A stretch of 38,235 bases of DNA, taken from assembly GCA_020831585.1 (NCBI GenBank), contig JAFIGE010000037.1, positions 1 through 38,235 of the forward strand, written 5' to 3'. Below the pieces are notes generated by a model. That model was not told where the DNA came from, searched no databases, and worked only from the letters and a program-made list of their open reading frames with translations. Of this stretch, positions 1-38,235 are shown in pieces (positions within the stretch are counted from its first letter, which is position 1; each line of letters opens with the position of its first letter). This DNA is from Opitutales bacterium (GTDB lineage: Bacteria > Verrucomicrobiota > Verrucomicrobiia > Opitutales > Oceanipulchritudinaceae). The position numbers were made by a program, and so were the translations under genes.

Positions 1-20
1 GCGACCGCCGCCGCCGCGGG

Positions 21-92
21 CCGGCAGCTGAAGCAAGCCGGCTACGCCAAACGCAACGTAGTCGGGCTGATTCATCGCCCGACACGATACGG
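21..92 (+). repeat. REP-like paired-hairpin repeat, copy 1
   Basis: Two short hairpins in tandem. The first (21-41) has arms CCGGC and GCCGG around the core GCTGAAGCA. The second (61-83) has arms GTCGGGC and GCCCGAC around a 9-base loop. The same two-hairpin design recurs at 1239, 1399 and 2381. In this copy the fifth pair of the first stem is swapped relative to the others (C-G instead of G-C), so pairing is kept although the sequence differs. The sixth position is an A/A mismatch. Confidence 0.75.
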
Positions 93-157
93 CCGGGATC
101 GCAAGAGAACTCGCAACCCAAACCGACGCCTCACCCGCCCGCCAACACAACGGGACC

Positions 158-176
158 GTCCCGCATGGCGCGGGAC
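158..176 (-). terminator. Hairpin downstream of the PEP-CTERM gene
   Basis: A perfect 7-bp stem (GTCCCGC / GCGGGAC) with a 5-base loop lies 25 bases beyond the stop codon of the minus-strand gene ending at 201. No run of T follows on the minus strand, so it is not a textbook intrinsic terminator. It may only protect the 3' end of the transcript. Confidence 0.3.
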
Positions 177-200
177 GAAACCCAACCTTACATGCGGCCC

Positions 201-1088
201 TCAGCGAAGCCGACCCCGGCCGCGCGTGTGCCGCAGAAGCCCCGCTGCCACCAGCGCCACCAACCCGGCCAGCCACACCGCAGCATTCGGCTCCGGGATC
301 ACGGTGAAGTCACCGACTTCGAGACGGCCTGCAAAATCTGAAATGTTATAGCTCAAGGCCAATTTGCTGTCGTCGTATACAAAAACAACATCTGTTAGAT
401 TTCCCAGATTCAACGGCCGCGTAAAGTATTGGCCCACTTCTCCCGTGAGTGCACTTGTGTCCAAGACTCTATTGATCTCGCTGGATGTCGTCCCCACCAG
501 CATCCGCGCGGCGCCGTTTTTCACGACATAATCGAGGCCGGTGGGCGTGCCGTAGAGGGCGGCATCAAAGGCGAAGGTTACCGGCGTGCCAAAGGTGGCG
601 GTCCCGACATAATAGGTCGCGAAGGTCATCTCACTCCCGTCGAACCGCCCCCACCCCAGCGTATCCGTCCCCGCATCGTAGCCGATCCCGAAGGTGTGGT
701 TGCCGAGATGGATGCTGTTGTTCGAATTGAACGGCGTCTGCGCACCGGTGGACAGGTTCACCTTGCGCAGGTTATTATCCGTCCCCAACTGAAACATATA
801 ATCATTATCCAACGAGGCTGCGTCCCGGGCAGTGGCGGGGTTGGTAAACCGAACATCTTCCTGATTGTTCCCGGAGAAGTTCTTCGGTAGCTCCGACCAA
901 TCTCCGGTGTGTATCAGCAAATAATCACTCTCCGTCGCGCCCAATCCGACAATGGGCGCGCTGACCGTGGCCGAGACATCGGGTTCATACACCGCCAGAA
1001 TCTGCCCGTGCATTTGCGGAGCGATTGAAGCCGCCAGGGCAAAAACAAAAGGGCAGGTCCGCAGGAAAAAAGGTCGGATGGGATTCAT
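201..1088 (-). CDS. PEP-CTERM sorting domain protein, function unknown
   Basis: A 295-residue exported protein. Residues 1-29 form a signal peptide (basic start, hydrophobic core, Ala-rich end before MHGQ). The C-terminus carries the PEP-CTERM signal: the motif IPEP, a hydrophobic segment (AAVWLAGLVALVAAGLL) and an Arg-rich tail. By analogy with the family, this tail directs the protein to an exosortase, which removes it at the membrane for release or surface attachment. The middle (about residues 30-260) is rich in Asn, Thr, Gly and aromatic residues, with no domain I recognise; it resembles other beta-rich PEP-CTERM proteins. The exosortase is not in this window. The gene stands alone, with REP-like repeats on both sides. 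Confidence 0.85.
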   Translation of the reverse strand: MNPIRPFFLRTCPFVFALAASIAPQMHGQILAVYEPDVSATVSAPIVGLGATESDYLLIHTGDWSELPKNFSGNNQEDVRFTNPATARDAASLDNDYMFQLGTDNNLRKVNLSTGAQTPFNSNNSIHLGNHTFGIGYDAGTDTLGWGRFDGSEMTFATYYVGTATFGTPVTFAFDAALYGTPTGLDYVVKNGAARMLVGTTSSEINRVLDTSALTGEVGQYFTRPLNLGNLTDVVFVYDDSKLALSYNISDFAGRLEVGDFTVIPEPNAAVWLAGLVALVAAGLLRHTRGRGRLR

Positions 1089-1181
1089 AGCGTTGGGTGA
1101 TTCGGTTTTAGCATTGGGCGCGCGTCCACACGCAGATAAACAAAAGCGTCCGCAGCCAAAAACGTGCCGCCCGAAGCCGCA

Positions 1182-1205
1182 AGCGAAAAGGGCAGCGCCC
1201 GCCGG
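1182..1205. repeat. 24-base repeat box, copy A
   Basis: Identical over 24 bases to 1504-1527. It contains the small hairpin GGGC-AGC-GCCC. On the minus strand the hairpin is followed by TTTT, which resembles a mini-terminator. Boxes A and B bracket REP-like copies 2 and 3. Confidence 0.6.
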
Positions 1206-1238
1206 TCGCCGGCAATTCCGATGCGCTCATTCCGCCAC

Positions 1239-1322
1239 CAACCGGGGGCTGAAGCACCCCGGCTACGCTGAGCAACCGCCACCGTAGAAGTCGGGCTGAT
1301 TCATCGCCCGACAGGATACGGA
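1239..1322 (+). repeat. REP-like paired-hairpin repeat, copy 2
   Basis: The first hairpin has arms CCGGGG / CCCCGG around GCTGAAGCA (1242-1262). The second has arms GTCGGGC / GCCCGAC around TGATTCATC. The linker between the hairpins is longer than in copies 3 and 4. Orientation matches the other copies. Confidence 0.8.
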
Positions 1323-1398
1323 CGGGATCCTCCGCCAAGCCGTCAGTCCGAAGCGATGCCGCGCGCGTCAGCCTTTTCGCAACGCCCCGTCCGCAACC

Positions 1399-1473
1399 AA
1401 CCGGGGGCTGAAGCACCCCGGCTACGCCAACCGCCACCGTAGTCGGGCTGATTTATCGCCCGACCGAATACGG
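1399..1473 (+). repeat. REP-like paired-hairpin repeat, copy 3
   Basis: The same two hairpins: CCGGGG / CCCCGG around GCTGAAGCA, then GTCGGGC / GCCCGAC around TGATTTATC. It lies about 80 bases after copy 2 in the same orientation, giving a tandem pair like the clustered REP units of other bacteria. Confidence 0.8.
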
Positions 1474-1503
1474 TCGCAACCATACGACTCACCCGTCAAC
1501 CAT

Positions 1504-1527
1504 AGCGAAAAGGGCAGCGCCCGCCGG
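1504..1527. repeat. 24-base repeat box, copy B
   Basis: Identical to 1182-1205 over 24 bases, in the same orientation, ending in GCGCCCGCCGG. See copy A. Confidence 0.6.
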
Positions 1528-2340
1528 ACAACTGTTTCCCGCCTACGAACAGGCACCCTGACCTTTTTTAAACCATGAACGACCTTGGCAACCATCATCC
1601 GGGCACCCTGCCCGGAAGCGGGAATTCGGCGGAGGCCGCACGGACGGTCCGACCGGCGGTGCCAGCCGGACACCCCGCTCCTTGTTCTTTGGAAGTTCAT
1701 TTTTCGGAAAGGATCGCGGCCGCCGTGCCGTGATCGCTTTCCCAACCGGCCCCAACGGGATGAAAGGGGCGGCCCCTGTGGTCGCCCGAACGGTTGAAAG
1801 CCTTGGCGAGCGCAGTTTTCGGACTGCGGTCGCGGGAGGTCCGCCCCCGGCACGAGTCGCGCGGACCTTTCGAAACGGGCGCGTCATTGTGCGGTCACTC
1901 ATGCGGGAGCGACCGGGCGCGCATCCGGCTTCCCTTCAAACCGCTTTCGCGGAAGCCTTTGGATCGTTGCCGTCATCACAACCCGAAGAACCGGCGTTTC
2001 GACTGAAAATCCGAACTCCGCCGCCTCCTTCACCGCTTTCAACCACACTCCCGCGCTTCGCCGGCACCTGTCTTCGCGCCCGCTGCTTTCCGGATCTCCG
2101 GCAGCGCGCCGGTCACCGGGTGCCGCCGCGCGCGGGGAACGCCGGGATCCCGTTGGGGCCTTTGTTTTTATGGGGATGGAGGCAACGGAAGGCGTCACCG
2201 CATCTGCCCCCCTTCCACAATCGCGAATCAACAATCAAAAACGACATTCAGAATACCTCCGCCAGCCCACCGAGCCCAAGCATTTGTGTTATTCGAGTCT
2301 TTCGTCGTTCCCCGAAACCGAGCCACTGCCGTTTTCCACT

Positions 2341-2364
2341 ACGAATCACACGAATGAAACGAAT
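2341..2364. repeat. Three ACGAAT hexamers with 9-base period
   Basis: ACGAAT occurs at 2341-2346, 2350-2355 and 2359-2364, exactly nine bases apart (ATTCGT on the minus strand). A related inverted sequence, ATTCGAGTCTTTCGTCG, lies about 40 bases upstream at 2290-2306. Copy 4 of the REP-like repeat begins 16 bases downstream. Confidence 0.5.
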
Positions 2365-2380
2365 CGATTCCACCGCATCC

Positions 2381-2452
2381 AACCGGGGGCTGAAGCACCC
2401 CGGCTACGCGAAGCAACCGTAGTCGGGCTGATTTATCGCCCGACCGGATACG
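2381..2452 (+). repeat. REP-like paired-hairpin repeat, copy 4
   Basis: Arms CCGGGG / CCCCGG around GCTGAAGCA, then GTCGGGC / GCCCGAC around TGATTTATC. It has the same orientation as copies 1-3, and its loop sequences are the same as in copy 3. Confidence 0.8.
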
Positions 2453-2621
2453 AACGCGCCTCCCCCGGCGATCCGCCACCCCACCTCGACGATTATAACC
2501 GATCGCCCATTCCCGCAATCAGCCCGAAGGCCTTCATGGAAGGCCCATCCTTTTCAGGATAGACCGGGCCAATCTCCTCTTGAAAAAGCGACCTGGGCTC
2601 AAAAAGTGACACCGCAGTTCC

Positions 2622-4302
<1,681 letters not shown>

Positions 4303-4554
4303 GATGGATGCGTTCTGGAAGTGATCCGCGATCCGCAGAAAGGCGGGGTGACGGGGGATTGCACGGAAGCCTTTGATTGACGGAAGTCGTTCAGCGGATT
4401 CGGCAACAAGAAGGTGACCAGTAAAGAGATTTTGGAGAATCGGCCGGGATGGTCAATTGCCGATTAACGCACCCCCCTTGCCCCGGCAGGGAGAATCCGT
4501 CTGCCTCGCTTCGCAATCGATTCCTCCACACGGGCTCGGACCAAGGGGCAAGGT

Positions 4555-5793
4555 ATGGAAAGACTCCATCGCCGCACCGGTCCGGCACAGGTAGAATGTG
4601 CACCTGTTGAAATGGATTACAGTTCGATGAGTGCCGGAGAGGAAGAGGCGCAACGGCCCCTGCCCGCGTACCTGCGGGCATTCTACATTCTCGCCCTGGG
4701 AAGCCTCGTGATCCTCATCCTTCGGTTGGGAGCCAATCTCCTCATTCCCCTCACGGTGGCAGCTTTACTCTCGATGCTGCTTGCCCCGGTGACCGGTTGG
4801 CTGGAAAGAAAACACCTCGGTCGCCTCGCGGGGGCCGCCCTGCCGGTCCTGTGCATGATCGTGTTTCTCTTTATCCTCTCGGGTCTTGCGATCCGGCAGA
4901 TCACGCTCATCGGTGCCAGCCTGGCCGGTGCCACCGAGCGCCTGAACGCATCCATCGAAAGGTTGGATACTTTTCTCCGTTGGCACCTCGCCCTCGAGGA
5001 ATCCCCTATGCCGGACTTGACCGGTGAGCGCATGATTCAGTTTCTACGGGAATACAGCGGAGAACTCTTCGGCTTTATGGGGGGCATTGCCGGACCGGCC
5101 TTTGGCGGGATCCTGGTTCCCGCCTTCACCTTCTTTCTGCTCTTCTACCGCCACCACTTGCAGGAATTTTCGGTTCGCCTCTTCCTTCGCTCACCGACGC
5201 ATGTTGTCAAACACCGCACCGAGGAGTTGCGGGCCGTGGCCCAGAAATATCTTGTCGGATTGATCACGGTGGCCGCCATTCTGTCCGTTCTCAACGCCAC
5301 CGCGCTCTCTCTCATCGGCGTTGAACACGCCATCTTCTTTGGCGTTTTCGCCGGCATGCTCAACATTGTGCCGTTCTTCGGGCCGTTCTTCGGTGCTGTC
5401 TTCCCCGTCCTCTATGTCTTTCTCATGCGGGACGGGTTAGCCTACCCGCTTCTCGTAATCGCCGCGTTTATCTTCATTCAGCTGATCGAAAGCTACTTCC
5501 TCACTCCGAAAATCATCGGCCGCAACGTCAATCTCAACCCCCTTGTCATTTTCGTGGGGCTGCTCGCCGGGGCACTGATCTGGGGAGTCATGGGCATGGT
5601 CATTGTCATCCCCGCGCTCTCCATCGCCATGCAACTCTTCAAGCTGAGCCCGACAACCGAGCCCTTCGCTTTCCTTCTCGGCCCTCCGCGCAAAAACCCG
5701 AAAACAAACGCCCCCAAAAAAGATACACCCCTTCCCGCCCCTCCAACGCCCGCAAGCGGCTCCGGACAACGCGCCGAGGCCGCTACTCCATAA
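4555..5793 (+). CDS. AI-2E/PerM family membrane transporter
   Basis: A 412-residue inner-membrane protein of the AI-2E transporter family (PerM, older name UPF0118). The N-terminal half has three hydrophobic spans (about residues 40-120), a soluble amphipathic stretch (about 125-165) and further spans. The C-terminal half carries the family's conserved core: an NIVPFFGPFFGAVFPVL-like segment, then ESYFLTPKIIGRNVNLNPL and a closing double span. The last 45 residues are a Pro/Ala/Lys-rich cytoplasmic tail. Members export small molecules or ions, and the substrate cannot be assigned from sequence. The ATG at 4555 has AAGGGG upstream; ATGs at 4612 and 4627 are possible alternatives, since the first 20 residues look non-conserved. 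It is divergent from enolase. Confidence 0.8.
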   Translation: MERLHRRTGPAQVECAPVEMDYSSMSAGEEEAQRPLPAYLRAFYILALGSLVILILRLGANLLIPLTVAALLSMLLAPVTGWLERKHLGRLAGAALPVLCMIVFLFILSGLAIRQITLIGASLAGATERLNASIERLDTFLRWHLALEESPMPDLTGERMIQFLREYSGELFGFMGGIAGPAFGGILVPAFTFFLLFYRHHLQEFSVRLFLRSPTHVVKHRTEELRAVAQKYLVGLITVAAILSVLNATALSLIGVEHAIFFGVFAGMLNIVPFFGPFFGAVFPVLYVFLMRDGLAYPLLVIAAFIFIQLIESYFLTPKIIGRNVNLNPLVIFVGLLAGALIWGVMGMVIVIPALSIAMQLFKLSPTTEPFAFLLGPPRKNPKTNAPKKDTPLPAPPTPASGSGQRAEAATP

Positions 5794-5814
5794 CCCCAAG
5801 CCTCCGCTTCGGGG
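5794..5814 (+). terminator. Stem-loop directly after the AI-2E family gene
   Basis: CCCCAAGC pairs with GCTT-(bulged C)-GGGG around a CTCC loop, beginning at the base after the TAA stop. Eight pairs form with one bulge. No T run follows, so termination is only inferred. Confidence 0.3.
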
Positions 5815-6567
5815 CATACAGGAGCGCACCTTCCGCCCCCCACGGCCGTATCGGCAAAATTCCATTCCGCGAGAGCCAGCCCATTACCAGAGGGATTGCG
5901 GTGGTCGGCAAAGCGGTTTTGAATTGATGACAAACTCAGTCGGTTTCGATACGTAGAGTAGAGGGCGGCGGGCGGCTTTATCGTTATCGCCCGTGTGCCG
6001 CCCGTTCCGACACTCTCCCCGTTTTATCAAACCGGAGGTGCGGTTTTGATTCACTTCGCTCAACCCTTCGGGGCTGTCTTCGGCAGTTCATCTGCGCTCC
6101 GTCAATCCCGATTTCGAGGAAGCCCTCCACCGCCCCCCTACCCCGCAAAAACCCCCTTCCGGCAGGGGCGGAGGGGGGCGGGGGAACTTGCCACCCCACC
6201 GACAAAATGACCGGCTCAGCAAGACCTAACCTTTCTCTCCATTTCCCGGATTTTTTTCGCACCCGAAACCAGCAAACCCATGGCATGGATGATCCTCGAA
6301 AATCAATTCAAGCACGGATGAAAATGAACACTGATTTTCAGGAATTTGATGGTTCGGGTGGTTTCACTTTTCACGTGAGCATCGTCCCATCCCTCAAACA
6401 AAATCGCCGTGGCCGCAACCGCGCGCTCTCTCTCGGATTCGGGTGCCGGCCAACCCAGCAGACGAAACCTCCCTACGGGTCCTGCCGGGGCTGGATCTCC
6501 ATGATCTTGGATGAGGGCGACCATTCTGCTGGAAGTCTTACCCGGGGTCTGATGGGAATGAGAACCG
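5815..6567. other. Gene-free stretch between transporter and sulfatase
   Basis: No recognisable coding frame. It contains a tandem GGGCGGC heptamer (5963-5976) that can pair with GCCGCCC at 5997-6003, and a strong nested hairpin at 6130-6181. The sulfatase promoter should lie in the AT-richer end (about 6240-6560), but I see no convincing -35/-10 pair. Confidence 0.5.
6130..6181. repeat. Strong nested inverted repeat
   Basis: A perfect 10-bp outer stem (CCGCCCCCCT at 6130-6139 with AGGGGGGCGG at 6172-6181) encloses a 5-bp inner stem (CCCCT 6153-6157 with AGGGG 6164-6168). It lies 340 bases from the nearest upstream stop, too far to be that gene's terminator. A small mobile inverted repeat is one possibility. 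Confidence 0.5.
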
Positions 6568-8061
6568 ATGAAAGCTATAGTGGTGATGTTTGACTCGCTT
6601 AACCGGCATCTTTTGCAGACCTATGGCTGTGATTGGACGGTTACGCCCAATTTTCAGCGTCTGGCCGCCCGGGGCCTGACCTTTGAAAAGAGCTATGTGG
6701 GCTCTATGCCCTGTATGCCCGCGCGGCGGGATCTGCACACGGGGCGGCAGAATTTTCTCCACCGTTCCTGGGGACCCTTGGAACCCTGGGACGATTCCTG
6801 TATGGAGTTGTTGAAAAACGCGGGCATCCACACCCACATCGTGACCGACCACCAGCACTATTGGGAGGAGGGAGCGGGCGGAAATTACCTCTCCAAATAC
6901 AGCACCCATGAGATGGTGCGGGGGCAGGAGGGTGATCCGTATTACGCCATGCTGCCGCCGCCCGAGCCGCCCGAAAAGGCGCGCGGGCGCAACGCCGCAA
7001 AGGATGCCTGGCACACCCAGGACCGCATCAACCGCACGCGCATTTGCCGGGAGGCCGACATGCCCATCGCACAAACCTTCACCGCCGGGGTCGACTTCAT
7101 TGAGCGCCATGCCCGCGTCGACAACTGGCTTCTGCAAATCGAGACCTTCGATCCGCACGAGCCCTTTTTCACCCTCGAGGAACACCGTGCGGTCTACGCC
7201 GATTTCTACGAGAAGAGCCGCCACCTGCTCTGGGACTGGCCCGCTTACGGATTTGCCAAAGAATCGGAGGAGGAGATTACCCTCATGCGGCACCACTACG
7301 CGGCCTTGCTCACGCTCTGCGATGCCCAACTCGGGCGTATTCTGGACGCCATGGATACCCACGATTTGTGGAAGGACACTCTCCTTGTCGTCTGGACGGA
7401 CCACGGTTTCAGCCTCGGGGAGCATGACTGCTGGGCGAAATGCTGGCTCCCGTTTTATGAAGAAATCGCCCACACGCCCTTTTTTATGTGGGATCCGCGC
7501 CACCCCGCCGCCGGTGAACGGCGGACCGCCCTCGTGCAACCGTCGGTCGACCTCGCCCCCACGCTTCTCGAGTTCTTTGGCCTCGCGGCGACACCGGACA
7601 TGACCGGCAAGAGCCTGCAACCTGTGGTCAAAGACGACACGCCTGTGCACGAAACGGTGCTCTTCGGGCAGTTCGGGTTTCAGGTAAACATCACCGATGG
7701 CTGCCACGTTTACATGCGTGGCCCGGCCACAGCGAAAAACAGGCCCCTCAACGAATACACCCTCATGCCCGCGCACATGCGGCACGCCTTTCGACCGGAT
7801 GAATTCGAGGGAGCCTCCCTTGCGCAACCGTTCGCCTTCACCAAGGGCATTGCCCCCTTGCGTCTACCCGCCGGCGAGTGGAAGACCGCCAACCACCATC
7901 CCGATCGCAAAGCCACGCGCCTCTACGACATCGTCAACGACCCGTTACAGCAACACCCCCTCGAAGACCCGGAGCGCGAGCGTTACTTTTGCGAAGCCAT
8001 CCTCCGCCATTTCGCCGAGCTCGACGCCCCACCCGAGCAGCGCCAGCGCTTGGATCTGTGA
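6568..8061 (+). CDS. Cysteine-type sulfatase (alkaline phosphatase superfamily)
   Basis: A 497-residue sulfatase that would hydrolyse a sulfate ester. The CXPXR maturation motif is present as C49-M-P-A-R53, so Cys49 would be converted to formylglycine by a radical-SAM or FGE enzyme, which is not in this window. Metal ligands are visible at D9 (FDSLN; many sulfatases have a second Asp here) and at D278-H279 in WTDHGFSLGEH. The closing RLYDIVNDPLQQHPL block is the usual sulfatase C-terminal motif. No signal peptide is visible: the protein starts directly with the core strand MKAIVVMFDS, so a cytoplasmic location is likely. The gene stands alone. The substrate is unknown; algal or animal polysaccharide sulfates are the usual targets in this phylum. 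Confidence 0.88.
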   Translation: MKAIVVMFDSLNRHLLQTYGCDWTVTPNFQRLAARGLTFEKSYVGSMPCMPARRDLHTGRQNFLHRSWGPLEPWDDSCMELLKNAGIHTHIVTDHQHYWEEGAGGNYLSKYSTHEMVRGQEGDPYYAMLPPPEPPEKARGRNAAKDAWHTQDRINRTRICREADMPIAQTFTAGVDFIERHARVDNWLLQIETFDPHEPFFTLEEHRAVYADFYEKSRHLLWDWPAYGFAKESEEEITLMRHHYAALLTLCDAQLGRILDAMDTHDLWKDTLLVVWTDHGFSLGEHDCWAKCWLPFYEEIAHTPFFMWDPRHPAAGERRTALVQPSVDLAPTLLEFFGLAATPDMTGKSLQPVVKDDTPVHETVLFGQFGFQVNITDGCHVYMRGPATAKNRPLNEYTLMPAHMRHAFRPDEFEGASLAQPFAFTKGIAPLRLPAGEWKTANHHPDRKATRLYDIVNDPLQQHPLEDPERERYFCEAILRHFAELDAPPEQRQRLDL

Positions 8062-8307
8062 GACCGGTCAGCCGACGGCCTTCAATACACCGGGCCGGTC
8101 AATGATTCGCTCGCTCCGGGTTTTTGGAGGGTGGATTCGGCCATCACTGATAGCCGGTGCCCGTGGCGGCAGGGTGGCGTGCATGCCCGGCAACGCTCCA
8201 AACGGGCTTTCTCGTCGAGGCACTATTTGAACGTCTCAGCGCCGGCGCTCTCTTCCGGCACACCCGCCCTTCCGCAGAAGGACCCCCTGACCTCTGCGCG
8301 CGAATCG

Positions 8308-9183
8308 TCAGCCGTGCAGTAACTGGAGAAGCAAAGGATTCGGGTGACGGCGGCGGCAGGTGATCGCGTAAAAGTGCTCAAAGAGATGCGGGACCGGGCA
8401 AACCTCCGCCAACGTGCCGGCGGCCAGCTCATCGGCTACGACTACGGTCGGCAGAAGCGCCATCCCTCTGGTTTCCCGCGCAAGGAGGCGCAGCATCGCC
8501 ATATCGTCGGCCTCGGCGGCGATCAGAAGGGGAATCCCCGCACTCTCTACGATCACGTCAAAACTCTGGCGAATCTCGTTTCCCGTAGCCGGCAGAATCA
8601 GGGGAACGTCCACCAAGTCACTCGGAAAGCGGAATTTACGCTTTGCCGGCCACGCCGGGTGACGAATCAAACTGACCGATTGTTTGTCCACAAGATGCGC
8701 TCGCAGTGAGCTCCCCGGAGCCGCGCGGACCGGTGTGTTGGTTAAGACCAGATCCAGCCGATGTGCCTCCAAAGCGGTGAGCAACTCTCCCAACCCGCCC
8801 GAGCGAATGATGACCTCCACATCCATCGCCTCGATCATGGAGCGCAGAAAACGCAGCTGGAAGTTACGGGAGAGTGTCGCCACAGCGCCCACATGGAGCT
8901 TTTTGCTGAAGAGGCTGCTGCGGTTGTGCAAGGTCGCCAGCAACTCACCGCCGGTTTGGAAAATCGCACGCGCATACTCCAGGACGATCCGTCCTTCCTC
9001 GGTCAGCTTGAGCGTCTTGTGCTCGCGCTCGAAAAGCAACACTCCGAGGGAAGCTTCGAGCTGCTTGATTTGAACACTCACGGCCGATTGCGCAACCCTC
9101 AGCGTGGCGGCTGCGGTGGTCAGGCTACCGCATTCCGCAACGGCATGAAAGTAGCGCAGGTGGTGAAAATTCAATGCCTTCAT
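8308..9183 (-). CDS. LysR-family regulator, divergent from sbtA-like gene
   Basis: A 291-residue LysR-type transcriptional regulator. Residues 1-60 form the winged helix-turn-helix (HLRYFHAVAECGSLTTAAATLRVAQSAVSVQIKQLE); the linker helix and the two-lobed effector domain follow from about residue 90. The opening residues resemble the NhaR group of Na+-responsive regulators, but this is only an impression. It is divergent from an SbtA-like Na+/bicarbonate transporter, with 77 bases between start codons, the classic arrangement for a regulator controlling its neighbour and itself. A perfect palindrome with a T-N11-A core sits two bases upstream of the start codon. I infer control of the transporter by inorganic carbon or sodium status; the ligand cannot be read from sequence. 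Confidence 0.88.
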   Translation of the reverse strand: MKALNFHHLRYFHAVAECGSLTTAAATLRVAQSAVSVQIKQLEASLGVLLFEREHKTLKLTEEGRIVLEYARAIFQTGGELLATLHNRSSLFSKKLHVGAVATLSRNFQLRFLRSMIEAMDVEVIIRSGGLGELLTALEAHRLDLVLTNTPVRAAPGSSLRAHLVDKQSVSLIRHPAWPAKRKFRFPSDLVDVPLILPATGNEIRQSFDVIVESAGIPLLIAAEADDMAMLRLLARETRGMALLPTVVVADELAAGTLAEVCPVPHLFEHFYAITCRRRHPNPLLLQLLHG

Positions 9184-9184
9184 T

Positions 9185-9201
9185 GTTCTGAAAAACAGAA
9201 C
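9185..9201. promoter_or_regulatory. LysR-type operator palindrome
   Basis: GTTCTGAAAAACAGAAC is a perfect inverted repeat with 6-bp arms and an A5 centre. It contains the T-N11-A core typical of LysR regulators. It lies between the LysR start codon and the -10 element proposed for the LysR gene, a position suited to autorepression. Confidence 0.6.
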
Positions 9202-9206
9202 GAAAG

Positions 9207-9235
9207 ATTACTTTAATTCTATTGGATGCAGGCAA
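9207..9235 (-). promoter_or_regulatory. Candidate promoter of the LysR gene
   Basis: On the minus strand TTGCCT (9235-9230) and AGTAAT (9212-9207) are separated by exactly 17 bases. The proposed operator lies just downstream. Both hexamers are moderate matches to the sigma-70 consensus. Confidence 0.35.
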
Positions 9236-9260
9236 GGAGATTTGCTAAGATGCCTCCCGC

Positions 9261-10274
9261 ATGAACGCGTTAACAACGATCTTCAATCCGGGAATCCTCT
9301 TCTTCCTGCTCGGTTTTGTGGCTGCTCTTCTCCGCTCCAATCTGAACATTCCCGAGTCGGTGGTGAAGTTCCTGACCTTTTACCTGATGGTCTCGATCGG
9401 ATTCAAAGGGGGCGTGGGCCTTTATTACAGCAGCCTGTTTGGAGACGGCCTGCTCATCATCGGCATCGTGCTTCTTATGAGCGCCCTCGTGCCGCTGTAT
9501 GCCTTTGCTTTCTTCCGCCGAAAGTTTGGCACCGCCGACGCCGCCGCCATCGGGGCAACCTACGGATCCAACAGCACGCTTACCTACATCACCGCAGCCG
9601 GCTTCCTGACCTCCATGGGGGTGGCCTTTGAAGGCTATATGACGGTGGCTCTGGTCGTCATGGAAACGCCCGCCATTATCCTCGCAATCATCATGGCCCG
9701 CGCCACCGGTGAAGTCTCCGGGCAAAAAGAGCCGACGCACCGCATCATTGCCGGGGCCCTGACTGACGGAAGTTTGCTCCTCCTCGTGGGTAGCCTGATC
9801 ATCGGCTATTTGCTGAAAAGCCTGGGGGCGGAGGAATCGCCCCTCTCGACCTTTATCAGCGGGGACATGTTCACGGGAATGTTGATCTTCTTCCTCCTCT
9901 ACATGGGGACGGTGGTCGGCCAACGCCTCCGGGAGCTGAATGGGTTTCCCCTTCCGTTGGCGGTCTTTGCGGTCGGTGCGCCCATCCTGAATGCGACTAT
10001 TGCGATCAGTTTGTCGCGGTTGTTTGGTTTCTCCGCCGGGGATGCGCTGCTTCTTACCGTGCTCTGTTCCTCGGCCTCCTATATCGTCGCTCCGGCCATC
10101 TTGCGGGATGCTCTGCCGGAGGCTGATCCGGCCAAGTTTCTCACCATGAGCCTGGGAATCACCTTTCCCCTCAATATCGTCTTCGGTATTCCCGTCTATT
10201 GGTGGATCATCAGCCGCATGAGCGACCCCAGCGTCTCTTTCCTGGGCAGCGCGTGTCTGACCTGCGCGGGGTAA
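9261..10274 (+). CDS. SbtA-like sodium-dependent bicarbonate transporter
   Basis: A 337-residue polytopic membrane protein of the sodium-dependent bicarbonate transporter (SbtA) family. It has about ten hydrophobic spans in two inverted halves. The first half ends with GATYGSNSTLTYITAAGFL, and the second holds the matching VLCSSASYIVAPAILRDALPEADPAKFL. Both align with the serine-rich substrate loops and the closing SxS-APPxLRAGIPxANPS block of cyanobacterial SbtA. It should take up HCO3- with Na+ across the cytoplasmic membrane. No PII-like SbtB gene follows. The adjacent divergent LysR gene is the likely regulator. The ATG at 9261 has no close ribosome site; AAGGAG at 9234-9239 instead serves an ATG at 9250 that opens a four-codon frame ending at this start (ATGA overlap). 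Confidence 0.8.
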   Translation: MNALTTIFNPGILFFLLGFVAALLRSNLNIPESVVKFLTFYLMVSIGFKGGVGLYYSSLFGDGLLIIGIVLLMSALVPLYAFAFFRRKFGTADAAAIGATYGSNSTLTYITAAGFLTSMGVAFEGYMTVALVVMETPAIILAIIMARATGEVSGQKEPTHRIIAGALTDGSLLLLVGSLIIGYLLKSLGAEESPLSTFISGDMFTGMLIFFLLYMGTVVGQRLRELNGFPLPLAVFAVGAPILNATIAISLSRLFGFSAGDALLLTVLCSSASYIVAPAILRDALPEADPAKFLTMSLGITFPLNIVFGIPVYWWIISRMSDPSVSFLGSACLTCAG

Positions 10275-10344
10275 AGGCCAATCGCGCTCGAATCATTCAA
10301 CGCGGCGGGAAGCCATTGCCGCCCGTCATCCCCTTTCCCTGATC

Positions 10345-10390
10345 TACTCCTGCGGGAGTATGGTGTTGGGTCCCCCTTGGCGGATATAAT
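10345..10390 (+). promoter_or_regulatory. Candidate promoter with palindrome upstream of the exported-protein cassette
   Basis: A consensus TATAAT lies at 10385-10390, 16 bases before the ATG at 10407. Upstream is a perfect palindrome, TACTCC-TGCG-GGAGTA (10345-10360), close to where a -35 element would be. The -35 itself is poor, so an activator or alternative contact is possible. Assigning the palindrome as an operator is inference. Confidence 0.4.
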
Positions 10391-10406
10391 CGGCGGCACA
10401 AGGATC

Positions 10407-12032
10407 ATGAAGAAACGCGCTTCCTTTCATCACACCGCCGTCCTCGCTCTGGCCGCCTGCATTCCGGGCGGGGTCGCGGGGCAGGGATCGCTCCTGCCCC
10501 CCGGCCCGCCCGTCGCGCCGGCGGTTACCCTCCAACACCTGGCTCCGGCTACCCTTCTGCCCGATCCCCACGGGCGGCCCGGACTTGCCGCCGCACCTTT
10601 TTACCTCACTGAACCGGGGCACTACCAACTCGACGCGAACATCTCTCTCGAAGGTGCCACCGCCCTTGTCATCGCTTCCGCTTTTGTGACCCTTGATCTG
10701 GGCGGCCACGTCGTGTCGATCACAGGGTCCGCTCCGGCGGAGACGGCCATCCTTGTTGATTCCGCTCACGCGGAGGGCGGCGTGGTCATCCGCAACGGCA
10801 CAATCCGTGGGCGCTTCGAGCGGGCGGTCTATGTGCGCCCGACGCTCAATGGCACTGCGGCTTCCATGGTCCGCGTGGAGGATGTGCTCCTCCAACCGCG
10901 CAAGACGGAGGTGACGGGTGTTGTCGAACCCTCCCTTCAGGGGGGCATCATCCTGGGCCCGCTGAGCCGGATCGTCCGGTGCCGGCTGGAGGTGGAGGAC
11001 GAGGGCAACGCTTCCTGGCTACCTTACCCCTTTGTCGAGGGCAACCGGTTGGGAGTGCTGGTTGGACGCGGCGGCTTCATCGAGGAAGTCGAGTTGCAGG
11101 GGGCGGCCCTTGCGGCGGGTTCCGGAAGTTATGTCAGGCGTATCGCCATTCACCGCTACAGCGAGACTCCCCGCAGCAACGAAGCGGAATCCGTTCGCCC
11201 GGCCGTCACTCTCGGTCACGGGACCGTCGCGCGCGAACTCTTCATCGACACGGGCACGTCGGTCCTCGACGCGGGTTCGGCTGTCCGCCTCGACGATGTC
11301 TTTGTGAGCGAGCGGCCATCGGGGGACATCCGCATCCTCAGCGCCGCGCTTATCACCCGATTCAATCACCCGGCGGGAGCCTCTGGCCGCCTCCTCTATC
11401 ACGACGCCCTGCGCATCGACCAATCGTATCTCCGCGGAGCCCTCGTTCCCTTTCAAGATGCCCGCTACGCCCACCTCACGGCGAGCCACATCGAAAACGA
11501 TTCCGGCCATTCGTTCACGCTCTCCCTCCCCCGGGGTTCGGTGGTGCACGCCTGCTCCATCACGGGGGGCGAGGTGATCGTTTACGGCCGGGCGGGGTCG
11601 CCCTTATATCCCGCCGCGCACATCCGCATGACCGGCTCATCGGTCTATGGAACGGTCGACACCCTCTCATCCGGTGTGATCACCACCAGCGGTGCTGACT
11701 TGCCTCCGTCCAGCGTGCTGGAGGGCAACCACTTCGAAAACATCCTGCATTTCATGGCGCAGGTGGACGCAGGCACGCTTGTCCGGCGAAATCGTTTTGT
11801 GAACGTCGCTCCGGTCACGGCAGGTACGGCCCTTGTGCCCCAGGGTGGGGGCCTCTTTATTGTCGAAAACGACTTCCTTAACCTCAGCCGCATCCTGCCG
11901 GCGCACCCCGGTGTCCTCGAAAAACTGGAAAACACCGTTTCCGGTCCGCTGGAGACCTCGCCGGTCTGGAACGCCGACCTTTCCCCCTTCGCCAACACCT
12001 ATCACAACATCCTCAACTCCCCCGTCCCCTAA
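10407..12032 (+). CDS. Exported right-handed beta-helix protein A
   Basis: A 541-residue exported protein. Residues 1-27 are a signal peptide. After the cleavage region comes a GSLLPPGPPVAP segment of the kind that opens many Verrucomicrobial and Planctomycetal beta-helix proteins. Then YLTEPGHYQLDANISLEG...VTLDLGGHVVSITG matches the first coils of pectate-lyase-like right-handed beta-helices. Short alternating beta-coil repeats continue to about residue 520 (for example VVIRNGTIRGRFERAVYV). No catalytic signature of a known polysaccharide lyase or hydrolase is recognisable, so enzymatic activity is unproven; a surface or matrix role is equally possible. Start: ATG at 10407 with AAGGA five bases upstream. 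The paralogue follows after 39 bases, and the two probably form an operon with the gene at 13674. Confidence 0.7.
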   Translation: MKKRASFHHTAVLALAACIPGGVAGQGSLLPPGPPVAPAVTLQHLAPATLLPDPHGRPGLAAAPFYLTEPGHYQLDANISLEGATALVIASAFVTLDLGGHVVSITGSAPAETAILVDSAHAEGGVVIRNGTIRGRFERAVYVRPTLNGTAASMVRVEDVLLQPRKTEVTGVVEPSLQGGIILGPLSRIVRCRLEVEDEGNASWLPYPFVEGNRLGVLVGRGGFIEEVELQGAALAAGSGSYVRRIAIHRYSETPRSNEAESVRPAVTLGHGTVARELFIDTGTSVLDAGSAVRLDDVFVSERPSGDIRILSAALITRFNHPAGASGRLLYHDALRIDQSYLRGALVPFQDARYAHLTASHIENDSGHSFTLSLPRGSVVHACSITGGEVIVYGRAGSPLYPAAHIRMTGSSVYGTVDTLSSGVITTSGADLPPSSVLEGNHFENILHFMAQVDAGTLVRRNRFVNVAPVTAGTALVPQGGGLFIVENDFLNLSRILPAHPGVLEKLENTVSGPLETSPVWNADLSPFANTYHNILNSPVP

Positions 12033-12071
12033 GGCACGCCCACGATCGCCCCCGCACGCCCCCCGCATCCC

Positions 12072-13667
12072 ATGAAAACGCCCTCGCTTCCCTTGCTTGC
12101 CGCGCTCGTCCTCACGACGGTTGGCGCGGCTCCGAACCTGAGCGCCCACGGCACGCTGCTCCCGCGTCCTTTCGTTGCCCCGACGGGCCGCAGCCTTGAG
12201 CAAATCGCCCGCCCCCGGGGCCAACCGATCACGCAAACCGCCCAGACCACCTTTCCTATTCAAGTCATCGGCCGCGCCTATCTGGCCTCCAATATCCGCG
12301 CCTACGCCACGGAAGGACCGGCCATCCTCCTCTATGAGGGGGCGGAACTCGATCTCAACGGCTTTGCCATCCTTTCCGAAGAGAGCGACGGCGGAAGCGC
12401 CCACCCGGCCATCGCCATCCTCACCTTTTCGTCCGGCAAACCGCGCACGGTGGTGCGTAACGGCTTCATCGGCGGGATCTGGCGCTATGCCGCGAGGGAG
12501 CCGGAGGCGGTCGGAGAAGTCGGTGAACTGGTTTTTCAAGACATGCTTGTCCGGGTCGCGGGCGGGGGCGTTCGCCACGGCGGTCCCATCCGGCTGATCG
12601 ACTGTCAGATGAAACTGGGGCTCGATCCGGATCTCGCCTCGCTTCCGCTTGCCCACAGCTCCCGCGAAGTGCGGCTGGAACGCACGCAAGTCAAAGGCGG
12701 GCACATCCTTGCCGCCAACGCGGTCATTCTCGACTCGGTCATCGACGGCACCGGTCTCGCGGGATCGCCCGGCAGCTTCCTGCGGACAGGGGAGCAGGCG
12801 GACCACACTCCGGCTTCGCGTATCGAGCGCACAACCATTTCCGGCCAGCAGATTGATGACGGCAGCGGCATTCCCCAATATACCCTCATGCCGGGCGTCC
12901 ATGAAGGAGCCGGTTCCATCCTCGTAACCGACTCCACCTTCGCCTACATCAATGGCAAAGCCATCCGCACAACGGGCGGCCTGGAGGTGGTGCGAACGAC
13001 GATCCACCAGACCGGTGGCCTCGAAGCCTTGCATTTCACCAGCCCCACGGTCCGGGACATGCGCCGCAATCGACTCGACACGGTCGTCGTGCGCGGAGGG
13101 AGCGTCGTGCTGGGGAAGGCCTCGGACGTGCGCGGGTCCAGCTTCGCCGGTGCCTCGCTCAAGGTCGGCGACGACGCCCTCGTCGAGCACAACCTCATTG
13201 CTCCCTACGTGCCCAATACCCCGGTTTCGGAAATCGCCCTCGAAATGGGCGACCATGGCCGGGCCCGCCACAACCACATCATCGACGCCGACGCCGAAGG
13301 CCTCCGCATCGGGGCGCGCGGCCTTGTCGAGCAAAACTCCTTCGGTGCCCTGCGCGGATTCAACCAACGCGCCGCCCTCTACCTTGCGGGCCCGGACACG
13401 GTCGTGCGCGACAACTTTTTCACCGGTGCTCCCGCCACCTCTCCGCCATCCGGGGCCTTCCCCCTTCTCAAAGCGGTTTACGGAAGGGACGAGGCCGAAC
13501 GCCTGCGCTTCACCGGCAACCTCATGGCAAACGCCCAAGGCGACTTTTTCGAACTTCCGGCAGAGAACGTCTTCGGCAACTACCGACTGATTCCCCATGG
13601 CGCCGAAGTGCCCCCCCTGCACGATCCCGCCACGACCAATCTCATCTACGTCCACCCGACTCCCTGA
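12072..13667 (+). CDS. Exported right-handed beta-helix protein B
   Basis: A 531-residue exported protein with the same plan as its upstream neighbour: a signal peptide (residues 1-25), a short GTLLPRPFVAPTGRSLEQIA segment matching GSLLPPGPPVAP-like openings, then beta-helix coils beginning AILLYEGAELDLNGFAI and continuing with repeated RxNxI and (V/I)xxxxI steps to the end. Sequence similarity between the two is low outside the opening and first coils, which points to an old duplication or to separate members of one family. No active-site motif is recognised. Position and spacing (39 bases after protein A, 6 bases before the type 3 repeat protein) indicate co-transcription. Confidence 0.68.
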   Translation: MKTPSLPLLAALVLTTVGAAPNLSAHGTLLPRPFVAPTGRSLEQIARPRGQPITQTAQTTFPIQVIGRAYLASNIRAYATEGPAILLYEGAELDLNGFAILSEESDGGSAHPAIAILTFSSGKPRTVVRNGFIGGIWRYAAREPEAVGEVGELVFQDMLVRVAGGGVRHGGPIRLIDCQMKLGLDPDLASLPLAHSSREVRLERTQVKGGHILAANAVILDSVIDGTGLAGSPGSFLRTGEQADHTPASRIERTTISGQQIDDGSGIPQYTLMPGVHEGAGSILVTDSTFAYINGKAIRTTGGLEVVRTTIHQTGGLEALHFTSPTVRDMRRNRLDTVVVRGGSVVLGKASDVRGSSFAGASLKVGDDALVEHNLIAPYVPNTPVSEIALEMGDHGRARHNHIIDADAEGLRIGARGLVEQNSFGALRGFNQRAALYLAGPDTVVRDNFFTGAPATSPPSGAFPLLKAVYGRDEAERLRFTGNLMANAQGDFFELPAENVFGNYRLIPHGAEVPPLHDPATTNLIYVHPTP

Positions 13668-13673
13668 GGAAGC

Positions 13674-14573
13674 ATGACCCCCACCGGCAACACCGCTTCC
13701 CGTTTCCGCCTGCGCCTCGCCGCCCTTCTCTTCGGCTGCGCTGCGGCCTGCACGGCCACAACGATCGATCTCGACGAAGCCCACGCATGGTCGCCCGCTG
13801 CCGGCTGGCTCGATTGGCGCGGTCATGGCAACCAAGGCGCCGTCATGGGGCGCTATGTTTGCGAAGGCTTCGTCTGGGCCCCCAACATCGGCTGGATTCA
13901 CCTCGGCAACGGGCTGCCTGCCGACGGTATTCACTACGCCAACCACGGCCCCGACACAGGGCTCAACGTCTTTGAGGACTACCGCTTGCGCGGCCTCGCC
14001 TGGAATGGTGCGACCGGCTGGATCCATTTCGAGGAACAGGGCAACCCGCGCATCGATCCGCTCACGGGAAGGCTCTTCGGCTACGCATGGTCCCCCAATC
14101 TCGGCTGGATCAACCTCCAGGGCGGACCCGGCATCCGCCTCCGCACGCGCTACCTGCACCCCGGACGCGACTCCGACAACGACGGCCTGCCCGACGCCTA
14201 CGAACTCCTCCTTACCAACCGCCTCGATGTCCTCCATGGCGACCTCGACAGCGATGGCGACGGCGTTTCCGATCGCGATGAATACCTAGCCGGCACGGAT
14301 CCGCTCGATCCCGCGAGTCACTTCCGCATCCTCCTCCATGCCCGCGAGCCGGAGGAGGGCCTCATCCGCCTCGGATTCACCTCCGTGCCCGACCGCCTGT
14401 ATACCGTCCAACTCTCGACGACTGGCCTCGAGGCGGGCCATTTCCAGCCCCTCAGCCTGCACAGGGCATTCGCAGGCGATCCCGGAGTCGCCACCTTTCG
14501 CGCCCTGGCCGATCCCGGCACCCCGCGCCATTTTATCAAGGTTGAAGCCCGGCTCCCTCTTTCGCCGCCTTGA
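13674..14573 (+). CDS. Exported Trp-Gly repeat and thrombospondin type 3 repeat protein
   Basis: A 299-residue exported protein. Residues 1-28 are a signal peptide. Residues 38-149 hold four repeats of about 12 residues with the pattern (A/V)W-x2-x-x-GW-(I/L): AWSPAAGWLDW, VWAPNIGWIHL, AWNGATGWIHF and AWSPNLGWINL. Residues 166-210 contain two calcium-binding thrombospondin type 3 style repeats, DSDNDGLPDAYE and DSDGDGVSDRDEY, ending in LAGTDPLDP. The last 85 residues (FRILLHAREP to the end) resemble the small beta-sandwich tail common at the C-terminus of secreted Verrucomicrobial proteins. I infer a secreted, calcium-stabilised structural or adhesive role. It is the last gene of the three-gene exported cassette. 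Confidence 0.7.
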   Translation: MTPTGNTASRFRLRLAALLFGCAAACTATTIDLDEAHAWSPAAGWLDWRGHGNQGAVMGRYVCEGFVWAPNIGWIHLGNGLPADGIHYANHGPDTGLNVFEDYRLRGLAWNGATGWIHFEEQGNPRIDPLTGRLFGYAWSPNLGWINLQGGPGIRLRTRYLHPGRDSDNDGLPDAYELLLTNRLDVLHGDLDSDGDGVSDRDEYLAGTDPLDPASHFRILLHAREPEEGLIRLGFTSVPDRLYTVQLSTTGLEAGHFQPLSLHRAFAGDPGVATFRALADPGTPRHFIKVEARLPLSPP

Positions 14574-15081
14574 AACTGCCCTTCAGGGCCAATACCGTCA
14601 TTGCCAACGGCACCGGGTGTGAACCCCTCCTGCAAAAGGATGCGGCTGTCATCGAACACCACAGGGTCGACGATCTCATGCGCGCTACCCGGCTTTGCGC
14701 CGAGGCCATCGGTGCGGTAAGGTCGTCGTGTCGCACCAGGTTATGCGGACCTTGCTTCACCGCCACCTGAGGTGAGGGCGGAGTGCAGGACGACGGAAGC
14801 TGGCGCTGGAAGCGTTGTGGCCGGATTTTCAAGGTGAGCGTCAAAATCCGGTGAAGATTTCCGTCCGAAACGGGCGGTTTCCGGCAAAAAACTTACTCCC
14901 TGTTTTGTAAGAACCTGATTTACAGGTGGATTTGTTTTCCACTTGGTCCCTCCGGCATGTGAATAACTTTTCCGCCGAACCTTCCAAAAACTGGCACTCC
15001 GGGGGCGCGAATGCTTGACTCGGGGAGGAAATGTAGGGAAATGTCATAGGATGGGGCAAACGGAATAAATGGTGTCACACG
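14574..15081. other. Gene-free stretch upstream of the dcw cluster
   Basis: No coding frame I can support; a minus-strand frame of about 100 codons (14536-14844) has no recognisable product and overlaps the preceding gene. The right half is AT-richer and holds TTGACT at 15015-15020. A GGAAATGT direct repeat follows. The dcw promoter must lie here, but no matching -10 at standard spacing is clear. Confidence 0.5.
15027..15056 (+). promoter_or_regulatory. Candidate MraZ-binding direct repeats
   Basis: GGAAATGT occurs at 15027-15034 and again at 15037-15044, exactly ten bases apart. A related GGATGGGG follows at 15049-15056. MraZ proteins bind G-rich direct repeats at about ten-base spacing just upstream of their own gene, and this array lies 26-55 bases before the mraZ start. 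The match is by position and layout, not exact sequence. Confidence 0.4.
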
Positions 15082-15531
15082 ATGGACGGTCTCTTCGCAC
15101 AGGGTGTTTATATCGGGAACTTCGCGCACAATCTGGATGCGCGGAACCGGGTGACTGTGCCGTCGAACTGGCGTGTGGTGGGGGACGAGGGGAATTTCTA
15201 CTTTGGTTGGCCGGACAAGGCGGGGTGCATTTCGGTGATGCCGCCGCACATGCTTCAGGGGCTGCTGGAAAAAGCGCGGGACCTGAAGCAGCAAAATGTC
15301 GCCACGCAGGCCGCGCTCCGCCGTTTTTTTGGCAAGGGGACGCAGTTTGGCTGCGACAAACAGGGGCGCATTTTGCTGTCCGAGCCACTGCTGAAGCACG
15401 CCGGGATCACCAAACCGGTGGTCATGGTGGGCCTTGGCTTAACCTTTCAAATCTGGAACCCAGAGCGCTACGACGAGGCCGACGCAGCTTTCGATGTGGC
15501 CGACGCCGGTGCCGAACTGGAGTTCTTCTGA
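15082..15531 (+). CDS. mraZ: Division/cell wall cluster transcriptional repressor MraZ
   Basis: A 149-residue protein with two SpoVT/AbrB-type halves. The first half has AHNLDARNRVTVPSNWR (usual form LDxKGRxxxP). The second has CDKQGRILLSEPLLKHAGI followed by VVMVGLGLTFQIWNPERYDEA. MraZ forms ring-shaped oligomers that bind G-rich direct repeats and repress its own operon. It is the first gene of the dcw cluster, and its stop overlaps the proposed rsmH start (TGATG). The ATG at 15082 lacks a clear ribosome site, but the protein aligns from its first residues (FAQGVYIGNF), so the start is probably right. Confidence 0.93.
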   Translation: MDGLFAQGVYIGNFAHNLDARNRVTVPSNWRVVGDEGNFYFGWPDKAGCISVMPPHMLQGLLEKARDLKQQNVATQAALRRFFGKGTQFGCDKQGRILLSEPLLKHAGITKPVVMVGLGLTFQIWNPERYDEADAAFDVADAGAELEFF

Positions 15532-16616
15532 TGGTATGGATGCCTTTCCAAATGCTCGTTGGGTGCTCGTCGCCCGCCCCGGTGGAGCGGGGCGGGCGGC
15601 GGTCGCCGCACCCGGTGGGGAGGTGGCCCGTGCGTGAGGATGCACCCATCGGCGGCGGCCATGTGCCGGTGCTTCTGGATGCCGTGCTGGAGGCGCTGGA
15701 TACCGCGCCGGAGCGTCGCCTGCTCGATGGAACTTTTGGGGGTGGGGGACACACCCGCGCCCTTCTCGACCGGGGGCACCATGTGCTCGCAATTGATTGC
15801 GACCCCGATGCGGAGGCGCGCGCAGCCGCTCTGCAGACGGCGTATGGGGCGCGTTTCCGCTTCCGTGCGGGCAACTTTACGGACCTCGCCGAGCTGGTGG
15901 GGGATGAGCGGTTCGATGGTATTCTCTTCGATTTCGGACTTTCCTCCTTCCACTACGACACGGCGGAACGCGGCTTTTCCTTCCGGCATGACGGTCCCCT
16001 GGACATGCGCCTGGACCCGCGCCGGGGTCGGACGGCGGCGGAGTTTCTCGCCAACGCATCGCACGGGGAATTGGCGCAGGCCATCCGGATCTTTGGGGAG
16101 GAGCCCCAGTGGCGCCGCATTGTTGAGGCCATTTTGGAGACCCGCGAGAGCGTGCCCCTGCGCCGCACCGTTGATCTCACGCGGTTGGTGGAGGGGGTGG
16201 TGAGCCGCCGTCCCGGCCCGCCGCTCAAGATTCACCCGGCCACGCGCACTTTCCAGGGCATCCGTATCGCGGTGAACGAGGAGCTGCAGGTGATTGAGGC
16301 GGTGCTGCCGCAGGCCTTCGCCGCGCTGCGTCCGGGGGGGCGGCTGGCTGCAATCAGTTTTCATTCGCTGGAGGACCGTCTCGTGAAGCGCTTTTTCCGC
16401 CGCATGGCGGGCCAGCCGGAGCACGACCGCGACGCCCGTCCGCAACAGGAGCGCGTGTGCCAGGCGCGCGTCCTCACCCGGCGCCCCATCGAGGCGACGG
16501 ATGCCGAAGTCTTTGCCAATCCACGTTCCCGCTCAGCCAAACTGCGGGTGCTGGAAAAACCATACGCTACCCAGACTGAAAACCATGACCCATCCCACCC
16601 ACCGTCCCGCTTCTAA
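15531..16616 (+). CDS. rsmH: 16S rRNA m4C1402 methyltransferase
   Basis: RsmH (MraW) N4-methylates C1402 of 16S rRNA using S-adenosylmethionine. Visible motifs, in order: HVPVLLDAVL; the SAM-binding LDGTFGGGGHTRALL; the DFGLSSFHYD block (usually DLGVSSxQLD); GFSFRHDGPLDMRLD; FQGIRIAVNEEL; and PGGRLAAISFHSLEDRLVKRFFR. The longest frame from the overlapping ATG at 15531 gives 361 residues, about 40 more than usual. The extra N-terminal residues (MVWMPFQMLVG...) are not conserved-looking, so a later start, for example the GTG at 15630, is possible. The 3' end overlaps the ftsL-like gene by 32 bases. Confidence 0.92.
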   Translation: MVWMPFQMLVGCSSPAPVERGGRRSPHPVGRWPVREDAPIGGGHVPVLLDAVLEALDTAPERRLLDGTFGGGGHTRALLDRGHHVLAIDCDPDAEARAAALQTAYGARFRFRAGNFTDLAELVGDERFDGILFDFGLSSFHYDTAERGFSFRHDGPLDMRLDPRRGRTAAEFLANASHGELAQAIRIFGEEPQWRRIVEAILETRESVPLRRTVDLTRLVEGVVSRRPGPPLKIHPATRTFQGIRIAVNEELQVIEAVLPQAFAALRPGGRLAAISFHSLEDRLVKRFFRRMAGQPEHDRDARPQQERVCQARVLTRRPIEATDAEVFANPRSRSAKLRVLEKPYATQTENHDPSHPPSRF

Positions 16617-17007
16617 TCTTCATCTCATCGTTGCGCTCGTTTTCGCTCTGATCGTCGTGTGTGTGCTCGGCGGTCTGGGCCTTGTGGGCCTGCGCCAGCA
16701 GATTGCCAGCGCGGCCTCGAACACCCAGCGGGTGGAGCGCGAGATCACGCAGGTGGAGCGCCGTCTCAACTACCTCGATACGAAGATTGCCGAGGTCAAC
16801 AACCCGTCCTTCCTCCACCGCCGCGCGCACGAGCTGGGGCTGGGTCTGCAACCTGCTCAGACGGGGCAGTTTGTGCGCCTGACGGTCTCGGGCGAAGCGC
16901 GCGATGTGATGTTCGCCCGGCGCAGCGAGCGCCCGGTGCGCGAGCGCGATCCCTTTGTGCAAACGTTTGATCTGGCGGTCATGGAGCCGCTTCGCCGCCT
17001 TGAATGA
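16585..17007 (+). CDS. ftsL: FtsL-like small bitopic division protein
   Basis: A 140-residue protein with a short cytoplasmic N-terminus, one membrane span (about residues 13-36, LIVALVFALIVVCVLGGLGLV) and a periplasmic coiled coil (about 40-70, QQIASAASNTQRVEREITQVERRLNYLDTKIAEV). It then has an HELGLGLQPAQTGQFVRL segment like the C-terminus of FtsL. Its place between rsmH and ftsI is where ftsL sits in most dcw clusters. FtsL links FtsQ/FtsB to the FtsW-FtsI septal synthase. Assignment rests on topology and position, because FtsL sequences are weakly conserved. Start: ATG at 16585, inside rsmH; the stop overlaps ftsI by ATGA. Confidence 0.75.
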   Translation: MTHPTHRPASNLHLIVALVFALIVVCVLGGLGLVGLRQQIASAASNTQRVEREITQVERRLNYLDTKIAEVNNPSFLHRRAHELGLGLQPAQTGQFVRLTVSGEARDVMFARRSERPVRERDPFVQTFDLAVMEPLRRLE

Positions 17008-18755
17008 AAGCCGCTGTCTTCCAGTCGTGGCGCCTGATTCTTATTGGATTCGCAGGCTGTGCCGCCTTTGGTGCGATCTTCTGGCAACTCGGACAACTCC
17101 ACCTTGTGCGCGGGCCGGCCCTGGCGGCGAGCGCGGAGGATGCGCGGCGTTCGCTCGTGCCCCTGGAGGCGCGCCGCGGCGATATCCGCGATAGCCGGGG
17201 CGTTCTCCTGGCGGGCACGCGCCCGCATGTGGTGGTGGGCATCGATCCGGCGTTTTTCCGCGACGACGACCTGCCCAAGCTCCCCGAGTTGGCGCGCATC
17301 CTCGGACTGGATACGAACGAGGTAAAACGCGCCGCGACAACCCGCTACCGCAGCGAGGGCGGGCGGCCCATTCGCTGGGTGCGCCTGGGGCAGGTGGATG
17401 ACGCCACTTATGATGCCGCTCTCGCTCTGCGTGTGCGCGGTTTCTATGGGACGCGGGGCTTCGAGCGCCACTACCCGGCGGAATCGCTCGCCGCACAGAT
17501 CCTCGGCTTTATCAATCGCGAGGGCGTGGCCGTGATGGGGGTGGAGCAGCAAATGGATTTCTACCTGCGCGGGCAACCGGGCTGGCGTATCTCCGAGAGC
17601 GATGGCCGCCGCCGCGAGCTGGCTGCCTTTCGTGTGCGCGAAGCGCCGCCGGTGGAGGGGTTCAATGTAGTGCTCACGATTGATTCGGTCGTGCAGAGTA
17701 TGGTGGAAGCGGAGATCCGCGCGCTCGCGGAGACGTTTTCCCCCGACGGAATTTCCATCATCGTGACGGAGGCGCGCAGTGGCGCGGTTTTGGCCATGGC
17801 CAACTATCCGACCTTTGATCCGAACCGCTTCTGGGAGTTTCCCTTGGAAAACCAGCGCAACCGCGCCGTTACCGACAGCCTGGAGCCGGGCTCCACATTC
17901 AAGATTGTGCCCGTGGCGGCCGCGCTGGAAGAGCGCCTTATCTCACCGGAGACGCTCATTCATTGTTCCCTCCCGGTGGTGCAATACGCCGGTCGCTCGG
18001 TGCGCCTGCCCTCCGATGTGCGGGAGCTGGGCGAGATTCCGCTGACAACGGTGGTGGCCCGTTCGAGCAACCGCGGGGCGGCTATGATCGGGATGATGCT
18101 GGGTTCGCGCAGGTTGCACGATTACAGTGCGCTTTTCGGTTTTGGTTCGCGGACAAACTGGCCTCTCGGGGGCGAGATTCCCGGCCGACTGCATCCCGTT
18201 GAGCGTTGGGACGGCCTCACCATCAGCCGCCTCCCGGCGGGTTATGCGGTGAGCGCCACGCCCCTGCAGATCCACATGGCCACCGCCACACTGGCCAATG
18301 GCGGCCTGCGCCCGCAGCCCTATCTCCTATCGCGCGTGGTCGACCGCACGGGGGCCAACATCATGCATTTCGAGCCCCGTGCCCCGGTGCGCGTGGTCTC
18401 TGAAGAGACGGCTCGCACGATGGCCGATCTCCTCGCCAAGGTGGTGAGTCCGGAAGGGACGGCGCGCCGTGCCGCACTCCCCGGAATGCGCGTGGCGGGC
18501 AAAACGGGAACATCCCGCAAGATCATCGACGGGCGCTATTCGCGCACGGATCACTTTGCTTCTTTCACCGGGTTCTTCCCGGCGGAGGCACCGGAATTTG
18601 TCATCACGGTCATCGTCGATAATCCGCGTTCCTCGGGCGTGGGTTTTGGCGGGGTCGTGGCCGCACCCGCCTTTCGCAACATCGCCGAGGGGCTCGTCCG
18701 CTATTTCGCGATCGAGGCCCCGCGTCCCGAGCGAGAACTCGCCCGTTTTCCCTAA
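17004..18755 (+). CDS. ftsI: Septal peptidoglycan transpeptidase FtsI (PBP3)
   Basis: A 583-residue class B penicillin-binding protein that cross-links septal peptidoglycan with FtsW. An N-terminal membrane anchor (about residues 10-30) is followed by the pedestal domain opening RRGDIRDSRGVLLA. The transpeptidase domain has all three active-site motifs: SxxK at S297-TFK (EPGSTFKIVP), SSN at 354-356 (ARSSNRGAAMIG) and KTG at 500-502 (VAGKTGTSRK). No PASTA domains follow, so this is FtsI rather than a SpoVD-like form. The ATG overlaps the ftsL stop (ATGA), indicating translational coupling. Confidence 0.95.
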   Translation: MKAAVFQSWRLILIGFAGCAAFGAIFWQLGQLHLVRGPALAASAEDARRSLVPLEARRGDIRDSRGVLLAGTRPHVVVGIDPAFFRDDDLPKLPELARILGLDTNEVKRAATTRYRSEGGRPIRWVRLGQVDDATYDAALALRVRGFYGTRGFERHYPAESLAAQILGFINREGVAVMGVEQQMDFYLRGQPGWRISESDGRRRELAAFRVREAPPVEGFNVVLTIDSVVQSMVEAEIRALAETFSPDGISIIVTEARSGAVLAMANYPTFDPNRFWEFPLENQRNRAVTDSLEPGSTFKIVPVAAALEERLISPETLIHCSLPVVQYAGRSVRLPSDVRELGEIPLTTVVARSSNRGAAMIGMMLGSRRLHDYSALFGFGSRTNWPLGGEIPGRLHPVERWDGLTISRLPAGYAVSATPLQIHMATATLANGGLRPQPYLLSRVVDRTGANIMHFEPRAPVRVVSEETARTMADLLAKVVSPEGTARRAALPGMRVAGKTGTSRKIIDGRYSRTDHFASFTGFFPAEAPEFVITVIVDNPRSSGVGFGGVVAAPAFRNIAEGLVRYFAIEAPRPERELARFP

Positions 18756-18883
18756 CGACACAAATACGCATTTCCTTGAATACACTCAGCCCAATCACCG
18801 AACGCCCCGCGCGGGGCGCCCGCTCTTTCATTGTCGGCGGCAGCTCGCAGCTCTTGCAGCGGGCCGCCCGCCGGCCCGCCTCC

Positions 18884-20365
18884 ATGAACCTTCGCCTCGA
18901 ACAGCTCTTTTCCGGTATTCCCGATGTGCGCGTGGAAGGGGATGCCCGCCGTCCCGTGCACGCGCTGTGCTCGGATAGTCGCCGCGTTACCCCCGGTGCG
19001 GTCTTTTTCGCCTTGCCCGGAGCCCGCACAAACGGCGGGCAATACATCGAGGAAGCGGTTCACCGCGGGGCCATCGCCGTGGTCGCACCGACTCAGGTAT
19101 GGGTGCCGCGTACCGCCACCCTCATCGTGGCTCCGGCGATTCGCCGCACCCTCGCTCTTTGCGCGCGCCGTTTTTATGGAAGCCCGCAGGATAAGCTTCA
19201 ACTGACCGGCGTGGCCGGCACGAGTGGCAAGACCGTCGTCGGGAGCCTGACGCGGCATTTCCTGGAGGCCGGGGAAGCGCCGGTGGGGTTTCTCGGAACG
19301 ATCCATTACGCCCTTGGCGCGCGCACCCTGCCGGCTTACCGCACCACGCCCGAGCCCATCGACATGCACGCCATGCTCGCCCAGATGGTGGAGGGTGGGG
19401 CGAAGGAGGCGATCCTTGAAGTCTCCTCCCATGGCATCGATCAGGAGCGTGTTTTCGGTCTGGATTGGGAATCGATGGTCTTTCTCAACCTCTACGGCGA
19501 GCATCTGGACTACCACGGCTCGCTCGAAAACTACTACGCTGTGGTCAAGCGGGCCTTCGACGGCAGCCTCGGCAAATCGCCCCGCCGGGCAATTGTGAAT
19601 GTCGACGATGTCTGGGGCCGCCGGCTTCTCGACGAACTTCACCCCGACATCGAACGCATCACTTTCGGCACCTCCGAAGAAGCGCGTTTCCGTGCCTCGG
19701 AGATCGAATGCGGCCCGGACGGAACGCGGTTCACCCTCACCGTGGACGGGGAGACCTTCCGGGTATTTTCGCCGCTTCCCGGTCGCTTCAATGTCGACAA
19801 CCTTCTCGCCGCGCTGGCCGCGACGGCGCACCGCGTGCCGACCGCCACTGCCCTGGGGCGCCTCATCGATTTTGACGGTGTGCGCGGGCGCACGGAAAAG
19901 GTCGATGCCGGCCAATCCTTCCACGTCGTGGTGGATTACGCGCATACGCCCGGCTCCTATGCGAAGACGCTGGAAATGCTGCGCTCCCTCACGAAGGGAC
20001 GTGTGCTCACCGTCTTTGGTTGCGGGGGCGACCGCGATGCCCGCCAACGGCCCCTCATCGCCCGCACCGTCGCCGACCTCTCCGATATGGCCTGGGCCAC
20101 GGCGGACAATCCGCGCGGGGAGACCCTCGACGGCATTTTCGCGGATATCCGCAGCGGTCTGCGTGTGAAGGACCTGGTGACCTTTATCGATGACCGTCGC
20201 CAGGCCATCAGCCTTGCGCTCGATGCCGCTGCGCCGGGGGATATCGTCCTCATCGCGGGCAAGGGCCATGAGACTTTTCAGGAGTATGCGGATTCGATTG
20301 TGCCATTCGACGACCGCGCCGTGGCCCGCGAACTCCTCCGCAAAAAGATGGGAGTGGAGACCTGA
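18884..20365 (+). CDS. murE: UDP-MurNAc-tripeptide ligase MurE
   Basis: MurE adds the third stem-peptide residue to UDP-MurNAc-L-Ala-D-Glu in the cytoplasm. The 493-residue form starts at MNLRLEQLFSGIP, a typical MurE opening; the frame stays open upstream to a TTG at 18776 (529 residues), but that segment looks non-conserved. The ATP loop is GVAGTSGKT (residues 109-117), with Ser where Asn is usual. Also visible: YRTTPEP, EVSSHGIDQERV, NLYGEHLDYHGSLENYYAVVKRAF (the lysine normally carbamylated), VVDYAHTPGSY, VFGCGGDRDARQRP and ATADNPRGE. The DNPR motif is the signature for meso-diaminopimelate addition. murF follows after three bases. Confidence 0.93.
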   Translation: MNLRLEQLFSGIPDVRVEGDARRPVHALCSDSRRVTPGAVFFALPGARTNGGQYIEEAVHRGAIAVVAPTQVWVPRTATLIVAPAIRRTLALCARRFYGSPQDKLQLTGVAGTSGKTVVGSLTRHFLEAGEAPVGFLGTIHYALGARTLPAYRTTPEPIDMHAMLAQMVEGGAKEAILEVSSHGIDQERVFGLDWESMVFLNLYGEHLDYHGSLENYYAVVKRAFDGSLGKSPRRAIVNVDDVWGRRLLDELHPDIERITFGTSEEARFRASEIECGPDGTRFTLTVDGETFRVFSPLPGRFNVDNLLAALAATAHRVPTATALGRLIDFDGVRGRTEKVDAGQSFHVVVDYAHTPGSYAKTLEMLRSLTKGRVLTVFGCGGDRDARQRPLIARTVADLSDMAWATADNPRGETLDGIFADIRSGLRVKDLVTFIDDRRQAISLALDAAAPGDIVLIAGKGHETFQEYADSIVPFDDRAVARELLRKKMGVET

Positions 20366-20368
20366 GAG

Positions 20369-21769
20369 ATGTTGCGCTTCCCACCCGAGACGCTTGCCCA
20401 ATGGACCCTTGGAACCTGGCACGGCCTTCCCGCCGAACCGATCCGTGGCTTCCGCCTGGACTCGCGCCGGGTGCAGCCGGGCGATCTCTTCTTTGCCCTG
20501 CGCACGGAGCTCCGCGACGGGCATGATTTTGTTGGCGCGGCCCAGGCCGCCGGAGCCGTCGGTGCGGTGGTCGAGCGCCTTATCCCGGATTGCCCCTTGC
20601 CCCAACTTTTGGTGGAATCCCCGGAGCGGGCTTTGCAGGCGATGGCGCGCGCCCATCGTCTCCGTTTTCCGGGCAAGGTGATCGGTATCACCGGCAGTTG
20701 CGGGAAGACGTCCTGCAAGGAAATGCTCGCCGCCCTTCTCGGGAGGGAGCGCACGCACTTCACCGAGGGCAACCTCAACAATCACCTCGGTCTCCCGCTC
20801 ACCCTTCTCGGTCTCGATCCCGCGCGGCACGATCAGGCTGTCGTGGAGGCGGGCATCAACCACACCGGGGAAATGGATGTGCTCGGCGACATTCTTCAAC
20901 CCGATGCCGCCATCATCACGCACATCGGAGAGGCCCACCTCGCCGGTCTGGGGGGCAATCTCGAAGGCGTCGCCCGCGAAAAGGGCACGCTCCTGCGCCA
21001 TGTGCGCGCGGGCGGATTTGCGGCCTATCCGGGAGCCTGCCTGGCCTACGCGCCCTTCGCCGAGGCCCCCGCGCAGCTCGAAAAAATCTTTCTGACTGGG
21101 ACGGAGTTGCCCGCACCCAAGGCGGATACGCGCTTTGTCTCGACCAACTACAAGACTGATTCCGAGAATCCCGGCGACCCGGGCGGTGATTGCCTTTTGT
21201 GTGTGAGGCAGTCGCCTGCCCGGGTCGAAGAGATCCCGGGTGTGCCCCGCCTGAGCGCGGGGATGCTTTCCAACCTCGTGCTCGCCTGGACGGTGGCCCG
21301 CGCCCTCGGCGTGCCCGCCGACACCCTGCGCGGGCGCATCGCCCAATGGCAGCCGTCCTTCGGTCGCGCCGACTTGAGGATCATCGGTGGGCGCTCGTAT
21401 TTCGTGGACTGCTACAACGCCAACCCCGCCTCCATGCGCGACAGCCTGCGCTTTTTCCAGGAGCGTTTTCCGCAGCCCCCCCGTTGCTACGTGTTGGGCG
21501 GCATGAAGGAACTTGGGGCGGTCGCTCCCGCCGCTCACCGTGAAGCGGCCGCTTTGCTGCAACTGGAGGCCGCCGACACCGCCGTCTTCGTGGGTGAGGA
21601 GGGCGCATGGTATCGCGAGGGGCTTGGGCGAGCGGATTCCGCCGCCGTCGTGGCCGATGCCGATGCCGCCCGTCCGCTTGTCGAAGCGTCCTCCGGCCCC
21701 GTCTTTCTCAAAGGCAGCCGCGCCTACGCCTTGGAAAAACTTCTACCTGCGGAGGTTTACGCATGTTGA
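20369..21769 (+). CDS. murF: UDP-MurNAc-pentapeptide synthetase MurF
   Basis: A 466-residue ligase that adds D-Ala-D-Ala (made by the Ddl encoded downstream) to the UDP-MurNAc tripeptide. Motifs: an N-terminal substrate domain with RLDSRRVQPGDLFFALR; the ATP loop GITGSCGKTSCKEML; FTEGNLNNHLGLPLTLL; VVEAGINHTGEMDVLG; ITHIGEAHLAGLG; and a C-terminal domain with VDCYNANPASMRDSL and VLGGMKELG. The length is normal. Between about residues 250 and 290 there is a less conserved insert rich in charged residues. It starts three bases after murE, and its end overlaps mraY by seven bases. Confidence 0.94.
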   Translation: MLRFPPETLAQWTLGTWHGLPAEPIRGFRLDSRRVQPGDLFFALRTELRDGHDFVGAAQAAGAVGAVVERLIPDCPLPQLLVESPERALQAMARAHRLRFPGKVIGITGSCGKTSCKEMLAALLGRERTHFTEGNLNNHLGLPLTLLGLDPARHDQAVVEAGINHTGEMDVLGDILQPDAAIITHIGEAHLAGLGGNLEGVAREKGTLLRHVRAGGFAAYPGACLAYAPFAEAPAQLEKIFLTGTELPAPKADTRFVSTNYKTDSENPGDPGGDCLLCVRQSPARVEEIPGVPRLSAGMLSNLVLAWTVARALGVPADTLRGRIAQWQPSFGRADLRIIGGRSYFVDCYNANPASMRDSLRFFQERFPQPPRCYVLGGMKELGAVAPAAHREAAALLQLEAADTAVFVGEEGAWYREGLGRADSAAVVADADAARPLVEASSGPVFLKGSRAYALEKLLPAEVYAC

Positions 21770-22863
21770 TCGAACTCGCCGCCTTCGAAGAAATCTTCGG
21801 CCCCTTCCGCCTCTTCCGCTTTCTCTCTTTCCGGTCAGTGGGCGGAGCGGTGACGGCCTTTGTCATCGGTCTGGTGATTGCGCCGTTCATCATCGCGCGC
21901 CTGCGCAAACTCAAAGCGGCGCAGGTTTTCCGCGACCACGCCACCGTGGGCAAACTGGCCGATCTCCACAGCGGCAAAGTGGGCACACCCACGATGGGCG
22001 GCCTCATCATTTTCTTCTCCACCACCGTCAGCGTGCTCCTGTGGACGCGCTGGAACACCTTTATCATGGTCGCCCTGCTCGTGTATGCGGGGCTCACCCT
22101 GATCGGCTTTCTCGACGATTTCCTGAAGATTACCCGGAAGAAGAGCGGGGGCCTTTCCGGGCGCTACAAGCTCCTCGGGCAGCTCATTCTCACCGGCCTT
22201 GCCCTCGCCATCCTTCTCCTCAGCGAGACCACCGCTCCCTTCATCCAGCAGATCTGGATCCCCTTCCACAAAGACCCTATTCTCCTCGCCCTGCCGGTCT
22301 TGCCGCTCTTTGTCTTTTTCTTTCTTGTCCTCGCCGGTTCGAGCAACGCCATCAACCTCACCGACGGCGTCGACGGTCTGGCCATCGGCTGCACCATCAC
22401 GGTGGCGCTCTCCTACGGGCTCATCGCTTACGCTTCCGGTCACGCCGTCTTCGCGAGCCACCTTCTTCTGCCGTTTCTGCCGGGTTCCGGCGAACTCGCC
22501 GTGTTTTGCGCCATTCTCTGCGCGGCCTCGCTGGCCTTTCTCTGGCACAACGCGCACCCGGCCGCCGTCTTTATGGGCGATACCGGCTCGCTCGCTCTGG
22601 GCGGTGTCATCGGAGCCATCGCCTTCATGCTCCTCCAGCCGTTCACGCTCATCATCATTGGCGGGGTCTTCGTCGCCGAGGCGCTCTCCGTTATTCTGCA
22701 GGTGGGGAGCTTCAAGGCCCGCCGCAAACGCATTTTCCGCATGGCTCCGATCCACCACCATTTTGAACTCCTCGGTTGGGCCGAAACCCAGGTGGTCATT
22801 CGCTTCTGGATACTTTCCCTCATTTGCTCGATTGCGGGCCTCGCCACCCTTAAACTCCGATGA
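21763..22863 (+). CDS. mraY: Phospho-MurNAc-pentapeptide transferase MraY
   Basis: A 366-residue polytopic enzyme that transfers phospho-MurNAc-pentapeptide to undecaprenyl phosphate to make lipid I. About ten membrane spans are present. Catalytic blocks are intact: KVGTPTMGGLIIF; FLDDFLKITRKKSGGLSGRYKLLGQ; the NLTDGVDGLAIG loop; HNAHPAAVFMGDTGSLALGG; and the PIHHHFEL triple-His loop near the end. The start at 21763 has GGAGG at good spacing; the frame is open further upstream inside murF, but not with MraY-like sequence. The TGA stop at 22861-22863 overlaps an ATG that opens a 54-codon frame filling the gap to the LysM gene. Confidence 0.95.
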   Translation: MLIELAAFEEIFGPFRLFRFLSFRSVGGAVTAFVIGLVIAPFIIARLRKLKAAQVFRDHATVGKLADLHSGKVGTPTMGGLIIFFSTTVSVLLWTRWNTFIMVALLVYAGLTLIGFLDDFLKITRKKSGGLSGRYKLLGQLILTGLALAILLLSETTAPFIQQIWIPFHKDPILLALPVLPLFVFFFLVLAGSSNAINLTDGVDGLAIGCTITVALSYGLIAYASGHAVFASHLLLPFLPGSGELAVFCAILCAASLAFLWHNAHPAAVFMGDTGSLALGGVIGAIAFMLLQPFTLIIIGGVFVAEALSVILQVGSFKARRKRIFRMAPIHHHFELLGWAETQVVIRFWILSLICSIAGLATLKLR

Positions 22864-23024
22864 AATCCGTTGCCAATATGAACCTCCGGTCCAATCTCGG
22901 AGATGCGGGTTTTAATCCGAACCCGCCGACCCCGAAAGGTGTCTCCTTAGGTATGCCCGGAGGCGCGTTTCCCAACCCGCCCGGTCGGCGTTTTTCTAAC
23001 TGTATCCAACCTTGTTTTCCATGA
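22860..23024 (+). CDS. Possible 54-residue small protein between mraY and the LysM gene
   Basis: An ATG at 22860 overlaps the mraY stop (ATGA), and the frame runs 54 codons to a TGA that overlaps the ATG of the LysM gene (ATGA again). It therefore exactly fills the gap, with both junctions of the coupled type common in this cluster. The product is Pro, Gly and Asn rich (for example AGFNPNPPTPKG and GMPGGAFPNPPG), has one Cys pair near its end, and has no recognisable domain, signal peptide or membrane span. No Shine-Dalgarno is evident. The same bases can form competing hairpins, so the stretch may act as structured RNA instead. This is the usual position of murD, but no MurD-like residues are visible. 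Confidence 0.3.
   Translation: MKSVANMNLRSNLGDAGFNPNPPTPKGVSLGMPGGAFPNPPGRRFSNCIQPCFP
22924..22995 (+). terminator. Long-loop terminator-like structure with competing upstream hairpin
   Basis: CGCCGACC (22924-22931) pairs perfectly with GGTCGGCG (22983-22990), followed at once by TTTTT (22991-22995). A second perfect 7-bp stem, GCGGGTT / AACCCGC (22905-22911 with 22920-22926), overlaps the left arm by three bases, so the two stems cannot both form fully. That is the layout of an attenuator, with terminator and competing stem. The 51-base loop is unusually long and is partly filled by CTCC / GGAG pairing. Confidence 0.35.
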
Positions 23025-24214
23025 AACTCAGTCAAATATTTGGTTTGGTCGTCTTGATCCATTTGGGGATCGTTGCGGCGCTCCTCATCCAACCCGGTTG
23101 CCAGACGCAACGTCCGGCTGACCCCGATCCTTCTATGACGACGCAGGCGGCTCCCACGGCGGGCAACGTCCGCTCGGCAAATGACCGGACCTCGCCGGCC
23201 CGCCCCGTCGATGCGCACCCGGGGGAGGTCGATCCCGCCTTCAATGCCGGTTTTCAGCCGAGCGCGCGCCGATCTGAGCCGATGCGTCCCGTTTCTCCAA
23301 CCACGGCGGCACCGGCGCGAACAGAAGGCCGCACGGATGTGACCGGAGGCGGTGTTTTGCGGCCTCTCACCCCGGTCGATCCCGCCGCGAATGACCGTCC
23401 CTTTAGCTCCGATGCTCCTTCCGCTCCTTCCCAGACCTATACCGTTCAGCGCGGGGACAACCTCACGGTCATCGCGCGCCGCTTCAACGTTGGGTTGAAC
23501 GAACTCCTCGCCGCAAACAACCTGCGCCGGGACTCCACCATTTTTGCCGGTCAGGAGCTCACCATTCCCGCTCCCGCCCGCGAAGCGACTCCCTCTGGAC
23601 CCGCCAGCGTGCCCGCCGATGGGCGGGAGGCGCGCTATACCGTGCAGGCCGGTGACACCCTTACACGCATCGCCAATCGCTTTGGGGTGACCGTCGCCGA
23701 GATCCGCAGCGCCAACGGTTTAACTTCCGATACGATCCGCGTGGGCGATACGCTTCGCATCCCGGGTGTGGCCGGAACAACCGCCGGGCCGGCCGCCTCG
23801 CCCCCGTCGCCCGCCACTGCCCCGCGCGCGACGGCCTCCGGTGAGACTTACACTGTGCAAAGAGGGGACACCCCCATCACGATTGCCCGTCGGTTAGGTG
23901 TTTCGGCCGAGGAACTCATGCGGGTAAACAGCATTTCCGATCCGCGCCGGCTCTTTGTCGGTCAAGAGTTGATCGTGCCCTCGGGGGGGCGTGCGCCCGC
24001 CTCAAGCGCCCCCGCGCGCACCCCGCCACCCGCGCCGCCCGCGCCGCGCACAACCACTCCGCCCGCCGCCGAAACGGTCCCGCTCCGGCCTCAGCCAAGC
24101 CAGCCCGCCCGCATCACACCGCCACCGCCCACGCTCGACGATCTGGATGCGTTGGATGATGATGACCTTCCCTTTGTGGATGTGGAAACCATTCCGCCGC
24201 GGGGCGATGACTGA
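23021..24214 (+). CDS. Triple LysM-domain cell-wall binding protein
   Basis: A 397-residue membrane-anchored or lipoprotein-like protein. An N-terminal hydrophobic span (about 6-24) ends at GCQTQ; Cys27 could be lipidated, but the residues before it (IQPG) are a poor lipobox. A disordered Pro/Ala/Thr region leads to three LysM domains at about 140-183, 206-248 and 277-320. Each begins YTVQxGDT or a close form and ends in an (I/F)xxGQEL or (I/V)GDTLRIP segment; LysM binds GlcNAc in peptidoglycan. A Pro-rich stretch and an acidic tail follow (LDDLDALDDDDLPF). No catalytic domain is present. It sits between mraY and ftsW where murD is usual, so a role in wall binding at the division site is a reasonable inference. 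Confidence 0.85.
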   Translation: MKLSQIFGLVVLIHLGIVAALLIQPGCQTQRPADPDPSMTTQAAPTAGNVRSANDRTSPARPVDAHPGEVDPAFNAGFQPSARRSEPMRPVSPTTAAPARTEGRTDVTGGGVLRPLTPVDPAANDRPFSSDAPSAPSQTYTVQRGDNLTVIARRFNVGLNELLAANNLRRDSTIFAGQELTIPAPAREATPSGPASVPADGREARYTVQAGDTLTRIANRFGVTVAEIRSANGLTSDTIRVGDTLRIPGVAGTTAGPAASPPSPATAPRATASGETYTVQRGDTPITIARRLGVSAEELMRVNSISDPRRLFVGQELIVPSGGRAPASSAPARTPPPAPPAPRTTTPPAAETVPLRPQPSQPARITPPPPTLDDLDALDDDDLPFVDVETIPPRGDD

Positions 24215-24233
24215 AGCCTGAGGGTCGAACCTC

Positions 24234-25394
24234 ATGGACGTCCCGGCCAACACGCTGTTTCCCTCGCCATCCTTGCGCCAGCGCGTGCCGGGCCTCCTCA
24301 CCTTTGTCCTTGTTTTTGCCCTTAGCCTGACCGGGCTCCTCATGCTGTTCAGCGTGGGTCGCTCGCTCGATGAGGGACGGCAGTCGACCTTCGTCGTCAA
24401 ACAGACCATCTGGCTCGGCGTCGGGCTGGCGGCCTTTTTTGTTACTTACCGGCTGAATCTCGAAAAGCTCCGTCCGCTTGTTTGGCTCATGGGTGTCGGC
24501 GGGCTCGTGCTCCTTGTGCTCGTTTTGCTGCCGGGTATCGGTCTGCTCGTGAACGGCGCGCGGCGCTGGATTTCCCTCGGATTCATGAATATGCAGGTGT
24601 CCGATTTTGCGAAGATCGCTTTTCTCTTCGTGCTCGCCCGCTACCTCTCCGACAACCAGCGCCACATGGGGGAGTTTGTTCGCGGATACGTCATTCCGGT
24701 CAGTTTGGTCGCGATACCCTGTGGACTCATTCTTCTCCAGCCGGACTTTGGCACGGCGGCTCTCTTCGGGCTCGTCGGCGGGCTTTTGCTCTTCCTCGGC
24801 GGGGCGCGCCTGCTCTACCTTATCCCGAGTGGTATCGCGGCTCTGAGCCTCTTTGCTGTGGCGATCTACCATGATCCCATACGCTTTCGCCGCGTGATGT
24901 CTTTCATGGATGTGGAAGCTCACCGCAACGATGCGACGTTTCAGCTCTGGCAGGGGCTCATCGCCTTTGGCAGCGGCGGGCTCTCCGGGCGGGGGATCGG
25001 ACAGGGGAGGCAACAAATGGCCTTTCTACCGGAGGCACACACCGACTTCATCTTTCCCATCATCGGCGAGGAACTTGGCCTCATCGCCACCGGAGCCATC
25101 ACCCTGGCCTTTCTCGCTCTTTTCATGGTCGGCATGACGCAACTGCTCCGCGCCCATAATCGCTACCAGTTTATCCTCGGGGCCGGCGCGCTTTTTTTCA
25201 TCATCTTTCAGGCGATCGTGAACATGGGCGTGGCCACCGGTCTCATGCCCACCAAGGGGATGTCGCTTCCGTTCATCAGCTACGGGGGCTCCAATCTCGT
25301 GACCATGTTTATCCTCACCGGCCTCCTTCTCAATTGCTTTGAGGAGTGGAACCGGGAACGGCCGCTGGCGGCGCGGGAAAGGAGAAAGAGTTAG
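24234..25394 (+). CDS. ftsW: Septal peptidoglycan polymerase FtsW
   Basis: A 386-residue SEDS-family glycosyltransferase that polymerises lipid II at the septum with FtsI. Ten membrane spans are expected. Family blocks seen: GARRWISLGFMNMQVSDFAKIAFL; LLQPDFGTAALF; the large periplasmic loop with FQLWQGLIAFGSGGLSGRGIGQGRQQMAFLPEAHTDFIFPIIGEELG; and MGVATGLMPTKGMSLPFISYGGSNL. It stops with TAG (25392-25394), two bases before the murG ATG. The presence of ftsW here with ftsI encoded upstream is standard for the cluster. Confidence 0.94.
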   Translation: MDVPANTLFPSPSLRQRVPGLLTFVLVFALSLTGLLMLFSVGRSLDEGRQSTFVVKQTIWLGVGLAAFFVTYRLNLEKLRPLVWLMGVGGLVLLVLVLLPGIGLLVNGARRWISLGFMNMQVSDFAKIAFLFVLARYLSDNQRHMGEFVRGYVIPVSLVAIPCGLILLQPDFGTAALFGLVGGLLLFLGGARLLYLIPSGIAALSLFAVAIYHDPIRFRRVMSFMDVEAHRNDATFQLWQGLIAFGSGGLSGRGIGQGRQQMAFLPEAHTDFIFPIIGEELGLIATGAITLAFLALFMVGMTQLLRAHNRYQFILGAGALFFIIFQAIVNMGVATGLMPTKGMSLPFISYGGSNLVTMFILTGLLLNCFEEWNRERPLAARERRKS

Positions 25395-25396
25395 CC

Positions 25397-26551
25397 ATGG
25401 GTCGGTTTGTCATCGTCTGCGGCGGCACCGGTGGGCACCTCGCGCCCGGTGTGGCCATGGCTCAGGAACTGACCGCCCGAGGGCATACCTGCACGCTCAT
25501 CCTGAGTGAGAAGGAGGTGGATAGCCGCCTCGTCAAAAAGTATCCGGAATTTCCCGTCGTCCGCTCCCCCGGCAGTGGTTTTTCGATGCGCCCGCGGGGC
25601 TTCGTGAGGTTTTTATCGGGGGTCTTGCGCGCGATCTTTTTTGCCCTCCGCTGGTATCGGGACGAGCGTCCGGATGCCGTGCTCGCCTTCGGTGGTTTCC
25701 TTGCCACGGCCTATGTCCTGGCGGCGTCGTCACACGACATCCCGATCTTTCTCCACGAGGCCAATCGCAAACCGGGCAAAGCCATCCGCTTCCTGGCCCG
25801 CTTTGCCGACCGCGTTTACCTGCCCCACGATGTGAGCCTGCGCGCGCTCTGGATGTTTGGAGCGAAACACATTGGTTTTCCCATTCGCCGCGACGTGCGC
25901 CACCTGCCCAAGGAAATGGTGCGGCAATCCCTCGGCTTTCCGCGGCACGCCAAGTTGCTGGTGGTTTTTGGCGGCAGCCAGGGAGCCGTTGTTTTGAATG
26001 AATGGGCCGAGCAGCATCTCGAGTCCCTGACCTCCGATGGCATTCACCTCATCGTCATCACTGGTCCCGGCAAAGGCGAGGAGGTCTCGCACACACGCGT
26101 TTCCGAGAGCGGGGAAGCCGTGACGGCCCGGTTTCTCCCCTTTGCCGACTACATGGGCTCGCTTCTTTCCGCCGCGGACCTCGTGGTTTCCCGAGCAGGG
26201 GCAGGGAGTATTGCGGAGATCACCGAATGCCTTGCACCGGCCGTTCTCATTCCCTATCCCTATTCCGCCGATCAGCATCAGCAGGAAAACGCCGCCTATC
26301 TGGAGCGAAAGGGCGGGTGCCTACTCCTTCCGCAATCGGACATGAAGGGCCTCTACCGGGAGGTGCTCGATCTGATCTTCAACGACTGGCTCCTCTCCCG
26401 GATGCGCGGGAATCTGCGCGCTCTCCAGCGGGGCAACGAGGCCGCCCATATTGCCGACGATATGGAGCGCATTCTCATCCGTCTCCGGGGCGAACGCGAA
26501 GCGCCCGAGAGTCTGTCCCGGGAAGAGGAAGAAGCGGAGGTGCGCGCATGA
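25397..26551 (+). CDS. murG: Lipid II synthase MurG
   Basis: A 384-residue GT28 glycosyltransferase that adds GlcNAc to lipid I on the cytoplasmic face of the membrane. Motifs: the N-terminal GGTGGHLAPGVAMAQEL (glycine-rich loop); FGGFLATAYVLAA; HEANRKPGKAIRFLARFAD; the linker GGSQGAVVLNEW; and the UDP-GlcNAc site SRAGAGSIAEITECLAPAVLIPYPYSADQHQQENAAYL. The first glycine loop is complete. Start: ATG at 25397 with GGAGAAAGAG upstream. The stop overlaps ddl by ATGA. Confidence 0.94.
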   Translation: MGRFVIVCGGTGGHLAPGVAMAQELTARGHTCTLILSEKEVDSRLVKKYPEFPVVRSPGSGFSMRPRGFVRFLSGVLRAIFFALRWYRDERPDAVLAFGGFLATAYVLAASSHDIPIFLHEANRKPGKAIRFLARFADRVYLPHDVSLRALWMFGAKHIGFPIRRDVRHLPKEMVRQSLGFPRHAKLLVVFGGSQGAVVLNEWAEQHLESLTSDGIHLIVITGPGKGEEVSHTRVSESGEAVTARFLPFADYMGSLLSAADLVVSRAGAGSIAEITECLAPAVLIPYPYSADQHQQENAAYLERKGGCLLLPQSDMKGLYREVLDLIFNDWLLSRMRGNLRALQRGNEAAHIADDMERILIRLRGEREAPESLSREEEEAEVRA

Positions 26552-27501
26552 GCTTGCCCTCGCCAACCCCGGTCATTGCAGTCCTGTGCGGGGGTCCCGG
26601 TGCGGAGTGCGAAGTCTCCCGCAACTCGGGCCGGGCAGTTTACGAGGCTCTGGCTCCGCGCATGCCCGCCGAACTCCACGACCTCGCCGGGACCGAACTG
26701 CCCGCGTCCCTCAACCCCGCCACGCACATTGTCCTGCCGGTCATCCACGGCACCTTCGGCGAAGACGGCCAACTTCAGGCGCTCCTCGATCAGGCGGGCT
26801 TTCATTATGCCGGTTGCGATGCGGCAGCCAGTTGCCTCTGTATCGACAAAATGGAGACAAAGCGGGTCGTTGCCGCTGCCGGCCTGCCGGTTATCCGCGG
26901 ATGGCAACACGGCCCCGCTGCGCCGCTCGATCCGGCCGCCATCGATGATACGGGGATGCGCGGATTCATCGCCAAGCCCCGCGCCGAGGGCAGCAGTGTC
27001 GGCCTCACCGTTTTGGCGGACCGCGCCGCACTGCTTCGTTTCCTCGCGCAGTCACCGACTCACGACTGGGTAATCGAAGAACGCATTATCGGTTGCGATG
27101 TCACCGTGGGCATTCTCGATGGCGAGCCCATGGGGGTCATTGGTATCCACCCGGAGGGCGGTCTCTACGATTACCAGCGCAAATACACCGCCGGTCAGAC
27201 GCGGTATGAAGTCCCCGCTGTGCTTCCCGATGACCTTACCGAGCAGTTGCGTGCGGCTTCGGCGAAGGTGTTCGCCGCCTGTGGGTGTCGCGATTTCGCG
27301 CGGGTCGATTGGATGCTCAGCGGGGCGCGGCAACCTTTCTTCCTGGAAGTGAACACGCTCCCGGGGATGACCGCGACGAGCCTCTTCCCAAAGTCCGCTT
27401 CCGTATCCGGTATCGACTTTCCCACTCTTGTCGAACGCATGGTCGCGGGTGCCCGCCATCGCCATGCCCACCCATTTCACCCCAGGCCCGTTTCCCGATG
27501 A
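26548..27501 (+). CDS. ddl: D-alanine--D-alanine ligase
   Basis: A 317-residue ATP-grasp enzyme joining two D-alanines for MurF. Blocks: VLCGGPGAECEVSRNSG at the N-terminus; PVIHGTFGEDGQLQALLDQAGFHYAGCDAAASCLCIDKMETKRVV; IAKPRAEGSSVGLTVL; VIEERIIGCDVTVGIL; GLYDYQRKYTAGQTRYEVPA (the Tyr-containing loop that favours D-Ala over D-Lac); and FARVDWML followed by EVNTLPGMTATSLFPKSA. The real start is the ATG at 26548 overlapping the murG stop; the frame stays open upstream inside murG, without Ddl-like sequence. murC and murB, often found before ddl, are not here. Confidence 0.94.
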   Translation: MSLPSPTPVIAVLCGGPGAECEVSRNSGRAVYEALAPRMPAELHDLAGTELPASLNPATHIVLPVIHGTFGEDGQLQALLDQAGFHYAGCDAAASCLCIDKMETKRVVAAAGLPVIRGWQHGPAAPLDPAAIDDTGMRGFIAKPRAEGSSVGLTVLADRAALLRFLAQSPTHDWVIEERIIGCDVTVGILDGEPMGVIGIHPEGGLYDYQRKYTAGQTRYEVPAVLPDDLTEQLRAASAKVFAACGCRDFARVDWMLSGARQPFFLEVNTLPGMTATSLFPKSASVSGIDFPTLVERMVAGARHRHAHPFHPRPVSR

Positions 27502-28409
27502 AAAAGAAAGCCGAGAAAAAGAACAACCCCACCAATTGGCGGGAAATCCAGCAGAGCGGACGTCAAACCCGCACGCCCATTGCCCTGCGCCAACGCCGTC
27601 TTGCTTTGCTCAAAGTGGGGCTGGTTGCCATGATCGTGCTCATCGCCATCGGCTCCGTCGGTTACACGGCGCATTTCATGCACAGCGAGTTCACCCGCAA
27701 TAGCCCCTTGCGCCAAGAGAAGCCACTCTCCCGCGTGGTTTTTGAGTCCGACGGGGTTCTCAACGGAGATTGGCTCCTGGCCCACCTTCCTTTCGAGATT
27801 GGCACTGACATCTTTTCCCTCGACGTCCATGCAATCAAGCGCGAGGTCGAGAGCCATGGACAGGTGCGTGAGGCGAGCGTCTCCATCGAGCTCCCCAATA
27901 CCATCGTCGTCCGTGTCCGGGAGCAGATTCCCTTGCTGCGTGCGCGTGTGCCGGATGCCAACGGGGGCGCGCGCACCCTTCTCATTTCCGAAACCGGTGA
28001 GGTCTATGAGGGCACGCTCTATCCGCCCGATACGCTCCGCCGCCTGCCGGCCGTCACCGGCGTGCGCCTGATCGCTCACGAGAACGGCTTTGTTCCGCTC
28101 GAAGGAATGAAAGTCATCGCCGATCTGATTTACCTCACGCGCGAAGTCGCCCCCCACATTTTTGCGGATTGGCGGTGGATTTCCCTCGAACGTTTCCGTC
28201 CCGATGTTTTCGCCCCCGGTGTCGAAATCGAGGTGCGCGGTCGCTTTATCGATACCCTCCTGCTCACCCCCTACGATTTTGAAGCCCAGCTCCTTCATCT
28301 CGACGGCGTTCTCGATGCCGCGCGCCGCCGGGGAGCGCGCGGCTTGGAGATGGTCGATCTGACCATTCCCGATCGCGCCGTTGTCCGCTTCGCCCAAGCC
28401 ACGCGGTGA
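27498..28409 (+). CDS. ftsQ: Cell division protein FtsQ
   Basis: A 303-residue bitopic division protein. It has a basic cytoplasmic N-terminus (MKKKAEKKNNPTNWREIQ), a membrane span (about residues 38-62) and a periplasmic POTRA region with VVFESDGVLNGDWLLAHLPFEIGTDIFSLDVHAIKREVESHGQVREASVSIELPNTIVVRVREQIPLLRAR, followed by the FtsQ beta domain. FtsQ recruits FtsL/FtsB to the ring. The ATG at 27498 overlaps the ddl stop by ATGA. Sequence identity to well-studied FtsQ is low, but topology, the POTRA pattern and position agree. Confidence 0.88.
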   Translation: MKKKAEKKNNPTNWREIQQSGRQTRTPIALRQRRLALLKVGLVAMIVLIAIGSVGYTAHFMHSEFTRNSPLRQEKPLSRVVFESDGVLNGDWLLAHLPFEIGTDIFSLDVHAIKREVESHGQVREASVSIELPNTIVVRVREQIPLLRARVPDANGGARTLLISETGEVYEGTLYPPDTLRRLPAVTGVRLIAHENGFVPLEGMKVIADLIYLTREVAPHIFADWRWISLERFRPDVFAPGVEIEVRGRFIDTLLLTPYDFEAQLLHLDGVLDAARRRGARGLEMVDLTIPDRAVVRFAQATR

Positions 28410-28458
28410 GTTTTGCTTCTCGATAACCATCCATCAAACACCAGGAAAGCACAGTCCT

Positions 28459-29670
28459 ATGCCACGCAGCCGAATCATTGCCGGAGTTGAAATTGGAACA
28501 AGCAAGGTCGCCGTCCTCGTTGGAGAGGTCATCGACGGTCGCTCCCTCAACATCATTGCCCTCGGTCAGGCCACCTCGCGGGGCGTGCGCAAAGGGGTGA
28601 TCTACGACACCGCCGCCGCCGGCCACTCGGTCCACGCCGCCCTGCGCTCGGCCGAACACAACGCCGGTGCCGCCATCGAATCCGTCTATCTGGCCGTTAC
28701 CGGCGGACACCTCGATGGCTTCGAAAATTCCGGGGTCGTCACGGTGGAGGATGCCGACAACTGGGTGAGCCCGAACGATGTGCAACGCGCCGCCCAGAGC
28801 GCCCGCGCCAAGGCCCTTCCCGATGGCCGCCTTTACCTCACCCACGTGCGTGGCCGCGCTTTCCTCGACGGATCGGAAAACCCGCATCCGATCAAACAAC
28901 AGGGGTCCAAACTCGAACTGCGCTACTGGCACATCCACGCGAGTCGCCGGGAGGTGGAAAACCTTCTCTGGGTCATCAATGGTTACAACGATCTGAACGT
29001 GCAGGAGGTCATCCCCGGCAGCATCGCATCGGGGCACATCGCCACCACCCCGGAGGAGCGCGGTCTTGGAGCCCTCGTGGTCGACATTGGCGCGGGCACC
29101 ACCGACTACGCGCTCTATCGCAAAGGCAAGGTCGAGCGCACCGGAGTCATTCCCGTTGGCGGGGATCACCTCACCAACGACCTCAGCATGGCCTTCCGCA
29201 TCTCCTTTAAACAAGCGGAGAGCCTCAAGCTTCGCTATGGCACCGCTCTTCTTGAGCCGGATAAGTCAAGAAAAGTGATGTTGATGGGCGATTATCAGAT
29301 CGGTGACCGCGAGCTGCCCCTGCACTCCATCACGCGGGTTATCAATCTTCGCCTCGGCGAAACCCTCGCTTTTATTAAAAACAAGTTGGGCAGCGCGATC
29401 AGCCAGCAAAACACCCCCGCCGGGGTCCTCCTCACCGGCGGCACCGCGCAGATGCCGCAAATCGCCACCCTCGGGCGCCAGATCTTCGGTGTGGAGACGC
29501 GGGTTGCCGATTCGCCCGATTGGATCCGGCGGGAAGACCTGCGCTCGCCCGAGTTCCACTCCGTCATCGGTCTGTTGCGCTTCGGTGTGCAGGGCGGGGC
29601 GCTCGACGATGTTGCTCAGCCGCAAACCAAGTCCGGCTTCTGGCCGCGCATTGGGCAGTTTTTCAAATAA
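28459..29670 (+). CDS. ftsA: Cell division protein FtsA
   Basis: A 403-residue actin-like ATPase that tethers FtsZ to the membrane. Actin-fold blocks: GVEIGTSKVAVLVGEV (phosphate 1), LVVDIGAGTTDYALYRKGK (phosphate 2), VILPVGGDHLTNDLSMAF-like connect region and GVLLTGGTAQMPQIATLGRQIFG (adenosine). The 1C domain lies at about residues 80-170. The C-terminus ends in a short amphipathic helix, FWPRIGQFFK, the usual membrane-targeting tail. Start: ATG at 28459 with AGGAAA upstream, 49 bases after ftsQ. FtsA binds the FtsZ C-terminal peptide, which is conserved in the FtsZ encoded next. Confidence 0.94.
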   Translation: MPRSRIIAGVEIGTSKVAVLVGEVIDGRSLNIIALGQATSRGVRKGVIYDTAAAGHSVHAALRSAEHNAGAAIESVYLAVTGGHLDGFENSGVVTVEDADNWVSPNDVQRAAQSARAKALPDGRLYLTHVRGRAFLDGSENPHPIKQQGSKLELRYWHIHASRREVENLLWVINGYNDLNVQEVIPGSIASGHIATTPEERGLGALVVDIGAGTTDYALYRKGKVERTGVIPVGGDHLTNDLSMAFRISFKQAESLKLRYGTALLEPDKSRKVMLMGDYQIGDRELPLHSITRVINLRLGETLAFIKNKLGSAISQQNTPAGVLLTGGTAQMPQIATLGRQIFGVETRVADSPDWIRREDLRSPEFHSVIGLLRFGVQGGALDDVAQPQTKSGFWPRIGQFFK

Positions 29671-29688
29671 AACCAAGGAGCCCGACCG

Positions 29689-31149
29689 ATGAACGATCCT
29701 CATGCCTCTTCTTCCGGGAACCGCCCCGGCGATCCCTTCGAAAACTCCCCGCTCCTTCGCATCAAGGTCGTCGGGGTGGGAGGTGCCGGCACAAACGTGG
29801 TCGACCGCATGCGCATGTGTGGCGATTCCGAGCTGGAACTCGCTGTTGTCGGCACCGCGCGCAAGTGCCTGGTCGATTCGCCCGTGCCCGAAAAGGTTAT
29901 GATCGGCGCGGAGATCACCTGCGGCTTCAGCGCCGGAGGGGATGTCGATCTTGGTCGGAAAGCCGCCGAGGCCGACCGCCCCGCCTTGCAGAAACTGTTC
30001 GCCGGAGTGGATCTCGTTTTCCTCGTCGCCGGGGTAGGGCGGGGGACCGGTAGCGGCGCCGCGCCCGTCGTCGCCGAAGAGGCGGCCAAAGCCGGGGCTC
30101 TTGTTGTGGGTTTTGTTCTGCTCCCGTTTTCGCGCGAGGGTTCGCGCCGGGCGCGCGCTGCCGAGGAGGCCGTGGTCCGCTTGCGCAACGCGTGTCATTG
30201 CGTCATCGCCTTGCCCAACGACCTCATTTCCCAGCACACCGATGAGGAGACCAGCATCCTCGAAGCGCTCGGCGTAGCGGATGAGTGGATACGCCGGGGC
30301 ACCTTTGCCATTGCCTCCATGGTGCGCGAAAGCGGGCTCATCAATGTGGACTTCGCCACCCTCCGCCAAGCCTTCCCCTTCTTCGGTGGCAAGGCGCTCT
30401 TTGGTCTGGGGCGCGCCGAGGGTGCGGGCTTCGTCGAAAAGGCGCTCCAGGATTTGGCCCTGTGTCCGCTCCTTCATCTTCCCGACAACCGCTACGTCCG
30501 CCGAACCGACAGCCTCATTCTCCACCTGCGCGGCGGACCCGATCTCACCATGACAGCGGTCAACCGCGTCATGGACTTCGTCACGGAAAAGTTTGGCTGC
30601 CGCGATAACACCGTTCTCGGTGCCGTCATCGACAGCCGCCTCAAAGGAAAGTTGGAAATCACCATCATCGGCACGGTCGATGTCACTGGTGCGCGCCGTC
30701 CGCCCGCCAATGTCACCCACCCGCCGCGCGCGGCCGCGCACAGCCCCGCGTCCTTTGCCCTCACCCCGCCCGCTCCGGCCCCCGCGGCCCGCGAGCCGAT
30801 TTTGCCCCCGCCGGAGCCGGAACTGCCGGACACCCCGGCAGAGATCGCGGCGGAAATTGAGGAGCCGGACACCCCGGAGCCCGTCGCCGTTGCGGCCGAG
30901 AGCGAAAGGGACAGCGGTTTCATCGATTTCGAAACCGGGAGGCCCGTGGGAGCCTCCGCCCCCGCCGCCTCACAATCCGAGGGACGCGGCAAGCGGCAAG
31001 CCGCCAACGAAGCCCAGTGCGAGCTGCCCTTCCCGGGCGAAGAAGAAGCGCGCGGTCACTTTGAGAGCACCGCGCGCTACGATCTCGACGGTCAGGATCT
31101 GGACGTGCCCACCTTTATCCGGCGGCACGTTCGCATTGCCCTCCACTGA
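29689..31149 (+). CDS. ftsZ: FtsZ with altered GTPase site residues
   Basis: A 486-residue tubulin-like protein that forms the division ring. The fold is clear: T1 loop IKVVGVGGAGTNVV, T4 region AGVGRGTGSGAAPVV, T6 ALPND, T7 LINVDFATLR and a long C-terminal domain. Residues 330-460 are a Pro/Ala/Glu-rich linker, and the conserved C-terminal peptide LDVPTFIRR (FtsA binding) follows near the end. Several active-site residues differ from the usual FtsZ. The T2 motif NTDAQ is GTARK (55-59), the signature GGGTGTG has Arg118 as its second residue, and the T7 catalytic Asp (NVDFAD) is Thr224. The T3 loop is also changed (GFSAGGDVD). The codons are unambiguous, and Asp to Thr needs two base changes. 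GTP hydrolysis is therefore doubtful by analogy with E. coli Asp212, though polymerisation may remain. It lies 18 bases after ftsA. Confidence 0.93.
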   Translation: MNDPHASSSGNRPGDPFENSPLLRIKVVGVGGAGTNVVDRMRMCGDSELELAVVGTARKCLVDSPVPEKVMIGAEITCGFSAGGDVDLGRKAAEADRPALQKLFAGVDLVFLVAGVGRGTGSGAAPVVAEEAAKAGALVVGFVLLPFSREGSRRARAAEEAVVRLRNACHCVIALPNDLISQHTDEETSILEALGVADEWIRRGTFAIASMVRESGLINVDFATLRQAFPFFGGKALFGLGRAEGAGFVEKALQDLALCPLLHLPDNRYVRRTDSLILHLRGGPDLTMTAVNRVMDFVTEKFGCRDNTVLGAVIDSRLKGKLEITIIGTVDVTGARRPPANVTHPPRAAAHSPASFALTPPAPAPAAREPILPPPEPELPDTPAEIAAEIEEPDTPEPVAVAAESERDSGFIDFETGRPVGASAPAASQSEGRGKRQAANEAQCELPFPGEEEARGHFESTARYDLDGQDLDVPTFIRRHVRIALH

Positions 31150-31171
31150 TCGGGCGCTCTTTCTCTTCCAA

Positions 31172-32956
31172 ATGCTCGCATTGCGCAAAGTCCGCCTCGC
31201 TTGGGGCGAGCCACCCGTCCTCGACGATGTCTCCATCGAAATCCTTCCCGGTGAACGGGTCGGCCTCGTCGGGCGCAACGGCACCGGAAAAACCTCCCTC
31301 CTGCGCCTCTTTGCGGGCGAGTTTCCACCCGACGCCGGAGAGGTTTATCGCTCCCCCGGCACCCGCCTGGCCTACCTGCCCCAGGATGTTCCCGCCGATC
31401 TCTCCGGCACCGTGGGCGAGTGGGTCACCGCCGGGTTGGACGGGCTCGACCTCTCCGAGTGGGATCGCACCACACGCGTGGAGCGCGTCCTTCAAACCAG
31501 CGGCCTCGACGCCGAACTCTCCCTCGACGGCCTTTCCGCCGGCATGAAGCGCCGCGTCGGCTTGGCCCGCTGTCTGGCAACCGACCCCGATTACCTTGTT
31601 CTTGACGAGCCCACCAACCACCTCGACATCCCGTCCATCATCGCCCTCGAGGAGACCCTCCAAAGCTACCGCAAAACGCTCCTCTTCGTCACCCACGACC
31701 GGGAGTTTCTCCAACGCATCGCCGGGCGCATTCTCGATCTCGACCGCGGCCGCCTCACCGCTTACGCGTGCGACTACGACACCTACCTCGTCCGCAAAGA
31801 AGAACTCCTCGCTGCGGAGGAAAAGGAACAGGCGCAGGCCGACAAATTTCGCGCGCAGGAAGAGGTCTGGATCCGCCGGGGCATCCAGGCCCGCCGCACC
31901 CGCAACGAAGGGCGCGTCCGCCGCCTCTTCGCTCTTCGCGAGGCCCACCGCGAGCGCCGCGCCCGCGTCGGCAATGTCCAAATGGCCATCGCCGATTCCG
32001 ACCGCTCGGGCGATAAAGTCGTCGCTCTCGACGAAGTGAGCATCGCTTACGGTGGGCGCGCCATCCTCGATAACGTCTCCGGCCTCATCTACCGGGGCGA
32101 CCGCATCGGCCTCATCGGCCCCAATGGCGCCGGCAAATCCACCCTTATCCGGCTCCTCCTCGGGCGCATTCAGCCCGACAAGGGCACCGTCACGCGCGGC
32201 ACCAACTTGCGCATCGCCTATTTCGATCAAATGCGCGAAACCCTCGACCCCGCCGCCACCGTCTTCGATGCCGTTGCCGATGGCAATGAGGAGGTGGAAA
32301 TCAATGGCAAGCGCCGCCACGTCATCTCCTATTTGCAGGACTTCCTCTTTTCCCCGGACCGGATTCGCGGACCCGTCTCTGTCCTCTCCGGCGGTGAGCG
32401 TAACCGCCTTCTCCTCGCCCGCCTCTTCACGCGCCCCTTTAACTTCCTCGTCCTCGACGAACCCACCAACGACCTCGACCTCGAAACCCTCGAACTCCTC
32501 GAAAACCTTCTCGACGACTACAGCGGCACGCTCCTTCTCGTGAGCCACGACCGGCGCTTTCTCAATGGAGTCGTCACCGACCTGTGGGTCATGGAAGGCG
32601 ACGGAGCCGTGCACACCCTCGCGGGAGATTATCGCGACTTCGAGCTGTGGCAAGCCCGCCGCGCCGGCCCCGCCCCGTCCATCCGGGAAAAGGCCGCTCC
32701 CCCGCGCGCCCCCAAACCCCGCAAGTTCCTCAACCGCGAACGCTGGGAATGGGAACGCCTCCCCAACGAAATCGAAGCCCTCGAAGAAGAGGAAAAAGCC
32801 CTCACCGCCCGCCTCGCCGACCCCAACCTCTACACCTCCGCCCCGGAGGAAGTCACCCGAATCCGTGACCGCCTCCAGGAAATCACCCAAGCCACCACAG
32901 AGAAATTCAACCGCTGGGAACAACTCGAAACCCTCAAAAACCAACTGGAACCCTGA
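31172..32956 (+). CDS. uup: ABC-F family ATPase Uup
   Basis: A 594-residue soluble ABC-F protein with two ATP-binding domains and no membrane part. The first Walker A is GLVGRNGTGKTSLL and the second is GLIGPNGAGKSTLI; Walker B sequences are LVLDEPTNHLD and LVLDEPTNDLD. The linker between them contains EEVWIRRGIQARRTRNEGRVRRL, closely like E. coli Uup, and a C-terminal coiled coil (about 530-594) matches Uup's DNA- and ribosome-binding tail. The first ABC signature reads LSAGMKRR instead of LSGG; the second is normal (LSGGERNR). ABC-F proteins act on the ribosome, and Uup also affects transposon excision. It starts 22 bases after ftsZ and may be co-transcribed. Confidence 0.92.
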   Translation: MLALRKVRLAWGEPPVLDDVSIEILPGERVGLVGRNGTGKTSLLRLFAGEFPPDAGEVYRSPGTRLAYLPQDVPADLSGTVGEWVTAGLDGLDLSEWDRTTRVERVLQTSGLDAELSLDGLSAGMKRRVGLARCLATDPDYLVLDEPTNHLDIPSIIALEETLQSYRKTLLFVTHDREFLQRIAGRILDLDRGRLTAYACDYDTYLVRKEELLAAEEKEQAQADKFRAQEEVWIRRGIQARRTRNEGRVRRLFALREAHRERRARVGNVQMAIADSDRSGDKVVALDEVSIAYGGRAILDNVSGLIYRGDRIGLIGPNGAGKSTLIRLLLGRIQPDKGTVTRGTNLRIAYFDQMRETLDPAATVFDAVADGNEEVEINGKRRHVISYLQDFLFSPDRIRGPVSVLSGGERNRLLLARLFTRPFNFLVLDEPTNDLDLETLELLENLLDDYSGTLLLVSHDRRFLNGVVTDLWVMEGDGAVHTLAGDYRDFELWQARRAGPAPSIREKAAPPRAPKPRKFLNRERWEWERLPNEIEALEEEEKALTARLADPNLYTSAPEEVTRIRDRLQEITQATTEKFNRWEQLETLKNQLEP

Positions 32957-33018
32957 TCTTCTCAAAAATTTCTCTCTCGCATAAATAATTTATTTTGAAA
33001 AATATTATTGACTTTTGG
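32957..33018 (+). promoter_or_regulatory. AT-rich spacer with possible RAYT promoter
   Basis: The 62 bases between uup and the transposase gene are by far the most AT-rich in this part of the window (TAAATAATTTATTTTG and neighbours). Several TAAT/TATT -10-like hexamers occur. No intrinsic terminator for uup is visible. Confidence 0.3.
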
Positions 33019-34164
33019 ATGAGTGATCTTCGGGATGGCGAAATGGAAGACAGTGTGGCGATCGGATTTGCGAAGGGGCTTTTGCCGAAGCGGGGGCGGC
33101 GGCGGCCCCGTGTCTTGGGGAAGCCGGGGAGGGCGGCTGTTTACCATGTGGTGAGCCGGACGTGCGGGCAGGAGTTTCTCCTGGGAATGGTGGAGAAGGA
33201 GCGGATGCGCGATCTCATCGGACGGGTGGCGGGGTTTTGTGGCGTGGAGCTCTTGACCTATTGCATTCTGGACAACCACTTCCACTTGCTGGTGGAGGTG
33301 CCGGGGAAAGTGGGGGAACTGGACGACGCGGAGTTGATCCGGCGGGCGGGGTTCCTTTACGGGGGCAAGGCGCGTCCGGGTCAGCCGCTGACGCTGTCAA
33401 TGGTGGAGGGAGCGCTGGCGGAGGGCGGGGCGACGCGGGCCTATATGCGGGAACTCTTGATGCGTCGGATGGGGAGTTTACCGATGTTTGTGAAGCTGCT
33501 GAAGCAGCGGTTTTCGATCCGTTACAATCGCTTAAACGAGCGGAAGGGGACGCTGTGGGAGGGGCCATTCCGGAGTGTGCTGGTGGAGAACTCGCGGGAG
33601 GCGCTGGCGCTGGTGGGGGCGTACATCGATCTGAACGCGGTGCGAGCAGGGATTGTGGAGGATCCGAAGGACTATCGCTATTGCGGCTATGGTGAGGCGG
33701 TGGGGAAGGGGAAGTTGGGCGGGTATGCGCTGTTAGTGCGTTTGGCGGGAATGGGTTTTGGGGCGGAGTTGTTGAAGATGGAAGCGGAAACGGAGACAAT
33801 TTCCGATGGGACGGCACTTCGTTGCACCCAGGATAGAGTGGAGGCGGCGGGGCAGCTTTACCGCTTGCTGATGTTTGAGGAGGCGACGGATGGGAGCGCG
33901 TCTGAAAAGGGGCGGGTGTTACCGAAGGCGGTTTTTTGGCGAGTGGATGCGGCCGGGGGTGGTTTGTCGAGGGGGCAATTGCTGCGTTGCCGGATTCGCT
34001 ATCTGACGGAGGGCGCGGTGATCGGGAGCCGTGCGTTTGTGGAGGATTGGTTTGCGGGGGTGCGCGGCGCGTTTGGAGGCCGGGAGACCGGTGCGCGTCC
34101 GATGAAGGGCGGGGACTTCGGTGATTTGTGCGCGCTGAGGGATTTGCGCGATCCGCTTGGTTGA
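33019..34164 (+). CDS. REP-associated tyrosine transposase (RAYT, Y1/HUH)
   Basis: A 381-residue protein whose N-terminal 200 residues are a Y1 transposase domain. YHVVSRTCGQE is the first strand, LTYCILDNHFHLLVEVP carries the HUH metal motif (H-F-H, residues 87-89), and LKQRFSIRYNRLNERKGTLWEGPFRS holds the likely catalytic Tyr (about residue 169); AYIDLNAVRAGIVEDPKDYRYCGYGEA is the typical RAYT closing block. About 180 further C-terminal residues are a DnaA-like helical extension or of unknown fold. RAYTs nick DNA at REP hairpins, and REP-like repeats are present at 21-2452. Codon use is heavily G-ending (GGG, GCG), unlike the C-ending neighbours, which suggests separate acquisition. Start: ATG at 33019; the ATG at 33043 is an alternative. 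Confidence 0.85.
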   Translation: MSDLRDGEMEDSVAIGFAKGLLPKRGRRRPRVLGKPGRAAVYHVVSRTCGQEFLLGMVEKERMRDLIGRVAGFCGVELLTYCILDNHFHLLVEVPGKVGELDDAELIRRAGFLYGGKARPGQPLTLSMVEGALAEGGATRAYMRELLMRRMGSLPMFVKLLKQRFSIRYNRLNERKGTLWEGPFRSVLVENSREALALVGAYIDLNAVRAGIVEDPKDYRYCGYGEAVGKGKLGGYALLVRLAGMGFGAELLKMEAETETISDGTALRCTQDRVEAAGQLYRLLMFEEATDGSASEKGRVLPKAVFWRVDAAGGGLSRGQLLRCRIRYLTEGAVIGSRAFVEDWFAGVRGAFGGRETGARPMKGGDFGDLCALRDLRDPLG

Positions 34165-34166
34165 CC

Positions 34167-34185
34167 CCAGGGGGCGGTTCCCTGG
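34167..34185. terminator. Hairpin between convergent genes
   Basis: CCAGGG / CCCTGG (34167-34172 with 34180-34185) with a 7-base loop fills the 21-base gap between the stop codons of the transposase (+) and the cyclase (-). Flanking GTTGA and TTAAC add partial pairing. There is no T run, so a bidirectional terminator is possible but unproven. Confidence 0.35.
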
Positions 34186-35166
34186 TTAACTGAGGGCGCC
34201 GGCGTTCATCGCGTTGTCAAGCATCCAGACCTTCTGATCGCCAAAGCTTTTCAGGCGAACGGTTACCTGCTTGACGCTGTGGCTCCCAACCCCGGGGACG
34301 GATTTGTCGATATAGGTCTTCCCGGGCGGGCAGATGCCGCAGAGACGGCTGGCGATATTGATGGGGCGCCCGATGTAATCGTTGTCGATACTCACTTTAC
34401 TTGCAAGGCCGAAGCTCACCCCGCTGCCGAGACCCTCCGGTGCCCCGTGACTGAACTCCGGGCCCCGGACAATCTGCTTCCACGTGATCGGCATCTCGGA
34501 GAGGCCTTCCATACACACTTCAATGGCCACTTCGCGGTCCTTGGCGGTGGTTTGCCAAATGGCCACGACGCCGTCACCGAGAAACTTCACCATGTCCGGC
34601 GGGTATCGCTTAAAGCCGTGCCGCACCATGCCATAGAAGGAGGTCATGAGTCCACAAGTGTAGGGTGACTCAATATTCGGCTGTTCACAAAAAGCGGAAA
34701 ATCCCCGCATATCGATCACACTCGCAAGCACTTCACAGGGGAGGCCGTACTCGATCTCCGTGGACCTCATGTCCTCGATTGTATAGCTGTTGTAAACGAA
34801 GTCTTCGAAGTTGTAGAGGAGGAGTTTGTTATCGGTCTCGGTATGAAAGTGCAGCCCGGGCTCAAGAAAATCGCTTGGCTCGGGGAGGTAGACCATCTTG
34901 GCATTTCCATAGTCCCCCGGTTCGCTCAGGGTGGAGATGTAGAAGCGGGCGACGTATCTCCGCACTTGGTTGCGGTGTTCGGCAATGGCTTGGAGGACCC
35001 GGGAGACGTCGCGTTCGTTTTCGCAGATTTGAAAACCAAAACCCTCCACGGTGTAGAGGATGGTGCGATACTTGGGGTGAATGCGCTGATAGTGGCTGCA
35101 AATATCCCAGAAGTCCCGAAAGTTGAGATTGGGGATCGGATAATGGCGGTGAATGACAAAATCCAT
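34186..35166 (-). CDS. Class III adenylate cyclase-like protein
   Basis: A 326-residue protein with a C-terminal class III cyclase homology domain (about residues 145-290). Metal-binding aspartates are visible at D152 (VIDMRGFSAF) and D198 (KFLGDGVVAIW). The adenine-selecting pair would be K194 and D263 (NDYIGRPINIASRL), and the transition-state pair N270 and R274 is present in the usual N-x3-R spacing. These favour an active ATP-specific cyclase making cAMP, although spacing around the dimer face is not standard. The N-terminal 140 residues match no sensor domain I know; there is no signal peptide or membrane span, so it should be cytoplasmic. The start is inferred at the ATG at 35166; the frame is open further upstream (35325) in low-complexity sequence. 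It is divergent from gcvH. Confidence 0.75.
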   Translation of the reverse strand: MDFVIHRHYPIPNLNFRDFWDICSHYQRIHPKYRTILYTVEGFGFQICENERDVSRVLQAIAEHRNQVRRYVARFYISTLSEPGDYGNAKMVYLPEPSDFLEPGLHFHTETDNKLLLYNFEDFVYNSYTIEDMRSTEIEYGLPCEVLASVIDMRGFSAFCEQPNIESPYTCGLMTSFYGMVRHGFKRYPPDMVKFLGDGVVAIWQTTAKDREVAIEVCMEGLSEMPITWKQIVRGPEFSHGAPEGLGSGVSFGLASKVSIDNDYIGRPINIASRLCGICPPGKTYIDKSVPGVGSHSVKQVTVRLKSFGDQKVWMLDNAMNAGALS

Positions 35167-35371
35167 ACGTCGTCGAACGGGGCGGAAGCTCCCATTTCGC
35201 TTATGTTGGCAGCGCGGGTCGGCAAGGGGCAATCTTAAATGCGCTTTGCACGCCGGTCTGTTTCTGCCTCCCTTCCTTGCCTGCGGGGCGCATCCGTGTG
35301 GGCCGACACTGCCCCGATTGCTCAAAGTGCAGGCTTGCCAGTGGGTCGCGGCTTTGAAGAGTAGTGTTCTT

Positions 35372-35755
35372 ATGAGTTCTGTTCCGGCCGACCTTCAATA
35401 CACGAAAGACCACGAGTGGGTGCGCGATTTAGGCGATGGCGTGATCGCTGTCGGCATCACGGATTATGCCCAGGGCAGTCTGGGCGATGTGACTTTTGTC
35501 GAATTGCCCGATGTGGGCACGCGCTTCGAGGAGGGGGATGCTTTTGGCGTGGTGGAATCGGTGAAGGCTGCAAGCGATCTCCTCATGCCGGTCAGCGGCG
35601 AGGTGATCGAGATCAACGAGGCCCTCGCAGACGCCCCCGAGACCGTGAACAGCGATCCCTATGAGGCCGCATGGATGATCCGTGTGCGCGTGGATGCGGA
35701 TGCCTCGCGCGAGGGTCTCATGGACGCCGCCGCCTACGGAGCGATCGTGGACTGA
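35372..35755 (+). CDS. gcvH: Glycine cleavage system H protein
   Basis: A 127-residue lipoyl carrier of the glycine cleavage system; it shuttles the aminomethyl group between the P, T and L proteins. It opens YTKDHEWVRDLGDGVIAVGITDYAQGSLGDVTFVELPDVG, and the lipoylated lysine is in VVESVKAASDLLMP. The C-terminal SDPYEAAWMIRVR is standard. Normal length. Start: ATG at 35372 (the frame is open upstream without family-like residues). gcvT and gcvP are not adjacent. Confidence 0.94.
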   Translation: MSSVPADLQYTKDHEWVRDLGDGVIAVGITDYAQGSLGDVTFVELPDVGTRFEEGDAFGVVESVKAASDLLMPVSGEVIEINEALADAPETVNSDPYEAAWMIRVRVDADASREGLMDAAAYGAIVD

Positions 35756-35900
35756 CTTCCTTCTCCCTTGCGCGTGCGCTCAGGGGCCGTTTGCTTGTCC
35801 GGCTAAAATTTCCTTTCTTCTGCGGGCTTGCGCTCCGGTGCCCCGCCCCTAACTTTTCTCCTTTTTCGTTAAGATTCATCGCTTTCATCCCCGACCTATT

Positions 35901-37718
35901 ATGAGCACGGAGACCCTCCAACCCGCCACCCAGTCCACACCCGTTCCCGCCCCTTCGGCGGTGACTTCGATCAAAGGCGCCGACTTGTTTGTCGCCTGTT
36001 TGGAGCGCGAGGGAGTCGACGTCATCTTCGCCTACCCCGGCGGTGCCTCGATGGAGATCCACCAGAGCCTCACCCGTTCTTCCCGCATCCGCACCATCCT
36101 TCCCCGCCACGAGCAGGGCTGTGGTTTCATGGCCCACGGGTATGCCCGCGCCACCGGCAAAGCCGGGGTGTGCATGGCAACGAGTGGTCCGGGGGCGACG
36201 AACCTCGTGACGTGCATCGCCGATGCCATCATGGATTCGACGCCCATGATCGCCATCACCGGCCAGGTGAAGCAGGAGTTTATCGGCAAGAGCGCTTTCC
36301 AGGAAACGGATGTTTTCGGGATCACCCTCCCGATCGTTAAACACAGCTACCTCATTCTCAAGATCGAGGATATTCCGCGCATCGTAAAAGAGGCGTTCTA
36401 CATCGCCCAGAGCGGTCGTCCGGGCCCGGTGGTGCTGGACCTCCCGAAAGACGTGCAACAGGCCACTATCAGCGGTGAGGCCCTCGAGCGGGCGATGGCG
36501 GCGGAGATGGACATTCCCGGCTACAGCCCCCTGCCCAAGGCTACCGACGAGGAACTCCTCGCTATCCTCGATGAGTGCGCCCGCGCGACGCGCCCGGTCA
36601 TTTACTCGGGTGGCGGCATTATTACCGGTGATGCCCAGGACGAGCTGAAGGAATTTGCCGAATTGACCGGATTTCCCGTCACGACCACCCTCATGGGCTT
36701 GGGCGGTTTCGAGGAAGACCACCCCCAGAGCTTGCGCTGGTTTGGCATGCACGGTTGTGTGGCGGGCAATTGGGCCGTCTGCGAAAGCTCCCTCCTTCTT
36801 ACTTTCGGGGCCCGCTTCGATGACCGCATCACGGGAGCCATCGCCAAGTTTGCTCCGGAGGCGACCGTCGCGCACATCGACATCGACAAGTCCGAGCATC
36901 ACAAAAACAAGGTGGTGCAGTATCCCGTTCACAGCGATGTGAAGTATGCCCTGGGACGCCTCAACGAGCTCATCAAGGAGCGCGGTTTTCAAAAGCCGGA
37001 TATTTCCGATTGGACCGGGAAGACGAACGGTTGGATGGAGCAGTATCCCTTTGAGTTTGAGGATTCTCCCCATATTCAACCGCAGTTCGCCATCCAAACG
37101 CTCTACGAGGAAACCAAGGGCGAGGCGATCATCACAACCGGTGTGGGCCAGCACCAGATGTGGGCGGCACAGTTCTACAAGTTCCATCAGCCGCGCAGTT
37201 TTCTCAGCTCGCTCGGCCTCGGTACGATGGGCTTCGGCCTTCCCGCCGCGCTCGGAGCCAAAGTGGCCAAGCCGGACCGGATTGTCGTGGATATCGACGG
37301 GGATGGTTCTTTCATGATGAACGTGCAGGAACTCGCCACGGCCATCATGGAGAAAATCCCCGTGAAGATCCTTCTCCTCAACAACCAGCACCTTGGAATG
37401 GTCGTGCAGTGGGAAGACATTCTCTACGAAGGCGTGCGTGCGCAGACCATTCTCGGCCACCCCGATAACCTCGGTGGGCCGGAGAAGATCGACTCGCTTT
37501 ACCCGAACTGGCCGCAGATCGCCGAAGGTTTTGGTGTGGCCTGCAAACGGGTCTGGAAAAAGGAAGACCTCCGCGCGGCCATCCGCGAAATGGTCGATCA
37601 TGACGGGCCCTACCTCCTCGATGTGGTGGTGCCCTTCACGGAACACGTCATGCCCTTCATTCCCGCCGGGCTCTCGGCCAAGGAAATCCTCATCAAGAGC
37701 AATCCCGGCGCGAAGTAA
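35901..37718 (+). CDS. ilvB: Acetolactate synthase, large (catalytic) subunit
   Basis: A 605-residue ThDP-dependent enzyme of valine, leucine and isoleucine synthesis; it joins two pyruvates, or pyruvate and 2-oxobutyrate. The catalytic Glu is in [21 protein letters not shown]. Also seen: [22 protein letters not shown], the FAD-region [13 protein letters not shown] and [11 protein letters not shown], and the ThDP/Mg block [17 protein letters not shown] followed by [17 protein letters not shown] 30-residue Ala/Pro/Thr-rich start precedes the core. The regulatory subunit (ilvN) does not follow directly. The 145 bases upstream show no leader peptide or T-box that I can recognise. Confidence 0.94.
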
Positions 37719-37746
37719 GGTGCCGTCGGTCGGCGGCGAGGCTTGC

Positions 37747-38163
37747 TCAGGTGGCGGGGGACAGTTCCCGTTGCAACCGTTCGCATAGTTCATGAGCGGC
37801 TGCGCGAAGCGTTGGCAAGCGGGTTTCAATACTATCGAGGCCAATCGTTTCGAGCCAATCCGCCATTCGGCAAGTTTCCTGCTGGAGCTTGGGCGCAGCC
37901 AGATTGGCTGCAATTCCTTGAATAATGTGCAGGTGGTGGTCGACCTCGGGCGCATCTTTCGCCGTGATCGCAGCGGCCACGTTTTCCACCTCGCCGGGCA
38001 AGTCCCTGAGGGCTGAATCGACAACTTCCTGTACGAGTCCAAGGTCCCCGGAGAGGCGCTCCGTCATCAATTCCGGGACCCATACCGGTTTTCCGGTAGG
38101 AAGGCCGGGACGAGTCGCTGCCTTGCCCTCCGCTCTACCTGAGGAGGCTGAAGCCGGTCTCAA
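37747..38163 (-). CDS. Hpt-domain protein, probably a truncated hybrid kinase tail
   Basis: A 138-residue frame with a histidine phosphotransfer (Hpt) domain at about residues 35-130. The phosphorylated His is His79 in HLHIIQGIAANL, with the family's KG as Q82-G83. Upstream of the first start codon the frame reads AVLGQWL, like the last helix of a response-regulator receiver domain, then a linker and Hpt opening (PELMTERLSGDLGLVQEVV). That order (receiver, linker, Hpt) is the C-terminus of hybrid histidine kinases. An in-frame TAA about 24 bases before the TTG at 38163 cuts the frame off from any such kinase. The start is uncertain: TTG at 38163 or ATG at 38067. It may be a standalone phosphotransfer protein or a remnant. 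Confidence 0.65.
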   Translation of the reverse strand: MRPASASSGRAEGKAATRPGLPTGKPVWVPELMTERLSGDLGLVQEVVDSALRDLPGEVENVAAAITAKDAPEVDHHLHIIQGIAANLAAPKLQQETCRMADWLETIGLDSIETRLPTLRAAAHELCERLQRELSPAT

Positions 38164-38235
38164 CCATTGTCCCAGGACGGCTAGTATTTAGTTTATTAAA
38201 TTCGCGTATTTACTTTCGGGTGTTTTCCGAGAGAC

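Follow-up and report, generated by a model that had tools for sequence, protein, structure and literature searches.

In dockerin-cohesin systems, tagged passengers can be exchanged on a scaffold that stays constant, and T9SS cargo carries a C-terminal beta-sandwich domain. The GlyGly-CTERM/rhombosortase, PEP-CTERM/exosortase and LPXTG/sortase systems place a short motif on many unrelated exported proteins and show one partner per genome, joint presence or absence of motif and partner, and adjacency where the target is single, as set out by Haft and Varghese (2011; PMC3237569). The locus described here, three adjoining genes (A, B and C) of an Opitutales bacterium, resembles each of these in part. 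Like the CTERM/sortase pairs, its components are co-distributed many-to-one: 31/35 genomes with the N-terminal tag found on A and B hold a C-family gene, and a genome can carry up to 12 tags. However, the CTERM/sortase signals are C-terminal motifs with a TM helix and a basic tail, served by a membrane protease or transpeptidase, whereas the tag here lies at the mature N terminus without these elements and C is a beta-rich exported protein. The scaffold logic is that of dockerin and cohesin, but Pfam scans found neither domain in A, B or C, in the full-length C-family alignment (A3, 49 rows from 57 genes, the other eight left out) or in 10 passengers. Like T9SS cargo, C finishes in a strictly C-terminal domain, here FnIII-like, as do many further proteins of the phylum, but Por_Secre_tail-type Pfam domains were absent from C (E<=1) and from 49 family members (E<=0.01). 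Lcl_C, the domain of the Lcl/DUF1566 adhesins (PMC11162425), occurs in one tagged passenger type (L197) and is absent from A and B. Finally, C has TSP3 repeats in common with the NCBIfam Amuc_1099 pilus-like proteins (26.6 bits, cut-off 50) and MtsC/MtsD cohesion proteins (16.5 bits, cut-off 800), and both matches stop at the TSP3 part.

The window, by which we mean the whole 38,235-nucleotide stretch analysed, carries A (10407..12032, 541 aa, ATG start), B (12072..13667, 531 aa) and C (13674..14573, 299 aa) on the + strand. A and B are exported, tagged, beta-helix-type proteins, and C is an exported W-x4-GW repeat protein, the proposed adaptor or anchor. The ORFs are as originally predicted, three signal-peptide proteins separated by 39 nt (A-B) and 6 nt (B-C). 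A Shine-Dalgarno-like AGGAAG (13667..13672, + strand, in TGAGGAAGCATG), whose 5' end falls within the B stop codon, precedes the ATG of C. Directly upstream of A is a PF05982 gene (9261-10274; Sbt_1, sodium-dependent bicarbonate transporter superfamily; 315 bits in the Pfam scan), which nothing links to the A-B-C module. About 500 nt downstream of C lies a dcw cluster (window 15082-27501), which starts with mraZ at 15082 and contains mraZ, mraW, PBP, Mur ligases and mraY-type, ftsW, murG-type and ddl-type genes; a LysM-repeat ORF (23012-24214) sits between the mraY-type gene and ftsW. On the - strand, an 856-aa open frame (11667-14237) runs antisense to all of B and to portions of A and C, and probably arises from codon use rich in GC.

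Pfam PF18884 and the AlphaFold2 model of C (pLDDT 92.7, pTM 0.84) agree with the predicted composition of the third protein, namely four W-x-x-x-x-GW repeats, calcium-binding repeats and a C-terminal beta domain. In the model, residues 29-158 (13758..14147, + strand) form a WG domain of four beta-hairpin W-x4-GW repeats (WSPAAGW, WAPNIGW, WNGATGW and WSPNLGW). TSP3 calcium-binding-type repeats follow at residues 166-213 (14169..14312, + strand), where two TSP3_bac stretches place C in PF18884 at 41 bits (cut-off 25); these repeats are optional in the C family, since 19/49 members match PF18884 at E<=0.01. Structure comparison assigns residues 214-297 (14313..14564, + strand) to an FnIII-like, sorting-like C-terminal domain, residues 204-299 being the FnIII-like beta-sandwich in the fold comparison (Z up to 7.6). 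The WG head showed a middling resemblance to domain 2 of quinohemoprotein amine dehydrogenase (1jmx_A residues 182-282; Z 6.8, rmsd 2.9, 93 aligned). Foldseek with the entire C model returned nothing at E<=0.001, but this lack of PDB matches does not, in our view, prove the fold new. Sequence searches of the PDB gave nothing useful for the WG profile, for A or for the passenger of L182, a tagged relative discussed below, and neither the WG head nor the tag is covered by any of the Pfam and NCBIfam models scanned. Against genome contigs, C gave 80 kept loci, nearly all through the TSP3/C-terminal portion, with a WG match in L002-L005; across 177 genomes of the order, WG-type relatives of C were found in six (G057, G117, G090, G138, G104 and G085).

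Mature A begins GSLLPPGPPVAPAVTL and mature B begins GTLLPRPFVAPTGRSL, each immediately past the signal peptide, and the two proteins are distant homologues (BLASTP E 6e-4). The common GSLLPPGPPVAP-like opening of the original prediction is real, although the prediction missed that this opening is a conserved mature N-terminal tag shared with unrelated proteins. The beta-helix coils predicted for both are supported through relatives but not by direct matches: the Pfam scan of A returned nothing, Beta_helix (PF13229) included, and B reached a weak 13.9 bits against a PF13229 cut-off of 25.9. We call A and B beta-helix-type proteins because relatives with Pfam Beta_helix (39-95 bits in L002, L004 and L182) are linked to them by phmmer and by profile A2, which covers the opening and first coils. 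A matches tagged beta-helix proteins adjoining C relatives in L004 and L002 (phmmer E 3e-13), and B matches the L002 passenger (phmmer E 2.5e-8). Coil periodicity is weak, the best z being 2.8 at lag 21 for A and 2.3 at lag 5 for B. Many tagged beta-helix proteins (L002, L004, L120, L182, L208, L217 and others) bear an NPWANF-like motif at the extreme C terminus, and A retains SPFANTY close to its own.

The tags of A (QGSLLPPGPPVAPAVTL, 10482..10532, + strand) and B (HGTLLPRPFVAPTGRSL, 12147..12197, + strand) are degenerate. They score 22.4 and 18.4 bits with a tag HMM that has both among its 25 seeds, and the stricter tag profile A4 recovered neither. Their function in the present genome is therefore less certain, and the 18-22 bit scores and the A4 result suggest that the module may have drifted here. 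Direct searches of the 177 order genomes, the genome of origin included, found B in 3 and A in 2; A matched one other genome only (G138), adjoining its C relative, and B matched two weak, short stretches in other genomes. These searches are nearly empty because A and B have diverged, and the family emerges through profiles and through the neighbours of C relatives. A trio peculiar to its own genome was considered and rejected, since the same profiles and neighbours reveal a wide family.

The tag consensus is (Q)GxLTPPGAPxPTMKTLxxI, and the neighbours of C relatives display a longer opening, (Q)GxLTPPGAPxPTMKTLxxIEPRTPI, which neighbours other than beta-helix proteins (L118, L121) carry as well. 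Signal-peptide scoring covered 58/60 tagged ORFs, two lacking the core pattern being left out, and located the tag at the mature N terminus: a hydrophobic stretch precedes it in 57/58 and the -3/-1 rule holds in 52/58, from which the tag likely begins at the signal peptidase site. The proteins behind the tag are diverse. In 10 passengers, Pfam assigned Beta_helix, CarboxypepD_reg, Lcl_C (98.6 bits in the L197 passenger) and FGE-sulfatase domains, some passengers having no assignment. Two types of tag, MKTL-like and MHTL/MYTL-like, were distinguished by eye. In a comparison of 56/57 WG genes (L206 omitted), the 11 partners of MHTL/MYTL-like tags all belong to one WG clade (98/97 support) that contains no MKTL partner, and two genomes (G237 and G513) each hold one matched tag/WG pair per type. 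Inheritance as a unit would account for this match as well as specificity would. A tag variant seems to be repeated within the neighbouring protein at L205:9588-10817 (MEPTGGPTNGTMHTLNDIM), and second tag-like copies follow the tag in neighbours of L196 and L202.

The tag and the C family were found together across the phylum. Among 387 phylum genomes, the WG profile (A1) detected the C family in 40, spanning 27 family labels by hand count, profile A2 matched 43, and the tag-only profile A4 (27 positions) matched 37 at E<=0.01 and 35 at 1e-3. The presence of a C-family gene in 31 of these 35 has a hypergeometric p of 2e-33, phylogeny ignored. A tagged gene lies on the same strand within 120 nt of the C-family gene in 38/57 cases and within 3.5 kb in 44/57, a count from which the fragment G430:C91 is excluded; for the 48 genes of the phylum sample, the corresponding numbers are 32 and 36. 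Counted from the tags, 42/88 have a C-family gene no more than 6 kb away, in all 42 cases on the same strand, where about 0.3 would be expected; the 88 are the 91 A4 rows minus the weakest three (G482, G485 and G458:C214). This count is partly circular, as 24 A4 rows and the 25 HMM seeds are tags beside C-family genes (one a few kb away), and dropping the 24 near tags leaves 18/64 near C-family genes. Where a genome has a WG gene and exactly one tag, the two are adjacent in 11/13 cases (hand count), and G399 holds the most tagged genes, 12, for a single C-family gene. The local genes lead to the same pairing: phmmer with A matched the adjoining gene at E<=1e-4 in 6/10 C-relative loci (L004, L002, L003, L116, L119 and L117, among L002-L005 and L116-L121), and A, B and C as separate queries land on adjoining genes in other genomes, A and C both at G138:C108. 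Three loci (L218, L222 and L224) repeat the A-B-C order, with two tagged genes and a WG gene 13-14 nt later. At three more places (L266, L267 and L276), a tag is adjoined by a WG or C-terminal-domain ORF that is incomplete or has a broken frame.

Because the same gene pairing recurs phylum-wide, A-B-C is more than a chance arrangement. It is the local copy of a pair widespread in Verrucomicrobiota that consists of one or more passengers plus C, so that the predicted three-gene set holds as a recurrent pairing but not as a fixed trio, and the proposed check of co-occurrence in other Verrucomicrobiota came out in its favor. We regard the pairing of a mature N-terminal tag with a WG protein as established. 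The pair is apparently undescribed, as had been suggested: beyond the lack of a Pfam or NCBIfam model, a text search of the open literature found no description of the tag or the WG family, and a match to the motif string was unrelated (HTLV). The pairing has exceptions. Among the 13 C-family genes with no tagged gene within 3.5 kb, six lie at or near contig ends, and for the one in L188 a weak tagged gene lies just beyond that distance; in L206, a neighbour weakly matches the beta-helix portion of A2. Four genomes have tags and no C-family match (G276, G387, G441 and G504), and G482 has a C-family gene without a clear tagged one, the sole tag match there covering 13 positions at E 0.004. Outside the phylum, WG-like repeats were seen, with no tagged neighbour in the surrounding sequence covered, in a Desulfobacteraceae MAG and a Patescibacteria MAG (L232:8920-9432, where the contig end cuts the ORF, and L233:7909-9438); the repeat is therefore older or wider than the pair. 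Two other candidate readings were rejected. A third conserved component was sought in 56 loci, where the largest wholly untagged neighbour cluster reached 5/56, and a pairing general to TSP3 proteins is at odds with 76 decoy loci obtained via the C tail, in which the tag scored at most 8.4 bits and the WG domain was absent.

The C-terminal domain of C, a feature that the original prediction did not recognize as phylum-wide and strictly C-terminal, is present in 49/57 C-family ORFs vs 0/60 tagged ORFs. It also occurs in 55 other ORFs, from loci mostly obtained via the C tail with no selection for position, and in 51/55 its end lies 12 residues or fewer from the stop. Its profile matched 82/240 genomes, and of four matches without WG that were inspected, three finish no more than 12 residues before the stop. 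No Pfam name for the domain came from the scans of C, and in decoy loci (L018, L029, L079 and others) large Verrucomicrobiota proteins end in it. A search for SprA (PF14349) gave no match in the genome, and control genomes were equally without a match. In behavior, this phylum-wide domain resembles an uncharacterised sorting signal.

We consider the chances evenly balanced that A-B-C is a two-component exported module in which C is an adaptor for tagged passengers. C is read as an adaptor because the passengers are without the terminal domain and C would supply one in trans. Passengers, here A and B, would leave by Sec, and cleavage of the signal peptide would bare the proline-rich tag at the mature N terminus, the body behind the tag being exchangeable. 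C would be the constant partner, with a WG-repeat head to take hold of the tags of one or more passengers, a TSP3 linker, and an FnIII-like C-terminal domain by which it would keep these passengers on the outer surface or in the matrix; there, the passengers would act in adhesion or polysaccharide contact. That this amounts to display of a new type, in which a WG-repeat receptor with a sorting domain binds a tag exposed by signal peptidase and displays in trans passengers that have no sorting domain themselves and can be swapped freely behind the tag, is a more tentative proposal about which we have some doubt.

An alternative that we hold to be rather unlikely is that C and the tagged proteins are co-transcribed matrix proteins that do not interact, the tag being read by something other than C, such as a translocon, a protease or an oligomerisation partner. 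It draws on the predicted fold of L182, where C and passenger lie in the same frame and are separated by just one stop, so that with TAG read as Q they could be folded as one chain (AlphaFold2, 32 input rows, three paired). The chain reached pTM 0.55, a level that we estimate two unattached domains would yield; C and most of the beta-helix were confident, the tag had a pLDDT of about 58-66, and no docking between tag and C was predicted. The surface or matrix assembly that had been suggested gains from the wide co-occurrence and not from this lone in-silico docking test, which gives no support to tag-WG binding and, with few paired rows, is only weak evidence against it. On this model, the tag would be a flexible arm lying outside the beta-helix. 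The same alternative would fit the four genomes (G399, G312, G404 and G522) with tagged genes and the detected C-family gene on different contigs, as well as the helical or coiled-coil-like stretch into which, by eye, the tag runs in several non-beta-helix passengers, a stretch likened to the N-terminal helix of trimeric Lcl (PMC11162425). However, a separate tag reader should sometimes recur beside the tag; no third family does, and the gene that tracks the tag is C itself.

The L182 model raises a second alternative, which we find improbable, that the set is polysaccharide-active, with beta-helix passengers as epimerases or lyases and C as their carbohydrate-binding partner. Residues ~351-610 (pLDDT >80) form a right-handed beta-helix, with Foldseek E values reaching 3e-6 (AlgE4), and the matches comprise AlgE4/AlgE6 epimerases, GH87, tailspikes and pectate lyase, the beta-helix dominating. 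However, a shared fold proves no activity, Lcl_C, CarboxypepD_reg and FGE-type proteins are also among the passengers, and the tagged beta-helix proteins range from ~260 to 750 aa with an N-terminal part whose invariant columns are limited to G, L, P and N. The folds predicted for C and L182 do not correspond to a single known enzyme. We give an equally small likelihood to C acting in the periplasm as a chaperone or export factor specific to the tagged proteins instead of as a surface anchor. The tight coupling would suit such a role, C often following the last passenger by 6-16 nt and its Shine-Dalgarno sequence in the window starting within the B stop codon, but C has TSP3 repeats along with a C-terminal domain characteristic of exported end products, and C-like domains also occur inside larger proteins (a 639-aa ORF in L118 and a 1519-aa ORF in L188).

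The surfaces of Verrucomicrobiota are poorly understood, and the tag/partner pair offers a direct handle on them. A tag on proteins of differing folds predicts which unannotated proteins have a common destination, and the pair makes the C-family protein a candidate receptor and brings to light a phylum-wide C-terminal domain.

Follow-up and report, generated by a model that had tools for sequence, protein, structure and literature searches.

It has long been asked whether cell division needs the GTP hydrolysis and treadmilling of FtsZ or just a filament scaffold, and the question has been studied mostly with impaired laboratory mutants. One of these, the Escherichia coli allele ftsZ2 (D212G), is said to be viable. 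In published work the D212G protein retained about a tenth or less of the normal GTPase activity and formed static vortices (PMC7320174), and the allele failed to complement without suppressors (PMC5405962). Filament structures of Staphylococcus aureus FtsZ show that D210 swings to position the attacking water, while D213 holds its position during catalysis, provides the environment and is linked through water to R143. In the same protein the T2 motif provides Mg2+ water ligands, and the replacements D46A and D213N each abolish assembly (PMC8936486). Among Verrucomicrobiota, fast-evolving or divergent ftsZ genes are known from Methylacidiphilum and Prosthecobacter (PMC2474590), the ftsZ of the phylum is divergent in the FtsZ tree (PMC9871819), and the gene is experimentally essential in Verrucomicrobium spinosum (PMC12283558). 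Our literature search returned neither a residue-by-residue description of T7 in Verrucomicrobiota nor GTPase or assembly results for any Opitutales FtsZ.

Here we describe the ftsZ of an Opitutales bacterium whose nearest named relatives are the Opitutales metagenome-assembled genomes CSSed16 and Super_Day6. The gene lies in a window of 38,235 nucleotides, which is the whole stretch of DNA that was analyzed. A first-pass annotation of this stretch had described an FtsZ lacking key GTPase residues and had proposed a search for a second ftsZ and an alignment of FtsZ from Verrucomicrobiota, both of which were carried out.

A single ftsZ at the end of a complete dcw cluster

The ftsZ gene (29689-31149, on the plus strand like all other genes of the cluster) encodes 486 amino acids free of internal stops. 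Its product matched the Pfam profiles Tubulin (PF00091) and FtsZ_C (PF12327) with 103 and 45 bits, respectively, both of which exceed the cut-offs. It was the sole Tubulin-domain gene detected in the 5.28 Mb genome (98.5% complete), and searches of this genome with the Pfam profile and with the protein itself found no second ftsZ. AlphaFold2 modelled the core with a pLDDT mostly above 90, and the TM-score to solved FtsZ was about 0.9 (normalised to the target). The best PDB matches by sequence and by fold were FtsZ, and identity with the bacterial tubulins BtubA/B was rejected.

The gene stands last in a complete dcw cluster. Its other members are mraW (15069..16616, the longest ORF having an N-terminal extension), ftsI (17004-18755), a murE-like Mur ligase (18776-20365), a murF-like Mur ligase (20369-21769), mraY (21607-22863), ftsW (24234..25394), murG (25346..26551), ddl for D-Ala-D-Ala ligase (26002..27501, with an uncertain true start and a longest ORF that overlaps murG), ftsQ (27285..28409, with a POTRA domain and an uncertain start), and ftsA (28381..29670). 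The Pfam annotation of the cluster bears out the earlier claim that ftsA, ftsW and ftsI are intact beside ftsZ, and ftsQ is intact too. The location is that expected of FtsZ, with the order ftsQ-ftsA-ftsZ and a C-terminal LDVPTFIRR in the product. This motif belongs to an FtsA-binding-like peptide (31081..31146; GQDLDVPTFIRRHVRIALH) that is conserved across Opitutales.

The surroundings hold further genes. A LysM-repeat protein is encoded within the cluster between mraY and ftsW (23012-24214), and two long ORFs of 551 and 531 aa without Pfam match (10377-13667) precede a gene for a TSP3-repeat protein and, beyond it, the dcw cluster. An ABC-F gene comes after ftsZ, followed by an ORF with an IS200-like Y1 transposase domain (32995-34164).

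Altered residues and their reach within Opitutales

Residues were assigned by alignment to E. coli FtsZ, with the landmark residues verified by position. On the one hand, several elements of the nucleotide site and the T7 loop are retained. The T1 loop region (VVGVGGAGTN, residues 27-36; 29767..29796) is canonical in its GVGGAGTN, and the glycine of T3 persists as Gly83 (E. coli G71). Also present are the T6 pair Asn177-Asp178 (30217..30222) and the catalytic helper Arg154 (30148..30150; E. coli R142, S. aureus R143). Within the T7 loop, which reads NVDFAT (30343..30360), Asn219 (E. coli N207, S. aureus N208) and Asp221 (E. coli D209, S. aureus D210) are both kept. On the other hand, the canonical NxDFxD with both aspartates is absent from T7: the first is present and the second, at the position of E. 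coli Asp212, is Thr224 (codon ACC; 30358-30360). The T2 motif, N43-T44-D45 in E. coli, is replaced by Gly55-Thr56-Ala57 (GGC ACC GCG; 29851..29859). The T4 signature reads GRGTGSG against the GGGTGSG of the clade, the sole difference being Arg118 (CGG; 30040..30042) at the position of E. coli G106. Since S. aureus FtsZ no longer assembles with either D46A or D213N, the exchanges seen here in T2 and T7 cannot be called trivial. The T7 acid pair is nevertheless incomplete in most Verrucomicrobiota FtsZ, so that both aspartates define the canonical active site and not the FtsZ family.

The first-pass annotation had reported the exchange of Asp212 for a threonine, of NTD for GTA in T2, and an arginine inside the GGGTGTG signature, and the alignment agrees on all three. 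The same holds for the persistence of T1, the T6 ND, the FtsA-binding C-terminal peptide and the fold, as judged by alignment, Pfam and AlphaFold2. Its claim of a changed T3 is weak, since the functional glycine remains, and its phrase "lacking key GTPase residues" names real losses but overstates them, since Asp221, Asn219, Arg154, the T3 glycine and the T6 ND are kept. The overall interpretation was partly right. The trait extends beyond this genome, the Asp212 change being found in practically all Opitutales. Two lysines were also considered, and on position alone we claim neither that Lys235 (E. coli Y222; a Lys conserved in Opitutales directly behind T7) has taken over a catalytic role nor that Lys59 (S. 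aureus Q48, K+ site) fills the potassium site.

Among 55 Opitutales genes chosen independently of T7, the residue at the E. coli 212 position was Thr in 30, Ser in 9, Ala in 9, His in 4, Gly in 1 and Asp in 2. The loss of Asp212 is an order-wide trait, with a non-acid residue in 53 of the 55 genes, and one of the two rows that carry Asp is a second, foreign-looking copy in one genome (G010). Three cultured Cerasicoccus species have Met at this position and Opitutaceae EW11 has Thr, with one Tubulin-domain gene each. The named Opitutales set was left out of the statistics because its search pattern included the T7 position. As for the second ftsZ of G010, a member of the family (L306, G010:C5:60100-61900), it shares 31% identity with the window's protein and has Gly for the first T7 acid and Asp for the second. 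This T7 is like that of other orders of the class, and the copy may come from assembly contamination or transfer.

Nearly all Opitutales have NTD or DTD as their T2, and among close relatives GTA is private to this genome. Only five positions are constant in 14 relatives yet altered here, and N55G and D57A account for two of them. Arg118 is common to the sister genus, and arginine at E. coli position 106 is also found elsewhere in the phylum (about eight changes by parsimony), where it mostly accompanies an intact T2.

T7 acids across Verrucomicrobiota

The phylum-wide alignment comprised 203 Verrucomicrobiota FtsZ from whole genomes picked regardless of T7. Column 213, which follows D212, was hydrophobic in 99% of the rows, and the T7 register is therefore sound. 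The second-acid loss is order-wide in Opitutales, and T7 is variable throughout the phylum. By family majority, 19 of the 81 families carry both T7 acids, 31 the first only, 28 the second only, and 3 neither. Most other orders of the class have lost the first acid (D209) and kept the second, while Opitutales show the reverse.

On the gene tree, a model of dependent loss beat one of independent loss (LR 31.7, p 2e-6). The dependence persisted when another tree was used, when the test was restricted to Asp (p 0.005), and when each family was reduced to a single tip for each state (p 0.001). A small number of deep events can dominate tests of this kind, although parsimony counted 20 to 27 changes per T7 acid site, and the tree is uncertain for a gene so divergent. 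Fitted loss rates were 0.4-0.46 per unit branch length from the two-acid state and 0.03-0.09 for the last acid. When independent loss was simulated in a simple way, 8% of the runs gave as few no-acid tips as observed, so that the signal of avoidance rests on the model comparison. The survey shows a phylum that has repeatedly dropped one T7 acid but rarely both, with losses that avoid each other in the tree-based test.

The survey also returned other Tubulin-domain genes. A second, shorter protein of this kind (~367 aa), a paralogue, is present in five genomes of other classes (L292, L293, L294, L295, L296). It has GGGTGNG but nothing that aligned with the FtsZ T7 loop, and its match to Pfam Tubulin is weak (38.8 bits in L292). 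Family f29, with genomes of 2.3 Mb (L220, L309, L310, L311, L315, L316), is probably Methylacidiphilaceae and has an FtsZ-like gene in which almost all nucleotide-site motifs are altered. In four genomes that are 93-99% complete (G034, G022, G163 and G119; three order-level, one class-level), no Tubulin-domain gene was found at E 0.001, which could mean that FtsZ was lost, that it is extremely divergent, or that the assemblies have gaps.

A probable one-carboxylate active site and its alternatives

We think it fairly probable that the window encodes a working FtsZ of the essential type, which builds the division ring with FtsA by means of a remodelled, composite GTPase site with slower but non-zero turnover. 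Most likely this FtsZ functions, with a one-carboxylate active site that is probably slow, the slower turnover being what mutants in other species lead one to expect. In support of a working FtsZ stand the single gene, the intact dcw cluster, purifying selection, the confident fold, and the phylum-wide retention of at least one T7 acid (3 of 81 families have neither). Against it, the canonical mechanism alone predicts a dead protein, given that D213N and D46A abolish assembly in S. aureus.

In such a site Asp221 alone would position the attacking water, Thr224 would no longer couple to Arg154 through a bridging water, and GTP hydrolysis and subunit turnover would proceed, though more slowly than in E. 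coli. Three positive side chains close to the phosphates, Arg118, Arg58 and Lys59, may make up for the Mg2+ ligands that T2 has lost in this genome. Compensation by any of them is a guess from their position, weakened by the finding that Arg118-type arginines mostly occur with an intact T2 elsewhere. The first-pass annotation had proposed a ring with slow or no GTP turnover, or an unusual nucleotide site. Slow turnover is reasonable in light of E. coli D212G and S. aureus D46A and D213N. The sequence does not support an absence of turnover, because the swinging Asp221 and its partner Arg154 are kept. The unusual nucleotide site is supported, and it is found in the only FtsZ of the cell.

Hydrolysis could instead be near normal if the second T7 acid were dispensable in this background, with other interface residues changed alongside. 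The loss of this acid is indeed ancient and stable, and it spans an order of free-living bacteria with cultured members. However, no specific replacement acid was identified and D212-type mutants of other species are impaired (PMC5405962, PMC7320174, PMC8936486), and we regard this reading as unlikely. Quite unlikely, too, is a static ring in which GTP is a structural cofactor without turnover and septal wall synthesis in the clade is independent of treadmilling. It would fit the strongly reduced GTPase and static vortices of E. coli D212G (PMC7320174), the additional loss of both T2 Mg2+ ligands in this genome, and the few families that keep neither T7 acid. Yet Asp221, Asn219 and Arg154 are conserved, and loss of the remaining T7 acid is avoided phylum-wide, which suggests that it retains a chemical role.

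It is very improbable that the gene is decaying while another system divides the cell, which is the situation in Planctomycetes and Chlamydiae and the one suggested for Nitrosopumilus with its FtsZ. Related phyla have lost FtsZ, ftsZ evolution is reportedly accelerated in Methylacidiphilum and Prosthecobacter (PMC2474590), and the motifs are nearly gone in family f29. Here, on the contrary, the ORF is intact, the C-terminal peptide is conserved, ftsA, ftsQ, ftsW and ftsI are intact, and ftsZ is essential in V. spinosum (PMC12283558). Species of the sister genus share the Thr of T7 and the Arg of T4, and comparisons among them gave an omega of 0.05-0.06; this strong purifying selection argues against decay. 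Between this genome and the sister genus omega was 0.16-0.25, a value made unreliable by a dS above 1. Relative-rate tests against the sister gave no significant acceleration of FtsZ (Tajima chi2 0.6 to 2.3) or FtsA, and accelerated decay of this lineage was rejected. Sequencing error is unlikely for Thr224 and Arg118, which recur in relatives. Finally, the GTA of T2 is seen in one assembly only (262 contigs, the single genome of its genus in the comparison), but an assembly or sequencing artefact is scarcely credible, since T2 would need several independent base changes, codon-position GC is normal, and the sister AVVNTDFKTL aligns without shift to AVVGTARKCL with matching residues around T2, so that a frameshift is rejected.

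Returning to the working FtsZ with one carboxylate, the protein is a natural variant of FtsZ and not a new kind of protein, and its main interest is the phylum-wide pattern in which either acid is kept. It is possible, and we put this forward tentatively, that in Verrucomicrobiota the two-aspartate loop has been split many times into loops with one aspartate, either acid being sufficient. Living, dividing bacteria would in that case depend for their ring on a GTPase that is much slower and works by a different mechanism. The protein encoded in the window would then lie at the extreme, having lost the T2 metal ligands as well and perhaps using an arginine of the phosphate loop in place of the metal. 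A phylum whose natural FtsZ proteins, of the essential type, are missing one or the other catalytic aspartate offers healthy cells in which the need for GTP hydrolysis can be tested, and the either-acid pattern predicts, lineage by lineage, which residue carries the chemistry.

Compared with canonical FtsZ (E. coli, S. aureus, M. tuberculosis), the protein is alike in fold, T1, T6, first T7 Asp, T7 Asn, H5 arginine, C-terminal FtsA-binding-like peptide and dcw position, and differs in having Thr for the second T7 Asp, GTA for the NTD of T2, and Arg for a T4 Gly. It shares with E. coli D212G the missing Asp at the same T7 position, but that is a laboratory allele, whereas here the loss is natural, order-wide, under purifying selection and joined by the T2 and T4 changes. 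Other Verrucomicrobiota FtsZ are likewise divergent and single-copy, often with incomplete T7 acids. The FtsZ homologue of Nitrosopumilus maritimus also has no NVDFAD T7 loop; in contrast to the protein described here, which is encoded in an intact dcw cluster, it does not polymerise, and Cdv is thought to divide the cell (PMC3684127).
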